From contig NZ_QUZK01000037.1 of assembly GCF_003410055.1 (NCBI RefSeq), positions 62,001 through 126,000 of the forward strand: a stretch of 64,000 bases of DNA, in the 5' to 3' direction. The notes beneath the pieces were generated by a model that had not been told where the DNA came from, did not search any database, and was given only the letters and a program-made list of their open reading frames with translations. Below are positions 1 to 64,000 of the stretch, piece after piece. Both the position numbers and the translations under genes were made by a program. Position 1 is the stretch's first letter. Each line of letters begins with the position of its first letter. This DNA comes from Wenzhouxiangella sediminis. GTDB lineage: Bacteria; Pseudomonadota; Gammaproteobacteria; Xanthomonadales; Wenzhouxiangellaceae.

Positions 1-241
1 CGGTCATCCAGCCGAGATCCCCGCAAGAGGTCATCGATACCGACATCCGGTGCCCGCCCGGGGTCACGAGGTGGCGAAACGGCGCTTCGCGGTCGATGTC
101 CCGGATAGCCTCGATGATGGCTTCGGCGTACTCATTCAGTCGGCCATGGAACAAGACCGCGCCCTCGGAGAATCGCTCGGCCGAACCCTCCGGCGCAGCG
201 TTGTCAAAAAGTTGACCCGAGAAGGACATGCTTTGACTCAT
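1..241 (-). CDS. alkB: DNA oxidative demethylase AlkB, N-terminal part (cut by window edge)
   Basis: The minus strand is open from an ATG at 241 to the window edge, giving the first 80 residues. It contains PFRHLVTPGG, MSVSMTSCGDLGW, which matches E. coli AlkB (PFRQMVTPGG, MSVAMTNCGHLGW) almost residue for residue. AlkB is a cytoplasmic Fe(II)/2-oxoglutarate dioxygenase that removes alkyl groups from 1-methyladenine and 3-methylcytosine. The HxD and RxxxxxR catalytic residues lie beyond the window. A second in-frame ATG at 229 is an alternative start and another lies at 274; no good ribosome-binding site marks any of them. The gene is divergent from the serine hydrolase and their first codons overlap. 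Confidence 0.85.
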   Translation of the reverse strand, partial: MSQSMSFSGQLFDNAAPEGSAERFSEGAVLFHGRLNEYAEAIIEAIRDIDREAPFRHLVTPGGHRMSVSMTSCGDLGWMT

Positions 242-1268
242 GAATGACGACAGGCACGACTGCAAGCCGAACATCGCCCGGCTTGCCGCCGCAATTCTCA
301 TTGTAGCGCTGTGCGCGGCCGCGCCGCTTCACGCCACTGCGTTCACGCCGGAGCAGCGGCGGGCCATCGTCGAACAGGCCGACGCGCTGCCGCGGCTCTA
401 CAGCCTGCTGGTGCTCCACGAAGGCGAGCCGGTAATCGAGCATGTGCGGACCGGTCCGGACCTCGACTCTCCGGCCAGCCTCAAGTCCCTGTCCAAGACC
501 ATCCTGTCGGCCCTGGCGGGCATCGCCATCGAACGCGGCATCGTCGAGGGGCCCGACCAGCCGCTGGTCGAATTGCTGGGCGATCGGGTGCCCCGGGCGG
601 TCGACCCGCAGGTAGGCGAGATCACCCTGGGCCACGCGCTGGCGCTCCAGACCGGCCTGCGCAGCACCTCGGGGCGCTACTACGGCGCCTGGGTTCAGAG
701 CGAGAACTGGGTCGCCCATGCCCTGACCCGGCCGATGGTCGACGAGCCCGGCGGCGAGATGATCTATTCGACCGGCTCGACGCACCTGGCCGGAGCCGCC
801 CTGGTGGAAGCCAGTGGAAGCTCCCTGCTGAAGCTGGCCCGCGACTGGCTTGGCGAACCCCTCGACTTGCGCATTCCCGACTGGATGCGCGATCCCCAGG
901 GCATTCACTTCGGCGGCAACCAGATGCGCATGAGCCCGCGCGCACTGGCCCGATTCGGCGAAGCCTACCGACTCGGCGGCACCGTAGACGGCAAACGGGT
1001 CGTTCCGGAATCCTGGATCGAGGCGTCCTGGACGCCGAGGGGGCGCTCGCCGTGGAGCAACGATCTCTACGGCTACGGCTGGTTCATCGACCGGCTCTCA
1101 GGCGTGAAGGCCTACTACGGGCGAGGCTATGGCGGCCAGGCGCTGTTCGTCGTCCCGGACGCGGCGCTGACCATCGTGGTGATCTCCGATCCCTCGCCGC
1201 CTTCTTACGGCGGGTATTTCGATCGCATCAAGCGGTTGGCGGCGAGTATTGTCGAGACGGCCGGGTAA
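240..1268 (+). CDS. Secreted serine hydrolase of the beta-lactamase/S12 superfamily
   Basis: A 342-residue protein beginning with a basic stretch and a hydrophobic signal peptide (about residues 12-34, likely cut after HATA). The catalytic SxxK is SLSK at residues 83-86 and a YSTG motif stands where class C enzymes have YxN, the form seen in 6-aminohexanoate-dimer hydrolase-like members. It is therefore probably a periplasmic esterase, amidase or D-aminopeptidase rather than a true beta-lactamase; the substrate cannot be told. The ATG at 240 is the only usable start ahead of the signal peptide. It lies divergent to alkB with no room for a separate promoter region, so the two genes' promoters must lie within each other's coding sequence. 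Confidence 0.8.
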   Translation: MNDDRHDCKPNIARLAAAILIVALCAAAPLHATAFTPEQRRAIVEQADALPRLYSLLVLHEGEPVIEHVRTGPDLDSPASLKSLSKTILSALAGIAIERGIVEGPDQPLVELLGDRVPRAVDPQVGEITLGHALALQTGLRSTSGRYYGAWVQSENWVAHALTRPMVDEPGGEMIYSTGSTHLAGAALVEASGSSLLKLARDWLGEPLDLRIPDWMRDPQGIHFGGNQMRMSPRALARFGEAYRLGGTVDGKRVVPESWIEASWTPRGRSPWSNDLYGYGWFIDRLSGVKAYYGRGYGGQALFVVPDAALTIVVISDPSPPSYGGYFDRIKRLAASIVETAG

Positions 1269-1283
1269 GGCCGCTGGCGCGGC

Positions 1284-2272
<989 letters not shown>

Positions 2273-2280
2273 CGACCCGA

Positions 2281-4704
2281 TCAGGCCGAAGCCTTCTTCT
2301 TCGAGGCCTTCTTTTTCTTCTTCTTCGAGGCCTTTTTCTTGCCGGCCTTCTTCTTTGCGGCTTTCTTCTTCGAGGCCTTCTTCTTGCCCGCCGCCTTCTT
2401 GCTGCCGGCCTTTTTCTTGCCGAATTTGCCGCGGCGGCCCTTGGGCGGCGCCTCGGCGAGCATTTTCTGGCACTCCTCCAGGGTCAGTTTCTCGGGCTCC
2501 TGGTCCTTCGGCACGCTGGCGTTGCGCTTGCCGTCGGTCACGAACGGCCCGTAGCGGCCCTTGAGGACCTGGATGCCCTCGTCGGAAAACTCCTGGATGA
2601 TGCGCTCTTTCATGCGCTGCTTGTGCTCGGCCACCAGCTCCAGGGCCTGCTCGAGGGTGATGTCGTGGGGATCGTGTTCCTTGAGCGAGACGAAGTTGCG
2701 CTGGCCGTATCTCACGTAGGGACCGAAGCGGCCGATGTTGGCCTGCACCGGTTCGCCTTCGGGCGTCTCGCCGAGGTTGCGCGGAAGCTTGAACAGCTCC
2801 AGCGCTTCGGCGAGGGTGATCTTGTCCATCTTCTGGCCGGGTCGCAAGCCGGCGAACTGCGGCTTTTCCTCGTCCTCGGCCGCGCCGATCTGGGCGAATG
2901 GGCCGTAGCGGCCCAGGCGCACGATCACCGGCTTGCCGGTCTTGGGATCGGTGCCGAGCTCACGCGCCTGCTGGGCTTCCTTGCGGCTGACCGTCTCGTC
3001 CTTCTCCTTGACCCGGTCGATGAACGGCTGCCAGAACTCCTCGAGCAGGGGGACCCAGTCGTGCTCGCCGCGCGAGATGGCGTCGAGCTCGTCCTCGAGA
3101 CGGGCGGTAAAGTCGTAGTCGACGTAGCGGTCGAAGTGCTGCGACAGGAACTTGGCCACCACCAGGCCGGTGGAGGTCGGGATGAAGCGGCGATTGTCGA
3201 GCTCGACGTACTCGCGATCCTTGAGCGTCTGAATGATCGAGGCATAGGTTGAAGGTCGGCCAATGCCGTACTCTTCCAGCGCCTTGACCAGACTGGCTTC
3301 GGAGTAGCGCGGCGGCGGCTCCGTGAAATGCTGTTCGGGCCGAATCGCGATCAGAGGGATCTCGTCGCCCTCGTTGATCTCGGGCAGGCGCGTGTCCTGC
3401 TCGGCGCGGGAATCGCGGTAGACCTTCAGGAAGCCCGGTTCGATCAGGGTCGAGCCCGAAGCGCGGAAGGTGGTGTCGCCGACGTCGAATTCGGCGCTGA
3501 CCGTGTCGTAGACGGCCGGAATCATCTGGCTGGCCACCGCCCGGTTCCAGATCAGCTCGTAGAGGCGATACTGGTCGTCGCTGAGGTGATTCCTGAGCTT
3601 GATCGGTGTGAGCTTCGCCGAGGTTGGCCGGATGGCCTCATGGGCCTCCTGCGCGTTCTTCGACTTCGACTGGTAGAAGTTCGGCTTTTCCGGGGCCAGA
3701 TTCTTTCCGAATTCGGAAGCGATGGTCTGGCGGATCTCGTTGATCGCCTCGCCGGCCAGCGAGACCGAGTCGGTTCGCATGTAGGTGATCAGGCCCTGGT
3801 TGCCGCTGCCGGTGTCGATGCCCTCGTAGAGCTGCTGGGCGATGCGCATGGTGCGCTGCGTGGTGAAGCGCAGGCGCCGAGCGGCTTCCTGCTGCAGCGT
3901 GGAGGTGATGAACGGCGGCTGCGGGCGGCGCCGGCGCTGGCTCTTCTTGACCCGCGCGACCTTGAAGCGCCCGCTGGCGGCTTCCTCGATCTGTTGTTTG
4001 AGTTCTGTGGCCCGGGTCTCGTTGTTGATGTCGAACTGCTCGAGTTTGTTGCCGTCGAGCTTGACCAGGTTGGCACCGAAGGCGTCGTCCTCGTTCTCGC
4101 CCAGGTCGGCCTCGATGGTCCAGTACTCCTGCGGGTCGAACTTCTCGATCTCTTCCTCGCGCTCGACGATCATGCGCAGCGCGGGCGACTGAACCCGACC
4201 GGCCGACAGGCCCCGGCGCACCTTCTTCCACAGCAGCGGCGAGAGATTGAAGCCCACCAGGTAGTCCAGGGCCCGGCGCGCCTGCTGGGCGTCGACCAGG
4301 GAATCGGCGAGATCGCGCGGCTCCTCGAGCGCCTTCTTGATGGCCCGTTCGGTAATCTCGGAGAACACCACGCGCTTGACGGGTTTGCCGGAGTTGACGC
4401 CGCGTTCCTTGAGGATCTCGGCAATATGCCAGGAGATCGCCTCACCCTCGCGGTCGAGGTCGGTCGCGAGATAGACCGCGTCGGCCTTCCTGGCCTCGGC
4501 GACGATCTTGTCGACGTGCTTCTTGTTGCGCTCGATGATGTCGTAGCGCATGGCGAAGCCGTGTTCCGGGTCGACCGCGCCCTCCTTGGGCACCAGGTCG
4601 CGCACGTGCCCGTAGGAGGCCAGTACCATGAAGTCGGGCCCCAGGTACTTGTTGATGGTGGTCGCCTTGGCCGGCGATTCGACAATCAGCAGATTTTTTG
4701 ACAT
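2281..4704 (-). CDS. topA: DNA topoisomerase I with a lysine-rich C-terminal tail
   Basis: An 807-residue type IA topoisomerase that relaxes negative supercoils. The TOPRIM domain is at the N-terminus (E9; TDLDREGEA at 81-89) and the catalytic tyrosine is Y308 in LITYMRTDSVSL. The C-terminal part has three repeats of the GRYGPF type in place of the four-cysteine zinc ribbons of the E. coli enzyme, and ends in about 55 residues made almost only of Lys, Ala, Ser and Gly. The tail is encoded by a low-complexity CTTCTT-rich stretch (2281-2430). The gene follows smg and dprA on the same strand, a known gammaproteobacterial neighbourhood. Confidence 0.97.
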   Translation of the reverse strand: MSKNLLIVESPAKATTINKYLGPDFMVLASYGHVRDLVPKEGAVDPEHGFAMRYDIIERNKKHVDKIVAEARKADAVYLATDLDREGEAISWHIAEILKERGVNSGKPVKRVVFSEITERAIKKALEEPRDLADSLVDAQQARRALDYLVGFNLSPLLWKKVRRGLSAGRVQSPALRMIVEREEEIEKFDPQEYWTIEADLGENEDDAFGANLVKLDGNKLEQFDINNETRATELKQQIEEAASGRFKVARVKKSQRRRRPQPPFITSTLQQEAARRLRFTTQRTMRIAQQLYEGIDTGSGNQGLITYMRTDSVSLAGEAINEIRQTIASEFGKNLAPEKPNFYQSKSKNAQEAHEAIRPTSAKLTPIKLRNHLSDDQYRLYELIWNRAVASQMIPAVYDTVSAEFDVGDTTFRASGSTLIEPGFLKVYRDSRAEQDTRLPEINEGDEIPLIAIRPEQHFTEPPPRYSEASLVKALEEYGIGRPSTYASIIQTLKDREYVELDNRRFIPTSTGLVVAKFLSQHFDRYVDYDFTARLEDELDAISRGEHDWVPLLEEFWQPFIDRVKEKDETVSRKEAQQARELGTDPKTGKPVIVRLGRYGPFAQIGAAEDEEKPQFAGLRPGQKMDKITLAEALELFKLPRNLGETPEGEPVQANIGRFGPYVRYGQRNFVSLKEHDPHDITLEQALELVAEHKQRMKERIIQEFSDEGIQVLKGRYGPFVTDGKRNASVPKDQEPEKLTLEECQKMLAEAPPKGRRGKFGKKKAGSKKAAGKKKASKKKAAKKKAGKKKASKKKKKKASKKKASA

Positions 4705-4757
4705 GCAAGCTTGTCTGGTTGTGCTGCGGGCACGAGTGCTAACGGCAGCAGCGTGAT

Positions 4758-4774
4758 GGCGAAGCGTCTTCGCC
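4758..4774. repeat. Perfect hairpin between smg and topA
   Basis: GGCGAAG-CGT-CTTCGCC, a 7-bp stem with a three-base loop. It is not followed by a T run on either strand, so it is not a typical intrinsic terminator. Confidence 0.5.
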
Positions 4775-4780
4775 GCAGGG

Positions 4781-4872
4781 TTTCGTGAATCGTAAACCGT
4801 GAATCGTCAATGAGCGAACCGCGCCCTCACAGTACCTTTCCATTCACGATTCACGATTTGCCATTTACGAAA
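4781..4872. repeat. Long imperfect inverted repeat in the smg-topA gap
   Basis: Arms 4781-4812 and 4841-4872 (32 bases each) pair at 27 of 32 positions around a 28-base centre. The arms are themselves built from repeats of CGTGAATCGT. It fills most of the gap between smg and topA and may be a REP-like dispersed element, or a structure affecting read-through into topA. Confidence 0.7.
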
Positions 4873-4928
4873 GGCTTAACGAAGGCAATTCGTCAGGGGA
4901 GATTCTCCGGCCTTTCCGGCCGGCACCC

Positions 4929-5405
4929 TCAATGCCGGTATTCTCCCTCCTCGTCGAACATGAGGTCTTCCATCCAGGCGTAATTCGCTTCCTGGCCGGG
5001 CTGGTTGAACAGAACCATCAGGATCACCCACTTGACGTCTTCGAGGCTGATGTCCTCGGTCTCCAGTGCGGCGAGCCGGTCGATCACCATTTCCCGCCGC
5101 AGCGGGTCGAGCACCCCGACATTCTCAAGGTACAGGATGAACCCGCGGGCGTTGACGTCCAGTCGCCGGCTCTCGTCATCCGTGAACACACGAATGGGAT
5201 TGCTCTCGTGGCCGCCGAGCTCCGGCAGCTTGCGCTGCTCGGCCAGCCCGTCGAGCCAGTTGAACGCGCGATCGATCTCGCCGCTGGAAAAGCCGGCTTC
5301 CTCGAGGCTCTCGCTGAGCGACTCGCGGTCGGGCTCCTCTTCCGGTTCGTCGTAGATGTAGTTCTCGAACAGGTACATCAGCAGGTCGAGCACGTTTTCC
5401 TTCAT
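4929..5405 (-). CDS. smg: Smg family protein (DUF494)
   Basis: A 158-residue acidic protein whose opening MKENVLDLLMYLFENYI and overall length are typical of the Smg/DUF494 family, which is found beside dprA in many gammaproteobacteria. The function is not established. A good ribosome-binding site (AAGGA) stands eight bases or so before the ATG, and the start lies 12 bases after the dprA stop, so the two are translated from one message. Confidence 0.9.
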   Translation of the reverse strand: MKENVLDLLMYLFENYIYDEPEEEPDRESLSESLEEAGFSSGEIDRAFNWLDGLAEQRKLPELGGHESNPIRVFTDDESRRLDVNARGFILYLENVGVLDPLRREMVIDRLAALETEDISLEDVKWVILMVLFNQPGQEANYAWMEDLMFDEEGEYRH

Positions 5406-5417
5406 TCAGTTCCTTCC

Positions 5418-6566
5418 TCAGGCGTTGCGACTGTAGCGTCCTCCGGCGTGAGCGCTGACCTTCCCGTCCAGTTCCAGCATCAGCAACATCGAGGATACCG
5501 CCGCGGGCGTCAATTGTGAACGCTCGATGATCCGGTCGAACGGGGTGGGGTCGAATCCGACCGCTTGGAGCAGTTGCTCGTATTCGGGGTCACTCTCCAT
5601 ATGCGGTGATTCGCCCGATTCCTCAAGTCCGGCCGGCGAACCCGTCGGCCGGGGCTCGAGCAGATTCTCTATTTCGCCTGCCAGTTCGCGCGCCAGCGGG
5701 GCCAGATCCTCGACCACCTCGCCGGCGGTTTCGACCAGCCGGGCCCCGTCCCGGATCAGCCGATGGCAGCCGCGGGAGAGGGGATTGTGCACCGAGCCCG
5801 GGATCGCGAAGACTTCCCGCCCCTGCTCGTTGGCCAGTCGGGCGGTGATCAGCGAACCGCTCTTGATCCCGGCTTCGACCACGAGGACGCCCAGGCTCAT
5901 TCCCGAGATGATGCGGTTGCGTGCGGGGAAATTGCCCTTGAGCGGGCCGATCCCCGGCGGAAACTGGCTCACCAGCGCCCCCGAGCGCGCGATGCGGCCG
6001 GCCAGGTCGCGATGGCGGGCGGGGTAGACCTGGTCCAGGCCGGTGCCCGCCACGGCGATCGTGGCGCCGCCGGCGTCCAGGCAACCGGCGTGCGCCATGC
6101 CGTCGACGCCTTCGGCCAGGCCGCTGGTGATCACGAACCCGGCGCGGGCCAGGGTCTTGGCGAACGAACGGGCGTGATCCAGGCCGCCGCTGGTCGCGTT
6201 GCGGCTACCCACGATGGCGATCTGTGGAGCGACCAGTGTGTCGGGTTCGCCTGCCACGAACAGGGCGACGGGGGCATCGGGAATGCGCTTGAGCAGTGGC
6301 GGGTAGAGCGCGTCGTCGCGGGTGATCAGCCAGCGACGCTCACCCGAAAGCCACTCCAGGCAGCGCGCCAGCCGCTCCTCGTCGGGCCGACGCAGTTGCT
6401 CGATGTGCCGGTCCGAAAGCCCGCAATTGCGCAGCGTTCGATCGTCGGCGCCGTGCCATTCGATGGGGCTGGCGAAGCGTTCCTCGAGGCCCGCGATGCG
6501 TTTCGGGCCGAGCCCGTCAACGAGGACGAGGCTCAGCCACTCCCGGGCTTGCTCCGGAGCGGGCAC
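5418..6566 (-). CDS. dprA: DNA-processing protein DprA
   Basis: The 382-residue protein has the DprA Rossmann fold (IAIVGSRNATSGG, SGLAEGVDGMAHAG, PLKGNFPARNRIISG, KSGSLITARLA) and a C-terminal winged-helix segment. DprA binds single-stranded DNA and loads RecA during natural transformation. The frame stays open well upstream to 6749, but that stretch overlaps the LysM gene and reads as shadow sequence. I chose the GTG at 6566, 11 bases past the LysM stop, because it gives the usual family length (E. coli about 374 residues) and starts just ahead of the conserved region. Confidence 0.93.
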   Translation of the reverse strand: MPAPEQAREWLSLVLVDGLGPKRIAGLEERFASPIEWHGADDRTLRNCGLSDRHIEQLRRPDEERLARCLEWLSGERRWLITRDDALYPPLLKRIPDAPVALFVAGEPDTLVAPQIAIVGSRNATSGGLDHARSFAKTLARAGFVITSGLAEGVDGMAHAGCLDAGGATIAVAGTGLDQVYPARHRDLAGRIARSGALVSQFPPGIGPLKGNFPARNRIISGMSLGVLVVEAGIKSGSLITARLANEQGREVFAIPGSVHNPLSRGCHRLIRDGARLVETAGEVVEDLAPLARELAGEIENLLEPRPTGSPAGLEESGESPHMESDPEYEQLLQAVGFDPTPFDRIIERSQLTPAAVSSMLLMLELDGKVSAHAGGRYSRNA

Positions 6567-6576
6567 GGCCCGCCGG

Positions 6577-7767
6577 TCAGAGGCTTCGGTCGGGGTGCGC
6601 GAGGACGTCGTCGACCTGGATGGTGTTACCGCTGCCCTCGAGTACGATGGCATAGCTGACGTGCTCGAACGGGCGGAAGACCATGATCCGGCCGGCGAAT
6701 TCGTCGGGCAGGTCCACGTAGCGCTTTTCCGGCTCGCGGAAAGCGGCACGACTCATCAGCGGGTAGCGCTCGTCGCGAATGGTCTCGCCGGGCCGGAACG
6801 CCGAGAAGGTATGGCCGGCCTGAATACCCTGCGCCGTGCCGAGATTGATCGCCACGACCTGGTAGTGACCCGCGCCGTAGCTGCTGCCGGTGATCGCGAT
6901 CACGCGGCCGTCCTCGGGGATCTCGTCCAAAGCCCGCGGGTGGAAGGAGGCGTCGTAGACGTGATCGTGGACGGGCAGGACGAAGTCGCCCTCCATGGTT
7001 TCGCGGCGTCCGGAAAGGATTTCGACGATGGCCGGATCACCGGTCCTGACCACGCGGCCGCGCGCGGTTTCCCACAGCTCGTACCCGATCACCGGGTAGT
7101 TGTAGCGGTCGATCTGGCCGATGGTCGACTTCCACAGGGCACTGGCCGGGCGCAGTTCGGCGCGCACCTGGCCCTCTCGTTCGATCATCTTCTTGTTGAT
7201 GCGCGCGTCGCTGTTCGGGTTGGCGCTTCGATCCTCGAACATGTAGTTGACCCGGGCCAGGACAACCTCGTCGCCGGTTTGGGCGCCGTCGAGGCCGCGC
7301 ACGTAGGTGCGGTCGCCCGGGCCCGCGAGCACGCGCTGTTCGTTGTTGGCGATGACGTAGGGCAGTTGCTCGTACTCTTCGGCCGAGACGATGCGCGGCG
7401 CGTCCAGGAAGGTCTCCACGGCATCGAGCGGAATGGTCGAAATCGGACCGTCGATCGCTTCGCGTCTTACGTCGGGCGAGAGACGGCGTACCGAATCGTT
7501 GACCATCAGGCGTGGTTCGCCGTCGATGAAGACCAGCGAAATCACGTCGCCCGGATAGATCAGGTGCGGATTCTCGATTTGCGGGTTGGCGTCCCAGATC
7601 GCCGGCCATTGCCACGGCCGGGTCAGGAAACGACCAGCGATGTCCCAGAGCGTGTCCCCCTCCTGCACGACATACTCACGCGGATGATCCTCGCGCAGTT
7701 CCACGTCCTGAGCCTGTACAGTGAACGCCGCCAGTACAATAGCGGTCAGAAATACTAAGCGTTTCAC
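6577..7767 (-). CDS. Exported LysM-domain protein
   Basis: A 396-residue protein with a signal peptide (KRLVFLTAIVLAAFTVQAQ) followed by one LysM peptidoglycan-binding domain (EYVVQEGDTLWDIAGRFL ... NPHLIYPGDVI, about residues 30-78). The rest has no catalytic motif I recognise. LysM proteins of this type sit between dprA and def in many gammaproteobacteria and are assumed to act in the periplasm on or near the cell wall. The GTG at 7767 is the best start: a strong GGAGGGA (7776-7782 on the minus strand) sits eight bases upstream. It is divergent from def. Confidence 0.9.
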   Translation of the reverse strand: MKRLVFLTAIVLAAFTVQAQDVELREDHPREYVVQEGDTLWDIAGRFLTRPWQWPAIWDANPQIENPHLIYPGDVISLVFIDGEPRLMVNDSVRRLSPDVRREAIDGPISTIPLDAVETFLDAPRIVSAEEYEQLPYVIANNEQRVLAGPGDRTYVRGLDGAQTGDEVVLARVNYMFEDRSANPNSDARINKKMIEREGQVRAELRPASALWKSTIGQIDRYNYPVIGYELWETARGRVVRTGDPAIVEILSGRRETMEGDFVLPVHDHVYDASFHPRALDEIPEDGRVIAITGSSYGAGHYQVVAINLGTAQGIQAGHTFSAFRPGETIRDERYPLMSRAAFREPEKRYVDLPDEFAGRIMVFRPFEHVSYAIVLEGSGNTIQVDDVLAHPDRSL

Positions 7768-7869
7768 GGAGCGACTCCCTCCAGCAATGCCCACAGGCTT
7801 GATTTTTCGCAGACTATCATAAACATTACCATTGCAAAACGCACGTTTAAGCGGTTTTCTTAAATTCTC

Positions 7870-8385
7870 ATGTCAAAACTCAAGATTCTCGAATATCCCG
7901 ATCCGCGCCTCCGGCACGTCGCCCGGCCTGTGGATTCCGTAGGCGAGCGCGAGCGCAAGCTGGCCGAAGACATGCTCGAGACCATGTACGACGCCCGCGG
8001 AATCGGGCTGGCCGCCACGCAGGTGGCCGAGGACATCCGCGTCGTCGTCATGGATCTCAGCGAGGAGCGGAACGAGCCGCGGGTGTTCATCAACCCGGAG
8101 ATCATCGACCGAAGCGGGAGCCAGTCCTACGAGGAGGGCTGCCTGTCGGTGCCGGGCTTCTACGCCGAGGTCACGCGTGCCGACAAGGTGAGTGTCCGCG
8201 CCCTCGACATCGACGGCAAGCCCTACGAGCTCGACGCCGACGGCCTGCTGGCGGTGTGCATCCAGCACGAGATCGATCATCTCGACGGCAAGATGTTCAT
8301 CGACTACCTCTCGCCGCTCAAGCGCCGCATGATCGGCAAGAAGCTGCGCAAGCAGCAGAACAGCCGCGAAAAAGCCACGGCTTGA
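7870..8385 (+). CDS. def: Peptide deformylase
   Basis: All three deformylase motifs are present in 171 residues: [16 protein letters not shown] (metal Cys) and HEIDHLDG (two metal His and the catalytic Glu). It removes the formyl group from the N-terminal methionine of new proteins. It heads a plus-strand series with fmt (15-bp gap), rsmB, a DUF4390 gene, an NtrY/X-like pair and trkAH. No clear Shine-Dalgarno sequence precedes the ATG, which follows an A+T-rich stretch. Confidence 0.97.
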
Positions 8386-8400
8386 CCGGCCGGAGCGGAT

Positions 8401-9318
8401 ATGCGAATCGTTTTTGCCGGCACGCCGGCGTTCGCGGTGCCGGCGTTGCGGGCGCTGGTCGAAGACCCGAAACGGCGCCCGGTGGCCGTGCTCACGCAGC
8501 CCGACCGCGGCGCCGGTCGCGGGCGCCAGGTGCGTTTCGGGCCGGTCAAGCAGCTGGCCGTCGATGCCGGAATCGACGTGCTGCAACCGCGCTCCCTGAA
8601 GAATGAAGAAGCTCAGGCCGAGCTGGCCGGGTACCGACCCGACCTGCTGGTGACCGCCGCCTACGGCCTGCTCCTCCCACCCGATGTGCTCGAGATGCCG
8701 GCTCACGGTTGCTGGAACCTCCATGCCTCCCTGCTGCCGCGCTGGCGCGGCGCGAGCCCCATCAATCAGGCGATTCTCGCCGGCGACGAGGAGACGGGCA
8801 TTTCCCTGATGCAGATGGACGCCGGACTCGATACCGGCCCCGTGATCCTTCGGCGCGCCACGTCGATCGGACCCGAAGAGACGGCCGGGGAACTGCACGA
8901 CCGGCTGGCAGAGATGGCCGGGGAGATTCTGGTCGAAGGCCTGGATTGCCTTGACGACGGCAGCCTGCCGACCGCCCGGTCGCAGGACGAGGCTCTGGCC
9001 ACCCATGCGCCGCTGATCGACAAGGGCGATGCACGGCTCGACTGGAACCGTCCGGCCGAAGAACTCGCCCGGATGGTTCGCGCCTACCACCCCTGGCCGA
9101 TCGCTTTCGGCGAGATCGAGGGCAATACCTGGCGGATTCACCGCGCCCGGGCCGGAGAGGGCAGCGCTCCCCCCGGCGAAGTGCTGGACGATCGCGCCCC
9201 GGAGGTGCTGGCCGTGGGCTGCGGCCGGGGCGTGCTCGAGATTCTCGAGCTGCAGGGACCCGGCCGCAAGCCGGTGGGCGCACGCGATTGGTTCAATGCG
9301 CGGCGCGGCCGGCGCTAG
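8401..9318 (+). CDS. fmt: Methionyl-tRNA formyltransferase
   Basis: A 305-residue protein with the Fmt core: FAGTPAFAVPAL at the start, NLHASLLPRWRGASPI (the catalytic Asn and His) and MQMDAGLDTGPV (the catalytic Asp). It formylates initiator methionyl-tRNA from 10-formyltetrahydrofolate. The C-terminal OB-fold part is also present, ending in the KPVGARDWFN segment common in the family. GGAG lies five bases before the ATG. It forms the usual pair with def. Confidence 0.96.
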   Translation: MRIVFAGTPAFAVPALRALVEDPKRRPVAVLTQPDRGAGRGRQVRFGPVKQLAVDAGIDVLQPRSLKNEEAQAELAGYRPDLLVTAAYGLLLPPDVLEMPAHGCWNLHASLLPRWRGASPINQAILAGDEETGISLMQMDAGLDTGPVILRRATSIGPEETAGELHDRLAEMAGEILVEGLDCLDDGSLPTARSQDEALATHAPLIDKGDARLDWNRPAEELARMVRAYHPWPIAFGEIEGNTWRIHRARAGEGSAPPGEVLDDRAPEVLAVGCGRGVLEILELQGPGRKPVGARDWFNARRGRR

Positions 9319-9342
9319 GCCGGCTGCCGGGACGGTGCGTTC

Positions 9343-10656
9343 ATGACTCGTGACGGTTCGGAGCCGAGGGCTGTGGCAGCACAGGCCGCGCAGGCGGTAC
9401 TCGACCGCGGGCGCGCCCTGGACACCGTTCTGCCGGCGCTGCTCGAAGGCCTTGGTGATTCGCGCGATCGGTCGCTGGCCCGGCGCCTGGCCAGCGGTGC
9501 GCTGCGCGACTGGCCGGCGCTGGACTGGCTTGTCGGCGCGCTGGTCGACAAGCCGCTCAAGGGCCGGAATCGCCAGCTGCACTTCCTGTTGGCCGTGGCG
9601 CTGCACGAATTGCGCGACGGTCGTGAGCCCGACCACGCGATCGTCCACGCCGCGGTGGCCGCCGCGCGTTGCCTGCGGGGGCAGCGCCTGACCGGGCTGG
9701 TCAACGGTGTGCTCAGGGCGTTCGGACGCCGGCGCGGTGAACTGCTGGCGTCCCTGCCCGACACGCCCGTTCTCCGATTCGGCTATCCCGGCTGGCTGAT
9801 CAAGCGGGTCGAGTCCGACTACGGCGACGCCGCGCCGGGGATCCTGGCGGCCGGCAACGAGCCCCCGCCGTTGTGGCTGCGCGTCAACCGGCGACGCATC
9901 GCGCGCGACGATTACCGTGAGCTTCTGGAGCGGGCCGGAATCGAGGCGGATGCGCCTGCCGGTTTCCCCGATGCGCTTCGGCTGGCCGAGCGCGCCGCGA
10001 TCAGCGCCCTGCCGGGGTTCGAAGACGGCCTCGTTTCCGTCCAGGACGGGGCCGCGCAGTTCGCCGCCGACTACCTCGACCTCCGCGACGGCCAGCGAGT
10101 GCTCGACGCCTGTGCTGCGCCCGGCGGCAAGACGGCTCATATCCTCGAAAGACGCGATGTGGGTCTGACGGCGCTGGATATCGACGGCGAGCGACTGTCC
10201 CGGGTCGGCAACGGCCTCGAGCGCCTCGGCCTGGACGCCCGGCTGGTCGCGGGTGATGCCGCGCGCCCCGATGACTGGTGGGACGGGAAGCGCTTCGACC
10301 GAATCCTGGTCGACGCGCCGTGTTCGGCCACCGGCGTCATCCGGCGGCACCCCGACATCCGCTGGTTGCGCCGCGACGAGGACATCGACCGGCTCGCCGC
10401 CCTTCAGGGCACGATCCTCGACGCCTTGTGGCCGCTGCTCGAGCCGGGCGGTATCCTTGTGTACGCGACCTGTTCGCTCTTGAGGGTCGAAAACGACGAA
10501 CAGGCCCGTGCCTTTCTGGAGCGCCATGCAGATGCCCGCGGAATCGACAATACCGACATGCCCGGTCGGCCGGCCCGGCCGGGCCGCCAGATTCTGCCTG
10601 GCGAGCATGGCTGCGATGGTTTTTATTACTTTGCCGCTCGCCGCTTGCCGGAGTGA
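9343..10656 (+). CDS. rsmB: 16S rRNA (cytosine-967-C5)-methyltransferase
   Basis: A 437-residue protein with an N-terminal NusB-like RNA-binding region (about 1-140) and a C-terminal SAM-dependent methyltransferase. Motifs seen are DACAAPGGKTAHILE (SAM binding), DAPCSATGVIRRHPDIRW and YATCSLLRVEN, which hold the two cysteines used by RNA m5C methyltransferases. It acts on C967 of 16S rRNA. Its 3' end overlaps the probable start of the next gene by 50 bases. Confidence 0.95.
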   Translation: MTRDGSEPRAVAAQAAQAVLDRGRALDTVLPALLEGLGDSRDRSLARRLASGALRDWPALDWLVGALVDKPLKGRNRQLHFLLAVALHELRDGREPDHAIVHAAVAAARCLRGQRLTGLVNGVLRAFGRRRGELLASLPDTPVLRFGYPGWLIKRVESDYGDAAPGILAAGNEPPPLWLRVNRRRIARDDYRELLERAGIEADAPAGFPDALRLAERAAISALPGFEDGLVSVQDGAAQFAADYLDLRDGQRVLDACAAPGGKTAHILERRDVGLTALDIDGERLSRVGNGLERLGLDARLVAGDAARPDDWWDGKRFDRILVDAPCSATGVIRRHPDIRWLRRDEDIDRLAALQGTILDALWPLLEPGGILVYATCSLLRVENDEQARAFLERHADARGIDNTDMPGRPARPGRQILPGEHGCDGFYYFAARRLPE

Positions 10657-11167
10657 GCGCGAGGGCGACTGGCAGGTCGACTTCATCGAACCGCGACTGG
10701 TCTGGACTCGGGAAGGGCTGGATTTCGTCGCCGGGGTCGATCTCGATCCCAGTCCGGCCATGCTGGAGGCCCTCGACCGTGGCGTGAGCGTGACTTTCCT
10801 CATCGCCCTGCGCGCTTCGTCCGGCCAGGTCTGGTTACCGGGCCTGGACGAGCGCCGACGCCATCGGTTCCGGATCAGCTACCTGCCGCTGAGCCGTCAC
10901 TACCAGCTCGTTGATCTGCACAACGGCACGCGTTCGACGTATCCGCGGCTGAATATGCTCGTCCGGTCGCTGCGCGAGGCGCGTTCGTGGCGTATTCCGC
11001 TCGCGCCCGGTGAAGCGGTTTCGGTCGTGCGCGCGCGCATCCAGCTCGACCGTACGCGCCTGCCTTCGCCGATGCGCTTGCCGACCTGGTTCGAGCCGCA
11101 ATGGCATCTGGTCAGCGAATGGCGGGAACTGATCCCGCCGTCGCGGGAGACGGCCGATGATCGGTAG
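10607..11167 (+). CDS. DUF4390 protein, probable lipoprotein or secreted
   Basis: About 186 residues from the ATG at 10607. The start has a short hydrophobic segment ending in LPLAAC, a lipobox-like motif; the mature part (WQVDFIEPRLVW...; GLDFVAGVDLDPSP) resembles DUF4390 proteins, which typically lie between rsmB and an ntrY-like kinase gene. The start is uncertain: the chosen segment lacks basic residues, while earlier in-frame ATGs (10508, 10526, 10532) lie deeper inside rsmB. The 3' end overlaps the next gene by 11 bases. It could be a sensor accessory protein for that kinase, but this is only inferred from position. Confidence 0.75.
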   Translation: MAAMVFITLPLAACRSEREGDWQVDFIEPRLVWTREGLDFVAGVDLDPSPAMLEALDRGVSVTFLIALRASSGQVWLPGLDERRRHRFRISYLPLSRHYQLVDLHNGTRSTYPRLNMLVRSLREARSWRIPLAPGEAVSVVRARIQLDRTRLPSPMRLPTWFEPQWHLVSEWRELIPPSRETADDR

Positions 11168-13289
11168 AAGGGGGCGACTGCGCATCCTGCGCGCGATTCC
11201 CATCGCCGCCGTCCTGGTCCTGCTGCTCTCGGCCCTGTACCTGGTCTCGACCGTCGAGCAGGAAGCCACCCAGCTCGGCCGCCTGGCGCAGTGGATCTTC
11301 GCGCTGACCGGCGTGGCCGTGCTGGTGCTGCTGGGCGTGATCGTCGGTCGGGCCGTGCGCCTGTTCCGGCGCCTCAGGAGCGATGAGCCGGGCGCTCGCC
11401 TGACAGCCAGACTGGTGGCGGTTTTCGTGGCGCTGACCCTGCCGCCGGTGGTCATCCTCTATCTGTTCGCCATCCAGTTCCTCAGCGACACCATCGACGG
11501 CTGGATGGACACCCGTGCCGAGCAGGCCCTGGCCGACTCGATCGAGCTCGGGCAGATGTTCCTCGAGCTCCGCACCCGCGACGTGCGCGACGAAATCGGC
11601 CGCCTGGCCGAGCAGCTCGATACCGGCGACGAGGATCGCATGTTCCGCCAGCTGCTCCGGCACGTCTCCAGCGCCGGGCCGACCGACCTCTCGGTGGTCG
11701 ACGCCTCCGGCTCCTCGACGGTCAGTGCCAGCATCGATCCGGGCCGGATCCTGCCCGAGCGCCCGGGCGATTTCGCCCTGAGCCAGGCGCTGCAGGACGA
11801 AGAGTACGCGGCGGCCGAGCCGACCGAGAACGGCATCCGCATCCGGGTACTGCACAGCCTGGGCAGCCGGACCCTGGGCGGCGACACCCTCCTGCTGCAG
11901 GCGATCTATCCCCTGCCCGAGGAATTCAGTGAACTGGCCGGGCGCATCGAGTCGGCGTATCACCGCTACCAGAACGTGGCCTATCTCCGCGTCAGGCTGC
12001 AGCAGAGCCTGGTGCTCATTCTTTCGCTGGTGCTGCTGCTGACCGTCCTGCTGGCCATGCTGCTGGCCTTCAACGCCGCGCGCCGCCTGACCCAGCCGAT
12101 CCGGGAACTGGCCCAGGCCACCGAGGAACTCGCCGCGGGCCGTTTCCCGGGTGACCTGGAAGTCACCAGCCGCGACGAGCTGGGGTTTCTTGTGCGCTCA
12201 TTCAACACGATGACGCGCGAGCTCGCCAGCAGCCGGCAGCAGCTCGAAGCCCAGCGCCGTTATCTGGAAATCGTGCTCGGCCGCCTGTCGGCCGGGGTGC
12301 TCGCCATCGACGGCGACGATCGCATCAGCGCCTTCAACGACTCGGCTTCGCGCATTCTCGGCCTGGATGCCGCCGTCGACAGCGGGCGCAAGCTCTCGGA
12401 ACTGGCCGGGCAGCGTCCCCAGCTCGCGCCGCTGGTCGACTTGATCGTCGAGCGCCACGCCGCGCCGGGCGCCGACTGGCGCCAGGAGATCAAGCTCGGC
12501 ACCTCCGAGCAGCCCCTGGTGCTGGTCTGCCGCGGATCGGACCTGCCGGCCGAAACCGGCGGCCACGTGGTGGTCTTCGACGACGTCACGGTGCTCGACC
12601 AGGCGCAGCGAGAAGCCGCCTGGGCCGAGGTGGCGCGGCGCCTGGCTCACGAGGTCAAGAACCCCCTGACCCCGATCCAGCTCGCGGCCGAGCGCTTGGC
12701 CTGGAAGCTCGAACCCGCCCTGGAGGCCGATCAGCGCGATCTGCTCAAGCGCGCGACCACGACCATTCGCGCCCAGGTCGACGCCCTTCGCCGCCTGGTC
12801 GACAACTTCGGCGACTACGCGCGTCCGGCACGGCTCAAGGCCGAACGGGTCGATCCGAGGCGAATCATCAACGAAGTCGTGGATCTCTACGCCAGCGGCA
12901 ACATGCCCATCCACTTCGACGTCAGCGCGCCCGCCTCGCCGCTGTCGCTGACCGCCGATCCCGGCCAGCTCAGGCAGCTGTTGATCAACCTGGTGCGAAA
13001 CTCCCAGGAAGCTCACCCCGAGGGCCAACCACGGATCGCCATCGAGCTGGCGGCCATGATCCGCCAGGGCAGTGATGGGGTCGAGTTGGTATTGCGCGAC
13101 GACGGTCCCGGATTTTCCACCGACGTGCTGGCGCGCATTTTCGAGCCCTACGTCACGACCAAGCCGCGCGGTTCGGGCCTCGGGCTGGCGATCGTGCGGC
13201 GCATCGTCGAGGATCACGGCGGCAGCATATCGGTCGCCAATGCCGAGGGTGGCGGTGCAGAGGTCCGGATCTGGCTTCCCGGCGGGTGA
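11157..13289 (+). CDS. NtrY-like membrane histidine kinase
   Basis: A 710-residue sensor kinase. Membrane helices are near residues 10-31, 45-66, 86-108 and 284-307, with an extracytoplasmic loop of about 175 residues between the last two. HAMP (about 305-360), PAS (about 368-480), and a HisKA H-box RLAHEVKNPLTP with H498 follow; the ATPase part shows NLVRNSQEA, DDGPGF and KPRGSGLGLAI. It should phosphorylate the NtrX-like regulator immediately downstream. Its place before trkAH suggests a link to envelope or potassium state, but the signal is unknown. Confidence 0.92.
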   Translation: MIGRRGRLRILRAIPIAAVLVLLLSALYLVSTVEQEATQLGRLAQWIFALTGVAVLVLLGVIVGRAVRLFRRLRSDEPGARLTARLVAVFVALTLPPVVILYLFAIQFLSDTIDGWMDTRAEQALADSIELGQMFLELRTRDVRDEIGRLAEQLDTGDEDRMFRQLLRHVSSAGPTDLSVVDASGSSTVSASIDPGRILPERPGDFALSQALQDEEYAAAEPTENGIRIRVLHSLGSRTLGGDTLLLQAIYPLPEEFSELAGRIESAYHRYQNVAYLRVRLQQSLVLILSLVLLLTVLLAMLLAFNAARRLTQPIRELAQATEELAAGRFPGDLEVTSRDELGFLVRSFNTMTRELASSRQQLEAQRRYLEIVLGRLSAGVLAIDGDDRISAFNDSASRILGLDAAVDSGRKLSELAGQRPQLAPLVDLIVERHAAPGADWRQEIKLGTSEQPLVLVCRGSDLPAETGGHVVVFDDVTVLDQAQREAAWAEVARRLAHEVKNPLTPIQLAAERLAWKLEPALEADQRDLLKRATTTIRAQVDALRRLVDNFGDYARPARLKAERVDPRRIINEVVDLYASGNMPIHFDVSAPASPLSLTADPGQLRQLLINLVRNSQEAHPEGQPRIAIELAAMIRQGSDGVELVLRDDGPGFSTDVLARIFEPYVTTKPRGSGLGLAIVRRIVEDHGGSISVANAEGGGAEVRIWLPGG

Positions 13290-13343
13290 TCGCTTGCTTG
13301 CTGGGGTATCCTCTCCTACCCCAATTGGTGCGAAAATGAATCA

Positions 13344-14693
13344 ATGAGCAGTGCGCGCATCCTGATCGTCGACGACGAGCCGGACATCCGCGAGATGATC
13401 GGCGAGATCCTCCGAGACGAGGGCCATGAGATCACCGACGCCGGCAATGCCGCCGAGGCGCGCGAGCGCTTGCGCGAAGCCGCGCCGGACCTGATCCTGC
13501 TCGACGTGTGGATGCCCGACACCGACGGCATCAGCCTGCTGCGCGAATGGCGCGACGCGGGCGTGCTCAAGTGTCCCGTGGTCATGATTTCCGGCCACGG
13601 CTCGGTCGAGACCGCCGTCGAGGCGACGCGCCTGGGCGCCTTCGACTTCATCGAGAAGCCCGTGTCGATGGCGCGGCTGATGGTCACCATCGAGAACGCG
13701 CTGGAGGCCGGACGGCTCAAGCGCGAGAACGAAGGGCTCAAGCGCAACCAGCCGGCCGTGCTCGAGCCGCTGGGGCGTTCGGCCGTGGTGCAGCAACTGC
13801 GACAGCGGCTCGAGCGCGTGGCCCAACACGAGGCCCCGGTACTGATTGCCGGCGAGCCGGGTGTGGGCAAGCAGGAAGCCGCCCGCTGGATCCACGCCCA
13901 TTCACCGCGCAGCGAGGGGCCCTTCGTCAGTGCCGCCACGCGCGTGGACAGCGCGTCCTTCAAGACCATGCTGCTCGGCGAGGACGGCGCGGAGGGCCTG
14001 CTCGCCGAAGCGCAGGGCGGCGTGTTGTTCATCGACGATGTGTCGCGCCTCGATCGGGGCGCGCAGACGGTGCTGCTGAAGGTCCTCGAGTCCGGGCGGC
14101 TCGATCCCGAGCAGAGCGACAGCTCGGCGCTCGACCTGCGACTGATCGCAGGCACCAGCCAGCCGCTGGAGAAGCTGGTGCGCGACGGGAGCTTCGACGA
14201 GTCCCTGTTCTACCAGCTCAATGTCCTGCCGCTGGAGATTCCGCCGCTGCGCGAGCGCCAGGAAGACGTCCCCGACCTGGTGCGTTTCTATGCCGAGTAC
14301 TATCCGGGCCGCGACGGCACGCCCTACCGGCATTTTCCCGTCGCCGTGCAGAACCGGCTTCGCCAGTATCACTGGCCCGGCAATCTCAGAGAACTGCGCA
14401 ACCTCGTGCAGCGCCTGCTGATCCTCGGCGGTGGCGAGGAGGTGACCGTCGCCGAGGTCGAAGAGGCCCTGGCGCAGTCCGACACCGGCGAGACCGTCGG
14501 CGACCGCAAGATGCCGGCGCTCTACAATATGCCCCTGCGCGAGGCCCGCGAGGAATTCGAGCGCCAGTACCTGACCTTCAAGCTCCAGTCCGTCGAGGGC
14601 AGCGTGGGCAAACTGGCCGAAATCGTCGAGATGGAACGAACCCATCTCTATCGCAAACTCAAACAGCTGGGTATCGATCCCAAGCAGTTCTAG
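13344..14693 (+). CDS. NtrX-like response regulator lacking the sigma-54 contact loop
   Basis: A 449-residue regulator: receiver domain (D54 in LILLDVWMPD), AAA+ domain (Walker A GEPGVGKQ, Walker B VLFIDDV, and WPGNLRELRN) and a Fis-type helix-turn-helix at the C-terminus (KLAEIVEMERTHLYRKLKQL). Where sigma-54 activators have GAFTGA, this protein has LLGEDGAEGLL, so it probably cannot drive sigma-54 open-complex formation and may act on sigma-70 promoters or as a repressor. The start lies 55 bases after the kinase gene. Confidence 0.92.
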   Translation: MSSARILIVDDEPDIREMIGEILRDEGHEITDAGNAAEARERLREAAPDLILLDVWMPDTDGISLLREWRDAGVLKCPVVMISGHGSVETAVEATRLGAFDFIEKPVSMARLMVTIENALEAGRLKRENEGLKRNQPAVLEPLGRSAVVQQLRQRLERVAQHEAPVLIAGEPGVGKQEAARWIHAHSPRSEGPFVSAATRVDSASFKTMLLGEDGAEGLLAEAQGGVLFIDDVSRLDRGAQTVLLKVLESGRLDPEQSDSSALDLRLIAGTSQPLEKLVRDGSFDESLFYQLNVLPLEIPPLRERQEDVPDLVRFYAEYYPGRDGTPYRHFPVAVQNRLRQYHWPGNLRELRNLVQRLLILGGGEEVTVAEVEEALAQSDTGETVGDRKMPALYNMPLREAREEFERQYLTFKLQSVEGSVGKLAEIVEMERTHLYRKLKQLGIDPKQF

Positions 14694-14720
14694 GACCGCA
14701 GCCGCGAGGGGAGTCGGTTC

Positions 14721-16097
14721 ATGCAGATCATCATTCTCGGCGCAGGGCAGGTGGGGACCGGCATGGCCCGCAGCCTGTCGGCCGAGGACTTCGACATCAC
14801 CGTGGTCGACACCGATCCCGAGCGCCTGCGCGAGCTGCAGGAAAAGCTCGATATCCGCACGGTGCTGGGCCACGCCGCCCATCCCGAAACGCTGATCCGC
14901 GCCGGCATCGAGGATGCCGACCTGCTGATCGCGCTGACCAATTCCGACGAGACCAACATGGTCGCCTGCCAGGTGGCCTACTCGCTGTTCAATACGCCGA
15001 CCAAGGTCGCGCGCGTTCGGGCCAGCGACTACCTGGCGCACCCGGAGCTGTTCAATCGCGAGAACACGCCCATTGACGTACTGATCAGTCCCGAAGGCCT
15101 GGTCACGGACCATATCCAGCGACTGATCGACTATCCGGGCGCCCTGCAGGTGCTCGATTTCGCGGACGGCCGGGCGCAGCTGGTCGGCACGCGGGCCTTT
15201 CACGACGGCCCCCTGGTCGGGCACGAACTGCGCGCGCTGCGCGACAAGCTGCCCAGCGGCGTCGACGCGCGCGTGGCCGCCATCTTCCGCAACGACGAGC
15301 CCATCATTCCCGAGGGCGACACCGTCATCGAGGTCGACGACACGGTCTTCTTCCTGGCCGCGCGCAACGACATCCCGGTGGTGATGCGCGAACTGCGGCG
15401 AATGAGCGAACCCGGTCATCGCATCCTGCTCGCCGGCGGCGGCAACATCGGCGCCAGCCTGGCGCGGCGGTTGGAGCGCAGCCACCACGTCAAGCTCATC
15501 GAGCGCGACCCGGTGCGCGCCGAGCGCATTGCCGAGGATCTGGACACCGCGATCGTGCTGGTCGGCGATTGCGCCGACGAGGACCTGCTGCACGAGGAGG
15601 GCATCGACGAGACGGACGTCTACTGCGCGCTGACCAACGACGACGAGGCCAACATCCTCTCGTCGATGCTGGCCAAGCGCATGGGCGCCGACAAGGTCAT
15701 CACCCTGATCAATCGTCCGGCCTACGTCGACCTCGTCGAGTCCGACCGCATCGACGTGGCGGTCAGTCCCCAGCAGGTCACCATCGGCGCGTTGCTGACG
15801 CACATCCGCAAGGGGCACATGGTGCGAGTGCATTCGCTGCGGCGCGGCGCGGCCGAGGCCATCGAAGCGGTTGCCCACGGCACGCCCGGCCAGTCGAAGG
15901 TGGTCGGCAAGCGAATCGAGGAGATCGACCTGCCGCCGGCCACGACCATCGGCGGCATCATCCGCGGTGAAGAGGTCATCATCGCGCACCACGACGTCGT
16001 CATCGAAACCGACGATCACGTCGTCCTGTTCGTGGCCGACCAGCGTTCCATTCGTCGCGTGGAGCGCCTGTTCGCCGTCGAAGCCGTTTTCGTCTAG
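14721..16097 (+). CDS. trkA: Trk potassium uptake regulatory protein TrkA
   Basis: A 458-residue cytoplasmic protein with two tandem RCK/TrkA-N halves, each with an NAD-binding glycine motif (GAGQVGTGMA near residue 6 and AGGGNIGASLA near residue 238) and each followed by a TrkA-C segment. It gates the TrkH channel encoded directly downstream. A good GGGGAG ribosome-binding site precedes the ATG. Length equals E. coli TrkA (458). Confidence 0.96.
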   Translation: MQIIILGAGQVGTGMARSLSAEDFDITVVDTDPERLRELQEKLDIRTVLGHAAHPETLIRAGIEDADLLIALTNSDETNMVACQVAYSLFNTPTKVARVRASDYLAHPELFNRENTPIDVLISPEGLVTDHIQRLIDYPGALQVLDFADGRAQLVGTRAFHDGPLVGHELRALRDKLPSGVDARVAAIFRNDEPIIPEGDTVIEVDDTVFFLAARNDIPVVMRELRRMSEPGHRILLAGGGNIGASLARRLERSHHVKLIERDPVRAERIAEDLDTAIVLVGDCADEDLLHEEGIDETDVYCALTNDDEANILSSMLAKRMGADKVITLINRPAYVDLVESDRIDVAVSPQQVTIGALLTHIRKGHMVRVHSLRRGAAEAIEAVAHGTPGQSKVVGKRIEEIDLPPATTIGGIIRGEEVIIAHHDVVIETDDHVVLFVADQRSIRRVERLFAVEAVFV

Positions 16098-16107
16098 CGT
16101 CGGCGTC

Positions 16108-17562
16108 ATGCAGTTTCGCGCCTACGCACCGGTCCAGCGCATTGTGGGAGTCCTTCTGGTTTTCCTGAGCCTGGGCTTCGTGCCGCCGCTGCTGTTCGCC
16201 CTGTTCAGCCATGACGGAACCTTCAGCGCATTCGCGGTGAGCTTGCTCGTGGTCGCCGTATCCGGAATAGCGCTCTATCTGCCGGTCCGGCGCTCCCACC
16301 GTGACCTCAGGATTCGTGACGGCTTCCTGGTGGTCGTGGCCTGCTGGGCCGCCGTCTGCCTGGCCGGCGCGGTTCCCTTCGTGCTGGCGATCGACGCCAG
16401 CATCCCCGATGCGGTGTTCGAATCCACCTCCGGGCTGACCACGACCGGCGCCACGGTTTTCACCGGTCTCGACGACATGCCGATTTCCATTCTCTGGTAT
16501 CGGCAACAGCTGCAGTGGATGGGCGGTTTGGGAATCATCGTGCTGGCCGTGGCCATCCTGCCGATGCTGCGCATCGGCGGCATGCAGGTCTACAAGGCCG
16601 AGGTCACCGGGCCGGTCAAGGAAAGCCGGCTGACGCCGCGCATTGCAGAGACCGCCAAGGCGCTCTGGCTGATCTACATCGGCCTCACCGTGCTTTGCGC
16701 GGCCGCCTACTGGGCTGCCGGGATGTCCCTGTTCGACGCTGTCGGGCACAGTTTCTCGACCATCGCCACGGCGGGCTTCTCCACGCACGACGCTTCGATC
16801 GGCTACTTCGACAGCGCGCTGATCGACTGGCTGGCGGTGTTCTTCATCCTGGTCGCCAGCCTCAACTTCGGCCTGCACTACCTGGCCTTGCGCCGCGCAA
16901 CCGCTCAGGTCTACCTGCGCGATCCGGAACTGAAGCTCTTCGTGCTGCTGCTGCTGATCATCTCCGCGGCGGCGACGCTCCTGTTGTGGCAGCTCGACGT
17001 CTATCCCTCTTTCTGGGAGTCGCTGCGGCACGCGGTTTTCCAGTCGATCTCGTACATGACCACAACCGGCTTCGCCACGGCCGAGGTCTACAACTGGCCG
17101 GGCACCCTGCCGCTGTTGCTTTTGTTGATCAGTGCTTTCGGCGGCTGCGCCGGGGCGACCACCGGCGGCTTCAAGATCATCCGCGTCTACCTGCTCACCA
17201 AGCAGGGCATCCGGGAGCTCAAGCGACTCATCCACCCGCGTTCGGTCGTGCCGCTCAAGCTCGGCGGCCGCACGCTCAACCAGGAGGTGGCCAACGCCGT
17301 CTGGGGCTTCGTCTCGCTCTATATCCTGTGCGTGGTGGTGCTCACCCTGATCGTCTCCGGCATCGAGGCCGATCTCGTCACGGCCGTGTCGATCGTGTTT
17401 TCATCGCTCAACAACCTCGGCCCGGCGCTGGGCCAGGCCGGCGCCAACTATGGCGGCCTGGCCGACGCCACCAAGTGGATCATGAGCTTCGCCATGCTGC
17501 TCGGCCGCCTCGAGATCTTCACCATCCTGGTCCTGCTCACGCCGACCTACTGGAAGCATTGA
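16108..17562 (+). CDS. trkH: Trk potassium channel subunit TrkH
   Basis: A 484-residue integral membrane protein (E. coli 483) with the pore-repeat sequences TSGLTTTGAT, FSTIATAGFSTHD, SYMTTTGFAT and FSSLNNLGPA, the four P-loops of a Trk/Ktr channel. It imports potassium with the proton motive force and TrkA-bound nucleotide. The frame is open farther upstream into trkA, but the ATG at 16108, ten bases after the trkA stop, fits the family. It is the last gene of the def-to-trkH series; an inverted repeat follows. Confidence 0.96.
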   Translation: MQFRAYAPVQRIVGVLLVFLSLGFVPPLLFALFSHDGTFSAFAVSLLVVAVSGIALYLPVRRSHRDLRIRDGFLVVVACWAAVCLAGAVPFVLAIDASIPDAVFESTSGLTTTGATVFTGLDDMPISILWYRQQLQWMGGLGIIVLAVAILPMLRIGGMQVYKAEVTGPVKESRLTPRIAETAKALWLIYIGLTVLCAAAYWAAGMSLFDAVGHSFSTIATAGFSTHDASIGYFDSALIDWLAVFFILVASLNFGLHYLALRRATAQVYLRDPELKLFVLLLLIISAAATLLLWQLDVYPSFWESLRHAVFQSISYMTTTGFATAEVYNWPGTLPLLLLLISAFGGCAGATTGGFKIIRVYLLTKQGIRELKRLIHPRSVVPLKLGGRTLNQEVANAVWGFVSLYILCVVVLTLIVSGIEADLVTAVSIVFSSLNNLGPALGQAGANYGGLADATKWIMSFAMLLGRLEIFTILVLLTPTYWKH

Positions 17563-17568
17563 ATTGAC

Positions 17569-17631
17569 GTTGACTCGTTCGCTGGTTGGCTGGTTAGCTA
17601 GTTCAGCAAGCCAACGAGCCAACGAGTCAAC
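17569..17631. repeat. Inverted repeat after trkH
   Basis: Arms of 23 bases at 17569-17591 and 17609-17631 pair at 21 of 23 positions around a 17-base loop. There is no T run after either arm. It lies in the 76-bp gap between trkH and the TPR gene and may end or attenuate the long upstream transcript, or be a dispersed element. Confidence 0.75.
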
Positions 17632-17638
17632 AAACGAA

Positions 17639-17944
17639 ATGAATCCTGAAGCCATCGAAAAAATGATCGAAGACGGCCGCGATTCCTACGAGTCGCGGCT
17701 GGCGGCCGGGCAGGCGCGGCTGAAGGCCGGTGATGTGCCCGAAGCCATCGCGCACCTGGAAAAGGCCACCGGCCATGCGCCCGAGCACACCATGGCCTGG
17801 CAGGAGCTCGGCAAGGCCCTCAACGAGGCGGGTCAGCCCGAGGCCGCCCGCAAGGCCTGGGAAAAGGGGTTGGAGGCCGCGCAGGCCAACGGCGACAAGC
17901 AGGCCGAAAAGGTGATGACCGTCTTTCTCAAGCGCCTGGGCTGA
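17639..17944 (+). CDS. Small TPR-repeat protein
   Basis: A 101-residue soluble protein with two to three tetratricopeptide-like helical pairs (AGQARLKAGDVPEAIAHLEKA and AWQELGKALNEAGQPEAARKAW). The ATG at 17639 starts just after the inverted repeat; an in-frame upstream extension would be translated from the repeat and is unlikely. Such proteins usually mediate protein contacts; no specific role can be assigned. Confidence 0.8.
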   Translation: MNPEAIEKMIEDGRDSYESRLAAGQARLKAGDVPEAIAHLEKATGHAPEHTMAWQELGKALNEAGQPEAARKAWEKGLEAAQANGDKQAEKVMTVFLKRLG

Positions 17945-17957
17945 TCGACCGCACCGG

Positions 17958-18854
17958 TCACTTCCCCTTTTTGCTCGGGTAGGGCGAGGGTCGCTCGCCC
18001 GGCTGGCGGCTGAAGCGCTTGTAGCTCCACAGGTACTGGGCCGGGTTGCGCCGGATCTCCTCCTCGAGCCAGCGGTGCATCACGGCCATGCCCGTGGCCG
18101 GGTCGTCGTCGGCGATCGCCGGGTCGGCCGGTTCGAAGCGCAGGCGCCAGCCGCTGCCGGCCGGCAGCCGCTCGGCGCTGGTGAACACCACCGCGCAGCC
18201 GGTTCGGCGCGCCAGGCGATTGACGAGGGTCATGGTCAGTGCGGGGCGGCCGAAGAAGTCGACGAAGACGCCTTCGCCCTGCTTGGGTTGCTGGTCGGCC
18301 AGCAGGCCGATGAGCTCGCCGCGCTTGAGGCCGGCCATCAGGTGGCGCATGGCGGGGCTGCCGCTGGCGACCAGCCGGGCGCCGAAGCGCTGACGGCTGT
18401 CGGTTACGCGCCGGTCGAACCCGGGCTGGCGCGGTGCCTTGTAGAGGGCGGTGATGGGGCCCTGAAGGGAAAGCCACAGCGGCAGCATTTCCCAGTTGCC
18501 GAAATGCGCCCCCACGATCAGTACGCCCTTGCCGCGTTCGGCCGACTGGCGCACCTCATCCCAGCCTTCGACTTCGCGTACGTGACGCTGCAGCCGGTCG
18601 CCCGGCCAGTACCACACCGCGCCCGATTCCAGCACCAGGCGCATCATTTCCACGAGATGCCGGCGATAGAGCTTCTCGCGCTCGGGCTCGCCGGCCTCCG
18701 GGAAACAGATCGACAGGTTGGTACGCACCACATCGTGGCCGCGCCAGGGCGTGAAGCGCGCAATCCAGGCCATCGGTACCGCCAGCCGGTGAAGCAGGGG
18801 CAGGGGCAGCCAGGACAAGAGGTGCAGCAGGGCGACGGCGAGGCGTTCGATCAT
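17958..18854 (-). CDS. LpxL/LpxM-type lipid A (lysophospholipid) acyltransferase
   Basis: A 298-residue protein with one N-terminal membrane segment and the LPLAT acyltransferase motif GAHFGNWEM (the HxxxxxE dyad), plus LADQQPKQGEGVFVDFFG. This is the HtrB/LpxL/LpxM family, which adds secondary acyl chains to lipid A on the inner membrane. Which chain it adds cannot be told. It is alone on the minus strand and converges on the TPR gene with 13 bases between the stops. Confidence 0.88.
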   Translation of the reverse strand: MIERLAVALLHLLSWLPLPLLHRLAVPMAWIARFTPWRGHDVVRTNLSICFPEAGEPEREKLYRRHLVEMMRLVLESGAVWYWPGDRLQRHVREVEGWDEVRQSAERGKGVLIVGAHFGNWEMLPLWLSLQGPITALYKAPRQPGFDRRVTDSRQRFGARLVASGSPAMRHLMAGLKRGELIGLLADQQPKQGEGVFVDFFGRPALTMTLVNRLARRTGCAVVFTSAERLPAGSGWRLRFEPADPAIADDDPATGMAVMHRWLEEEIRRNPAQYLWSYKRFSRQPGERPSPYPSKKGK

Positions 18855-18981
18855 CGTGGATCCGGATTCACTCGAGCTCGGAGATTCGTGTGGGCGCAGG
18901 GTGGTCGCGCCGGTTTGCCGACCTGGCTGCGCTGGTGTAGTTTAGCTTCCGGGAAAGGGGCTAAGGCAGAGGAGCGTATTC

Positions 18982-19593
18982 ATGAAGATTCTACTGTTTG
19001 CTGCGGCGGTGTTGGCGGGTGTTCATTGCCATTCGTCGGCAAGCGCCCAGGGTGGTGACGCGTGGCCCGGTGGCTTTGCCGGTCACCTGGAGCCGGCAGA
19101 ACTCGTCTGGGGCATCGTGTCCAGCGGGCAACCGCTGCATCGCGGCCTGGCGGTGGACTTCAAGTTGACGCTGATCGAGGAAGGGCAGATGCTGGTGGAG
19201 GAGGACGCCATGCAGGGTCTGCCATACGACGAGACCGGGGAAGAGCGGCGGGCGAATCGCAGCTCGGCGGAGATCGAGATGCCCTACAACCTATCCGAGG
19301 CGGCGCAGAGAGATCCGGCGGGATTCGAAGCCTTCGTCGATTCGATCGCTTCCCGGCTTGAGCGCTTTCGAGCCGTCGGCGAGCCCGGCCTCGCGGCCGA
19401 AGCCACCTGCTCCGGACTCCGTCCGGGTGCCGAGTGGACGGCTCGCGCGACCGATGCCCGCTGCGAGCACACGCGGGTGCTGACCTATCGCTGCACGGTC
19501 ACCGAGACGGACGGCCAGAGCCGGGGTATCTGGCTGCGCACGGCGTCCCGGGAAGAATCCGGGGCGGGCGATCTCGCTTCCCATTGCGGGTGA
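18982..19593 (+). CDS. Secreted protein of unknown function
   Basis: A 203-residue protein with a clear signal peptide (MKILLFAAAVLAGVHCHSSA, likely cut after ASA). I recognise no domain. The mature part is acidic and has three cysteines (near 142, 159 and 170) that could form a disulfide in the periplasm. A GAGGAG ribosome-binding site lies seven bases before the ATG. It is 25 bases ahead of dtd but need not be functionally linked. Confidence 0.7.
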   Translation: MKILLFAAAVLAGVHCHSSASAQGGDAWPGGFAGHLEPAELVWGIVSSGQPLHRGLAVDFKLTLIEEGQMLVEEDAMQGLPYDETGEERRANRSSAEIEMPYNLSEAAQRDPAGFEAFVDSIASRLERFRAVGEPGLAAEATCSGLRPGAEWTARATDARCEHTRVLTYRCTVTETDGQSRGIWLRTASREESGAGDLASHCG

Positions 19594-19618
19594 TTCCGCC
19601 GGCAAGTCGGGCTGCGAC

Positions 19619-20059
19619 ATGATCGGACTGATCCAGCGCGTCAGCGAAGCCTCCGTGACCATCGGGGGCGAAACCGCGGGCCGCATCGGCCCCGGGCTGC
19701 TGGTGCTGGCGGGGTTCCGCCGGGGCGATCGGGCCGAGCGCATTCCGCGCTTCGTCGAAAGGCTCCTCAACTATCGCGTCTTCGCCGACGGCGAGGGCCG
19801 CATGAACGTCAGCCTGCGCGATGCCGGCGGTGGCCTGTTGCTCGTGCCGCAGTTCACCCTGGCCGCCGACACCGACTCGGGCAACCGGCCCAGCTTCACG
19901 CCGGCCGCCCCACCGGCCGAGGGCGAGGCCTTGTTCGCCGAACTGGTCGAGCAGGTGGAGCGGGAATGGCCGGACAGCGCCTTCGGCCGTTTCGGCGCGG
20001 ACATGCAGGTGGCCCTGGTCAACGACGGGCCGGTGACGTTCTGGATCGAGGTGGACTGA
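19619..20059 (+). CDS. dtd: D-aminoacyl-tRNA deacylase
   Basis: A 146-residue protein aligned along its full length with E. coli DTD: MIGLIQRVSEASVTIGGE at the start, QFTLAADTDSGNRPSF in the middle and the Gly-cisPro motif NDGPVTFWIE at the end. It removes D-amino acids and glycine from mischarged tRNA. One unusual point: the nearly invariant Ser of the SQxxL motif (Ser77 in E. coli) is Pro77 here (VPQFTL). Because the enzyme's chemistry relies on the tRNA 2'-OH, activity may survive. Confidence 0.94.
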   Translation: MIGLIQRVSEASVTIGGETAGRIGPGLLVLAGFRRGDRAERIPRFVERLLNYRVFADGEGRMNVSLRDAGGGLLLVPQFTLAADTDSGNRPSFTPAAPPAEGEALFAELVEQVEREWPDSAFGRFGADMQVALVNDGPVTFWIEVD

Positions 20060-20069
20060 GCCGACGTCC

Positions 20070-20441
20070 TCAATCCCGGCAGGCGGTGATCGCCAGGCCA
20101 CGAAGATCGATGTGGCTGTAGTCCCCTTCGGCGTTGGTCGACAGGCGGCGCTGGGTGACCACCACCGCGTCGGCGCCCAGGGCGGCGGCCTCCCCGCGCA
20201 GGTTGGCCTCGGAGTGTTCCAGGCTCGCCGTCATCGCCCACTCCTTGCTCTGACCCGAGACCGGATTGTGGCCGTCGGTTACCCGGACCCTGCCGAGCAC
20301 TTCATGGGGGCAGTCGGGCACGCTGCGGAGCATCTCGATGCCGGCATGGCGTTCTTCCGGTGGCGTCGTGGCGCAGCCGGCCAGGAAGCACAGAAACGAC
20401 GCTGCGATCAGGCTGGGGGTCTTCTTGTTCGGTCCGGGCAT
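20070..20441 (-). CDS. Small lipoprotein of unknown function
   Basis: About 123 residues from the ATG at 20441. A signal with a good lipobox, FLCFLAGCATT, follows a basic start (MPGPNKKTPS). The mature part (VLGRVRVTDGHNP ... EAAALGADAVVVTQRR) has the look of small surface lipoproteins of the DUF4156 kind, but I am not certain. The frame continues upstream to 20546; that extension lacks signal-peptide character. Confidence 0.7.
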   Translation of the reverse strand: MPGPNKKTPSLIAASFLCFLAGCATTPPEERHAGIEMLRSVPDCPHEVLGRVRVTDGHNPVSGQSKEWAMTASLEHSEANLRGEAAALGADAVVVTQRRLSTNAEGDYSHIDLRGLAITACRD

Positions 20442-20542
20442 GGGCGAATGGCGTCTGTCATGGATGGTTGCGGCACGATCGGCCAGCTTAGCGGAATCCC
20501 CAGCGGCAACCAAGCGCTCGCCTCTCTCTGGCGCCGCGCGCA

Positions 20543-21910
20543 TCAACTCTTGAGCATTCGCGCGAGTGTATTGCGGCTGATGCCCAGTCGCCGGGCGGCT
20601 TCGGACTGGTTGCCATCGCAGGCGGCTACCGCGGTGCGCGCCAGGGTAGTCTCGAACTGCGCCTGGAAGCGGGCGTGCAGGTCATCTTCGTTGCCGGCGA
20701 GTCGACGGCGCAACTCGCTCTCCATGCCGCGTGTCCATGAGCGATCGGCGTCCCCGCCGGGGCGGGACTCGCGGTATTCGTCGGGCAGGTCGTCGATGCC
20801 GATGACTTCACCCGGGGCCAGTGCGGCCATTGACTGGCAGAGGTGGCGCAGCTCGCGCACATTGCCCGGCCAGGGCAGGGCGGCCAGGTGCCCGATCAGG
20901 GACTCGTCGGCGCTGCGCTCGGGCAGGTTGAACTCGCGTGCGGCCTGGCGCAGGAAGTGATCGGTCAGTGCGGGGATGTCTTCGCGTCGATCACGCAGCG
21001 GCGGAACCTTCAGCTCGATGACCTTGAGGCGGTGGTAGAGGTCGGCCCGGAAGCGGCCTTTGCGCACCAGTTCGCCCAGATCGCGGTGGGTGGCCGTGAG
21101 CACGCGAACGTCGGTTCGGATCAGGTCGTGGCCGCCCAGACGGTAGTACTCGCCTTCGGCCAGCACCCGCAGCAGGCGGGTCTGGAGCTTGAGCGGCATG
21201 TCGCCGATCTCGTCGAGGAAGAGCGTGCCACCCTCGGCCTGTTCGAATCGTCCCGGCCGGCGTCCTTCCGCGCCGGTGAAGGCGCCCTTCTCGTGCCCGA
21301 AGAGTTCGGACTCCAGCAGGTCCTCGGGGATGGCCGCGGTGTTGATGGCCACGAAGGGCTTGCTGGCGCGCGGGGAGTGGCGGTGCAGGGCGCGCGCGAC
21401 CAGTTCCTTGCCGGTGCCCGTCTCGCCGGTGATCAGCACCGGCACGTCACTGGCCGACAGTCGGCCGATCATGCGCACCAGGTGCTGGAAGGCCGGCGAA
21501 GCGCCGATCAGTTCCTCTTCCTTCCCGGCCGTATCCGCGCGGCCGGGGGCGCGCCTCAGCGCCTTGGCAACGAGGCGGCCGACCTCGTCGAGGTCGAACG
21601 GCTTGGCCAGGAATTCGAAGGCGCCGCCGCGGAAGGCGCGCACGGCCGAATCCAGGTCGGAATAGGCGGTCATCACGATGACCGGCAGGTCTTCCAGCCG
21701 TTCGCGCAGTCGCTGCATCAGGTCGAGACCGCTTTCGCCGTCGAGCCGGACGTCGGCGATCACCAGGTCGGGCGGGCCTTCTTCGAGCGCGGCCTCCAGG
21801 CTGGCGCCGTCGGAAAAGCTCCTCGCGCGCATTTGCTGGCTGTCGAAGTACTCTTCCAGCACGTAGCGGATAGCGGGATCGTCGTCGATGATCCAGATCT
21901 CGTCAGCCAT
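20543..21910 (-). CDS. ntrC: Nitrogen regulation response regulator NtrC
   Basis: A 455-residue sigma-54 activator: receiver domain with D53 (LVIADVRLDG), AAA+ domain with Walker A GETGTGKE, an intact GAFTGA at 209-214, Walker B TLFLDEIGD, and a Fis-type helix-turn-helix (GNQSEAARRLGISRNTLARML). Under nitrogen limitation NtrB phosphorylates it and it activates genes such as glnA. The ATG at 21910 has a strong GGGGGAGAG site and overlaps the ntrB stop by eight bases. The open frame upstream of that is shadow sequence inside ntrB. Confidence 0.96.
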   Translation of the reverse strand: MADEIWIIDDDPAIRYVLEEYFDSQQMRARSFSDGASLEAALEEGPPDLVIADVRLDGESGLDLMQRLRERLEDLPVIVMTAYSDLDSAVRAFRGGAFEFLAKPFDLDEVGRLVAKALRRAPGRADTAGKEEELIGASPAFQHLVRMIGRLSASDVPVLITGETGTGKELVARALHRHSPRASKPFVAINTAAIPEDLLESELFGHEKGAFTGAEGRRPGRFEQAEGGTLFLDEIGDMPLKLQTRLLRVLAEGEYYRLGGHDLIRTDVRVLTATHRDLGELVRKGRFRADLYHRLKVIELKVPPLRDRREDIPALTDHFLRQAAREFNLPERSADESLIGHLAALPWPGNVRELRHLCQSMAALAPGEVIGIDDLPDEYRESRPGGDADRSWTRGMESELRRRLAGNEDDLHARFQAQFETTLARTAVAACDGNQSEAARRLGISRNTLARMLKS

Positions 21911-22949
21911 CGGCGCTCTCCCCCGTCGCTTGACCGTCGTCCCCGGACACCGCCGGGTCCAGCGGCAGGCGCACGCGAAAGCGGCTCCCGGCCTCCAGCG
22001 GCACGTACTCGACCAGGCCGCCGTGGGCGCGGGCGATCTGCTGGACGATGGCCAGGCCGAAGCCGCTGCCCTGATCGCGGCCGGAAACCAGCGGCAGGAA
22101 CAGCTTCTCTCGCAGGGCTTCGGGCACGCCGTGCCCGTCGTCGTCGACGTCGATGCGGGCGGCATGACCGCCGGGTCGATCCATCAGCGGTGACCCGTGC
22201 TCGATCCGTGTCGTGAGGCGAACAACGCCCGCGCCGGCCTGGGCGGCGTTGCGCAGGAGGTTGAGAAAAAGCTGGTGCACCTGGCCTTCGTCGGCTGCCA
22301 GTTCCGGAATGCTGGGGTCGAAGTCACGTTCGACGCGCAGCCCGCCGTGCTGTTCGGCCGCTACGAGTTCGGCCGTCTGTGCGAGTACGCGGTGCAGGTT
22401 GACCGGTGCGGTGCGGCGCTCACCGTTTCCGGCAAAGCGCTCGATCAGGGCGGTGATCCTGTCGACCTCGCGCTGGATCATGGCGGCGTGCCGGCTGCTG
22501 GTTTCGTCGCTGCCCCGGGCCGCGATCAATTGGGCGGCGCCGCGCACGCCCGCCAGGGGGTTGCGCAGTTCGTGCGCCAGGCGGCGGGTCATCAGCGACA
22601 GCGCCTGCTGGCGATCGGCCCGGTCGGCCATCTCGCGCTGTCGCACCCGCTCGGCGACCGGGTGCAGCTCGATCAGGACCGATTCACCGCTGGGATGCAG
22701 GTAGGCGTCCACGACACTGCCAGCCTCCTCGAGCAGGGCCTCGGGCGCGTACAGGGAGCGCCCCTGGCCGTTGACCTGCCGGACCCATTCTCCGAGGGCC
22801 GGCGAGATCTGGTGGATCGGGCAACGGCCCAGGCTGGCGCCGGGCGGGGCGAGCAGGGCGTTGGCCGAGCGGTTGAACCACTCGATGCGCCCGTCGGCGG
22901 CGACCCGGACCAGGCCGGTAGCCAGTTCGTCCGGATCGAAGTGCCGCAT
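21903..22949 (-). CDS. ntrB: Nitrogen regulation histidine kinase NtrB
   Basis: A 348-residue soluble kinase/phosphatase: an N-terminal PAS domain (about 10-100), H-box LAHELRNPLAGVRGAAQLI with H126, and ATPase motifs NLLRNAAQAG, DDDGHGVP and GSGFGLAIVQQI. It controls NtrC phosphorylation in response to PII. It starts directly after the DUF4124 gene with no gap. Confidence 0.95.
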   Translation of the reverse strand: MRHFDPDELATGLVRVAADGRIEWFNRSANALLAPPGASLGRCPIHQISPALGEWVRQVNGQGRSLYAPEALLEEAGSVVDAYLHPSGESVLIELHPVAERVRQREMADRADRQQALSLMTRRLAHELRNPLAGVRGAAQLIAARGSDETSSRHAAMIQREVDRITALIERFAGNGERRTAPVNLHRVLAQTAELVAAEQHGGLRVERDFDPSIPELAADEGQVHQLFLNLLRNAAQAGAGVVRLTTRIEHGSPLMDRPGGHAARIDVDDDGHGVPEALREKLFLPLVSGRDQGSGFGLAIVQQIARAHGGLVEYVPLEAGSRFRVRLPLDPAVSGDDGQATGESADG

Positions 22950-23456
22950 TCAGCCGCCGTCGGCGGCCACCGTCGTGAAGGTGACCGGATCGGTGGTGCC
23001 CAGCACGCGTCCCGAGGGCGTCTCCAGGCGGGCGAACAGGCGATGCTCGCCCGGTTCCGGTGCCGGGATGCTGGCATCGAGGGAGCGCACGGGGGCGAGT
23101 TCGGTGCCGTCGAGCACCAGCACGATTTGCGCCGTCGGGGGCACTTCGATGGCGATGCCCATCGCGACTTCCAGGTTGCCGCCCTGCGGGGTGAAAACCG
23201 CGCCTTCGGCGGGCTGTTCGATGCGGAAATTCATCGACGGGGGGGCGGCGTCGGCCAGCGGGTTTTCGCCCGTTTCGTCCAGGTCGCCCTCGAGCACGTT
23301 GAGCTCGGGCAATTCCATCGGCTCGGCGTCGTCGCTGGGCTTCTGGTCGGTGTAGGTCACGTTGCCGTTCTCGTCCACGACACGATAGATTTCCTGGGCG
23401 AGCAGTGGCGAAACCGCCAGGACGAGGGTGATGAGCAGAATAGTCAAGGATTTCAT
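22950..23456 (-). CDS. Exported DUF4124 domain protein
   Basis: A 168-residue protein with a signal peptide (KSLTILLITLVLAVSPLLAQ) and the DUF4124 signature EIYRVVDENGNVTYTDQKP. The C-terminal half looks like a beta-sandwich (VAMGIAIEVPPTAQIVLVLDG). Genes of this type are frequent between glnA and ntrB in gammaproteobacteria; the function is unknown. Confidence 0.85.
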   Translation of the reverse strand: MKSLTILLITLVLAVSPLLAQEIYRVVDENGNVTYTDQKPSDDAEPMELPELNVLEGDLDETGENPLADAAPPSMNFRIEQPAEGAVFTPQGGNLEVAMGIAIEVPPTAQIVLVLDGTELAPVRSLDASIPAPEPGEHRLFARLETPSGRVLGTTDPVTFTTVAADGG

Positions 23457-23538
23457 CAGCTTGATACCGCAGTAGTTCGACTACTTCGCATTCTAAGCCA
23501 CACCGCGGGCTGAAATCGCCGGAAAACGTAGCGAGCGG

Positions 23539-23563
23539 GCGCCTGACGGTGTCCGGCAGGCGC
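23539..23563 (-). terminator. Possible glnA terminator hairpin
   Basis: GCGCCTG and CAGGCGC arms around an 11-base centre, 26 bases past the glnA stop. The following sequence on the minus strand has only a short T stretch some way on, so termination is probably partial, letting transcription continue into DUF4124-ntrB-ntrC. Confidence 0.4.
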
Positions 23564-23589
23564 GCGCGCAGCAGTTTTGCAGCGATTTC

Positions 23590-24999
23590 TCAGTTCGAGT
23601 AGTACATGTCGAACTCGACCGGGTGGGTCGACATGCGGAAGCGCGTGACTTCCTTCATCTTCAGGTCGATGTAGGCGTCGATCAGGTCGTCGGAGAACAC
23701 GTCGCCGGCCTTGAGGAAATCGCGGTCGTTGTCGAGCGCTTCCAGCGCCTGGTCGAGGGCGTGGCACACGCGCGGAATGTCGCGCTCTTCTTCCGGCGGC
23801 AGGTCGTAGAGGTCCTTGTCCATCGGCGGGCCCGGGTCGATCTTGTTGATCACCCCGTCGAGACCGGCCATGAGCATGGCGGCGAAGGTGAGATACGGAT
23901 TGCCGGCGGCGTCACCGAAGCGGATCTCGATGCGGCGCGCCTTGTCGGTGCCGACCCAGGGCACCCGGCAGGAAGCCGAGCGGTTGCGGGCCGAGTAGGC
24001 CAGCAGCACCGGTGCCTCGAAACCCGGCACCAGGCGCTTGTAGCTGTTGGTGGTCGAGTTGGCGAAGGCGTTGATGGCGCGGGCGTGCTTGAAGATGCCG
24101 CCGATGTAGTGCAGGGCGGTCTCGCTCAAGCCCCCGTAGCCGTCGCCTGCGAACATGTTCTTGCCGCCCTTGGAAAAGCTCTGGTGGACGTGCATCCCCG
24201 AACCGTTGTCGCCGACCAGGGGCTTGGGCATGAAGGTGGCGGTACGGCCGTGACGATGCGCCACGTTGTGGATGACGTACTTGGTGACCAGCAGTTCGTC
24301 GGCCTTGCGCACCAGGGTGTTGAAGCGCGTGCCGATTTCGCACTGCCCGGCGGTGCCGACCTCGTGGTGATGCACCTCGACCGGAATACCGCAGGCCTCG
24401 AGCGTCAGGCACATCAGGCTTCTCAGATCGGCCAGGCCGTCGACCGGCGGTACCGGGAAGTAGCCGCCTTTCACGCGCGGGCGGTGGCCGTAGTTGCCGT
24501 CGTCGTATTCCTTGTGCGTGTTCCAGGCGGCCTCCTCGGAGTCGATCGAGAAGGAGGAGCCGGAAATGTCGTTCTTCCAGCGCACGTCGTCGAACACGAA
24601 GAACTCGGGTTCCGGGCCGAAATAGGCTTCGTCGGCCAGGCCGGTCGACTGCAGGAAGGCTTCGGCTCGCTTGGCCAGCGAGCGCGGGCAGCGCACGTAT
24701 CCCTGCATGGTGTCGGGCTCGAGGATGTCGCAGGTGATGTTGAGCGTCGGGTATTCGGCGAACGGGTCCATGTAGGCCGCGTCGGTGTCGGGCATCAGTA
24801 CCATGTCGGATTCGCTGATCCCCTTCCAGCCGATGATCGACGAGCCGTCGAACATCTTGCCTTCCTCGAACAGCTCTTCGTCGACGGCATGTGCCGGGAT
24901 GGTGACGTGCTGTTCCTTGCCCAGTGTGTCGGAAAAGCGCAGATCGACGAACTGGATTTCCTCGTCGGCGATTCGCTTGATGATGTCTTTAGCGGCCAT
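23590..24999 (-). CDS. glnA: Glutamine synthetase type I
   Basis: A 469-residue GSI. Seen are [31 protein letters not shown], and the adenylylation site Y398 in [11 protein letters not shown], so activity should be controlled by GlnE. It makes glutamine from glutamate, ammonia and ATP in a cytoplasmic dodecamer. A sigma-54 promoter lies upstream (25050-25065) and ntrB-ntrC lie downstream on the same strand, the standard nitrogen-control arrangement. Confidence 0.98.
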
Positions 25000-25049
25000 G
25001 TCGGCTTGCTACCTCTTCGGATGTGAAAGTGAAGGATCGGCTTCGTTTA

Positions 25050-25065
25050 TGCACGCGCCGTGCCA
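25050..25065 (-). promoter_or_regulatory. Sigma-54 (-24/-12) promoter of glnA
   Basis: TGGCACGGCGCGTGCA on the minus strand matches TGGCACG-N4-TTGCW except that the -12 element begins with G. The predicted start is near 25039, 40 bases before the glnA ATG. A perfect dyad GAATTGTTCAATTC (25134-25147) is centred about 101 bases upstream of that start, where an activator could bind, though it is not a textbook NtrC site. Confidence 0.8.
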
Positions 25066-25161
25066 GTCACCGGGGCCCGCCGTTGCGGGGTTGCCAGAAG
25101 CGTCGCTGTTCAATATTTGAGCGCGTACGGCGCGAATTGTTCAATTCCTGATCTCTGCACG

Positions 25162-25791
25162 TCAGCCGGAGACGGCCGGATTGAGCGTGTAGGTTCCCGT
25201 AATGCTCGCCTGGTCGAGCACGTGGCCCTGGATCGCCTCGACCACATCGTGGCCGGTGAAATCCCCGCCCAGGTCGAGCCGGTCGACGTCGAGCGCATAA
25301 ACGGTGAATACGTAATGGTGCAGGCGCTCGTCGTTCCAGGGCGGGCAGGGGCCGTCGTAGCCGAAGTATTTGCCGGCCATCTCTTCGGCGCCGGCCAGAA
25401 AGTTCGTGTAGTCGTTGAGCCCCTGGCGTGCGCCGTCCGGGCCGGGCGGGCTCTGCTTGCCCTTGAGCGTGACGCCGTCGCTGCAAGCGCCGGTGGCCAG
25501 CTCGGTCACATCAGGCGTGATGTCGACCATGGCCCAGTGGCAGAAGTCGACGCGGTCCATGTCGGCGGGCAGGGTCTTGCCTTCCTGGTTGACGTCGTCG
25601 GCCTCGGACGGCACGTCGGGGTCCATGCACACGAGCGCGAACGAGCGCGTGCCCTCGGGGGCGCCGGACCAGGCCAGGTGCGGGCTCAGGTTGTCGGATA
25701 GCGCCATGTGCGATTCGGCATCCGGCCTGCCGAAGGCAAAGCGGGGATCGATGCTCGCTCCTTCGGAAATATCGCGGGATTGAAGCTGCAT
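25162..25791 (-). CDS. YbhB/YbcL family (PEBP-like) protein
   Basis: A 209-residue protein of the phosphatidylethanolamine-binding/Raf kinase inhibitor-like family: LSPHLAWSGAPEGTRSFALVCMDPD, FCHWAMVDI, GYDGPCPPWNDERLHHYVFTVYALD. Bacterial members have no settled role. The ATG at 25791 has GGAG five bases upstream and begins the conserved region; open frame beyond that runs into the divergent M14 gene. It is followed by the glnA promoter region. Confidence 0.9.
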   Translation of the reverse strand: MQLQSRDISEGASIDPRFAFGRPDAESHMALSDNLSPHLAWSGAPEGTRSFALVCMDPDVPSEADDVNQEGKTLPADMDRVDFCHWAMVDITPDVTELATGACSDGVTLKGKQSPPGPDGARQGLNDYTNFLAGAEEMAGKYFGYDGPCPPWNDERLHHYVFTVYALDVDRLDLGGDFTGHDVVEAIQGHVLDQASITGTYTLNPAVSG

Positions 25792-25868
25792 TTGAACTCC
25801 TTCTCGGACTGAAGATTCCGTGTCGTTTAAGCTTACCAGCCTCACTTGAAGACTGTGCTTTCGCCTTG

Positions 25869-28409
25869 ATGACAAAGAAGCTCCTGATTCCGTTCCTTTT
25901 CGTGCTGCCGCTACCGGCGCTGGCCGCTCCCGGCTTGCCGGACGAGCTGGCGGTGGACGAGTCCGTCCCCACGCCGTTTGAAGTGCTCGGATTCGAGCCG
26001 GGCGAGCGCCATCCGCGCCACGACCAGATCGTGACCTACCTGCGGGAGCTGGCGGAAAGCTCCGACCGCGTCGTGCTGGAGGAAATCGGCCGCAGCCATG
26101 GCGGGCGCCCGCAACTGCTGCTGACCTTCGCCAGCCCCGAGCGTCTGGCCGGGATCGACGAGATCCGTTCGGGTCGGCGCGAGGCCGCGCGCCAGGGTGA
26201 AGGTCCGCCGGTGATCTGGATGGGCTACTCCGTGCACGGCAACGAAGCCTCCGGCGCCAGCGCGGCACTGGTCATGGCCTGGTATCTCGCCGCCGGACAG
26301 GACGAGCGCGTGACGCGCTGGCTCGACGAAATGGTCCTGGTCATGGAACCCGCCATCAATCCCGACGGCATCGATCGCTTCGCGCACTGGGTGAACATGC
26401 ACCGCGGCAATCACCCCTCGGCCGACCCGGATGATCGCGAACACGCGGAGGGCTGGCCCGACGGTCGCACCAACTACTACTGGTTCGACCTCAATCGCGA
26501 CTGGCTGCCGGTGGTTCACCCGGTCTCGCAGAACCGGCTGCGCCACTACCACCAATGGCGACCGCACGTCATTACCGACCACCACGAGATGGGGCGCAAC
26601 AGCACCTTCTTCTTCCAGCCCGGCATTCCCGAGCGCGCCAACCCGCTGATCTTCGACGCCAACCAGGAGTTGACCGGCGCGATCGCCGAGTTCCACGGCC
26701 GTGCCCTCGACGCCGCGGGCGAACCGTTCTACGCGCGCGAGTCCTTCGACGACTTCTATATCGGCAAGGGCTCGACCTATCCCGATGTCACCGGCGGAAT
26801 CGGCATCCTGTTCGAGCAGGGTTCCAGCCGCGGGGCGGTCCAGGAGAGCGACTACGGGCTCAAGCGATTCGAGGAAACGGTCGCCAACCAGGTCCGCACG
26901 AGCATTTCGACGCTGGACGGGGCGCTTGCTCATGCCGACGACCTGGTGGCCTACCAGCGCGACTTCTTCGAGAACTTGCGCGAGCGCGCCGGCGACTGGG
27001 ACCAGGCCGGCTGGCTGCTTGGCGACGGCGGCGACCCGGCGCGGGCGCATGCGCTGATCGGCATGCTGCTCAATCACGACGTCCTCGTCCATCCCGTCGA
27101 CGAGACGGTCGAAATCGGCGACCAATCCTACGCGGCAGGTTCAGCCTGGGCCATTCCGGCCGACCAGGACGCCTACCTGTTGCTGAAGTCCGTTTTCGAG
27201 GCGGTCACCGAGATGGACGTCGAGACCTTCTACGACGTATCGGCCTGGCCGATGGCCGAGGCGCACGACCTGCCGCTGACGACCGTGCGCCGTCTGCCTT
27301 CGGTCGGCGATGGCCTTACCGAAGCGCCGGTCCGAGAGCCGGCGGCGGTGCAAGCGGATGCCCTGGCCTGGATCGTCCCCTGGAACCAGTATCGCGCCGA
27401 TGCGCTGCTGGCCGACCTGCTCGATGCGGGCTATCGCGTCCAGGTCGCGACCGAGCCGATGACGGCGAGGACCCCGGACGGTGAGCGCGCCTTCGGGCGC
27501 GGCAGCCTGGTGATTCACTCCGGCATCCAGCCCGACCGGCTCGATCCGGTCGGTCCCATGCTGGCCGAACTGTCCGGGCAGCACGGCGTCGACGTCATCG
27601 CTGCCGGGCAGGGCATGGCGGTCGACGGTGTCGACCTGGGCTCGCCTTCGGTGCCGGTGCTCGAGCCGGTCAGTGCTGCCGTCCTCACCGGCCACGGCGT
27701 GAGCGCCTACGCCGCCGGCGCGGTCTGGCACTGGTTCGATACCCGGCTGGCGCAGCCGGTCGCGCAACTCGATGCTGCGCGGCTGCGCGGCGGCGACCTG
27801 GAGGAGCACACGCACCTGATCGTTCCGCCGGGCCGCTACGGTTCGTTCGATGATTCGGTCAAGTCGGCGATCGTCGATTTCGTCGAGGGCGGCGGAACCC
27901 TGGTGGCCTTCGGTGGCGCCGCCCGGGCGGCCGAGTCCCTGGATCTGGGCTGGGACCTGGTCGAGGAAAGCGAGGAGGAAGAAGCCGCCGGCCCCGAGCG
28001 CAAGGCCTACGGCGACTACCGGCAGGACTATGCCCGCGAAATGATCGGCGGCACGGCCCTGCGCGTCGACCTGGACCGGACCCATCCCCTGGCCTGGGGT
28101 TACGCCGATGACAACCTGGTGCTCTTCCGCCAGGGCGCTCATCGCCTCAGGCCCGTCGACAACGCCTACGCGCAGGTCGGCGTCTACGCCGACGATCCGC
28201 TGGCGGCCGGCTACCTGTCTGCGACCAATCGGGAAGAACTGTCCGGCACGCCGGCGATCAGCGTCAGCCGCCACGGTTCGGGCCGGGTGGTTCGCATCGC
28301 CGACGAGCCGCTTTTCCGGGGCTACTGGCGCGGCGGCGAGAAGCTGTTCGCCAACGCCCTGTTCTTCAGCCAGTTGGTATCGGCCACGCGGTTGCCCTAC
28401 GAGGAATAG
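25869..28409 (+). CDS. Exported M14-type zinc carboxypeptidase
   Basis: An 846-residue protein with a signal peptide (KKLLIPFLFVLPLPALA). The M14 zinc ligands are visible: GYSVHGNEASG (H and E), and TDHHEMGRNSTFFFQPG holds a further His; NPDGIDRFAHW is also typical. A long C-terminal region of about 450 residues has no catalytic motif I recognise but contains a ThuA/glutamine-amidotransferase-like stretch (HLIVPPGRYGSFDD ... GGGTLVAFGG). It should act on peptides in the periplasm. A TTG three bases upstream of the ATG is a less likely start. Confidence 0.85.
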   Translation: MTKKLLIPFLFVLPLPALAAPGLPDELAVDESVPTPFEVLGFEPGERHPRHDQIVTYLRELAESSDRVVLEEIGRSHGGRPQLLLTFASPERLAGIDEIRSGRREAARQGEGPPVIWMGYSVHGNEASGASAALVMAWYLAAGQDERVTRWLDEMVLVMEPAINPDGIDRFAHWVNMHRGNHPSADPDDREHAEGWPDGRTNYYWFDLNRDWLPVVHPVSQNRLRHYHQWRPHVITDHHEMGRNSTFFFQPGIPERANPLIFDANQELTGAIAEFHGRALDAAGEPFYARESFDDFYIGKGSTYPDVTGGIGILFEQGSSRGAVQESDYGLKRFEETVANQVRTSISTLDGALAHADDLVAYQRDFFENLRERAGDWDQAGWLLGDGGDPARAHALIGMLLNHDVLVHPVDETVEIGDQSYAAGSAWAIPADQDAYLLLKSVFEAVTEMDVETFYDVSAWPMAEAHDLPLTTVRRLPSVGDGLTEAPVREPAAVQADALAWIVPWNQYRADALLADLLDAGYRVQVATEPMTARTPDGERAFGRGSLVIHSGIQPDRLDPVGPMLAELSGQHGVDVIAAGQGMAVDGVDLGSPSVPVLEPVSAAVLTGHGVSAYAAGAVWHWFDTRLAQPVAQLDAARLRGGDLEEHTHLIVPPGRYGSFDDSVKSAIVDFVEGGGTLVAFGGAARAAESLDLGWDLVEESEEEEAAGPERKAYGDYRQDYAREMIGGTALRVDLDRTHPLAWGYADDNLVLFRQGAHRLRPVDNAYAQVGVYADDPLAAGYLSATNREELSGTPAISVSRHGSGRVVRIADEPLFRGYWRGGEKLFANALFFSQLVSATRLPYEE

Positions 28410-28428
28410 GGCGCCTCGGTCATCCCGG

Positions 28429-29190
28429 TCAGCCGGCTGCCCGTTGCGGCCGGCTGCTCTCATCGAGATGCGCCAGTTCGCTCAGCGCCCGGCGATCGAC
28501 GATGCGCACGTTCTTGCCGCGCACGTGGATGACGCCGTCGCGCTGCAGGGCCGAGAGCGTGCGCGAGACCGTCTCGATGGTCAGGCCCAGATAGTTGGCG
28601 ATGTCGCGGCGGTCCATCGACAGGCGAAACAGGTCCGGGTCGAGCCCGCGACGCTCGAGGCGCCGCGACAGGCTGAGCAGGAACAGGGCCACGCGGGTCC
28701 TCGCGTCCAGCCGGCCCACGACCAGCAGCAGCCGGCGCGCCTCGGCCATTTCCTCGGCCAGCAGGCGCAGCATGACCTGGTTGAGCCGGGGGCTTTCGCC
28801 CAGCATCTTGTTGAAGTCATTGACCGGGATTTCGCACAGGCGGCATTCCTCCAGCGCGACGGCCGAGCCGGCGTGTTCACCGGTGGAGAAAGCGTCGAGG
28901 CCGATGACGTCGCCGGGCAGGTAGAAGCCGGTGACCAGCTCGTCGCCCTCGCGCGAGACCTGGTAGGCCTTGATCGATCCCGATCGCAGCACGGCCAGCT
29001 GGCGGGCCGACTGACCCCCATGGTGCAGGTGGGCGCTGCGGTGTACGCCCTGCCGGCGGCGAATCACGCCGTTGAGGCGTTCGCGCTCGTCCGGGTTGAT
29101 GTCCTGGGCGAAGCACAGGCTGAACAGCACGCAGTCGTTGCAGGAGTGCTCCTGGCCCGCCAGGTCGGTGCCTTCGCTGTTCGGGGGCAT
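28429..29190 (-). CDS. fnr: FNR-type oxygen-sensing regulator
   Basis: A 253-residue Crp/Fnr regulator with the four [4Fe-4S] cysteines of FNR: C17, C20 and C26 (CNDCVLFSLC) plus C119 (RLCEIP, matching E. coli C122). The recognition helix LTIETVSRTL keeps the Glu-Ser-Arg that reads TTGAT half-sites. AGGAG overlaps the hemN stop and sits five bases before the ATG, so hemN and fnr are one transcript. Perfect or near-perfect FNR dyads lie before hemN and ccoN in this window. The frame is open through hemN, but that is shadow sequence. Confidence 0.94.
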   Translation of the reverse strand: MPPNSEGTDLAGQEHSCNDCVLFSLCFAQDINPDERERLNGVIRRRQGVHRSAHLHHGGQSARQLAVLRSGSIKAYQVSREGDELVTGFYLPGDVIGLDAFSTGEHAGSAVALEECRLCEIPVNDFNKMLGESPRLNQVMLRLLAEEMAEARRLLLVVGRLDARTRVALFLLSLSRRLERRGLDPDLFRLSMDRRDIANYLGLTIETVSRTLSALQRDGVIHVRGKNVRIVDRRALSELAHLDESSRPQRAAG

Positions 29191-29198
29191 CACGTCTC

Positions 29199-30593
29199 CT
29201 AGACGATGCGCGAGAATCGGCCGCGCGACTGGCCGGCCGGCGCCAGGTAGGCGTCGAAGACCTTGGCAATGGCGCGCAGGAAGAGCAGGCCGTTGGCGGT
29301 GACCTCGAAGCCTTCCTCGTCGAATTCGATCAGACCGTCGTCGGCCAGCGGCTGCAGCCGCTCGATCTCGTCGGCAAAGTAGCGCCGGAAGACGAGCTGG
29401 TAGTCGCGCTCGATGTCGCGATAGACGAGCTGCCCGCTGCACATGATGCGCTCGATGATGTCGCCGCGCAGGCGGTCGTCTGTGTTGCGGGTCAGGCCGC
29501 GGGCGGTCGGCAGCCGTCCCTCGATCAGGGAAACGACCCAGTCTTCGAGCTTGCGGTGGTTTTGCGCGAAACTGTCGCCGACCTGGCTGATGGCGCTGGG
29601 ACCGAAGCTGATCAGGTCCAGTCCGCCGTGGGTCGAGTAACCCTGGAAGTTGCGCACCATGGTGCCGTTTCGCTTGGCCTTGACCAGGGAGTCTTCCGGC
29701 CGGGCGAAGTGGTCCATGCCGATGAACTCGTAACCGGCGTCGAGCAGGCGCGAGAGCGTGTTGCGGAACACCGCAAGCTTGGTCGCCGGCGTCGGCATCT
29801 GCTCGATGTCGATCTGGCGCTGGGCCTTGAACAGGTGCGGCAGGTGGGCGTAGTTGAACAGCGAAATGCGGTCGGGGTTCATGCTGATGATCGATTCGAC
29901 CGTGCGCGAGAAGCCCGTGGTGGTCTGCATCGGCAGGCCGTAGATCAGGTCCACGCTGATCGAGTCGAAGCCCACGCCGCGCGCCGCGCCGATGACCGAG
30001 CCGACCATGGCGGTGTCGTGCACGCGGTTGACCGCCTCCTGCACGTCCGGGTCGAGGTCCTGCACGCCCACCGAAATGCGGTTGAAGCCGATGTTCCTCA
30101 ATTCGCGGATGCCGGCCGGGTCGATGGTGCGCGGGTCGATTTCCAGGCCCAGCTCGGCGTCGGCGGCGAAGTGGAAGTGCGTTCGCAGCAGGGCCATGAG
30201 CTGGCGGATCTGGTCGGTGCGCAGGAAGGTCGGCGTACCGCCGCCGAGGTGCAGCTGGCGAACCGGCCGGTCGCGGTCGAAGCGCGGGGCGACCAGTCTG
30301 AGCTCCTTTTCCAGGTTGACCAGGAATTCCTGGCCGGCCGTGGTCGAGCGCGTGATCACGCGATTGCAGGCGCAGTAGAAGCACGGGCTGGTGCAGAAGG
30401 GCACGTGCACGTAGATCGACAGGTCGGCCGGGATCGGCAGTCGGTTGCTTTCGGCAATGGCGGCGTCGAAGTCGGCCGGGCCGAAGTCCTCGCTGAACTG
30501 CACGGCGGTGGGGTAGGAGGTGTAGCGGGGACCCTCGCCGCCGTATTTCTCGATCAGCTCGGCATCGAAGTTGGGGCGCATCAATTCGGACAT
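29199..30593 (-). CDS. hemN: Oxygen-independent coproporphyrinogen III dehydrogenase
   Basis: A 464-residue radical SAM enzyme with the cluster motif CTSPCFYCAC (CxxxCxxC), HLGGGTPTFL and GVQDLDPDVQEAVNR. It makes protoporphyrinogen IX without oxygen, in the cytoplasm, using S-adenosylmethionine. It is cotranscribed with fnr and has a class II FNR promoter upstream. In Pseudomonas-like genomes hemN lies next to the cbb3 accessory genes; here it is separated from them by 16 kb. Confidence 0.96.
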   Translation of the reverse strand: MSELMRPNFDAELIEKYGGEGPRYTSYPTAVQFSEDFGPADFDAAIAESNRLPIPADLSIYVHVPFCTSPCFYCACNRVITRSTTAGQEFLVNLEKELRLVAPRFDRDRPVRQLHLGGGTPTFLRTDQIRQLMALLRTHFHFAADAELGLEIDPRTIDPAGIRELRNIGFNRISVGVQDLDPDVQEAVNRVHDTAMVGSVIGAARGVGFDSISVDLIYGLPMQTTTGFSRTVESIISMNPDRISLFNYAHLPHLFKAQRQIDIEQMPTPATKLAVFRNTLSRLLDAGYEFIGMDHFARPEDSLVKAKRNGTMVRNFQGYSTHGGLDLISFGPSAISQVGDSFAQNHRKLEDWVVSLIEGRLPTARGLTRNTDDRLRGDIIERIMCSGQLVYRDIERDYQLVFRRYFADEIERLQPLADDGLIEFDEEGFEVTANGLLFLRAIAKVFDAYLAPAGQSRGRFSRIV

Positions 30594-30633
30594 GGTGTTT
30601 CTGCCGCAAGCGGTTGCATTGAATCTGGGCGCA

Positions 30634-30675
30634 AGATTAGTCCCGATGTGAAGGGGCCGACTTGACCATCGTCAA
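30634..30675 (-). promoter_or_regulatory. FNR-dependent promoter of hemN-fnr
   Basis: TTGACCATCGTCAA (30662-30675) is a perfect TTGAC-N4-GTCAA dyad. A -10 box TAATCT lies on the minus strand at 30639-30634, which predicts a start at 30627. The dyad centre is then at -41.5, the exact class II FNR position. The predicted leader is 34 bases. The same dyad lies 96 bases before the divergent S9 peptidase gene. Confidence 0.8.
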
Positions 30676-30770
30676 AAAGGTCCAATTCCCCCGGAAGGAG
30701 CGGTTGCTTTCGCACGCCGCGCTTCTGGTACATTCGATCGCTGCATCCAAACCGATTTCGGAGTCCGCTT

Positions 30771-33257
30771 GTGATTCGTTCCTGCCTGCTTGCGTTCACG
30801 CTCCTGCTGCTCTTGCCCTCCCCGGCCTCGCTGGCGGAAGAAGACAAACCTGAACCGATGGCCGTCGACGAAGTCCTCGCGCTCGGCCCCCTGCCGATCG
30901 CTGCCGATTTGATGGAGAAAGCCGGCCATGCCGACGGGCTGCGTCGTGCCCTGGTCGGCCAGCTCGGCGAGGGCGAACTGCCCCGACCCGGCCGCTCGGT
31001 CAGCGCGTTCGGCCGGGACAGCGAGTGGCGCTCGGTGTCGCCCGCGGCCCTGGCGTCGGAGCGGACGCTGCAACTGCTGTGGTTCCAGCTCGAGGCCGAG
31101 CGCTTCGTGCGAGGACACCTCACGGTCGAGGGGCTTCGCAACGCTGTCGTCTACGTCGACGGCAAGAAAGTCGACGGCGGCGCGGAGGGGCACGCGCTGG
31201 ATCTGCGCAACGGCAGCCACGAGGTCTGGGTCGTTCACGAGGGCGCCGCCGAGGACGGCGAGCCCGCGCTGGCCTGGCAGGGTCGTTCGGACATCGACCG
31301 CGTGGGTGCGCATACGCGTCCCCAGCGTCGCGTGTCGGCCCAGCGCCTGACCAACGCCGAGACGGTCGGTGACCTGGCCATCTCGCCGGACGGGCGCTAC
31401 CTGGCGCTGGCTTACGAGCGGCGCGACGAGCCGGCCGACGCCGACATCCGCCGACTCGAGATCCGCGACTTGCAGACCGACCGAATCGTGCGCCAGTGGA
31501 CGGCCGACCGGCCGGCCGCGCTGGCCTGGAGCCCCGACGGCTCGAAGCTGGCCGTCCAGACCGGCGACAGCCTGTGGCTGCACGATCGCGAGACCGGCCA
31601 GGCCCGCGCCCTGCTGCTCGAGCACGAGGGCATCGGTGCCTGGCGCTGGCACCCGGACTCCGACTCTATCCTGTTCGGCTGGACCAGGAAGGACGAGACC
31701 GAGACCGACAAGCGCCGCCGCCTGCGTGCGCTCGAGGACCGCTGGGCCGGCTTTCGCGATCTCAGCCAGCTCTACCAGGTCGACGTGGCCAGCGGCATCG
31801 TTCGCGCGCTGACGGCCGAAGAGCGCTCGGTGAGCCTCCACGATGTCGTCGACGGACGGGCGCTGCTTTCCCAGTACGTGGTCGACTACAGCGAGCCGCC
31901 GCACAGCATGACCCGCGTGTTCGAGCTCGACCTGGAAGACGGCGAGCAGCGCGACATCGCCCGCCTGCGCTCGTTCAACGCCATCCGCTATGCCGACGAC
32001 GGCTACTGGCTGCTGGCCGGCCCGGCGCTGTCGATCGGCGATGGCGACGTCACGCCGGAGGGCGTCATTCCCAACGACTACGACACGCAGCTCTACCACC
32101 TGTCCGTCGACGGCACCGAGGCGATCAGCTTCAGCCGCGACTTCGACCCGGCCTTCAGCGGCATCGAGCGCCTGGCCGACGGCAACCTGCTCCTGAGCGC
32201 CGTCAGCGGCGAGGAGTCGGTGCTGGTCTATTTCGACCGCGACGCGGAGCGCCTTCGCGTGGTCGACAGCGGCCTGAGCGTCGTCGAGTCCTTCGTCGCC
32301 TCGCGCACCTCGCCGCCGACAGTCGTTGCGCGCGGCACCGACGCCGACGCCCCCCAGCGCGTGCATCGCGTGGGCCTCGACGGCGACAACGAGGTGCTGG
32401 TCGATACCCGCGAATCGGCCTATGCCGACGTGGTGCTCGGCGAAGTCCGCGACTGGTCCTTCACCAACGCCGAGGGCGTCGAGATCGACGGGCGCTACTA
32501 CCTGCCGCCGGACTTCGATGCCGAAGGCGACTACCCGCTGATCGTCTACTACTACGGCGGAACGGTTCCCGTGAATCGCCAGTTCACCGGCCGCTATCCC
32601 TTCAACCTCTGGGCCGCCCACGGCTACGTGATCTACGTCGTCCAGCCGCGCGGCGCCATCGGCTACGGCCAGGATTTCTCTGCCCGGCACGTCAACGCCT
32701 GGGGTGACTACGCGGCCGACGACATCATCGAGGGCACGCGCCAGTTCGTCGCCGCTCACGACTTCGTCAGCGAGGAGCGCATCGGCAACATCGGCGCCAG
32801 CTACGGCGGTTTCATGACCATGTACCTGGCCACGAAGACCGACCTTTTCGCCGCCTCGATCTCGCACGCCGGCATCAGCGCGCTGACCAGCTACTGGGGC
32901 GAAGGCTGGTGGGGGTACGGCTATTCGGGCGTGGCCAGTCGGGGCAGCTTCCCCTGGAACAATCGCGAGCTCTACGTCGAGCACAGCCCGGTCTACAACG
33001 CCGACAAGGTCACCACGCCCATGCTGCTGCTCCACGGCGAAGCTGATACCAACGTACCGGTCGGCGAGAGCGACAACATGTTCACCGCGCTCAAGCTGCT
33101 CGGCCGCGAAGTCGAGATGGTCGAGTTCCCCGGCCAGGATCACTGGATCCTCGACCGTGAACAGCGCTACGTGTGGTGGGACAGCATCCTCGCCTGGTAC
33201 GACCGCTGGCTCAAGGACGAACCCGAATGGTGGCAAAACCTGTATCCGGAGTCGTAG
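30771..33257 (+). CDS. Exported S9 family prolyl oligopeptidase/dipeptidyl peptidase
   Basis: An 828-residue protein starting at GTG with a signal peptide (IRSCLLAFTLLLLLPSPASLA). The N-terminal two thirds form a beta-propeller-like region (LAISPDGRYLALAYE, LAWSPDGSKLAVQ); the C-terminal hydrolase holds GASYGGFMTMY (nucleophile Ser), LLLHGEADTNVP (Asp) and FPGQDHWILD (His). It should cleave peptides outside the cytoplasm. It diverges from hemN. Confidence 0.92.
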   Translation: MIRSCLLAFTLLLLLPSPASLAEEDKPEPMAVDEVLALGPLPIAADLMEKAGHADGLRRALVGQLGEGELPRPGRSVSAFGRDSEWRSVSPAALASERTLQLLWFQLEAERFVRGHLTVEGLRNAVVYVDGKKVDGGAEGHALDLRNGSHEVWVVHEGAAEDGEPALAWQGRSDIDRVGAHTRPQRRVSAQRLTNAETVGDLAISPDGRYLALAYERRDEPADADIRRLEIRDLQTDRIVRQWTADRPAALAWSPDGSKLAVQTGDSLWLHDRETGQARALLLEHEGIGAWRWHPDSDSILFGWTRKDETETDKRRRLRALEDRWAGFRDLSQLYQVDVASGIVRALTAEERSVSLHDVVDGRALLSQYVVDYSEPPHSMTRVFELDLEDGEQRDIARLRSFNAIRYADDGYWLLAGPALSIGDGDVTPEGVIPNDYDTQLYHLSVDGTEAISFSRDFDPAFSGIERLADGNLLLSAVSGEESVLVYFDRDAERLRVVDSGLSVVESFVASRTSPPTVVARGTDADAPQRVHRVGLDGDNEVLVDTRESAYADVVLGEVRDWSFTNAEGVEIDGRYYLPPDFDAEGDYPLIVYYYGGTVPVNRQFTGRYPFNLWAAHGYVIYVVQPRGAIGYGQDFSARHVNAWGDYAADDIIEGTRQFVAAHDFVSEERIGNIGASYGGFMTMYLATKTDLFAASISHAGISALTSYWGEGWWGYGYSGVASRGSFPWNNRELYVEHSPVYNADKVTTPMLLLHGEADTNVPVGESDNMFTALKLLGREVEMVEFPGQDHWILDREQRYVWWDSILAWYDRWLKDEPEWWQNLYPES

Positions 33258-33267
33258 ATGTCGTGTA

Positions 33268-33558
33268 TTGACTCACGCAGAGCCGCGGGGATCGCGGAGT
33301 CCGCAGAGAAGAGCAAAACCATTAAAACGCAAAGACGCGAAGACGCAAAGTAAAAGGCATAACCTATAACCACGGAAGGCACGGAATGGCACGGAAAGGA
33401 TTGCCAAGAGAATTCTTAATTCCGTGCGGTTCCGCGTCTTCCGTGGTTTCAATGTTCTTGGTTTTTTCTTCGCGTCTTTGCGTCTTTGCGTTTCAAAGAT
33501 TTCGATTTTGACTTTCTCTGCGCACGCTCAGACCTCCGCGGCTCTGCGAGAGACTCAA
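33268..33558. repeat. Large imperfect palindromic repeat block
   Basis: Between the S9 gene and the export cluster is a 538-bp gap (33258-33795). Its first part is an imperfect inverted repeat of about 290 bp. The left arm carries CGCAGAGCCGCGG, CGCAAAGACGC units and CACGGAA units; the right arm carries the complements in reverse order, ending in CCGCGGCTCTGCG. A related structure lies at 47765-47950. I see no protein-coding gene in it. The rest of the gap holds the orphan direct repeat, two dyads and the sigma-54 promoter listed separately. Confidence 0.8.
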
Positions 33559-33574
33559 TTCCAGGGCGTTCCTG

Positions 33575-33614
33575 GAGACACACTCGACGAGGAACTGCAT
33601 CCGGGGATGATCGA
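33575..33614 (+). repeat. Left copy of a 40-bp direct repeat flanking the export cluster
   Basis: This 40-base stretch matches 47031-47070 at 37 of 40 positions, with an uninterrupted 25-base identity (33578-33602 against 47034-47058). At the right-hand site it is the 3' end of the tauE-type gene (DHPWMQFLVECVS); read on the minus strand the left copy still spells DHPRMQFLVECVS but belongs to no gene. Confidence 0.85.
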
Positions 33615-33659
33615 GCGTGGTCGGTCGCCTGGTTCGGGCGCGAGTGTTCGGAATCGGGA

Positions 33660-33743
33660 TTGTGCATCCCACAAGCGAACAATTCCGCGTGGGCGGGCGA
33701 CGCCTTCATCGGGCAAGGCGCCCTGATAGCGCCTGATCTATCA
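33660..33743. promoter_or_regulatory. Two candidate activator dyads upstream of the sigma-54 promoter
   Basis: TTGTG-N5-CACAA (33660-33674) and TGATAG-N8-CTATCA (33724-33743) are perfect short dyads centred about 128 and 61 bases before the predicted start of the export cluster. Enhancer sites of NtrC-family activators commonly lie in this range. Either could also be chance. Confidence 0.35.
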
Positions 33744-33768
33744 ATGAGTTAACGCTCCGGTCGCGGTT

Positions 33769-33784
33769 TGGCACGCCGCGTGCT
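33769..33784 (+). promoter_or_regulatory. Sigma-54 (-24/-12) promoter of the export cluster
   Basis: TGGCACGCCGCGTGCT matches TGGCACG-N4-TTGCW with one mismatch, the same G-for-T change as the glnA promoter here. Standard spacing (C at -12 is 33783) predicts a start at 33795, one base before the adaptor ATG at 33796. Confidence 0.75.
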
Positions 33785-33795
33785 TATGGGTGTGC

Positions 33796-35049
33796 ATGGA
33801 TATCGCACGCCCCGAACTCAAACACCGCAAGCGCGTCAAGCGCCTGATCTGGATCGCCGCCGGCCTCGTCGCCCTGGTGATCGTTGCCGTGGCCCTGGCC
33901 TCGCTCGAGCCTGCCGCGCCGAGCGTGGATCGCGCTGCCGTCTGGACGGACACCGTCGAGCGCGGCGAAATGCTGCGCCAGGTGCGCGGTCCCGGCGTGC
34001 TGGTGCCGCGGGAAATCCGCTGGGTGGCTGCCACGACCGAGGCTCGCGTCGACCGGGTTCTCGCCAAGCCGGGCGCAATCGTCGAGCCGGACACCATCCT
34101 CGTCGAGATGAGTAACCCCGAGTTGGCGCAGCAGGTGCGCGAGGCCAACTCCGAATTGGTTGCCGCCGAAGCGGACTATGCCGCCCTGGAGGTGCGCCTG
34201 CAAAGCCAGGTGCTCGATCAGCGCGCGACCATGGCCCAGGTGCGTTCGGATGCGCGTGGTGCCCGACTGCAGGCCGAGGCCGAAGCCCAGCTGGTCGAGC
34301 AGGGCATCCTGCCGCGCATCCAGTACCAGCGCTCGCTACTCGATGCCGACCAGCTCGAGGAGCGACTGGCGATCGAGGAGGAGCGTTCGGCCCAGTTCAG
34401 GGATTCGGTCGAGGCCCAGCTTCGTGCCGCCCGGGCCCGTATCGACCAGCTCGAGAACGTCGTGGAGTTGCGCCGGCAGCAGCTGGGCAACCTCACCGTA
34501 CGCGCCGGCATCAACGGCGTGCTGCAGGAGCTCAGCGTCGAGGAAGGGCAGCGCCTGACGCCGGGGCAGAACATCGCCCGCGTGGCGCGGCCCGACACCC
34601 TGATCGCCGAGCTGCGTATCGCCGAAACCCAGGCCAAGGATGTGCAGCTCGAGCAATCGGTGGAAGTCGATACGCGCAACGGCGTGGTCGCCGGCCGGGT
34701 GATGCGCATCGATCCGCGCGTGGCCAACGGCACCGTCCAGGTCGACGTGGAGCTGACCGGTGAACTGCCGCCGGGCGCGCGGCCCGACCTGTCGGTCGAC
34801 GGCACGATCCTGATCGAGAAACTGGAAGACGTGCTCTTCGTCGGCCGGCCGGCCTATGGCCAGCCCGAGAGCACGGTGCGCCTGTTCCGTGTCGATCCAC
34901 AGACGCAGACCGCCGTCCGTGTGCCGGTGGAACTCGGCCGCAGCTCGGTCAACGTTATCGAGGTGCGACAGGGCCTGCAGGTCGGCGACACCGTGATCCT
35001 GTCCGACACGTCCGCCTGGGACGAATACGACCGGATTCGCCTGGAATGA
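33796..35049 (+). CDS. Periplasmic adaptor subunit (HlyD/MacA type)
   Basis: A 417-residue membrane fusion protein: a basic cytoplasmic start, one membrane helix (about 17-36), a lipoyl-like half (EMLRQVRGPGVLVPREIRWV), a long coiled coil (about 110-225), and beta-barrel parts (ELRIAETQAKDVQLEQSVEV). It should link an inner-membrane ABC exporter to an outer-membrane channel; no TolC-type gene is in the window. The ATG at 33796 is the only sensible start ahead of the membrane helix (a GTG at 33790 would lie before the predicted transcript start). The sigma-54 promoter implies nearly leaderless translation. Confidence 0.9.
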   Translation: MDIARPELKHRKRVKRLIWIAAGLVALVIVAVALASLEPAAPSVDRAAVWTDTVERGEMLRQVRGPGVLVPREIRWVAATTEARVDRVLAKPGAIVEPDTILVEMSNPELAQQVREANSELVAAEADYAALEVRLQSQVLDQRATMAQVRSDARGARLQAEAEAQLVEQGILPRIQYQRSLLDADQLEERLAIEEERSAQFRDSVEAQLRAARARIDQLENVVELRRQQLGNLTVRAGINGVLQELSVEEGQRLTPGQNIARVARPDTLIAELRIAETQAKDVQLEQSVEVDTRNGVVAGRVMRIDPRVANGTVQVDVELTGELPPGARPDLSVDGTILIEKLEDVLFVGRPAYGQPESTVRLFRVDPQTQTAVRVPVELGRSSVNVIEVRQGLQVGDTVILSDTSAWDEYDRIRLE

Positions 35050-35059
35050 GGCCGCGCCG

Positions 35060-35170
35060 ATGTCGCTCTCCCTTCTCATCGATGTCTACGGCTGCCTTAA
35101 CTGCCTGGCGGCGCACGCCTGGGCCCTGGCGATACCGGTGGTGCTTGGCGCCATCCGCCAGCGCAGGTGA
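35060..35170 (+). CDS. Possible 36-residue hydrophobic peptide
   Basis: A small open frame starts 11 bases after the adaptor stop. GAGG (35048-35051) stands eight bases before its ATG. The peptide has a CLNC pair, a hydrophobic core (about residues 15-31) and a basic end (IRQRR). It could be a small membrane subunit, or just chance coding capacity in a 160-bp gap. I know of no homologue. Confidence 0.35.
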   Translation: MSLSLLIDVYGCLNCLAAHAWALAIPVVLGAIRQRR

Positions 35171-35209
35171 GCGAAGTCCGATTCTCTTTCTACGTATGGA
35201 ACGCATGAC

Positions 35210-35989
35210 ATGAACGACACCCAACGACCCCTGATCCAGCTTTCCGAAGTGACCAAGGTCTTCCTGACCGACGAGGTCGAGACCCACGCCCTTGGCGGCG
35301 TTCACCTCGAGGTCGGCGAAGGCGAGTACGTCTCGATCTCCGGACCGTCGGGTTGCGGCAAGTCGACGCTGCTGTCCATCCTGGGCCTGCTCGACACGCC
35401 CACAGGCGGCCGCTACGAGCTCAATGGCACGCCGGTGGAAAGCCTCAGTGCCGCCGACCGCGCCCATGTGCGCAATCGCGAGATCGGGTTCATCTTTCAG
35501 GCCTTCAACCTCATCGGCGACCTCAGTGTCTTCGAAAACGTCGAGCTTCCGCTGACCTACCGCGACGGCATCGGCAAGGCCGAGCGAAAACAGCGGGTGG
35601 TCGAAGCCCTGGAGCGCGTCGGCATGGCCCATCGCCTGAGACACTATCCCGCGCAGCTCTCCGGCGGCCAGCAGCAGCGCGTGGCCGTGGCCCGTGCCCT
35701 GGTCGGCAAGCCCTCGATCCTGCTCGCCGACGAGCCCACGGGCAACCTCGACTCGCGCAATGGCGAAGCGGTGATGGCGCTGCTCGACGAGCTCCATCGC
35801 GGCGGCGCGACGATCTGCATGGTCACCCACGACCCGCGCTACGCCGAGTTCGCCGAGCGCAAGATCCACCTCTTCGACGGACGGGTCGTCGACGAGGAAA
35901 CGCTCAACCGCCTGCGCGCCGAGGAAGAACAGCGCATCGAGGAGCAGATCGCCTCGCGCAAACCGGCCGCGGCCGATTCGGCGCCCTGA
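35210..35989 (+). CDS. ABC exporter ATPase 1 (MacB/LolD type)
   Basis: A 259-residue ATPase with every expected motif: Walker A GPSGCGKST (45-53), signature LSGGQQQRV, Walker B ILLADEPT, D-loop GNLDS with D181, and switch His in MVTHD. The family energises MacB/Lol-type mechanotransmission exporters. A charged C-terminal tail of about 35 residues (EEEQRIEEQIASRKPAA) is longer than usual. It is the likely partner of the three permeases that follow. Confidence 0.92.
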   Translation: MNDTQRPLIQLSEVTKVFLTDEVETHALGGVHLEVGEGEYVSISGPSGCGKSTLLSILGLLDTPTGGRYELNGTPVESLSAADRAHVRNREIGFIFQAFNLIGDLSVFENVELPLTYRDGIGKAERKQRVVEALERVGMAHRLRHYPAQLSGGQQQRVAVARALVGKPSILLADEPTGNLDSRNGEAVMALLDELHRGGATICMVTHDPRYAEFAERKIHLFDGRVVDEETLNRLRAEEEQRIEEQIASRKPAAADSAP

Positions 35990-36064
35990 CGCTCCCCGTG
36001 AGTTTCCCTGCTTCTCCCAACCGCCGCAGCCCACGGCCTGTACGCCGCTGACAGGAGCACTCGC

Positions 36065-38503
36065 ATGCACATCCTCCACGACTTCAAGTTCGCAAAACGG
36101 CAGATCGCCAAGCGGCCGGGTTTCGCCGCTGCGGTCATCCTGACCCTGGCGCTGGGCATCGGCGCCAACAGCGCGATATTCAGCATGATCAACGGCCTCA
36201 TGCTCAAGCCCTTGCCCTACCCGGAAGGGGAGCAGCTGGTAGCCGTCTATAACACCTATCCGAAGATGGGCTTGCCGAACGCGGGCGTTTCGGTTCCGGA
36301 TTACATCGATCGGCGCGACCGTACCGAAGTCTTCCAGTCGACGGCGATGTACACCTGGAACGGCATGAACCTGACCGGCGAGGGCAATCCCGAGCGTCTG
36401 CTCGCGTTGCGGACCACGCCTTCGCTTTTTGAGGTGCTGCGCATAAAGCCCATGTTGGGCAGAACCCTCGGCGAGGAGCACGCCGAGATCGGCAACGACC
36501 GGGCCGTCGTGCTGAGTCACGGCCTGTGGCAGGCGGCCTTCGGCGCCCGCGAGGGCATCGTGGGTGAAGACATCCGGCTCAACGGCGAGCCGTACGAGGT
36601 CGTGGGCGTGATGCCGGCGGGCTTCGTGTTTCCCAACCAGAATGTGCAGCTCTGGATGCCGTTCGCTTTCACGCCGCAACAGATGAGCGACGAGGAGCGG
36701 GGACGGGAGTTCTCGAACATGATCGCTCGCCTCAAGCCCGGCGCCTCGACCGAGCAGGCCCAGCAGCAGGTCGACCGCATCCACGAGATCAATCGCGAAC
36801 GCGCGCCCGCCGGTGTCGCGGAGTTCTGGGCCAACTCCGGCTTCGGCGGGCGCGTGGTCAACTACCGGGAGGAACTGATCGGCGAACTGCGTGGTCCGCT
36901 TTGGCTGCTTCAGGTGGCGGTGGCCTTTGTGCTGCTTATCGCTTGCGCAAACGTCGCCAACCTGATGCTGGCCCGCGTGACCGCGCGACGCCGCGAATTG
37001 TCCGTTCGCAAGGCCATGGGGGCGGCCTCGCGACGAATCGTTGCACAGATTCTGTGCGAGAGCGGCTTGCTCGCCCTACTCGGCGGCTTCGCCGGACTGC
37101 TGGTGGCCTGGTACGGACTCGAACTGCTCACCCTGGCGGGCCTGGGGTCGACGAATGAACTGTTCGATATCCGCCTCGACGGTACGGTCTTTGCCTTCGC
37201 CCTCGGCATCGCGATGACCACGGGGGTGCTGTTCGGCGTTGTGCCGGCACTGGCGGCCGTTCGCGGCAACACCGCCGAGGTGCTCAAGGAGGGCGGTCGC
37301 AGCGCCAGCAGCGGGCGCGGCGCACAGCTTACGCGCTCGACCCTGGTGGTCGCACAGGTGGCCATCGCTGCGATGCTGCTGGTCGGCTCCGGGCTGTTGA
37401 TTCGCAGCTTCATGGAGCTACAGGGCACGGATGCCGGCTTCAATCCCGAAGGCGTGCTGACCGCCGGGCTGTCCCTGCCCGACAACCCCTACGATGATCC
37501 GGCCGCGATGCGCGATTTCCACGATCGCCTCGTGGCGCGGCTGGAGGCCATTCCCGGTGTCGTCGCCGCCGGCATGACCAACGTCGCGCCCTTCGAGGGG
37601 GGTAACTCCCAGTCGTCCTACAGCATCGAGGGCTACGAGCCCGGGCCGGGCGAGAACTCGCCGCACGGCATGGTGCGCCGGGCCGATAGCGGCTATTTCG
37701 AGGCCATGGAGATTCCGGTGCTGAGCGGACGCGCGTTCACGCCCGAGGACGGACCCGACAATCCGGTCGCTGTCATCGACGAGATCCTGGCACGTCGCTA
37801 CTTCCCCGACGAGAACCCGATCGGCCGTCGAATCGGATTCGACGACGAAGAGAATCCCGAGTGGTTCACCGTCGTCGGCGTGGTCGGCACGGTCAAGCAC
37901 TCCGGCCTCGACGAGCAGGTCAGCAAGGAAACCTACTATCTGCCCATTCGCAACGCCGCCGTCGGCAGCCCCACCCTTGTGCTGCGCACGGCCATGCCCC
38001 CGGCCGGCCTGATCGATCCCCTGCGGGAAGCCGTGCGCGAAATCGATCCGCAGCTGCCGCTGACGCGCATCCGCACGATGGAAGAGATGATCGACGTCTC
38101 GTTGCAGACGCGCCGCGCGCCCATGCTTCTGCTGATGGTCTTTGCCGGTGTTGCCCTGGCGCTGTCGGCCATTGGCATTTACGGCGTGCTGGCTTATTCG
38201 GTCAGCCAGCGAACCGGCGAACTGGGCGTGCGCATGGCACTGGGTGCTCGGATCGGCGACATCCTGCAGCTGGTGATGCGACAGGGCGGGCGCCTGGTCG
38301 CGATCGGATTGGCTCTCGGGCTGGTCGCCGCACTGGCCCTGACCGGAATGATCTCCTCGCAGCTCTACGGCGTGAGTCGTTTCGATCCCTTCGTACTGAT
38401 TGGCGTTGTCGTGTTCCTCGGGTTGATCGCGGCCCTGGCCTGCCTGATTCCCGCCTGGCGTGCGGCCTGCGTCAATCCGATCGAAGCCCTTCGCTACGAG
38501 TGA
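36065..38503 (+). CDS. MacB/FtsX-type permease 1 of the export cluster
   Basis: An 812-residue permease of the duplicated-FtsX (ADOP) architecture: one membrane helix near residues 20-40, a periplasmic MacB-PCD-like domain, an FtsX domain with three helices (about 275-400), another helix (about 420-440), a second periplasmic domain and a second FtsX domain ending in AWRAACVNPIEALRYE. The hallmark LTLALGIGANSAIFSMING is at the start. GGAG lies seven bases before the ATG. Confidence 0.92.
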   Translation: MHILHDFKFAKRQIAKRPGFAAAVILTLALGIGANSAIFSMINGLMLKPLPYPEGEQLVAVYNTYPKMGLPNAGVSVPDYIDRRDRTEVFQSTAMYTWNGMNLTGEGNPERLLALRTTPSLFEVLRIKPMLGRTLGEEHAEIGNDRAVVLSHGLWQAAFGAREGIVGEDIRLNGEPYEVVGVMPAGFVFPNQNVQLWMPFAFTPQQMSDEERGREFSNMIARLKPGASTEQAQQQVDRIHEINRERAPAGVAEFWANSGFGGRVVNYREELIGELRGPLWLLQVAVAFVLLIACANVANLMLARVTARRRELSVRKAMGAASRRIVAQILCESGLLALLGGFAGLLVAWYGLELLTLAGLGSTNELFDIRLDGTVFAFALGIAMTTGVLFGVVPALAAVRGNTAEVLKEGGRSASSGRGAQLTRSTLVVAQVAIAAMLLVGSGLLIRSFMELQGTDAGFNPEGVLTAGLSLPDNPYDDPAAMRDFHDRLVARLEAIPGVVAAGMTNVAPFEGGNSQSSYSIEGYEPGPGENSPHGMVRRADSGYFEAMEIPVLSGRAFTPEDGPDNPVAVIDEILARRYFPDENPIGRRIGFDDEENPEWFTVVGVVGTVKHSGLDEQVSKETYYLPIRNAAVGSPTLVLRTAMPPAGLIDPLREAVREIDPQLPLTRIRTMEEMIDVSLQTRRAPMLLLMVFAGVALALSAIGIYGVLAYSVSQRTGELGVRMALGARIGDILQLVMRQGGRLVAIGLALGLVAALALTGMISSQLYGVSRFDPFVLIGVVVFLGLIAALACLIPAWRAACVNPIEALRYE

Positions 38504-38540
38504 TCGAAGCGCCGCGGCAGAACCTCTAAAAGGATATCCC

Positions 38541-40937
38541 ATGACCCATTTTTTCGCCGACCTTCGCTACGCCGCTCGCCAGCTGATGCGACAACCCGGC
38601 TTCACGCTTGTGGCCCTCCTGACCCTGGCGCTGGGCATCGGCGCCAACACGGCAATGTTCAGCGTGGTCAACGGCACCATGCTCGCGCCGCTTCCCTATC
38701 CTGATGCGGGACGCCTGGTTCGCGTCTGGGAGACCACGCCCGAAGGTCACCGCTTTTCCGTGTCCGAGCCCAATTTCCTCGATTTCCACGACCGCTCTGA
38801 GCAGTTCGAGTCGCTGGCGGCGATGAAGGATGTGTCGTTGACCTTCGTCGACGGCGGCCAGGCTGCACGCATCCCCGGTTTAGCGGTTTCGCGCGAATTC
38901 TTCTCAGTGCTGGGGCACTCGCCCATCGCCGGCCGAGAATTCACGAGTGAAGAGGACCAGCCGGGTTCGGCGGCGGATGTCGTCGTACTCGGACACGATC
39001 TGTGGCAGCGCCGTTTCGGGGGCGATCGCGACCTCGTTGGGCGGACGATCCGAGTCGAGGGTCGGGCCCGCACGGTTGTCGGGGTCATGGGGCCGGACTT
39101 CGGCCTGCTCGACAGCGAATACTGGGTTCCCCTGGCGGCCGATCCGGCCTCCGACCGAGGCGACCACTGGCTGGCCATGATCGGCCGCTTGCGTCCACGT
39201 GCGACCCTGCAACAGGCCGAAGCCGAACTGCAGCGCATCGCGGAGGGTATCGGGCTGCAACATCCGACCCTGGCTGGCTGGGGCGTCGAGATGATGCCCT
39301 TTTCCCGCTGGCTGGTTCGCGACTCGTTCCGGACCACGGCCGTGCTGCTGCTCGGGGCCGTGGCATTCGTGCTGTTGATGGCCTGCGTGAACCTGGCCAA
39401 TCTCGTCTTTGCCCGGGCCAGCCGCCGGCAGGGTGAACTCGGCCTGCGGCTGGCGCTGGGGGCGGGGCGTGGCCGGCTGGTCCGGCAGCTGCTGGTCGAG
39501 GCCGTGCTCCTTTGCGGGCTCGGCCTCGGGCTGGGCATCGCGCTGGCCTACTGGGGAGTTTTAGCGCTGCAGGCTTTCGGTTCGGGTTTCATTCCGCGCC
39601 TGGAGTCGGTGCGCATCGACGGCACTGTCATGGCCTTTGCCGTCGGCATCGGCCTGGTCACGGTCGTGCTGTTCGGTCTGCTGCCGGCGCTTCGAATCTC
39701 CGGACTGGATCTCAATGCGACCCTGCGTCAGGGCGGGCGCACGGGTGAGCGCGGCGACCAGCGCCGCGTACGCGATGCGCTGGTGGTCGTGCAGATCGCG
39801 ATGGCCATGCTGCTGCTCGTCGGCGCCGGGCTGCTCCTGCGAAGTTTCTGGCAGTTGCAGTCCACTGATCCCGGCTTCGACGCCGGGAACGTCGTCTACG
39901 CCGAGATCCAGCTCGGCGATGATTACGCCGAACCCTGGCAGAAAGTCGTGTTCTTTCGGGAGTTGATTGCTGACCTCTCATCCCGGCCGGGCATTGCCTC
40001 GGCCGGTGCGACGGTCATCACGCCGTTCAGTGGCTCGAACCTGATGAACGACGTCACGCCCGTCGACCGGGCCGAGTCGATCGGTGCGCAGGGGTTCATG
40101 CAGGCCGCCTGGCGCACGGCTACGCCCGATGCTTTCGAAACCCTGGGCCTGCCGCTGATCGAGGGTCGCTTATACGACTACACCGATCGCTGGGACGGTC
40201 CCCGAGTGGCCGTCATCACCCGCACCATGGCCGAACGAATGTGGCCGGACCGGCCGGCGGTGGGGCAGGAGTTCTATTGGGGCAGCAACACCGGCGAACC
40301 GCTGCGGGTGATCGGCGTGGTCGACGACCTCCGGGACGTCGAGATGAGCAGTGATGTGCAGCCGGTGATGTTCCTACCCTACCATCACATGCCCTGGCCC
40401 AAGATGACGCTGCTCGTTCGCGGCAGCGGGCAGGTGGATTCCATCGCCCGGCTGGTCCAGAGCCGGGTGCGCGCGCTGGACGAGTCTCTGCCGGTTCCGG
40501 CTGTGGCTTCCCTGCAAGACCAGGTGGCGTCGGTCGCTGCCGGTCCGCGTTTCAGAACCTTCCTGATGGCGTCGTTCGCCTGCCTGGCCCTGCTGCTGGC
40601 TGCGGTCGGCATCTACGGCGTGATGGCCTACAACGTCAGCCAGCGCACGCGCGAAGTCGGCCTGCGCATGGCGCTTGGAGCTGCTCCGGCTTCGATCTCC
40701 GGCATGCTGCTTCGGCGCGGCGCCGTACTGACGATCCTCGGCACGCTCATCGGCCTGCTCGGTGCGTGGGCTATCACTCGCCTGATCCAGGGGGTGCTGT
40801 TCGCAACCGAACCACTCGACCCGGCCGCGACCGCGACCGCTGCTTTCGTGCTGGCGCTCACCGCGCTGACGGCGTGCTGGTTGCCGGCGCGGCGGGCTGC
40901 GCGCATCCATCCCACGGAGGCCCTTCGCCATGAATGA
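38541..40937 (+). CDS. MacB/FtsX-type permease 2 of the export cluster
   Basis: A 798-residue paralogue of permease 1 with the same domain order and the start LTLALGIGANTAMFSVVNG; it ends in ARRAARIHPTEALRHE. The ATG at 38541 follows AAGGA with correct spacing; an upstream in-frame extension from 38460 reads through the end of permease 1 and is not used. It overlaps the next permease gene by eight bases, so the two are translationally coupled. Confidence 0.92.
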   Translation: MTHFFADLRYAARQLMRQPGFTLVALLTLALGIGANTAMFSVVNGTMLAPLPYPDAGRLVRVWETTPEGHRFSVSEPNFLDFHDRSEQFESLAAMKDVSLTFVDGGQAARIPGLAVSREFFSVLGHSPIAGREFTSEEDQPGSAADVVVLGHDLWQRRFGGDRDLVGRTIRVEGRARTVVGVMGPDFGLLDSEYWVPLAADPASDRGDHWLAMIGRLRPRATLQQAEAELQRIAEGIGLQHPTLAGWGVEMMPFSRWLVRDSFRTTAVLLLGAVAFVLLMACVNLANLVFARASRRQGELGLRLALGAGRGRLVRQLLVEAVLLCGLGLGLGIALAYWGVLALQAFGSGFIPRLESVRIDGTVMAFAVGIGLVTVVLFGLLPALRISGLDLNATLRQGGRTGERGDQRRVRDALVVVQIAMAMLLLVGAGLLLRSFWQLQSTDPGFDAGNVVYAEIQLGDDYAEPWQKVVFFRELIADLSSRPGIASAGATVITPFSGSNLMNDVTPVDRAESIGAQGFMQAAWRTATPDAFETLGLPLIEGRLYDYTDRWDGPRVAVITRTMAERMWPDRPAVGQEFYWGSNTGEPLRVIGVVDDLRDVEMSSDVQPVMFLPYHHMPWPKMTLLVRGSGQVDSIARLVQSRVRALDESLPVPAVASLQDQVASVAAGPRFRTFLMASFACLALLLAAVGIYGVMAYNVSQRTREVGLRMALGAAPASISGMLLRRGAVLTILGTLIGLLGAWAITRLIQGVLFATEPLDPAATATAAFVLALTALTACWLPARRAARIHPTEALRHE

Positions 40938-43308
40938 CATTCGTCAGGCGTTTCGTCAGCTCGTCTCCCGGCCCGGTTTTACGGCCATCGTGGTTGTGAC
41001 CTTCGCGCTGGGTATCGGGGCGACAACCGCTATCTTCAGCATGGTCAATTCCGCTTTGATTGCTTCATTGCCTTACTCGCAGCCCGACCAGCTGGTCCGC
41101 GTGTTCGAGCAGCGTCCCGATGGAGGTCGCAACACGGTATCCGGCGGTGCTTTCAAAGACTGGAGAGAGTTCAATACGACGTTCGAATCCCTGGCTGTTT
41201 TCGACAATGCGCGCATGAACCTCACCGGTGCAGGTACGCCGGAGCGCCTGGCGGGCTTGTATGTCTCCTCTGAATTCCTGTCCGTCCTGCGCGTGCAGCC
41301 CGCGATCGGCCGCGACTTTTCACCGGATGCCGACACAGCCGGCGGCAGCAATCAGGTCGTCATACTCACGCATCGATTCTGGCAGCAACGCTTCAGCGGG
41401 AACGAGGATGCCATCGGTCAGGCCATGCTGCTCGATCAGACGCCCTATACGATCATTGGGGTGCTGCCGCCGGGTGCCCTATTGCACGACGAAGCGAACT
41501 TCCTGGTTCCGATGGTGATCACCGACGACCCGGACCTCTGGGGGCGCGAGGGGCATTGGCGCGATGTCATCGGTCGAATTCGTCCGGATGTGACCATCGA
41601 CCAGGCGCAATCGGATCTGCGAACCATCAAGCAGCGGCTCGGCGCCGAATACCCATCATTCAAGCAGGATTGGAGTGTCATCCTGTTCACGGCGCAGGAA
41701 ATCCACACCGGCAACGTGCGAATGACGATGTTCATTCTCTTCGGCACTGCGCTCTTCGTTCTGCTGATTGCCTGCGCCAACGTTACTAACCTGTTTCTGG
41801 CGCGCGGTGCCTCGCGCGCTCGTGAAATGGCGGTGCGCTCCGCACTCGGGGCCAGTACTTCACGGATCGTGAGGCAATGGCTGGTTGAAAGCATCCTGAT
41901 TGCTTTGCTGGGGTGTGCGGCCGGACTGTTTGTGGCCGTATTTGCGATCAAGCTGTTGACGCAGATGGTCGCCGACGCGCTTCCCCAGGTTTTGCAGCCA
42001 CACCTGGATACTGGGGTGTTGGTATTCTCGGTGATCCTTGCATGCGGTTGCGGGGTTCTTTCCGGAATACTGCCAGCGCTGCGGGCCAGTCGGTGCAATC
42101 TCTCGGGCAGCCTTCGAGAAGGCGAACGCGGCTCGGTCGGGAGAGACAGAAGACGCTCGCAATCGGCGCTTCTGTTCTCGCAATTCGCGCTCACGCTGGT
42201 GCTGCTGATCGGTGCGGGCTTGCTGCTGCGCAGCTTCACCCTGTTGTCGGAAGTCGACCCCGGCTTCGAACCTCGCCAGTCGTTCGCGTTCGACTTGTCG
42301 CTTCCCGAAGCGAAGTATCCGGATCCGGAAAGCCGGCTTCGGATCGTCGATGAACTGATCACGCGCATCGAGACCATACCGGGCGTTGAATACGCCGGGG
42401 TGACGTCCTACGTGCCGCTCAGCAATCGTGGTGCCACGGAGTACTTGAGTCGCGCTGACCGGCCATTCAGTTCCGACTATGTGGTCGGGTACGAAGCCGT
42501 CGATCGAGATTATTTCGCCGCCCTGGGGGTCGAGTTGATGCGGGGTCGCCTCATCACCGACGCCGAGAACCGGGTCGGCGCACCGCGAGTGCTGATGATC
42601 AATAGTCGTGTGGCCCGAGATTTGTACCCGGACGAGAACCCGATCGGCAAGCAACTGAGATTCTTCGATCGACCCTGGGAAATTGTTGGTGTGGTCGAAC
42701 CGGTTCGGCATACGGCCGTGCATATCGAGCCACCACCCAGGATCTATTCTGCGCATGTGCATTCACCCTGGTCCACCAGTATCGTTGTGCGCACGGCTTT
42801 GCCCCCGACCGGCCTCATCGAGACCGTCAGACAGACGGTGCTGGACGTCGACCCCGATCAGCCGATTGCCAATGTACGAACAATGGAGCAGGCTGTTGGC
42901 GAATCTCTGTCCCGGCACCGAACAGTGCTCATACTCTTGGGCTCCTTCGCCGGCGTTGCCATCGTCCTTGCCTGTGTGGGTATCTATGGTGTGATGTCTT
43001 ACACCATGAGCCAGAGCCAGCGTGAATTCGGAATCCGTACGGCTCTGGGTGCTACAAGCCGGGATATGGTGCGAATGGTCATCACGAGAGGCATGAAGCC
43101 GGCGCTCCTGGGAATACTGACAGGCGCCGCCATCGCCCTGCTCCTGACAGGGTTGGCGGAATCCATGCTCTTCGAGATTCACGCTCGAGATCCGCTTGTG
43201 TTTGGTGTCGCAACTGCCGGTTTGGCCATCATGGCCACGCTGTCGGTCTGGATTCCTGCGCGCCGCGCCTCCAGGGCCGATCCGGCGACGACTCTTCGCG
43301 ATGAATGA
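40930..43308 (+). CDS. MacB/FtsX-type permease 3 of the export cluster
   Basis: A 792-residue paralogue with the hallmark TFALGIGATTAIFSMVNS and the end ARRASRADPATTLRDE. Its base composition is lower in G+C than its neighbours: I count 102 G+C in the 180 bases 42901-43080 (about 57%). It starts inside the 3' end of permease 2. On the minus strand within it (42436-42421) there is a perfect sigma-54 consensus that may be chance. Confidence 0.92.
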   Translation: MNDIRQAFRQLVSRPGFTAIVVVTFALGIGATTAIFSMVNSALIASLPYSQPDQLVRVFEQRPDGGRNTVSGGAFKDWREFNTTFESLAVFDNARMNLTGAGTPERLAGLYVSSEFLSVLRVQPAIGRDFSPDADTAGGSNQVVILTHRFWQQRFSGNEDAIGQAMLLDQTPYTIIGVLPPGALLHDEANFLVPMVITDDPDLWGREGHWRDVIGRIRPDVTIDQAQSDLRTIKQRLGAEYPSFKQDWSVILFTAQEIHTGNVRMTMFILFGTALFVLLIACANVTNLFLARGASRAREMAVRSALGASTSRIVRQWLVESILIALLGCAAGLFVAVFAIKLLTQMVADALPQVLQPHLDTGVLVFSVILACGCGVLSGILPALRASRCNLSGSLREGERGSVGRDRRRSQSALLFSQFALTLVLLIGAGLLLRSFTLLSEVDPGFEPRQSFAFDLSLPEAKYPDPESRLRIVDELITRIETIPGVEYAGVTSYVPLSNRGATEYLSRADRPFSSDYVVGYEAVDRDYFAALGVELMRGRLITDAENRVGAPRVLMINSRVARDLYPDENPIGKQLRFFDRPWEIVGVVEPVRHTAVHIEPPPRIYSAHVHSPWSTSIVVRTALPPTGLIETVRQTVLDVDPDQPIANVRTMEQAVGESLSRHRTVLILLGSFAGVAIVLACVGIYGVMSYTMSQSQREFGIRTALGATSRDMVRMVITRGMKPALLGILTGAAIALLLTGLAESMLFEIHARDPLVFGVATAGLAIMATLSVWIPARRASRADPATTLRDE

Positions 43309-43332
43309 CCTGTCGCCAATCCGGAGATTCCC

Positions 43333-43413
43333 ATGCAACTGAAAACATTGATCGGCGAAAGACGGCCTGCCTTTGTTGGCGCCATGCCGGTAGGGCGCCA
43401 TGAGCTTCGTTAG
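43333..43413 (+). CDS. Possible 26-residue leader peptide or gene remnant
   Basis: A short frame with GGAG six bases before its ATG lies between permease 3 and ATPase 2 and overlaps the ATPase start by 14 bases. It could couple translation of the ATPase, or be the remains of a lost gene. The peptide (MQLKTLIGERRPAFVGAM at its start) is not recognised. Confidence 0.3.
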   Translation: MQLKTLIGERRPAFVGAMPVGRHELR

Positions 43414-44098
43414 TCCGCGCACTCTCCTTCGCCTTCGCGGACTGGAGAAGTCCGTGCCGCACCAGGGCGGGCGGCTCTGGCTGCTCCGTCAGATCGACCT
43501 GGACGTGGGCGAGGGCGAGTTCCTGAGCATTGTTGGGCCCTCGGGGTCGGGCAAGACAACCCTACTCAATATCCTCGGCCTGTTCGACAGTGAATTCCGA
43601 GGCGAGTACGAGTTCGCCGGCCGCCCGGTCGGAGCGATGAAGTCCGCGCAGCGCCAAAAGCTGGCGCGCGACTTCATCGGCTACGTCTTCCAGCAGTACC
43701 ATTTGCTCGAGGACCTGACCGTGGCCGAGAACCTCGAAGTTCCCCTGAGCTATCGCGAACTGCCGCGCAGCGAGCGCAAGGCGCGGGTGGCCGACATGCT
43801 CGACCGCTTCGGTATCGTCGGCAAGAAAGGTCTTTACCCGAGCCAGCTCTCCGGCGGGCAGCAGCAGCTGGTGGCCGTGGCCCGGGCTGTGATCGGGCGA
43901 CCGGCGGTAATCCTCGCCGACGAGCCGACCGGCGCGCTGCACTCGAGCCAGGGCGAGATGATCATGGACCTGTTCGCCGAACTGAACGCCGAGGGCATCA
44001 CCGTGATCCAGGTGACCCATAACGAGGTCAACGCCCGTCGCGGCCATCGCAGCATCGAGCTGTTCGACGGCTGGATGGAAGCGGTCGGGGCGGCCTGA
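43400..44098 (+). CDS. ABC exporter ATPase 2 with altered D-loop
   Basis: A 232-residue ATPase of the same MacB/LolD family as ATPase 1: Walker A GPSGSGKTT (46-54), signature LSGGQQQLV, Walker B VILADEPT, switch His in QVTHN. The D-loop reads GALHS with His181 where ATPase 1 and the family have Asp (GNLDS). It may pair with one of the permeases, or form an asymmetric dimer with ATPase 1. Confidence 0.9.
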   Translation: MSFVSPRTLLRLRGLEKSVPHQGGRLWLLRQIDLDVGEGEFLSIVGPSGSGKTTLLNILGLFDSEFRGEYEFAGRPVGAMKSAQRQKLARDFIGYVFQQYHLLEDLTVAENLEVPLSYRELPRSERKARVADMLDRFGIVGKKGLYPSQLSGGQQQLVAVARAVIGRPAVILADEPTGALHSSQGEMIMDLFAELNAEGITVIQVTHNEVNARRGHRSIELFDGWMEAVGAA

Positions 44099-44135
44099 TG
44101 GTGGTAGCATTCCGGCAGTCTTCCGGTTCTTGGCC

Positions 44136-45512
44136 ATGAGTCGATCCAGCCCTTCGCCCGCCCGCATTCTCGTGGTCGACGATCAGCGCGACGTGCTCGA
44201 GGCGCTGCGCTTGCTGCTCAAGGGCGAGGGGTTCCTTGTCGACCTGGTCAACTCGCCGGCCGCGGCGCTCGAAGCGCTGCAACACGACGACTTCGACGCC
44301 GTCATTGCCGATCTCAACTACACCCGCGACACCACATCAGGGGAGGAGGGGCTCGAGCTCGTCGAATGTATCCAGTCCCTGGATTCCCGGTTGCCGGTGA
44401 TCGTGATGACGGCCTGGGCGACCATCGGCGTGGCGGTCGAGGCCATGCGCCGCGGTGCACGGGATTTCATCGAGAAGCCCTGGGACAACCATCGGCTGCT
44501 GTCGGTGCTCAACACGCAGGTGGAACTCGGTTGTGCACTGCGCCGCTCCGACCGCCTGGCGGCCGAAAACGATCTTCTCCGCCAGGCCGGAGACGAGGGC
44601 TTCATCGCCGACTCGCCGGCCATGCAGGAGGTCGTGCGCTTGATACACCGCGTCGCCCCGGCAGACGTGGCGGTGCTGATCACCGGCGAACCCGGGACGG
44701 GCAAGGGTGTCGTTGCGCGCAAGATCGAACAACTCTCCAAGCGTCACGGCAAGCCGTTCATTTCGGTCAACATGGGGAGCGTGCCCGAGGCCGTGTTCGA
44801 GAGCGAAATGTTCGGGCACGTCAAGGGTGCTTTCACGGACGCCAGCCAGAACCGGACCGGCCGGTTCGAACTTGCCGACGGCGGGACGCTGTTTCTCGAC
44901 GAGATCGGCAACGTACCGGCGAGCCAGCAGGCCAAGCTGCTTCGCGTTCTCGAAACCGGGGAGTACGAACCGGTCGGTTCCTCGCGCACCCAGCGTGCCG
45001 ATGTGCGACTGATCAGTGCCACCAATGCCGATCTCGATGAGATGGTCCGGGCGGGAGAGTTTCGCAAGGATCTATTCTTCCGCGTCAACACGGTCGAGAT
45101 TCCCCTGCCGCCGCTTCGCGAGCGCCGTGAGGACATCCTGCCGCTGGCCCGGCACGCATTGGCGCAACTGGCCTCACGATACGGCGGATCGCCCGAAGGC
45201 TTCGAGCGCTGCGCGCTGGAAGCCATGCAAGCCTATGCCTGGCCCGGCAACGTCCGTGAACTCCTTCACGTGATCGAACGGGCCGTGTTGCTCAGCAAGG
45301 GCCCGCGGATCGCCGCGGAAGATCTTCGCCTGGATCATGCGCCCGCGCCCGCAACGAGCCTGGAGCACATGACACTCGACGACGCCGAGCGCGTCTTGAT
45401 ACGCAATGCGCTCCACCGCACAGGGGGCAACGTCAATCAGGCGGCCGAAGACCTCGGCGTGAGCCGCAGTGCCCTGTATCGCCGAATCGAAAAGTACGGC
45501 CTGCTGAAGTAG
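44136..45512 (+). CDS. NtrC-family sigma-54 response regulator of the export cluster
   Basis: A 458-residue regulator: receiver domain with D59 (AVIADLNY), AAA+ domain with Walker A GEPGTGKG, sigma-54 loop GAFTDA at 231-236 (Asp for the usual Gly), Walker B TLFLDEIGN, and a Fis-type helix-turn-helix (GNVNQAAEDLGVSRSALYRRI). The loop change is conservative enough that sigma-54 activation is likely. Its probable target is the -24/-12 promoter before the adaptor gene. A TTG six bases upstream is a poorer start. Confidence 0.93.
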   Translation: MSRSSPSPARILVVDDQRDVLEALRLLLKGEGFLVDLVNSPAAALEALQHDDFDAVIADLNYTRDTTSGEEGLELVECIQSLDSRLPVIVMTAWATIGVAVEAMRRGARDFIEKPWDNHRLLSVLNTQVELGCALRRSDRLAAENDLLRQAGDEGFIADSPAMQEVVRLIHRVAPADVAVLITGEPGTGKGVVARKIEQLSKRHGKPFISVNMGSVPEAVFESEMFGHVKGAFTDASQNRTGRFELADGGTLFLDEIGNVPASQQAKLLRVLETGEYEPVGSSRTQRADVRLISATNADLDEMVRAGEFRKDLFFRVNTVEIPLPPLRERREDILPLARHALAQLASRYGGSPEGFERCALEAMQAYAWPGNVRELLHVIERAVLLSKGPRIAAEDLRLDHAPAPATSLEHMTLDDAERVLIRNALHRTGGNVNQAAEDLGVSRSALYRRIEKYGLLK

Positions 45513-45554
45513 TCTTGGATTCATACGCTCGGTGACCTCCCGCAGGCAGCCAAT

Positions 45555-46877
45555 GTGAAGGAAGACAGACGTATTCCGTTCGAGCTTCGGCTCCTGGTGC
45601 TTTGCCTGGCCGGCGGACTGCCTGCCCTGCTTGGCCTCGGCCTGGTGCTCGCGTCGGGCGATTTCGCGCCCGATCTTTCCATCGCCCTGGTGTCGGCGGC
45701 TTCGCTCGCCTGGCTCGTCTTCGGCTTCGCCGCTCGCCGCTTCGTCATCTATCACCTGCAGACTCTTTCCAACTTGCTGGAAGCTCTGCGCGAAGGGGAC
45801 TATTCCTTGCGCGGTCGCCGGGCCCGATACAAGGATTCGCTGGGCGAAGTCATGCGCGAAGTCAACCAGCTCAGCGAAACGCTCCGCGCCGAGCGACTGG
45901 GTGCCCGCGAAGCCAGCGCGCTCCTGATGAAGGTGGTCGACGCCGTCGATATCGCGGTTCTCGCCTTCGACGGGCGCAAGAGACTGCGGCTGGTCAATCC
46001 CGCCGGCGAGCGTCTGCTCGGGCGCTCCGAATCCGCATTGCGCGACCAGACCGCTGCCGCGCTGTCACTCGAGTCCCTGCTGGAGGGTCCGGAGCGGCAG
46101 ACGATACAACACCGCTTTGCAGCCGGTAGCGGTCGGTGGGAAGTGCGAATTTCCCGTTTCCGGGAGGGGGGTATTCCGCACTACCTTCTGGTCGTAACCG
46201 ACCTCAGCCGGGCTCTGCGCGAGGAGGAACGAAAGGCCTGGCAGCGCCTGATTCGAGTGATCGGTCATGAACTCAACAACTCGCTGGCGCCGATCAAGTC
46301 CATGAGCGGGACCCTGCAAAAACTGCTTTCCCGAGAGCCGTTGCCGGAAGACTGGCGTGAGGACACGGCGCGCGGACTGGACGTAATTGGCAATCGTGCC
46401 GATTCACTCGGCCGCTTCATGACCGCCTACAGCATGCTTGCGCGCCTGCCGTCGCCGAGAAGAAGCAAGGTCGATCTGCGCCCCCTGGTCGAACGAGTCG
46501 CCGCGCTCGATCAGCGAGTCCCGGTATTGTGCAGGGGTGAATCGCTGTCGATCCACGTCGACCGAGACCAGATCGAACAGATGCTCATCAACCTGGTCAA
46601 GAACGCCGTGGATGCTGCCGAGCAAACGGGGGGTGAAGTTCGAGTGGAGTGGCGAAGCGAGGGAGACGGCGTTCGGATCTCGGTGATCGACTCCGGGCCG
46701 GGGATTTCCAACCCGGACAACCTGTTCGTGCCTTTCTTTACCACCAAGCCCGAAGGGACGGGTGTGGGCCTGGTGCTGTGCCAGCAGATCGTCGAGGCCC
46801 ACGGCGGCGTGCTGACGCTGGTCAATCGAGACGACGCGCGGGGTTGCGTGGCGACGGTTGAACTGCCGGTGTCGTGA
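45555..46877 (+). CDS. Membrane histidine kinase of the export cluster
   Basis: A 440-residue kinase starting at GTG: two membrane helices (about 12-33 and 41-63) with almost no periplasmic loop, a HAMP-like linker, a PAS region (about 125-215), H-box VIGHELNNSLAPIKSM with H238, and ATPase motifs NLVKNAVDAAEQ, DSGPGISN and TKPEGTGVGLVLCQQI. The lack of an outside domain suggests it senses something within the membrane or via the transporter itself, as in intramembrane-sensing kinases next to ABC exporters. Confidence 0.92.
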   Translation: MKEDRRIPFELRLLVLCLAGGLPALLGLGLVLASGDFAPDLSIALVSAASLAWLVFGFAARRFVIYHLQTLSNLLEALREGDYSLRGRRARYKDSLGEVMREVNQLSETLRAERLGAREASALLMKVVDAVDIAVLAFDGRKRLRLVNPAGERLLGRSESALRDQTAAALSLESLLEGPERQTIQHRFAAGSGRWEVRISRFREGGIPHYLLVVTDLSRALREEERKAWQRLIRVIGHELNNSLAPIKSMSGTLQKLLSREPLPEDWREDTARGLDVIGNRADSLGRFMTAYSMLARLPSPRRSKVDLRPLVERVAALDQRVPVLCRGESLSIHVDRDQIEQMLINLVKNAVDAAEQTGGEVRVEWRSEGDGVRISVIDSGPGISNPDNLFVPFFTTKPEGTGVGLVLCQQIVEAHGGVLTLVNRDDARGCVATVELPVS

Positions 46878-46965
46878 AGGGGGAGGGGTCAGGATTCAGG
46901 GGCCCGACGACCAGGATGGCGACGTCACACATAGCTCACGCGTGTCCGGACCCGCTACATCGCCC

Positions 46966-46990
46966 GTCGCCGATGCGACCGCGACTTACG
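46966..46990. repeat. Short palindromic repeat, degenerate copy
   Basis: GTCGCCGATGCGACCGCGAC followed by TTACG resembles the copy at 2248-2272 with a few changes. It lies 16 bases before the intact copy at 47007. Confidence 0.55.
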
Positions 46991-47006
46991 CGGGCATGGC
47001 GAAATC

Positions 47007-47030
47007 GTCGGGGACGCGGCCCCGACCTAC
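47007..47030. repeat. Short palindromic repeat, copy 2, carrying the tauE-type stop codon
   Basis: GTCGGGG (47007-47013) and CCCCGAC (47020-47026) form a perfect stem; the next bases CTAC contain, on the minus strand, the TAG stop of the tauE-type gene (47027-47029). Confidence 0.8.
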
Positions 47031-47737
47031 GAAACACACTCGACGAGGAACTGCATCCAGGGATGGTCGATGGCGTGTGATAACCACGGGCCGGCGGCGA
47101 TCAGCACGCCGGTAGTTGCCAGCAGGGCAGCGGCCGTCCAGCGCAGGCCGGGGCGGTTGATGGCCGAGCGGAATTTGAGCATCACGAGCCCGCCGCCCAG
47201 CAATAGCGGCACGGTACCCACGCCGAAGGCCAGGATCATGGCGGTGGTGGCCAGCGGGTCGGCGAGCATGACGGCGGTGGCCACCACCGTGTAGAGCAGG
47301 CCGCAGGGCAGCAGGCCCCACAGCAGGCCCAGGCCGATGGCGTTGTCCAGGGATTCGACCGGCAGGAACTTCGAGAAAACGGGCATCATGCGCCGGGTCA
47401 GCGGCGCGGCGAGTTGCCCGGTGAGATCGCGAAAGCGGCTGGGCAGGGCGATGTAGACCGCCATGAGCACGATGATGCCGCCCAGGGCCCAGCGCATGAC
47501 CTGCGGGGCGGCCTCGGGCACGGCGGCGGCCGGCAGCATGCCCAGGCCGGTGGCGAGCAGGCCGATGGCGAGATAACTCGAAACGCGCCCCAGGTGAAAG
47601 CCGATCGCCAGCCCACCGCGGCCCGAGGGAATCTGCGCGTGCAGCAATCCCACGATCCCGCCGCACATACCCAGACAGTGCGTCGACCCGAACAGCCCGG
47701 CCAGCAGGCCGGTCAACAGCGCGGTTTCAACGTTCAT
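47027..47737 (-). CDS. TauE/SafE-type membrane protein of the cbb3 locus
   Basis: A 236-residue protein with six or so membrane helices and the marker GSTHCLGMCGGIVGLL near the start. Proteins of this type follow ccoS in many cbb3 loci and are thought to help copper or heme handling during oxidase assembly. It is the last gene of the minus-strand cco series. Its stop codon is provided by a dispersed repeat, and its last 13 codons are duplicated at 33575-33614. Confidence 0.85.
   Translation of the reverse strand: MNVETALLTGLLAGLFGSTHCLGMCGGIVGLLHAQIPSGRGGLAIGFHLGRVSSYLAIGLLATGLGMLPAAAVPEAAPQVMRWALGGIIVLMAVYIALPSRFRDLTGQLAAPLTRRMMPVFSKFLPVESLDNAIGLGLLWGLLPCGLLYTVVATAVMLADPLATTAMILAFGVGTVPLLLGGGLVMLKFRSAINRPGLRWTAAALLATTGVLIAAGPWLSHAIDHPWMQFLVECVS
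47031..47070 (+). repeat. Right copy of a 40-bp direct repeat flanking the export cluster
   Basis: Identical at 37 of 40 positions to 33575-33614 and in the same orientation. Here it is coding sequence, the 3' end of the tauE-type gene. The two copies bracket 13.4 kb containing exactly the eight genes of the export cluster and its promoter. Confidence 0.85.
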
Positions 47738-47764
47738 TGATCGGAGTCAGTAGAGCGCACTGGC

Positions 47765-47950
47765 AAAAAACCTTTAAAACGCAAAGACGCAAAGACGCGA
47801 AGGAAAACACGAAAAAGTAATCATTTATCGCACGGAATGGATAAAGCACTGCGAAACGCTAGTCTTCTTGATTCTCTATTCCCGATTCTGGGTTCAATCC
47901 TTTCTTTCTTTGCGTCTTTGCGTTTTCAAGGTCTTGGTGTTCCGTGTTCT
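47765..47950. repeat. Second palindromic repeat block, running into ccoS
   Basis: Left arm 47774-47800 (AAAACGCAAAGACGCAAAG and on) and right arm 47901-47936 (complement, TTTGCGTCTTTGCGTTTTC) form an inverted repeat of the same type as 33268-33558. The right arm is inside the ccoS reading frame. Confidence 0.75.
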
Positions 47951-48131
47951 CGTCTTGCGCAGCGCCTTGATTCACTCGCCTATCTGAAGGCTTTTCATCT
48001 TCATCCAGGATGTCCAGCGCCGGGGTGTCGAGGTCGTCGAACTGGTCGTTGCGGATCGCCCAGAAGAAGGCACCGATGGCCAGGAGCATCAGCAGGACCG
48101 ACAGCGGGATGAGGACGTAGATGATGTTCAT
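47859..48131 (-). CDS. ccoS: cbb3 oxidase assembly protein CcoS, with repeat-derived tail
   Basis: A 90-residue protein: one membrane helix (IIYVLIPLSVLLMLLAIGAFFWAI) and the CcoS marker RNDQFDDLDTPALDIL. CcoS is needed to insert cofactors into CcoN. Family members are usually about 50-70 residues; the last 30 or so residues here (from about ENTEHQDLENAKTQRKKG) are encoded by the palindromic repeat block, so they are probably an accidental extension. Confidence 0.9.
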   Translation of the reverse strand: MNIIYVLIPLSVLLMLLAIGAFFWAIRNDQFDDLDTPALDILDEDEKPSDRRVNQGAAQDENTEHQDLENAKTQRKKGLNPESGIENQED

Positions 48132-48186
48132 GGCTCGACGCTAACGGGCGGGTGATGGGAACGCAACGTTGGGTTTCCGGGTTCCG

Positions 48187-48213
48187 GGTTTCAGGTTTCA
48201 GGTTTCAGGTTTC
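48187..48213. repeat. Tandem heptamer repeat at the ccoI stop
   Basis: Three consecutive copies of GGTTTCA plus partial copies. On the minus strand they encode the last residues NLKPET and the TGA stop of ccoI. Confidence 0.75.
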
Positions 48214-50701
48214 CTTCCGCCGTGCTCAAGCCTCGACTACGGGCTTGGCCGGACCTTGTGTCAGCTCGCTCTCCGGTCCGCGTCGCGCTCCGAGTGGGGA
48301 GCCGGCCGGCGCGGCGGCCGTTGGCTACGACCAGGAGGCTCGAGACCGACATGCCGATCGCTGCCGCCCAGGGCGGGATGAAGCCGGTCGCGGCCAGGGG
48401 CAGGGCCAGCAGGTTGTAGGCGAAGGCCCAGGCCAGGTTCTGGCGCACGACGCCGACGACGCGCGGGGCCAGCTCGAACGCTCGGCTGACGCGGCCCAGT
48501 CCCCGTCCGGTGACGACCAGGTCGGCCTGGGTGCGGGCGATGTCGGCCCCCTCGGCCAGGGCCAGCGACACGTCGGCGCCGGCCAGGACCGGGGCGTCGT
48601 TGATGCCGTCTCCGACCATCGCGACCAGTGCGCCTTCGGCCTGCAGGCGTCGCACCAGCTCGAGCTTGTCCGCCGGCTGGAGGTCGCCCTGGTATTGCTC
48701 GATGCCGAGTCGTTCGGCCATCCTGGCCACGTTCTCGGTCCGGTCGCCGGAGGCGAGCAGGACCTCGATCCCGCGCGCCCGGAGTTGCGCGACCAACTCC
48801 CCCGCGCCCTGGCGCAGCGGGCTGTCGATGCGCAGCCAGCCCAGCACCCGGGCATCGTCGGCCAGGGCGATCCACTGGCCCTCGCCGGGCGGCGCGAGTT
48901 CGTGACCGAGCTTTTCGGCGATCCAGGCCGGTTTGCCCAATGCCAGGCGGCGGTCGCTGATGGCGCCTTGCACGCCGGCGGCCATCACCGCCTCGGCGTC
49001 CTCGACCGGTCCGCCGTCGTCGAAATCCTCGAAGGCGGTGGCCACCGGGTGGCGGCTGACGCGTTCCAGGCGAGCCGCCAGTCGGAGCGCTTCGTCGCGA
49101 GTCAGTTCGGGATCCTCGATGCGGACGTCGGCCACGCTCATTTCCGGCTGCGTGAGCGTGCCGGTCTTGTCGAGCACCACGTGCGTGATGCGCGGCAGCT
49201 TCTCGAGCACGTCGCTGCCGGTGGTGAGAATGCCCAGCCTGGCGAAGCCGCGCGCAGCCGAAGCCAGCGCCACCGGCGTGCCCAGAGCCAGGGCGCAGGG
49301 GCAGGAAACCACCAGCACGGCGATGACCACCGGCAGCATGTGGGCGGGATCGATCTGCGACCAGGCCAGGGCCGTGAACGCCGCGCCGGTCAGCACGAAG
49401 GCGACGAACCAGCCGGCGATGCGGTCGGCGACCTGCGCCAGGCGCGGCTTGTGGCCGCGGGCCTGTTCGAGCAGCTGCACGATGCCGGCAAGCACGGTGG
49501 ATTGGCCCACCTCCGCGACCTCCACCACCAGTTGGCCGTCGCGCACCATCGAACCGGCCAGCACCGACTCTTCGCGGCCCCGCCGGCGCGGGTTCGACTC
49601 CCCCGAAAGCAGGGATTCGTCGACCATGGCCCGGCCGTCGACGATGCGACCGTCAGCCGGCACGGTCTCGCCGGCGCTGACCTGGATACGGTCCCCCGCC
49701 TCGAGCTCGACCAGCGCGACCGGCTCGGGCGTGCCGTCTGCTGCGAGACGGCGAGCGGCCGCCGGCAGGGATCGCGCCAGCGCCGAGTGGATCGAGCCGG
49801 CGCGTTGGCGCGTGACCAGCACCGCGTAGCGGCCCAGCAGCAGGAAGAAGATGAACATCACCACCGAGTCGAAGTAGGCTTCGCCGGCGTCGAGCAGGGT
49901 GGTGACGATACTGGCCGTCAAGGCCAGGAGCATGGCGGCGGCGACCGGCACGTCCATGCCCATGCGGCGTTGCTTGAGCGTGCGCCAGGCCGATTCGTAG
50001 AAGATCCTTCCGGAATACAGGGCCACCGGCACGGCGACCAGCATGCTGATGAGCTGGAAGAAGCGTTCGCTGGTCGGGTCGATGTCCTGGAAAGCGCCGA
50101 TGTAGCCCGCCAGGGCGTAGCTCATGACCTGCACCATGCCCAGGCCGGCGACCACAATAGCCTTGAGCAGGCGTCGGCGCTCCGTGCGATCACGCTGCTC
50201 GCCGGCCAGGGGCGAGTCGAGATGCGGCCGGTAGCCGAGCGCCGCCAGGCGCGTGGCGATCTCGCTCAATGGCGTTCGTGCGGGATCGAAATGCAGTCGG
50301 GCGCGGCCGTCGCCGATATCGACCTGGATTTCGGCCACGCCGTCGAGTTCGCCGACGAATCGCTTGATCAGCCAGGAACAGGCAGCGCAGTGCACGTTCT
50401 CGAGCACCAGGGTGATCTGCGCGAGCCCGTCGCAGTCGCTGCGCGCGTAGTGGCGCAGAATGGCGTCGCGATCCCAGGCGCTGTAGTCTTCGGGGCTGGC
50501 GGCGGCCTCCGGGCGCTCGGGCAGGGCGTCGCGAAAGTCGTAGTAGCGGTCGAGTCCGGCCTGGTCGATCAGGGTGGCCACGGCCTGGCAGCCGTGGCAG
50601 CACATCGGACGGGGCTTGCCGCCGATGGTGGCCTGCAGGTCGACGCCGCGGGGCACCGGCTCGCCGCAGTGCCAGCACGCCGTCGACGCCGTCTGGCTCA
50701 C
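48191..50701 (-). CDS. ccoI: Copper-exporting P-type ATPase for cbb3 assembly
   Basis: An 836-residue P1B ATPase. The N-terminus has CWHCGEP and CCHGCQAV cysteine pairs and an HMA domain with HCAAC; then SCPCALAL (CPC transport site), DKTGTLT (phosphorylated Asp) and GDGINDAP. It exports copper needed by the oxidase. The GTG at 50701 has GGAG upstream and overlaps the ccoH stop (GTGA); an upstream extension is shadow. The last 40 or so residues, from VVANGRRA on, are low-complexity and end in a tandem repeat. Confidence 0.94.
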   Translation of the reverse strand: MSQTASTACWHCGEPVPRGVDLQATIGGKPRPMCCHGCQAVATLIDQAGLDRYYDFRDALPERPEAAASPEDYSAWDRDAILRHYARSDCDGLAQITLVLENVHCAACSWLIKRFVGELDGVAEIQVDIGDGRARLHFDPARTPLSEIATRLAALGYRPHLDSPLAGEQRDRTERRRLLKAIVVAGLGMVQVMSYALAGYIGAFQDIDPTSERFFQLISMLVAVPVALYSGRIFYESAWRTLKQRRMGMDVPVAAAMLLALTASIVTTLLDAGEAYFDSVVMFIFFLLLGRYAVLVTRQRAGSIHSALARSLPAAARRLAADGTPEPVALVELEAGDRIQVSAGETVPADGRIVDGRAMVDESLLSGESNPRRRGREESVLAGSMVRDGQLVVEVAEVGQSTVLAGIVQLLEQARGHKPRLAQVADRIAGWFVAFVLTGAAFTALAWSQIDPAHMLPVVIAVLVVSCPCALALGTPVALASAARGFARLGILTTGSDVLEKLPRITHVVLDKTGTLTQPEMSVADVRIEDPELTRDEALRLAARLERVSRHPVATAFEDFDDGGPVEDAEAVMAAGVQGAISDRRLALGKPAWIAEKLGHELAPPGEGQWIALADDARVLGWLRIDSPLRQGAGELVAQLRARGIEVLLASGDRTENVARMAERLGIEQYQGDLQPADKLELVRRLQAEGALVAMVGDGINDAPVLAGADVSLALAEGADIARTQADLVVTGRGLGRVSRAFELAPRVVGVVRQNLAWAFAYNLLALPLAATGFIPPWAAAIGMSVSSLLVVANGRRAGRLPTRSATRTGERADTRSGQARSRGLSTAEGNLKPET

Positions 50702-51216
50702 AGTTTCTCCGGATCGAGCCCGATCTGGCCGGCGACTTCGCCGGAGAATCGCCCCGCCAGCCACCAGGTCTGCTGCAGGTCGCTGAGAATGACGCGGGCG
50801 CGTTCGGGCGGCTGGATGCTGCCCATCTGGACCTGCCAGCGGTCGGCGTCGATGCGACGCGCCACGGCGGAAACGTCACGACCCGCGTCGGTGGGATGCT
50901 GGAAGCGCAGCAGCAACTGGTCGGGAAGTTCTTCGAGTTGGTCCGCGCCGAGGACCAGTTCGGCCAGATTGTCGTCCACGGAGAGCAGGGCACTCAGCCC
51001 GAGGCTCGCGGCCCGGTCGGCGCGTTCGCGCGTGTCGACGAGCACCTTGCCCAGCGGCTGGTAGTCGCCGGTGACCATCTGGGGCGCGTTGTTGATGCCG
51101 ATGACCAGTACGCTGGTGCCGGAGGCAACGCCCATGCCGAGAATTCCGAGAAAGAACCAGACCCAGAATTCGCGGTACCAGGGGCGTGCTTCGATGTCGT
51201 TCATTTCAAGTTCCAT
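50698..51216 (-). CDS. ccoH: cbb3 oxidase assembly protein CcoH (FixH)
   Basis: A 172-residue protein with one membrane helix (FWVWFFLGILGMGVASGTSVLVI) and a periplasmic FixH domain (LLLRFQHPTDAGRD ... WWLAGRFSGEV). It stabilises the oxidase during assembly. The ATG at 51216 has GGAG seven bases upstream, formed from the end of ccoG; another ATG at 51204 is possible. It overlaps ccoI by four bases. Confidence 0.9.
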   Translation of the reverse strand: MELEMNDIEARPWYREFWVWFFLGILGMGVASGTSVLVIGINNAPQMVTGDYQPLGKVLVDTRERADRAASLGLSALLSVDDNLAELVLGADQLEELPDQLLLRFQHPTDAGRDVSAVARRIDADRWQVQMGSIQPPERARVILSDLQQTWWLAGRFSGEVAGQIGLDPEKL

Positions 51217-51220
51217 TGAA

Positions 51221-52615
51221 TCACTCCAGGGCGCGCGCCGGGATGAAGAACCGAGTTTCGGTTTCGTTGAGTATATTGCCCGCCGCATCCGTGGCGATGA
51301 TCGTGATCTCGTGCATGCCCACCCGGGCCCGGTCGATCGGCATGCCGATCGTCAGGGGCTGGTTGGCCACCTCCGAGGGCGCGATGATCACCGAGTCGGT
51401 CGGATCGATGATTCGCAGCCCCGACAGCGCCTCGCTTTCAACGCCGATGCTCACCGACAGGTCGCGATCGGTTCGATTGGACAGCTTGAGCGTGTAGGGG
51501 TTCTCGAGCGTCTGCTCGGTCACGCGGTGCAGCGCCGTGCGGTCGCGCAGCACGTCGACGAGTAATGGGTCGCGGCCGGTCAGGACCAGGCCGACCAGCG
51601 TGGCCAGGGCGAGCAGCGCGGCCAGGTAGATGAAGATGCGCGGCCGGAGAATGCGCGTCGGCTTGCCGGCCATGGCGTTTTCGGTGGTGTAGCGAATCAG
51701 GCCGCGCGGATAGCCCATGCGATCCATCACGTCGTCGCAAACGTCGATGCAGGCCGCGCAGGCGATGCACTCGATCTGCAGGCCGTCGCGGATATCGATG
51801 CCGGTCGGGCAGACCTGCACGCAGCCCAGGCAGTCGATGCAGTCGCCCAGGCCCAGTTCGGCACGGTCGGCGCTCTTCTTGCGCGGCCCGCGCGGTTCAC
51901 CTCGGTTGACGTCGTAGGAAATGACCAGCGAGTCGTCGTCGAACATCGCCGATTGGAAGCGCGCGTACGGACACATGTACTTGCAGACCTGCTCGCGCAG
52001 GTAGCCGGCGTTGCCATAGGTGGCGAAGGCGTAGAAGAACAGCCAGAAGGTTTCCCAGCCGCCGAGGTTGAACTCGACCAGTCTCAGGCCGAGATCGCGA
52101 ATGGGAACGAAGAACCCGACGAAAGTGAAGCCCGTCCAGAGCGCGAAGGTGATCCAGAGGAACTGCTTGGCCGACTTGCGGGCGATCTTTTCCTTGTTCC
52201 AGGGGCCCTGGTCGAGCTTCATGCGCTTGTTGCGGCGACCCTCGGTGACCCGCTCCATCCACAGGAACACCTCGGTCCAGACCGTTTGCGGACAGGCGTA
52301 GCCGCACCAGAGTCTGCCGGCCAGGGCGGTAAAGAAGAAAAGCGTCAGCGCGGCCATCGCCAGCAGCAGCGAAAGGATGATCAAATCCTGCGGCCACAGC
52401 GTGATGCCGAAGATGTGGAACTGTCGGTTGACCAGGTCGAAGAGGACGATCTGCTGGCCGTTGATGCTGATCCACGGCAGCACGTAGTAGAGGCCCAGCA
52501 GCGACCAGGCGGCGATCACGCGCAGGCGGGCGAAACGACCCTTGACCTCGCGCGGATAGACCTTGGGCTGCTTGACGTAAAGCGGAATGGATTCCGTGCT
52601 GACGCCGTTGCTCAT
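51221..52615 (-). CDS. ccoG: cbb3 accessory iron-sulfur protein CcoG
   Basis: A 464-residue membrane protein with about five helices, and two [4Fe-4S] ferredoxin motifs: C259-C262-C265-C269 and C283-C286-C289-C293. A further WCGYACPQ pair lies near residue 104. CcoG reduces copper for delivery to the oxidase. A C-terminal immunoglobulin-like part (NPYTLKLSNRTDRDLSV) is present. Its start overlaps the preceding stop by one base (TAATG). Confidence 0.94.
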   Translation of the reverse strand: MSNGVSTESIPLYVKQPKVYPREVKGRFARLRVIAAWSLLGLYYVLPWISINGQQIVLFDLVNRQFHIFGITLWPQDLIILSLLLAMAALTLFFFTALAGRLWCGYACPQTVWTEVFLWMERVTEGRRNKRMKLDQGPWNKEKIARKSAKQFLWITFALWTGFTFVGFFVPIRDLGLRLVEFNLGGWETFWLFFYAFATYGNAGYLREQVCKYMCPYARFQSAMFDDDSLVISYDVNRGEPRGPRKKSADRAELGLGDCIDCLGCVQVCPTGIDIRDGLQIECIACAACIDVCDDVMDRMGYPRGLIRYTTENAMAGKPTRILRPRIFIYLAALLALATLVGLVLTGRDPLLVDVLRDRTALHRVTEQTLENPYTLKLSNRTDRDLSVSIGVESEALSGLRIIDPTDSVIIAPSEVANQPLTIGMPIDRARVGMHEITIIATDAAGNILNETETRFFIPARALE

Positions 52616-52896
52616 TACTGCATCCTGCGGTTGAAGCGACTGGCCGGCCGAAGCAGCAGCCAGGTGAAGAGACTGGAGGCGGCCGTGGCCGCCCAGAACA
52701 GGAAGAAGCCGATGGTGTAGCCGGCCATTCGGCTCAGTTCGAGTTCGGGAAACGTCATGTCGCGCAGCATCAGCGGGTCGACGATGGCGAAGAACACCAT
52801 CGTCGCCACGCCGGCGGCGAAGAACGACGGCCAGAGGATGGCCCCCAGGCGCTGGGCCAGGGGGCGCGGCGGGATGTCGAGATCAGCCCTGGTCAT
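52615..52896 (-). CDS. 93-residue membrane protein inside the cbb3 operon
   Basis: Two membrane helices (about 21-40 and 60-82) with a short loop (LMLRDMTFPELELSRM) and basic ends. It overlaps ccoP by 14 bases and ccoG by one base, so it is firmly part of the operon. I do not recognise the family; by position it probably serves oxidase assembly or stability. Confidence 0.8.
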   Translation of the reverse strand: MTRADLDIPPRPLAQRLGAILWPSFFAAGVATMVFFAIVDPLMLRDMTFPELELSRMAGYTIGFFLFWAATAASSLFTWLLLRPASRFNRRMQ

Positions 52897-53797
52897 CGTC
52901 TTGCTGGCTCAAGCTGAGGACATAAGCCGCGACGAATCTCGTACGGATCTCGCCGAGCAGATCCATCTGCGCCGGCATCACGCCGTTGCGCCCGCCACGG
53001 ATCGTCTCCCGGATGGTATCGAGATCGCCGCCGTAGGTATAGACGCCAGCCGTCAGATCGGGCGCACCGAGATAGATGTTGCCGGTGCCTTCCGGGCCGT
53101 GGCAGGCCGCGCAGTTCTGCTGGAAGAGCTTCTCGCCGGCGGCCGCCATGGTGGCGTCGACCGTGTTCCCGGCCAGCTGCTGCACATAGATAGCCACTCG
53201 AGTCACGCCCTGCTCGCCCAGCGAGTCACCGAACGGCGGCATGACCGCCTGGCGACCGGCCTGGATGGACTCGAGCACGCGCTGGGGAGCCCCGCCCCAG
53301 ATCCAGTGGCTGTCGGTCAGGTTGGGATAACCTTCGGCGCCGCGGGCGTCGGAACCGTGGCAGGTCGAGCAGTTGTGGGCGAAGATGTTGCGCCCCACCC
53401 GCAGTGCCTCTTCATTGTCGGCAAGCTGCTCCACCGGCTGGGAGGCCAGGTCGGCGAACTGTGCCTGGAAGGCCTTGGCGGCTTCTGCCATCTCGGCTTC
53501 GTATTGCTTCTCCTGCGTCCAGCCCAACGTGCCGTCATAGCGGCCCAGGCCGGGATAGAACACCAGGTAGCCCAGCGAAAAGATGACCGACAGGTAGAAC
53601 AACCACAGCCACCAGCGCGGCATCGGGTTGTTGTACTCGCGCAGGTCTTCGTCCCAGACGTGACCCGTGGTGTCTGCGCCGTCACCGTCGGTCTGCTTGT
53701 TCACCCTGGCGCGGCCGGTGGCGATGAACAGCCAGACCATCGCGGCGGTGAAGCCGAGCGTGATGATGACGACGAACCAGTGCCAGAACGCGCTCAT
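52883..53797 (-). CDS. ccoP: cbb3 oxidase diheme subunit CcoP
   Basis: A 304-residue protein with two membrane helices (about 5-27 and 62-83) and two c-type heme sites, C143-x2-CH (CSTCH) and C229-x2-CH (CAACH), with MPPFG and MPAQM axial methionines. It passes electrons from cytochrome c to CcoO. Starts in an ATGA overlap with ccoQ. Confidence 0.95.
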   Translation of the reverse strand: MSAFWHWFVVIITLGFTAAMVWLFIATGRARVNKQTDGDGADTTGHVWDEDLREYNNPMPRWWLWLFYLSVIFSLGYLVFYPGLGRYDGTLGWTQEKQYEAEMAEAAKAFQAQFADLASQPVEQLADNEEALRVGRNIFAHNCSTCHGSDARGAEGYPNLTDSHWIWGGAPQRVLESIQAGRQAVMPPFGDSLGEQGVTRVAIYVQQLAGNTVDATMAAAGEKLFQQNCAACHGPEGTGNIYLGAPDLTAGVYTYGGDLDTIRETIRGGRNGVMPAQMDLLGEIRTRFVAAYVLSLSQQDDDQG

Positions 53798-53967
53798 GAT
53801 GAATTCTCCTTGTCCTTTTGATCCTTGTCTTGCCGACGGCGATTTTCCTCGTCCAGCGGCAGGTTGGCCTGTTCGTCGAAGTCTTCCTTGCGCTTGACCA
53901 CGAACACCCAGATGACGATGGCCACGAAGGCGATCATGGCGAAGGCGGTGACCAGCCCGCTGCTCAT
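53794..53967 (-). CDS. ccoQ: cbb3 oxidase small subunit CcoQ
   Basis: A 57-residue protein with one membrane helix ([21 protein letters not shown]) and a very charged tail ([19 protein letters not shown]). CcoQ stabilises the complex. Both ends overlap neighbours by four bases (ATGA with ccoO and with ccoP). A long open frame upstream is shadow within ccoO. Confidence 0.9.
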
Positions 53968-54614
53968 GAGTCGCCTCCCTGGGCCATGGCCGCGGCCGTG
54001 GCCTCGTCCTGGCCGGTCCACTCGGTACCCAGGCCCTGCAGGTAGGCGATCACGGCCTCGAGCTGGGTGCGCCCGGCGACGGCGTCCGCTGCCGCTTCGA
54101 TCTGCTCTTCGGTGTAGGGGTGGCCCATACCCTTGAGCACGCGCATGCGTTTCTGGATGGACTCGGGATCGACGAATCGTTCGGCCAGCCAGGGATAGGC
54201 CGGCATGTTCGATTCCGGCACGACCGCGCGCGGGTCCATCAGGTGCAGCTCGTGCCAGGCGTCGCTGTAGCGGCCGCCCACGCGGGCCAGGTCCGGACCG
54301 GTTCGCTTCGAGCCCCACTGGAAGGGCCGGTCGTAGACGAACTCGCCGGCCACTGAATAGTGGCCGTAGCGCTCCGTTTCCGACCGGAAAGGACGGATCT
54401 GCTGGCTGTGGCAGTTGTAGCAGCCTTCCGACACGTAGATATCGCGTCCGGCCAGGCGCAGCGCACTGTAGGGCTCGACGCCTTCGGCCGGTTCGACCAC
54501 GGCGGCCTTGAACATCAGCGGGACGATCTCGACCAGGCCGCCGAAGCTGATGGCGACCACGATCAGGACGGCCATCAGGCCGGCGTGTTTTTCGATCTTG
54601 TCATGCATTGCCAT
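53964..54614 (-). CDS. ccoO: cbb3 oxidase monoheme subunit CcoO
   Basis: A 216-residue protein with an N-terminal membrane helix (about 12-34) and one c-type heme site, C65-x2-C68-H69 ([12 protein letters not shown]). SNMPAYPW gives the axial methionine. It relays electrons to the catalytic subunit. The start is 20 bases after ccoN; a second ATG lies six bases later. Confidence 0.95.
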
Positions 54615-54634
54615 GATTGAAGTCTCCGTATCGA

Positions 54635-56062
54635 TCAGGCGTGGGCCGGTGCCTTGACCGGCACTTCGAGATCATCCGTTTCGCGCATCTGCCAGGTCTT
54701 CCAGACGTTGTAGAGCATGATGAACATGCCCGACAGGAACACCAGGCCGCCGAGCAGGCGCAGCATGTAGAACGGCTCGGTCTGCTGCAGCACCTCGATG
54801 AAGGTGTAGGTCAACGTTCCGTCGTCGTTGAACGTGCGCCACATCAGGCCCTGCATCACCCCGGCAATCCACATGGCGGTGATGTAGAGCACCGTGCCGA
54901 TGGTCGTGACCCAGAAGTGCCACTCGATCAGCTTGGTCGAGTACATCTTGTCGACGCCGAACAGGCGCGGGAACAGGCCGTAGAGCGAGCCGATGGTGAT
55001 CATCGCCACCCAGCCCAGCGCGCCGGAATGCACGTGGCCGATCGTCCAGTCGGTGTAGTGCGACAGGGCGTTGACCGTCTTGATCGACATCATCGGGCCC
55101 TCGAAGGTCGACATGCCGTAGAAACTCAGAGCCACGATCATGAAGCGCAGGATCGGGTCGGTGCGCAGTTTGTACCAGGCGCCCGACAGGGTCATGATGC
55201 CGTTGATCATGCCGCCCCAGCTGGGTGCGAGCAGCATCAGGGAGAACACCATGCCCAGCGACTGCACCCAGTCGGGCAGCGAGGTGTAGTGCAGGTGGTG
55301 CGGACCGGCCCACATGTAGATGGCGATCAGCGACCAGAAATGCACGATCGACAGGCGGTAGGAGTAAACCGGGCGGCCGGCCTGCTTGGGCACGAAGTAG
55401 TACATCATGCCCAGGAATCCGGCGGTCAGGAAGAAACCCACCGCATTGTGGCCGTACCACCACTGCACCATGGCGTCGACGGCGCCCGAGTAGACGGGGT
55501 AGGAGTGCAGCCAGTCGGTCGGGATGGCCAGGTTGTTGACGATGTGCAGCACCGCGATCGTCAGGATGTAGGCGCCGAAGAACCAGTTGGCCACGTAGAT
55601 GTGGCGCACCTTGCGCTTGACGATGGTGCCGAAGAACACGACGGCGTAGGCCACCCAGACGACCGCGACCAGGACCGACAGCGGCCAGATCAGCTCGGCG
55701 TACTCGCGGCTCATCGTGTAGCCCAGCGGCAGGGTGATGACTGCGCCGATGATCACGGCCTGCCAGCCCCAGAAGGTGAAGGCCGCCAGCGATCCGCCGA
55801 AAAGTGGGGCGTGACAGGTTCGCTGCACCACGTAGTAGCTGGTGGCGAACAGGCCGGAGCCGCCGAAGGCGAAGATCACGGCGTTGGTGTGCAGGGGCCG
55901 CAGGCGGCCGTAGCTGAGCCAGGGAATGCCGGCTCCCAGCTCGGGCCAGATCAGCTGCGCGGCGATGATCACGCCGACGAGCATGCCGACGATGCCCCAG
56001 ATCACGGTCGTCCAGGCGAACTGCCGGACGACGCGGTCGTTGTAGGTGGTGGAATGCGCCAT
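54635..56062 (-). CDS. ccoN: cbb3 oxidase catalytic subunit CcoN
   Basis: A 475-residue heme-copper oxidase subunit I of the C family, with about twelve membrane helices; [40 protein letters not shown] and [18 protein letters not shown] hold the heme and copper histidines. It reduces oxygen to water with high affinity and pumps protons. AAGGAA precedes the ATG. The operon runs from here to the tauE-type gene, under an FNR promoter. Confidence 0.97.
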
Positions 56063-56108
56063 CGTGGATTCCTTGTTGTTGGTCGGTACCAGAACGGGGT
56101 GGTAGCGG

Positions 56109-56150
56109 ATTATCCTCAGTGCGGAAGCCTGAATACTTGATCAGAATCAA
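56109..56150 (-). promoter_or_regulatory. FNR-dependent promoter of the cbb3 operon
   Basis: TTGATCAGAATCAA (56137-56150) is the perfect TTGAT-N4-ATCAA consensus. The -10 box GATAAT lies on the minus strand at 56114-56109, predicting a start at 56102 and placing the dyad centre at -41.5. The leader to ccoN is 40 bases. The dyad is also 77 bases before the divergent DUF2868 gene. Confidence 0.88.
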
Positions 56151-56226
56151 TCATGGGCTACCGCCGGTCCCCAGACGGTATGATTGCGGCGATGAATCCG
56201 CAAGCACCGTGCTTCCACAGGCTCGC

Positions 56227-57675
56227 ATGCCTCGCCTGAGAGTCAATGACTGGCTGCTGGCCGAGGCCTTTCGCCATGTCGAGGAGCGCGTGGGACGACA
56301 GCCCGACGCAGCGGCACTGGCGATCGCCCGAGACCGCGGCGGGGACCTGCCCGGACGCATCCGGGCCCGGGCGAACGCCCTCGAGCAGGCGCCGGGTCTG
56401 CGCGCCGACATCCAACGCCTCCGGCGCGCGCTGGCCTGGCTGGGCGGCGCCTTGTTGCTGGTCGGCCTGGCCCTGGGCGCCCTCGCCGCGCGCGCGACCA
56501 TCGCCGACCGCCAGGTCGACATCCTCCTGGCGACTGCGGCGCTGTTGCTGGTGCCGAGCCTGATGCTCATCGCCTGGGTCGCCGCAATGCTGCTCGGCTT
56601 GCGCCGTGGCGGTTCCGGCGGCCTGGTCGGTGGGGTGGTGCTCAACGCCCTGCGCTGGCTGGGTCCGCGGCTGCTTTCCTCGCCGCATTCGGCCGAAGCG
56701 ATGACCGCATTCGGGGGCGCCGCAGCTACGCCCTGGGGGCGCTGGCGCCTGAGCGCGATCACCCACGGTTTCTGGCTGGCCTATGCTGCCGGTGCCTCTG
56801 CAACCCTGTTCGTGTTCTTCGCGGTGGTCCAGTACGAGCTCACCTGGGGCACCACCCTGCTGAGCGACGACAGCGTCGTAGGCCTGGTCGAGTGGCTGGC
56901 CGCCTGGCCGGAGTTGCTGGGACTCATGCCCGAGGCCGACCGGGCCTGGATCGAGGCGGGTCGGGAAGGCACCGGCGACGTCTCGGCCCGCGCGCAGTGG
57001 GCTCGGTTCCTGCTGGCGATGATCGCGGCCTGGGCGATGGTGCCGCGAGCGATTCTCGGCCTCGCCTCCCTGGGCGTCTCCGCCCTGGTCGGCCGCCGCA
57101 TGGAACTCGACACCACGCGCCCGGGCTACCTGCGCCTGGCCGCCGATCTCTCGCCGGCGCGGGCCGGGGCCGAAACGAAGGATCGGCCCGTGCCGGAGGC
57201 TGCGTCGCGACCTCGGCGTCGCCGGCGATCCAACGCGGAGGGAATCCTCGCCGTGGCCGTCGAACTCGAAGGCATGGATGTCGATGTGGCCGGCCTCGTG
57301 CCCGGAATCGAGCTGATCGACCTGGGTCGCGCGGACGACCGGGCCGGCCGCAGTGCGGCGATCGAAACCGTCGAAGGGCTGCGCCGGCCGGCGGCCGCGG
57401 TGATCGGCGTGTGCTCGATGCTGCGCACACCCGACGCCGGCACCGAGCGCTTCCTGGCCCGGCTGGCCGAAGGTGCCGACGCACCCCTTTGGATCGTGGT
57501 CGATGAAGGCGGCCGCTTCGAGGCGCGCGGCGGCGATGTCGCTTCGCGCCGGCAGGACTGGCAGGCTCTTGCGGATCGCGCCGGCGGCCAGGCGGTGTTC
57601 ATCGACCGCGAAGCGCCCGGCGCCGCGGAGCTCGCCCGCCTGCACCGAGCGCTCGACGGCGGGGGCGTTTCGTGA
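56227..57675 (+). CDS. DUF2868 membrane protein
   Basis: A 482-residue protein with four or so membrane helices (about 63-86, 95-121, 177-200 and 262-285) and a C-terminal cytoplasmic part (from about 340). The start MPRLRVNDWLLAEAFRHVE resembles DUF2868 proteins, which are paired with DUF3482 GTPases. The ATG at 56227 follows a weak ribosome-binding site; a longer in-frame start at 56119 would overlap the FNR dyad and is unlikely. Its stop overlaps the next start (GTGA). Confidence 0.78.
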   Translation: MPRLRVNDWLLAEAFRHVEERVGRQPDAAALAIARDRGGDLPGRIRARANALEQAPGLRADIQRLRRALAWLGGALLLVGLALGALAARATIADRQVDILLATAALLLVPSLMLIAWVAAMLLGLRRGGSGGLVGGVVLNALRWLGPRLLSSPHSAEAMTAFGGAAATPWGRWRLSAITHGFWLAYAAGASATLFVFFAVVQYELTWGTTLLSDDSVVGLVEWLAAWPELLGLMPEADRAWIEAGREGTGDVSARAQWARFLLAMIAAWAMVPRAILGLASLGVSALVGRRMELDTTRPGYLRLAADLSPARAGAETKDRPVPEAASRPRRRRRSNAEGILAVAVELEGMDVDVAGLVPGIELIDLGRADDRAGRSAAIETVEGLRRPAAAVIGVCSMLRTPDAGTERFLARLAEGADAPLWIVVDEGGRFEARGGDVASRRQDWQALADRAGGQAVFIDREAPGAAELARLHRALDGGGVS

Positions 57676-59069
57676 GCGGGCGACACCTGAAGGTCGCGGT
57701 CGTCGGGCACACCAATACGGGCAAGACCTCGCTGGTGCGCACGCTGACGCACAATCGCGCCTTCGGCGAAGTGCGCGACCAGGGCGGCACGACCCGGCGG
57801 ATCGTCTCCGGCGAGTTGGTGGCCGACGGCGGCGCGCGCATCGAGTTGTTCGACTCGCCCGGCCTGGAGAGTGCCCCGGAGCTGCTCGACTGGCTCGACC
57901 GCCAGCCGGGCGACCGACACGACGGGCCGGCGCGCATCCGGCGCCTGATCGAGAACGCCGAGACCGCCGCGCGCTTCGATCACGAGGCGCGCGTTCTGGA
58001 GCTGATGCTGGGTGTCGACGTGGCGCTTTACGTCATCGACGCCCGCGAGCCGGTGCTGGAGAAGTACCAGGACGAACTGGCCGTACTCGGCCTGTGTGCA
58101 CGGCCGATCGTGGCCGTGCTCAATTTCACCGCCGCGCCCGACAGCCGCGAGACCGAATGGCGCGAGGCGCTGGCGCGGGTTCAGCTGCACACGGTGCTGG
58201 CTTTTGACGCGGCCGTACGGGATCCGGCGACCGAACTGGCCCTGTTCGAGAAGCTCAAGAGCCAGCTCGACCAGCACGCGGCCGCGCTATCGGCCTGGCT
58301 CGAACACCGTCGGGCCGAGGAGCGGCGTCGCCGGCGCGCCGCCCTGGAGGCCACCGCGTCCCTGCTGCTCGACGTGGCCGCCTTCGCGCGCGAGGTGCCC
58401 GCCGACAGCGAGGCCGCCCGGCAGCGGGCCTGGCGCGAAATGCACGACGCCATTCATCGCCGCGAACAGGCCTGCGTGGATACCTTGCTCGAACTCTATC
58501 GCTTCGGCCGCGAGGACTTCGACGAGGAAGAACTCCCGCTGAGCGAAGGGGGGTGGCAGGCCGATCTGTTCGATCCCGAGACCTTGCGGCACTACGGGCT
58601 GCGCGCCTCCGGCTATGCCGCGCTGGGCGCGGGCGCCGGTGCGGCGATCGATGTCGGTACCGGCGGGCTGTCGCTGGGCGCCGGCACCCTGACCGGTGCG
58701 GCCCTGGGTGCGGGTGCGGGACTGGTGCGCGGCGCCGGCTCCCGGCTGGTCAGCCGGATCCGGGGCCGGGCGACTCTGCAGGTCGACGACGCGGTGATGC
58801 GATTGATCATGGTTCGCGCCCTGGAGCTGCTCTCTGCGCTGGTTCGCCGAGGCCACGGCAATCCCGGCCGTATCCGGGCGCGGATCGTTGACGACCTGCA
58901 ACGGCGTCGACTGCCGCGCAGTGTTCGCCGGGCCCGCCACCATCCGCGCTGGTCGGCGCTCAACGAGGGTGGCGGAGGGGCCGATTCGCGAGCGGATGCC
59001 CTGGCGGTCCTGGTGGACGAGCTCGATCGACTTGCCGCCGATGCAGGCGATCGCTTCGAGCGTCACTGA
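57672..59069 (+). CDS. DUF3482 GTPase
   Basis: A 465-residue protein starting at GTG. An Era/TrmE-like G domain has G1 GHTNTGKTS, a Thr-containing switch (QGGTTRR) and G3 DSPG; no classical NKxD is visible (the equivalent place reads VLNFTA), so guanine specificity is uncertain. The C-terminal half includes a glycine-rich hydrophobic stretch ([18 protein letters not shown]...) able to enter membranes. It is cotranslated with the DUF2868 protein and probably works with it. Confidence 0.82.
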
Positions 59070-59086
59070 GTGCCCGCGGGTCGACT

Positions 59087-59105
59087 CGTTGCGTATCTCG
59101 CAACG
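59087..59105. terminator. Hairpin after the DUF3482 gene
   Basis: CGTTGCG-TATCT-CGCAACG, a perfect 7-bp stem 18 bases past the DUF3482 stop. No T run follows, so it is at best a weak terminator. Confidence 0.4.
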
Positions 59106-59140
59106 CGCAGATTCTTGTGGAATTTGTCATGAATCAGGCG

Positions 59141-59274
59141 TACAATTATTCGTGCCTGTGGTAAATGGCGCTTGCGAATTCTGGTCGACCCCTCCCTTCT
59201 GGCAGGACATCGCCAAAATCCCATCCTCATTTTCCCCGGCACTTTTATTTTTTGTTTATACAGGTAGCAAGATC
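59141..59274 (+). promoter_or_regulatory. Promoter and long leader of the cold-shock gene
   Basis: A -10 box TACAAT (59141-59146) lies about 129 bases before the ATG, with only a weak -35 (TGGAAT) 17 bases upstream. The predicted leader of about 120 bases is long and U-rich near its end, as in cspA-type messages that fold differently in the cold. Confidence 0.5.
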
Positions 59275-59478
59275 ATGGCAACAGGTTCAGTCAAGTGGTT
59301 CAACGAAGCCAAGGGTTTCGGTTTCATCAGCCAGGATGACGGCGGCAAGGACGTTTTCGTTCACTTCTCCGCGATCCAGGGCAGCGGCTTCAGGACGCTG
59401 GCCGAAGGTCAGAAGGTGACCTTCGACATCCAGGACGGCCCGAAGGGCCCGCAGGCCGCCAACGTGCAGCCCGCCTGA
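59275..59478 (+). CDS. Cold-shock domain protein (CspA family)
   Basis: A 67-residue single cold-shock domain with both RNA-binding motifs, KGFGFIS and VFVHFSAI, and the usual start [10 protein letters not shown]. It acts as an RNA chaperone. The ATG at 59275 follows a long leader; an upstream open frame through the leader is not translated. A strong terminator follows. Confidence 0.96.
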
Positions 59479-59504
59479 AGCGAACCGCTTCACGACGGAT
59501 AGGT

Positions 59505-59532
59505 AAAACCCCGCCACGGCGGGGTTTTTTTT
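59505..59532 (+). terminator. Intrinsic terminator of the cold-shock gene
   Basis: AAAACCCCGCC-AC-GGCGGGG followed by eight T residues; a textbook stem and U tract 27 bases past the stop. It may also serve the converging lipoprotein gene from the other side. Confidence 0.95.
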
Positions 59533-59536
59533 GTTT

Positions 59537-60031
59537 TCAGGAAAGGGGTTCTTCCGGGTCCGACTTTGGCGGTGCCTTGCTGCGGTCGGGCGGGCAGAAG
59601 AAGGGTTGGCCGTCGCGGCCTGAGTGATAGGCGTGTTCGCCGTCTGCGTCGGCGAGCAGGATGTAGAAGCCTTCGACCAGGGCCTGCGTATACATCATGC
59701 CCTCTTCGGGGCACCCCAGGGCGCCGTTGGCCCAGGTGACCTCCTGGGCCCGGACGACGCTGATCTCATCCAGCGCCCGGCCAGTGCGCTCCGACAGGTC
59801 TTCTCGCGCCGCTTCGACGGCTTCTTCCAGTGCCATTCGATCGGGAGTGTCTTGGGTCATTTTTTTGCCCTCGTCGCTCGCATTGTCGTCGTTGCCCGGT
59901 TGGGACTGTTCGCTTTCCGCCGGCTCGGCCGAAGCTTCCTTCTGTTCACCGGCCTGTTGCCCCTGGCAGGCAGCCAGGGCGATGAGCAGCAGCATCGGCG
60001 CGCCGAGGCGAAGCAATTTCGTGGCTGACAT
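59537..60031 (-). CDS. Lipoprotein with a conserved GALGCPxxGMxYTQALV domain
   Basis: A 164-residue lipoprotein: signal with lipobox LIALAAC, a low-complexity acidic linker (about 28-60), and a C-terminal domain with VTWANGALGCPEEGMMYTQ and YHSGRDGQPFFCPP. I recall this C-terminal pattern from uncharacterised proteins in cyanobacteria and proteobacteria. The cysteines in GCP and FCP may form a disulfide. The ATG at 60031 has GGAG eight bases upstream. Confidence 0.75.
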   Translation of the reverse strand: MSATKLLRLGAPMLLLIALAACQGQQAGEQKEASAEPAESEQSQPGNDDNASDEGKKMTQDTPDRMALEEAVEAAREDLSERTGRALDEISVVRAQEVTWANGALGCPEEGMMYTQALVEGFYILLADADGEHAYHSGRDGQPFFCPPDRSKAPPKSDPEEPLS

Positions 60032-60120
60032 GGCGATCTCCAGGATTCGTTTGACTGGGGCGATTATGGCATTGCGGACGGCGGGCTGCATGCGGTGGGC
60101 TTGGCCTCCATCAAGGCGCC

Positions 60121-60149
60121 GTAGGTCCGGGGATGCGGCCCCGACCTAC
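60121..60149. repeat. Short palindromic repeat, copy 3, carrying the thioesterase stop codon
   Basis: GTAGGTCcGGGG and CCCCGACCTAC pair over 11 bases with one bulged C around ATGCGG. On the minus strand its TAG (60148-60146) is the stop codon of the thioesterase gene. Confidence 0.8.
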
Positions 60150-60613
60150 CAGCGGTGATAGGCCGGATGGCCGGGTTTGACGGCGACGAACTTGCCGGTG
60201 GCCCGATCGCAGACTTCGCCACCGGCCGCCAATTCCGCCTCGACGCTGACGATGCCCCTCTCGTCGGTATCCGTCACCCAGGCTTCGAGGTGCAGGGGGC
60301 CGTCCGACGGGGTGGGCCGCCGGAGCTTGACGGCGTATTCCATGGTCACCGTGCAGGGCGGCTTCTCGAGGTCCTGCGACTGCATCAGGTGCCAGGCGGC
60401 GGTCCAGTTCATGTGGCAGTCGAGCAGCGAGCCGATGATGCCGCCGTTGAGCACGCCCGGGAAGGCTTCGTGATAGGGCTCGGGCTGCCAGTCGGCCACC
60501 ACGCGTTCGCCTTGTGCGAACGAGCGGATACGCAGCCCCTTCTCGTTGGCCGGGCCGCAGCCGAAGCAGGCATTGTGCGGGGCATAGCGTTCCTGCAGGC
60601 AGGGGTTTTTCAT
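60146..60613 (-). CDS. PaaI-type hotdog thioesterase
   Basis: A 155-residue single hotdog domain. NACFGCGPANEKGL at the start and PGVLNGGIIGSLLDCHMNW in the middle (the catalytic Asn/Asp region) are typical of PaaI-like acyl-CoA thioesterases. The substrate is unknown. It lies 56 bases beyond the tamB stop on the same strand. Confidence 0.85.
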   Translation of the reverse strand: MKNPCLQERYAPHNACFGCGPANEKGLRIRSFAQGERVVADWQPEPYHEAFPGVLNGGIIGSLLDCHMNWTAAWHLMQSQDLEKPPCTVTMEYAVKLRRPTPSDGPLHLEAWVTDTDERGIVSVEAELAAGGEVCDRATGKFVAVKPGHPAYHRW

Positions 60614-60669
60614 GCTTCCTCCGAGTTCGATGCTTGTGCGGAGCGGTGGCTTTCACCGGGCTCGCGGCG

Positions 60670-63600
60670 TCAGTTGTTGACGGTATAGCTTAGATCAACA
60701 CCCGTGTCGCGTTCACCCGAGACCATGCGCACGCCCCAGTGCCGGGAGAACTCATACCGGCCCGACAGCACGTTACCCGTCTCGAACAGGCCCACGCCGT
60801 AACTGACGAACAGCCTCGGCAGCAGGTAGAAGCCGACGTTGAGCGCGCCCTGGCCGCCGGCGTGGTCGAAGTCCGAGCCGGTCACCACGTAGGCCAGGGC
60901 CTTCTCCTGGCTGGTCGGCGGGTCGGTGTAGAGCTCGATGTCCGGGTTGCGGGCGCTGCCGGCGATGTGCACCCCGGCGGCTTCGACTTCGGGGTCGCCG
61001 AAGATGTCGCGCACGGCCCGGATGTCGAGGCGCGGGTTGTCGATCGGCTGGCCGGTGAAGATGACTTCGCCGCCGCTGATCTCCAGGTTCTGGCCGTAGG
61101 CGCGGTACGAGCCTTCGGGCAGGCGGATCGTGCCGCGGCCCTCGGGTTTCGGCGGCCCGCTCCAGATCAGTTCCAGTTCCCCGGCCAGTTCGGTCTGGAA
61201 GTTCTCCATGGCCAGGCTGGCCTGCTCGCCCAGGTCGATGCCCAGTCGGCCTTCCACCCGTCGGCGGGCCGGCGCGGCCGCGACGTCCCGTTCGGCCTGC
61301 TCGCCTGCCACCTCGATATCCGGCGAGGGCTGGATGCGGTCGGCGGTGCCGGGGGGCAGGCCGCCGCGCAGGCGGTCGATGTGGATGTCGCCGTCGATGC
61401 GGACCCGATCGGGCTGCGCCTGCAGGCTGACTTGCGGGCTGGCGGTCAGTTCGAGCCAGTCGGCACCGGCGAAGGCGAATTGCTCGCCGCGGATTTCGCT
61501 GTCGAGGCGCCAGCCTTCGTCGAGCAGGCGCGCCTCGCCGGAGAGCGCCAGCTCGCCGTCTCCCGACCGTGCCCGGCCCTCCAGCGTGGCGCGGTCGGCC
61601 GATCCCGACAGGGTCAGTTCGATGTCGCGGACGTCCAGGCCGAGCGGTGCATGGACCACTTCGCCTCCGGCCACGCTCAGCCGGCCGCTGACCGACGGGC
61701 CGGTGAGGGGGCCGGCCAGCTCGATGCGACCGTTGGCCGCCCCGCCGATGCGGTCGACCCGGGGGATCAGGTGTGCGAAGGCGGCGATGTCGGGCAGGTC
61801 GAGCTGCGCTTCGCCGTCGAGCCGGGTCTCGGCCAGATTGCGCAAGTCGGCCACGCGCGCCTGGCCGTCGATGCGTGTCTGTCCCTCCAGCCGGGCGCGC
61901 AGGTCGACGGTCAGCGCGGTGTCCTCACCCGGTTTCATGTCCAGGCGAACCGAGTCGACGGTGAGCAATTCCTCATCGTCGCCGATCGCCTTGACCACGC
62001 CTGCGCCGAGCCGGAGCTGGCCGTCCACCCGCGACAGGCCGGCGGCATCCCATGCCGCTTCGACCCGTCCCGACAACGGCGTGGTCAGGGAAAACACCGG
62101 ATCGATCGGCAGCAGCAGGAGATCCATGGGCACTTGTTCGACGCGCGTGACCACGCGGCCGGTCGCGCCGACGTCCAGGTGCTCGAGGCAAAGCCGTGCC
62201 GGCGTGTCCGCGGCCGTGGTCAGGCAGGCCGCGCCGGCATCCACGCGGCTGGCGGAGACCCCGAGCGGCAGGGGCTCGGCCAGTCGCCAGTCGCCGGCCA
62301 GGGTCTCTCCCAGATACAGCCGGGCGATCTCGCCGCGCCATTCCAGGTTGCCTTCCAGGCACTCGCCGAGCCGGCCGTTGGCCGCCAGATCGAGATCACC
62401 GCGCGCGCTTGAGGCGTTCAGCTCCAGGCTATGTCGGGCGCAGCTGCCGGCCAGGGTCAGTTCCAGCTGCTCGATGCGATCCCAGGGCCGCAGATCGAGA
62501 TTGTTCGCCGAAACGTTCAGGTCGATTTCCGGTCGCTCCAGCCAGGCGAACGCCAGCTCGACATCGGCCCGCTCGAGGTTGTATTCGTCGTAACGAAGGT
62601 CTTCGACCTGCCCGCGCATTTCGACCCGGCCGGCTTCCGGGCGGAGTTGGCCGGCGAGGCTCGCTCTTCCGGCGAGCGTCGGCCAGAGCTGCTCGAGCGA
62701 GACGGCCTCCAGCTCCACCTGCCAGGCGGCCGATTCCCGGTTGTCGAGCGCAATCCGGTTGTCGCCCAGTTGCAGCTCGAGGTCGGCGCTTTCGGGGCGG
62801 CCGTCGACCCAGGCGACCCGGCCGGAACCGGCCAGCACCTGGCCGCGCAAGCGGCCACCGAGTTCCTCGACGCCGACGTCGATGCGCAAGCGTTCTCCGC
62901 GTTCGAAACGAAGCGCGGCACGTCCGTCGATGCGACCCGGCAGCTCGCTGACGAACACGCCGGGATCGAAAGCGTCCAGGGCCAGGTTCACGTCGGCGGA
63001 CAGCGTCGGCTGCCAGGCCACGCGCCCGTCGAGGGTCAGCGCGCCGTGTTCACCGGCGTCGACGGACAATCGTTCGATCTCGGCGGCCTCGCGTGATCCG
63101 CTCGCGCTGGCCTCGATCCTCGCGGCCGGCGTCTGCGGCGATTCGAGCATGGCCTCGACCTGGGCCTGCCAGTCGCTGATGCGTCCGGTGACGTGAATGC
63201 GTCCGGATTCGCTGGCCACCAGGGGTTCGGCATCGTCGGTGACCGGCGGCCAGGCAAACTGCCGCCATTCCAGGGTGAGGTCGACGTCGTCGCCGGCCGG
63301 ATCGATGCGGCCGCTGCCGGTCACGCTCAACTCGCCGGGTTCGGCGCGGAGATCCAGGGATTCGACGTCGATCACGCCGTCCCGGGTGGCGACCGCCAGC
63401 TCGCCGCTGATGCGGCCCTGGTTGGGCCATTCCGGGTAAAGCGGCGTGAGATCCAGGGATTCGAACCGCAGGCGGGCGCGCGAGGCCGGCGCAGCCGCGC
63501 TCCAGTCGAGCTGGCCGCTGCCGGTGATCCGGCCGTCGAGCAGCTGCGCTTCCAGGGTGTCGATGGTCAGCGACTGCGTGGAGCCCGACAGGGCCAGCGA

Positions 63601-64000
63601 CCATTCGCCGGGAGGCAGTTCCGGCCCGCTCACCCGCGCGCTGGATTCGGCGCGCCAGTCGCTCGGCCGCCCGGCGAGGGAGACGACGAGATCCTCGATG
63701 TCAACGGGCAGGTCGGGCCAGCCGGCAATGCTGCCGGTGATCTCGGCGTCGATGCCGGGCGAGCGGGGCAGGTCGCGGACCTGGCCGCTGCCGTCGAGGG
63801 CGGCCGGACCGCTGCTGCTCAATTCGAAGTCCAGCGCGTCCAGCCGGCCGCTGAGTTCGATGCGGGCCGCTTGCACGCTGCCTCCGGCCAGCTCGGTTTC
63901 CGCCTCGACGGCGAGTTGCCCGCGCCCCCGGCGCTGGAGCGCCCAGCGACCCGTCGCGCTGGCGCTTCCCGCTTCGGTCTCGATTCTGAACCGCTCTAGC
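60670..64000 (-). CDS. tamB: TamB, translocation and assembly module subunit (C-terminal 1,109 residues)
   Basis: The minus strand is open from the window edge to a TGA at 60670, giving the C-terminal 1,109 residues of a larger protein; the N-terminal anchor lies outside. Repeating beta-strand units with many Leu/Arg/Asp residues (LSGRLDALDFELSS, ELAGPLTGPSVSGRLSV) form the long beta-taco groove. The end is the DUF490 domain (YRAYGQNLEISGGEVIFTGQPIDNPRLDIRAVRD ... LSYTVNN, where residues are quoted only in part). TamB moves phospholipid or assembles outer-membrane proteins with TamA, which should be upstream of the window. Confidence 0.93.
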   Translation of the reverse strand, partial: LERFRIETEAGSASATGRWALQRRGRGQLAVEAETELAGGSVQAARIELSGRLDALDFELSSSGPAALDGSGQVRDLPRSPGIDAEITGSIAGWPDLPVDIEDLVVSLAGRPSDWRAESSARVSGPELPPGEWSLALSGSTQSLTIDTLEAQLLDGRITGSGQLDWSAAAPASRARLRFESLDLTPLYPEWPNQGRISGELAVATRDGVIDVESLDLRAEPGELSVTGSGRIDPAGDDVDLTLEWRQFAWPPVTDDAEPLVASESGRIHVTGRISDWQAQVEAMLESPQTPAARIEASASGSREAAEIERLSVDAGEHGALTLDGRVAWQPTLSADVNLALDAFDPGVFVSELPGRIDGRAALRFERGERLRIDVGVEELGGRLRGQVLAGSGRVAWVDGRPESADLELQLGDNRIALDNRESAAWQVELEAVSLEQLWPTLAGRASLAGQLRPEAGRVEMRGQVEDLRYDEYNLERADVELAFAWLERPEIDLNVSANNLDLRPWDRIEQLELTLAGSCARHSLELNASSARGDLDLAANGRLGECLEGNLEWRGEIARLYLGETLAGDWRLAEPLPLGVSASRVDAGAACLTTAADTPARLCLEHLDVGATGRVVTRVEQVPMDLLLLPIDPVFSLTTPLSGRVEAAWDAAGLSRVDGQLRLGAGVVKAIGDDEELLTVDSVRLDMKPGEDTALTVDLRARLEGQTRIDGQARVADLRNLAETRLDGEAQLDLPDIAAFAHLIPRVDRIGGAANGRIELAGPLTGPSVSGRLSVAGGEVVHAPLGLDVRDIELTLSGSADRATLEGRARSGDGELALSGEARLLDEGWRLDSEIRGEQFAFAGADWLELTASPQVSLQAQPDRVRIDGDIHIDRLRGGLPPGTADRIQPSPDIEVAGEQAERDVAAAPARRRVEGRLGIDLGEQASLAMENFQTELAGELELIWSGPPKPEGRGTIRLPEGSYRAYGQNLEISGGEVIFTGQPIDNPRLDIRAVRDIFGDPEVEAAGVHIAGSARNPDIELYTDPPTSQEKALAYVVTGSDFDHAGGQGALNVGFYLLPRLFVSYGVGLFETGNVLSGRYEFSRHWGVRMVSGERDTGVDLSYTVNN

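Follow-up and report, generated by a model that had tools for sequence, protein, structure and literature searches.

A self-regulated export operon probably inserted at the end of a tauE-type gene in Wenzhouxiangella sediminis, with a predicted leaderless sigma-54 transcript

How does a complete export operon come to stand inside a respiration locus, between direct repeats, with no visible integrase? This question is raised by a 64,000-nucleotide stretch of the Wenzhouxiangella sediminis genome (the window; contig NZ_QUZK01000037.1, positions 62,001 to 126,000). The initial annotation had described an export cluster that has a promoter of its own and runs on the strand opposite to the cco genes, and both points hold: all eight genes between the repeats are on the + strand, opposite to ccoI/ccoH/ccoG, and a sigma-54 site lies upstream of hlyD. 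We suggest that the operon was inserted at the end of a tauE-type gene by a single crossover and that it encodes an inducible pump. We put the probability of this whole account at about 65%.

The 40-bp repeats, 33575-33614 and 47031-47070, have the same orientation and are identical at 37 of 40 bases, with a longest identical run of 25. Sequence comparison and blastn agree on this earlier observation, and when the two 2.5-kb flanks were compared by blastn, the pair had the best E value among the pairs listed (2e-11). The 40-mer is not present in many copies genome-wide. A BLAST search of 33540-33700 against its own genome found these two copies and no third, the next-best matches being 16-25 bases long with E of at least 0.07. 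The features of the site are as follows.

33258-33614 (no strand assigned): original intergenic DNA between the S9 peptidase and tauE-type genes, together with the original 3' end of tauE, now displaced; runs collinear with the empty sites in relatives G009 and G010
33575-33614: left repeat, within the preceding feature
33615-47030 (+): inserted segment, 13,416 bp, bounded by the repeats and absent from relatives with an empty site
47007-47030 (-): GTAG-type palindrome GTAGGTCGGGGCCGCGTCCCCGAC, whose foot supplies the tauE stop TAG
47027-47737 (-): intact tauE/DsbD_2-type gene, 236 aa, whose 3' end is built by the right repeat 47031-47070

Comparison with relatives shows that the tauE-type gene once ended in the left copy, which was displaced, and now has its end restored by the right copy. 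Empty sites had been predicted at this junction, and they are present there in G009, G010 and others. Joined at the repeat, the flanks align collinearly with both G009 and G010 (identical bases: 1042 of 1157 aligned for G009, 968 of 1150 for G010), and in both relatives the common intergenic DNA runs on into an intact tauE gene end. The left copy has lost its stop codon, with none at the expected place. The product of the intact gene matches those of G009 and G010 in length and in its C-terminus (VECVS). The right copy is a gene end as annotated, but Pfam assigns the product of 47027-47737 to DsbD_2 (PF13386) and not to TauE proper. The gene belongs to the respiration cluster, and the adjacency of the tauE-type gene, hemN and fnr/anr that had been expected in relatives was found in G034. 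An S9 peptidase gene (30771-33257) lies between hemN and the left repeat. We place it outside the insertion, because an S9 gene also adjoins tauE in 10 relatives.

Judged from its sequence, the cargo is a MacB/ADOP-type exporter, with predicted adaptor, two ATPases and three permeases, together with its own NtrC-type regulator and kinase.

33796-35049 (+): hlyD/macA-type periplasmic adaptor; TIGR01730 above cut-off, PF16576, PF13437
35210-35989 (+): ABC ATPase 1, MacB/LolD type; PF00005, best NCBIfam model NF038007 (DarD), below cut-off
36065-38503 (+): ADOP permease P1; TIGR03434, 946 bits, above cut-off
38541-40937 (+): ADOP permease P2; TIGR03434 above cut-off
40930-43308 (+): ADOP permease P3; TIGR03434 above cut-off
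43400-44098 (+): ABC ATPase 2; PF00005
44130-45512 (+): NtrC-type sigma-54 activator (response regulator); receiver, Sigma54_activat and HTH_8 domains
45555-46877 (+): sensor histidine kinase; HATPase_c and PAS_8 above cut-off, HisKA just below

The likely hlyD start is ATG 33796, replacing GTG 33790; the adaptor domain scans used 33790-35049. The start of P2 was read from the sequence, and its TIGR03434 scan used 38517-40937. All three permeases score above the curated TIGR03434 cut-off of 622.3 bits (946, 884 and 867). P1 is the core permease common to the closest clusters, those of G026, G063 and G065, where it is 68-71% identical; ABC ATPase 2 was not seen in these three clusters. The N-terminus of the kinase is hydrophobic (hydropathy, residues 7-61), with room for a very short loop only.

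The HlyD-type adaptor, MacB-type ATPase and FtsX/MacB_PCD permeases resemble those of MacAB-type tripartite exporters and ADOP (TIGR03434), and the sequence of P1 is similar to those of MacB structures (5lil, E 5e-19). The differences are the separate ATPase and permease genes, the three internally duplicated permeases and the sigma-54 two-component control. The model for fused MacB (NF007826, >966 bits) is reached neither by the permeases (113, 129 and 108 bits) nor by the ATPases (224 and 203 bits). The adaptor, ATPases and permeases also resemble DarC, DarD and DarB of the darobactin exporter DarBCD (NF038007, NF038008, NF038010), with scores below the cut-offs: 84 bits against 450 for DarC, 250 and 218 against 375 for DarD, and 28, 31 and 37 against 700 for DarB. 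In the Bce-type detoxification modules of Firmicutes, a tiny-loop sensor kinase stands beside an FtsX-family ABC transporter. The pairing found here may be analogous, though a periplasmic adaptor and an NtrC/sigma-54 regulator set it apart.

The initial annotation took this arrangement for a site-specific island. Genomic islands of the tyrosine-recombinase type at gene 3' ends have direct repeats at their edges, recreate the gene end and leave an empty site in relatives. The insertion at a 3' end, the recreated gene end and the empty sites are all found here, and this part of the proposal stands. The island class lacks such support: the export operon is alone inside, none of the eight genes is a recombinase (as the annotation had seen for integrases), no remnant of one was seen, and there is no sign of site reuse. 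The last point rests on the tauE neighbourhoods of 23 relatives, where the stretches examined contained no convincing repeat of the tauE end; the strongest candidate was a 16-base match in G020 (E 6e-5, 5-kb stretch) and the longest was 21 bases at 90% in G010. The tauE-end pattern had no match in viral_contigs and three in genome_contigs, seemingly the tauE loci of G010, G016 and G009, and nothing new. Six tyrosine recombinases (Phage_integrase) exceed the Pfam cut-off in the genome, all on other contigs.

The distribution of the cargo supports an insertion. At E <= 1e-100 the kinase is found sporadically, in 4 of 43 family genomes including that of the window, and the clusters of G026, G063 and G065 have neighbours different from those in the window, with no S9, hemN, tauE or cco matches around them within the stretches examined. 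HlyD had no match in phages at E <= 1e-10. A plasmid search with the kinase (E <= 1e-60) gave 13 records, all below 60% identity, and the three that were examined had a five-gene core in the same order. We rejected these plasmid clusters as the donor; they are distant relatives with that core in common.

We infer that, in the lineage leading to this genome, a complete self-regulated operon, now 33615-47030, entered the tauE-type gene within its last ~40 coding bases. The incoming DNA, circular or joined in some other way, would have carried a 40-bp stretch similar to the gene end, and a single crossover between the two would have been made by a recombinase that acted in trans or has since been lost. 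Of the three positions at which the repeats differ, the two nearer the gene's 5' side have the native-looking base in the right copy, and the remaining one, on the 3' side, has it in the left copy. A single crossover between sequences that were not quite identical would leave this pattern; three positions are too few to establish a polarity (~1 in 8 by chance). G016 has the left-copy base at one differing position and fits neither copy at another. Counting against the crossover account are the lack of a recombinase, of a convincing tauE-end repeat in the other tauE neighbourhoods and of comparable edge repeats at four other clusters. The edges of the G026, G063, G065 and G036 clusters have no comparable repeat in 1.3-2.5 kb of flank on each side, where the best matches were 15 bases (93%) or 14 identical bases, with E of at least 0.01.

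The lack of a recombinase among the eight genes and of comparable edge repeats at these four clusters, and the shortness of the repeat, are what would be expected if linear foreign DNA had been taken up, by natural transformation or similar, and joined by homology-facilitated illegitimate recombination. One end would have recombined within the 3' end of tauE and the other been joined at that short homology too, with no dedicated recombinase. This route needs a donor with the cluster beside a tauE-like end, and none was seen, the other clusters of G026, G063 and G065 having other neighbours. We regard it as possible but somewhat unlikely. An insertion with a 40-bp target-site duplication, transposition-like or by break repair, would explain why the copies are still 93% alike, having once been identical and then diverged, with the relic free to mutate. 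However, 40 bp is long for a target duplication, the segment has no transposase, no inverted repeat longer than 9 bases joins the outer 300 bases of its two ends, and the two-sided spread of native-looking bases fits a crossover slightly better; this origin is improbable. It is very hard to credit that the cluster is ancestral here and was lost from relatives by recombination between the repeats: such a deletion would likewise leave one repeat copy, but rather than being here in all relatives without an orphan repeat, the cluster lies beside tauE in none of the 23 (within the stretches examined), so many losses would be needed, and the intergenic DNA of G009 and G010 continues into an intact gene end. 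A chimeric contig is equally far-fetched, even in a draft genome of 54 contigs, since both junctions are internal to a contig of 209 kb, assemblers are seldom misled by a repeat of 40 bp, the segment and its flanks are close in GC content (64.9% against 66.8 and 67.5%), and the closest relatives of the segment are in the same family.

Palindromes of two families are found at this site. The GTAG-type palindrome has five exact-pattern copies in the genome, against none for the reversed-pattern control. It resembles GTAG-tagged REP repeats in its GTAG foot and short stem, repeated in the genome, and in the portion of PMC3733652 available to us the GTAG termini of such repeats often give the TAG stop of flanking ORFs. 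It differs in having only five exact-pattern copies, and no Y1 (RAYT) transposase was found, PF01797 having no match in the genome. REP transposition was rejected as the main mover on the latter ground; to our knowledge, REP elements also leave no 40-bp duplication. The second set, ACGCAAAGACGC / CACGGA palindromes, flanks the cluster at 33315-33509 and 47767-47941 and belongs to a dispersed family with at least 107 match rows in the genome, palindrome strands counted separately. It was rejected as the cause of insertion, the CACGGA part being already in the empty sites of G009 and G010.

The control of the operon can be read from the DNA before hlyD.

33645-33660 (+): weak candidate upstream activator site TGTTCGGAATCGGGAT, 9/12 to TGTYCG-N4-CGRACA
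33769-33784 (+): sigma-54 -24/-12 promoter TGGCACGCCGCGTGCT, score 11/12

In the window, the A of ATG 33796 is nt 13 past the -12 C. Among 89 homologous loci in the order, 86 have this A at 12, 13 or 14 nt, a spacing from which we predict a leaderless hlyD mRNA. Shine-Dalgarno 5-mers precede hlyD in none of the 86 and 4-mers in two; since the 4-mers are likewise lacking before several further genes of the operon in the window, their absence before hlyD is by itself a weak sign. A glnA-like gene of the window, and of four relatives, is also preceded by a sigma-54 site, there with an ordinary leader. Across all sequence examined, 82 distinct sites score at least 11/12. One of those not assigned to hlyD is followed by an ATG at 12 nt; this site falls within an hlyD gene of G015, and we take it as chance. 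The promoter is absent in three loci (G015, one of two in G028, and G030). In each of these, the kinase gene precedes hlyD by 0.4-0.5 kb on that strand, so hlyD may be internal there; G018 and G025, however, keep the promoter even with the kinase gene 0.15-0.17 kb upstream. The leaderless geometry is not common to more distant hlyD relatives: of eight loci at 35-38% identity with a start codon, seven have no site above 8/12 and the eighth has a site at 39 nt (a ninth locus, lacking a start, was left out of this set). The Rahnella site lies at 35 nt, that of Xenorhabdus at 8 nt and a 9/12 site of Pseudoalteromonas at 40 nt.

The activator-site score of 9/12 was reached as best by ~24 of 86 shuffled regions. 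A similar candidate stands at the same distance (-151) in G026 and G063, and 66 of the 86 homologues score at least 10. This weak site and the three promoterless loci count against our account. The regulator and kinase aboard, the RpoN gene in the genome, the 11/12 promoter and its conserved geometry support a self-regulated circuit. The kinase, with its membrane-embedded N-terminus, would detect an envelope-active compound, possibly through the transporter, and phosphorylate the NtrC-type regulator, which would bind upstream and open the sigma-54 promoter. The hlyD AUG would stand at the start of the transcript, behind a leader of 0-2 nt, and the adaptor, ATPases and permeases would assemble into pumps that drive the compound out of the cell.

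Sigma-54 control of COG0577 permeases is predicted in PMC12316311, as far as its main text goes; the word 'leaderless' is absent from that text, and the leaderless layout distinguishes the present case. Our literature search found no report of a sigma-54 promoter-AUG layout that predicts a leaderless mRNA. On these sequence comparisons, we hold with fairly high confidence that export operons across the order are transcribed leaderless from sigma-54 promoters, with the distance under selection, the pump turned on by an enhancer-binding regulator and made without a Shine-Dalgarno leader, and that the window segment is a transferred copy of the whole circuit, from the activator site to the stop, in a new location. 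Perhaps the pump would then still be made when the compound it expels impairs ordinary translation start.

The locus is a clean case, with empty-site relatives, of a whole regulated export operon that moved into a gene end with no machinery aboard, and how such cargo moves is testable at one small site. In the parts of the two papers that we draw on, leaderless genes are tied to an RpoD-like motif (PMC4842269) and leaderless mRNAs are poorly conserved between species (PMC3847290). Here, in contrast, the spacing between one sigma-54 promoter and the AUG is conserved in 86 of 89 loci, and this geometry predicts the start of the hlyD transcript to within ~2 nt.

The exporter cluster is bracketed by 40-bp direct repeats, as the initial annotation had claimed. 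They match at 37 of 40 bases in the same orientation, with an identical run of 25 (E = 2e-11 when the 2.5-kb flanks are compared with each other). The locus comprises the following features.

30771-33257: S9 peptidase gene
33315-33509 and 47767-47941: nested palindromic repeats of the ACGCAAAGACGC and CACGGA types
33575-33614: left repeat
33615-47030: inserted segment
33769-33784: predicted sigma-54 promoter (-24/-12 site)
33796-46877, plus strand: eight-gene cluster, from the ATG of hlyD to the end of the sensor kinase gene
47007-47030, minus strand: GTAG-foot palindrome, abutting the right repeat
47027-47737, minus strand: tauE-type gene
47031-47070: right repeat

The right repeat codes for the C-terminal end (VECVS-stop) of a membrane protein 236 aa long. 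Its assignment to the 3' end of this gene stands, while the name tauE-type does not agree with the Pfam match, DsbD_2; no NCBIfam model matched the protein at E <= 0.001. The left copy, described as an orphan, still encodes DHPRMQFLVECVS, but without a stop in place. BLAST of 33540-33700 against the organism's own genome (3.5 Mb, 54 contigs) found no third copy. Read from the sequence, the stop codon of the tauE-type gene is the TAG of the palindrome's GTAG foot. This exact palindrome pattern has five copies in the genome, versus none for a reversed control pattern, and no Y1 transposase was found there. The ends of GTAG repeats often supply the TAG stop of flanking ORFs, according to PMC3733652.

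The tauE-type protein is present in 48 of 61 genomes searched, its own genome counted. We compared one tauE neighbourhood from each of 23 relatives (protein identity of about 60% or more), leaving out a second locus in the relative G022. Downstream of tauE, the stretches are shortest in G013 (0.7 kb) and G012 (1.1 kb), where contigs end, and reach about 19 kb at most. An S9 peptidase gene lies downstream in 10 of the 23 (G002, G005, G009, G010, G016, G022, G024, G025, G026 and G028), at a gap of 55 bp to 3.3 kb, being 0.6 kb in G024, 2.1 kb in G016, 3.3 kb in G026 and at most 0.25 kb in the remaining seven. In G016 and G026 (fetched stretches L041 and L044) the 2.1 and 3.3 kb are extra DNA, and thus the gap tolerates insertions. 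A hemN-type gene follows tauE in four relatives (G003, G006 and G020, 26-27% identity; G034, 68%), and neither gene was found downstream in nine. The exporter cluster is beside tauE in none of the 23 fetched stretches; five of them (from G024, G015, G007, G002 and G034) hold weak single-protein matches to an ATPase, regulator or kinase several kb away, at 26-38% identity.

When the window flanks are joined at the repeat, they align with G009 (1042 of 1157 aligned bases identical) and with G010 (968 of 1150), which is the empty site that the initial annotation proposed to look for. Both alignments are continuous through the tauE end, and large gaps are confined to the intergenic stretch that holds the palindromic repeats. 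These palindromes give at least 107 matches in the genome, with the two strands of a palindrome counted separately, and at the left site G009 and G010 have the CACGGA part only. Since the left repeat continues into intergenic DNA common to G009 and G010, it is the displaced original end, and the right repeat now serves as the end of the gene. The empty site and the displaced left copy, with no relative of the 23 having the cluster beside tauE, therefore uphold the claim that the cluster is an insertion in this lineage.

As for the class of element, the insertion holds and the site-specific island that had been claimed is unproven. No recombinase is among the eight cluster genes, and for this reason we keep the segment out of the integrase-type islands. 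The six Phage_integrase genes over cut-off in the genome are all on other contigs, and any inverted repeat shared by the outer 300 bases of the segment's two ends is 9 bases or shorter. The repeat copies differ at three positions, whose ancestral base was judged by eye with G009, G010, G024 and G016 as outgroups. Two of these positions, closer to the 5' side of the gene, carry the outgroup base in the right copy; at the third, closer to the 3' end, the left copy has it. G016 departs from this, agreeing with the left copy at one of the 5' pair and showing a base found in neither copy at the 3' position. Such a pattern is what one crossover joining the gene end to a 40-mer of slightly different sequence would produce, although three sites are no proof of it.

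The inserted genes encode a variant form of known exporters. In order, the products are an HlyD-type adaptor, an ATPase, three ADOP permeases (867-946 bits with TIGR03434, whose cut-off is 622), a second ATPase, an NtrC-type response regulator and a sensor kinase; matches to darobactin-exporter models are all below their cut-offs. The kinase (E <= 1e-100) occurs in 4 of 43 family genomes, the window's included. Its residues 7-61 are hydrophobic with space for a very short loop only, which suggests that it would sense within the membrane. Elsewhere, the G026 cluster lies next to parB and a gene for a short-chain dehydrogenase, and the neighbours of the G063 and G065 clusters differ again from those at the window site. 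These three clusters have two, two and three permeases, respectively, and lack the second ATPase. By eye, the G058 and G049 clusters have about seven permeases each. Their arrays carry extra sigma-54 sites (L114 14695 and 17329; L119 18211), 51-57 nt ahead of additional permease-sized genes with ordinary leaders. A five-gene core in the same order is found on Rahnella, Pseudoalteromonas and Xenorhabdus plasmids (one record of each), followed by a phosphopantetheinyl transferase gene in Rahnella (L149 16109-16798) and Xenorhabdus (L151 15203-15934). Biosynthetic genes lie near the transferase on these two plasmids, which may mean that pumps of this type serve natural products.

The cluster does appear to have its own promoter, as initially annotated: a predicted sigma-54 site, TGGCACGCCGCGTGCT, matches the consensus at 11/12 and ends 11 bases before ATG 33796, with the A of the ATG at nt 13 after the -12 C. 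RpoN is present in the genome. HlyD homologues (E <= 1e-100) occur in at least 88 of 398 genomes of the order, at no fewer than 89 loci, a lower bound because only four first-look candidates were scored per genome. For all 89 upstream regions we took the highest-scoring site between -150 and +12 and, among ties, the one nearest 13 nt. At 86 of the 89 loci, a site of at least 9/12 with GG in place has its -12 C 12 nt (10 loci), 13 nt (66) or 14 nt (10) from the A of the ATG; a promoter at this geometry is absent from the other three. More distant hlyD relatives do not keep to the spacing either. Before the geometry test was framed, 20 of the 86 loci and these three exceptions were already known; the other 66 were new to it, and all fit. 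Chance is no explanation, because just 36 sites of at least 9/12 with GG and GC in place occur in the 64-kb window, both strands counted. Codon 2 is Asp at all 86 loci (GAT in 52, GAC in 34), and the use of both codons indicates that translation does begin at this ATG. Base -1 is C in 80 of the 86. Shine-Dalgarno 5-mers occur at none and 4-mers at two; the latter are likewise missing at several other genes of the window operon. Since the -24/-12 elements are numbered from the transcript start (PMC4842269), the 12-14 nt spacing predicts an hlyD leader of 0-2 nt. The hlyD mRNA is thus predicted, from conserved geometry, to be leaderless or nearly so.

Of 82 distinct sigma-54 sites of at least 11/12 in all sequence examined, 20 are placed otherwise than at the hlyD distance from an ATG-Asp frame. 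One of these, at window 25065 on the minus strand, lies 52 nt before a 469-aa ORF that we take, from its N-terminus, to be glutamine synthetase-like; such a gene has a site 46-54 nt upstream in the window, G010, G016, G024 and G025. At the rpoN locus the site is 23 nt ahead of the ORF. The window and G025 contain both kinds, so that in these two a sigma-54 promoter does not as a rule go with a leaderless layout.

A candidate activator site, the dyad TGTYCG-N4-CGRACA, scores at least 10/12 in 66 of the 86 upstream regions versus 3.9 of 86 in shuffles, a contrast somewhat flattered by drawing the motif from the same sequences. The window copy scores 9/12 only; its position matches that in G026 and G063 and falls 30 bases inside the left edge of the inserted segment, which would thus include the complete control region.

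There is precedent for sigma-54 control itself, since PMC12316311 predicts it for the COG0577 permease family in Gammaproteobacteria; the word leaderless is absent from its main text. PMC4842269 describes an extended -10 motif upstream of leaderless mRNAs and states that specific promoters for them are undescribed. A conserved leaderless sigma-54 layout is unreported in the titles and abstract openings of the matches listed, which leave most subscription literature outside, and the supplementary tables of PMC3616915 or PMC4842269 may list single sigma-54 leaderless genes. For the specialist, the surprise would be the conservation of this predicted leaderless geometry.
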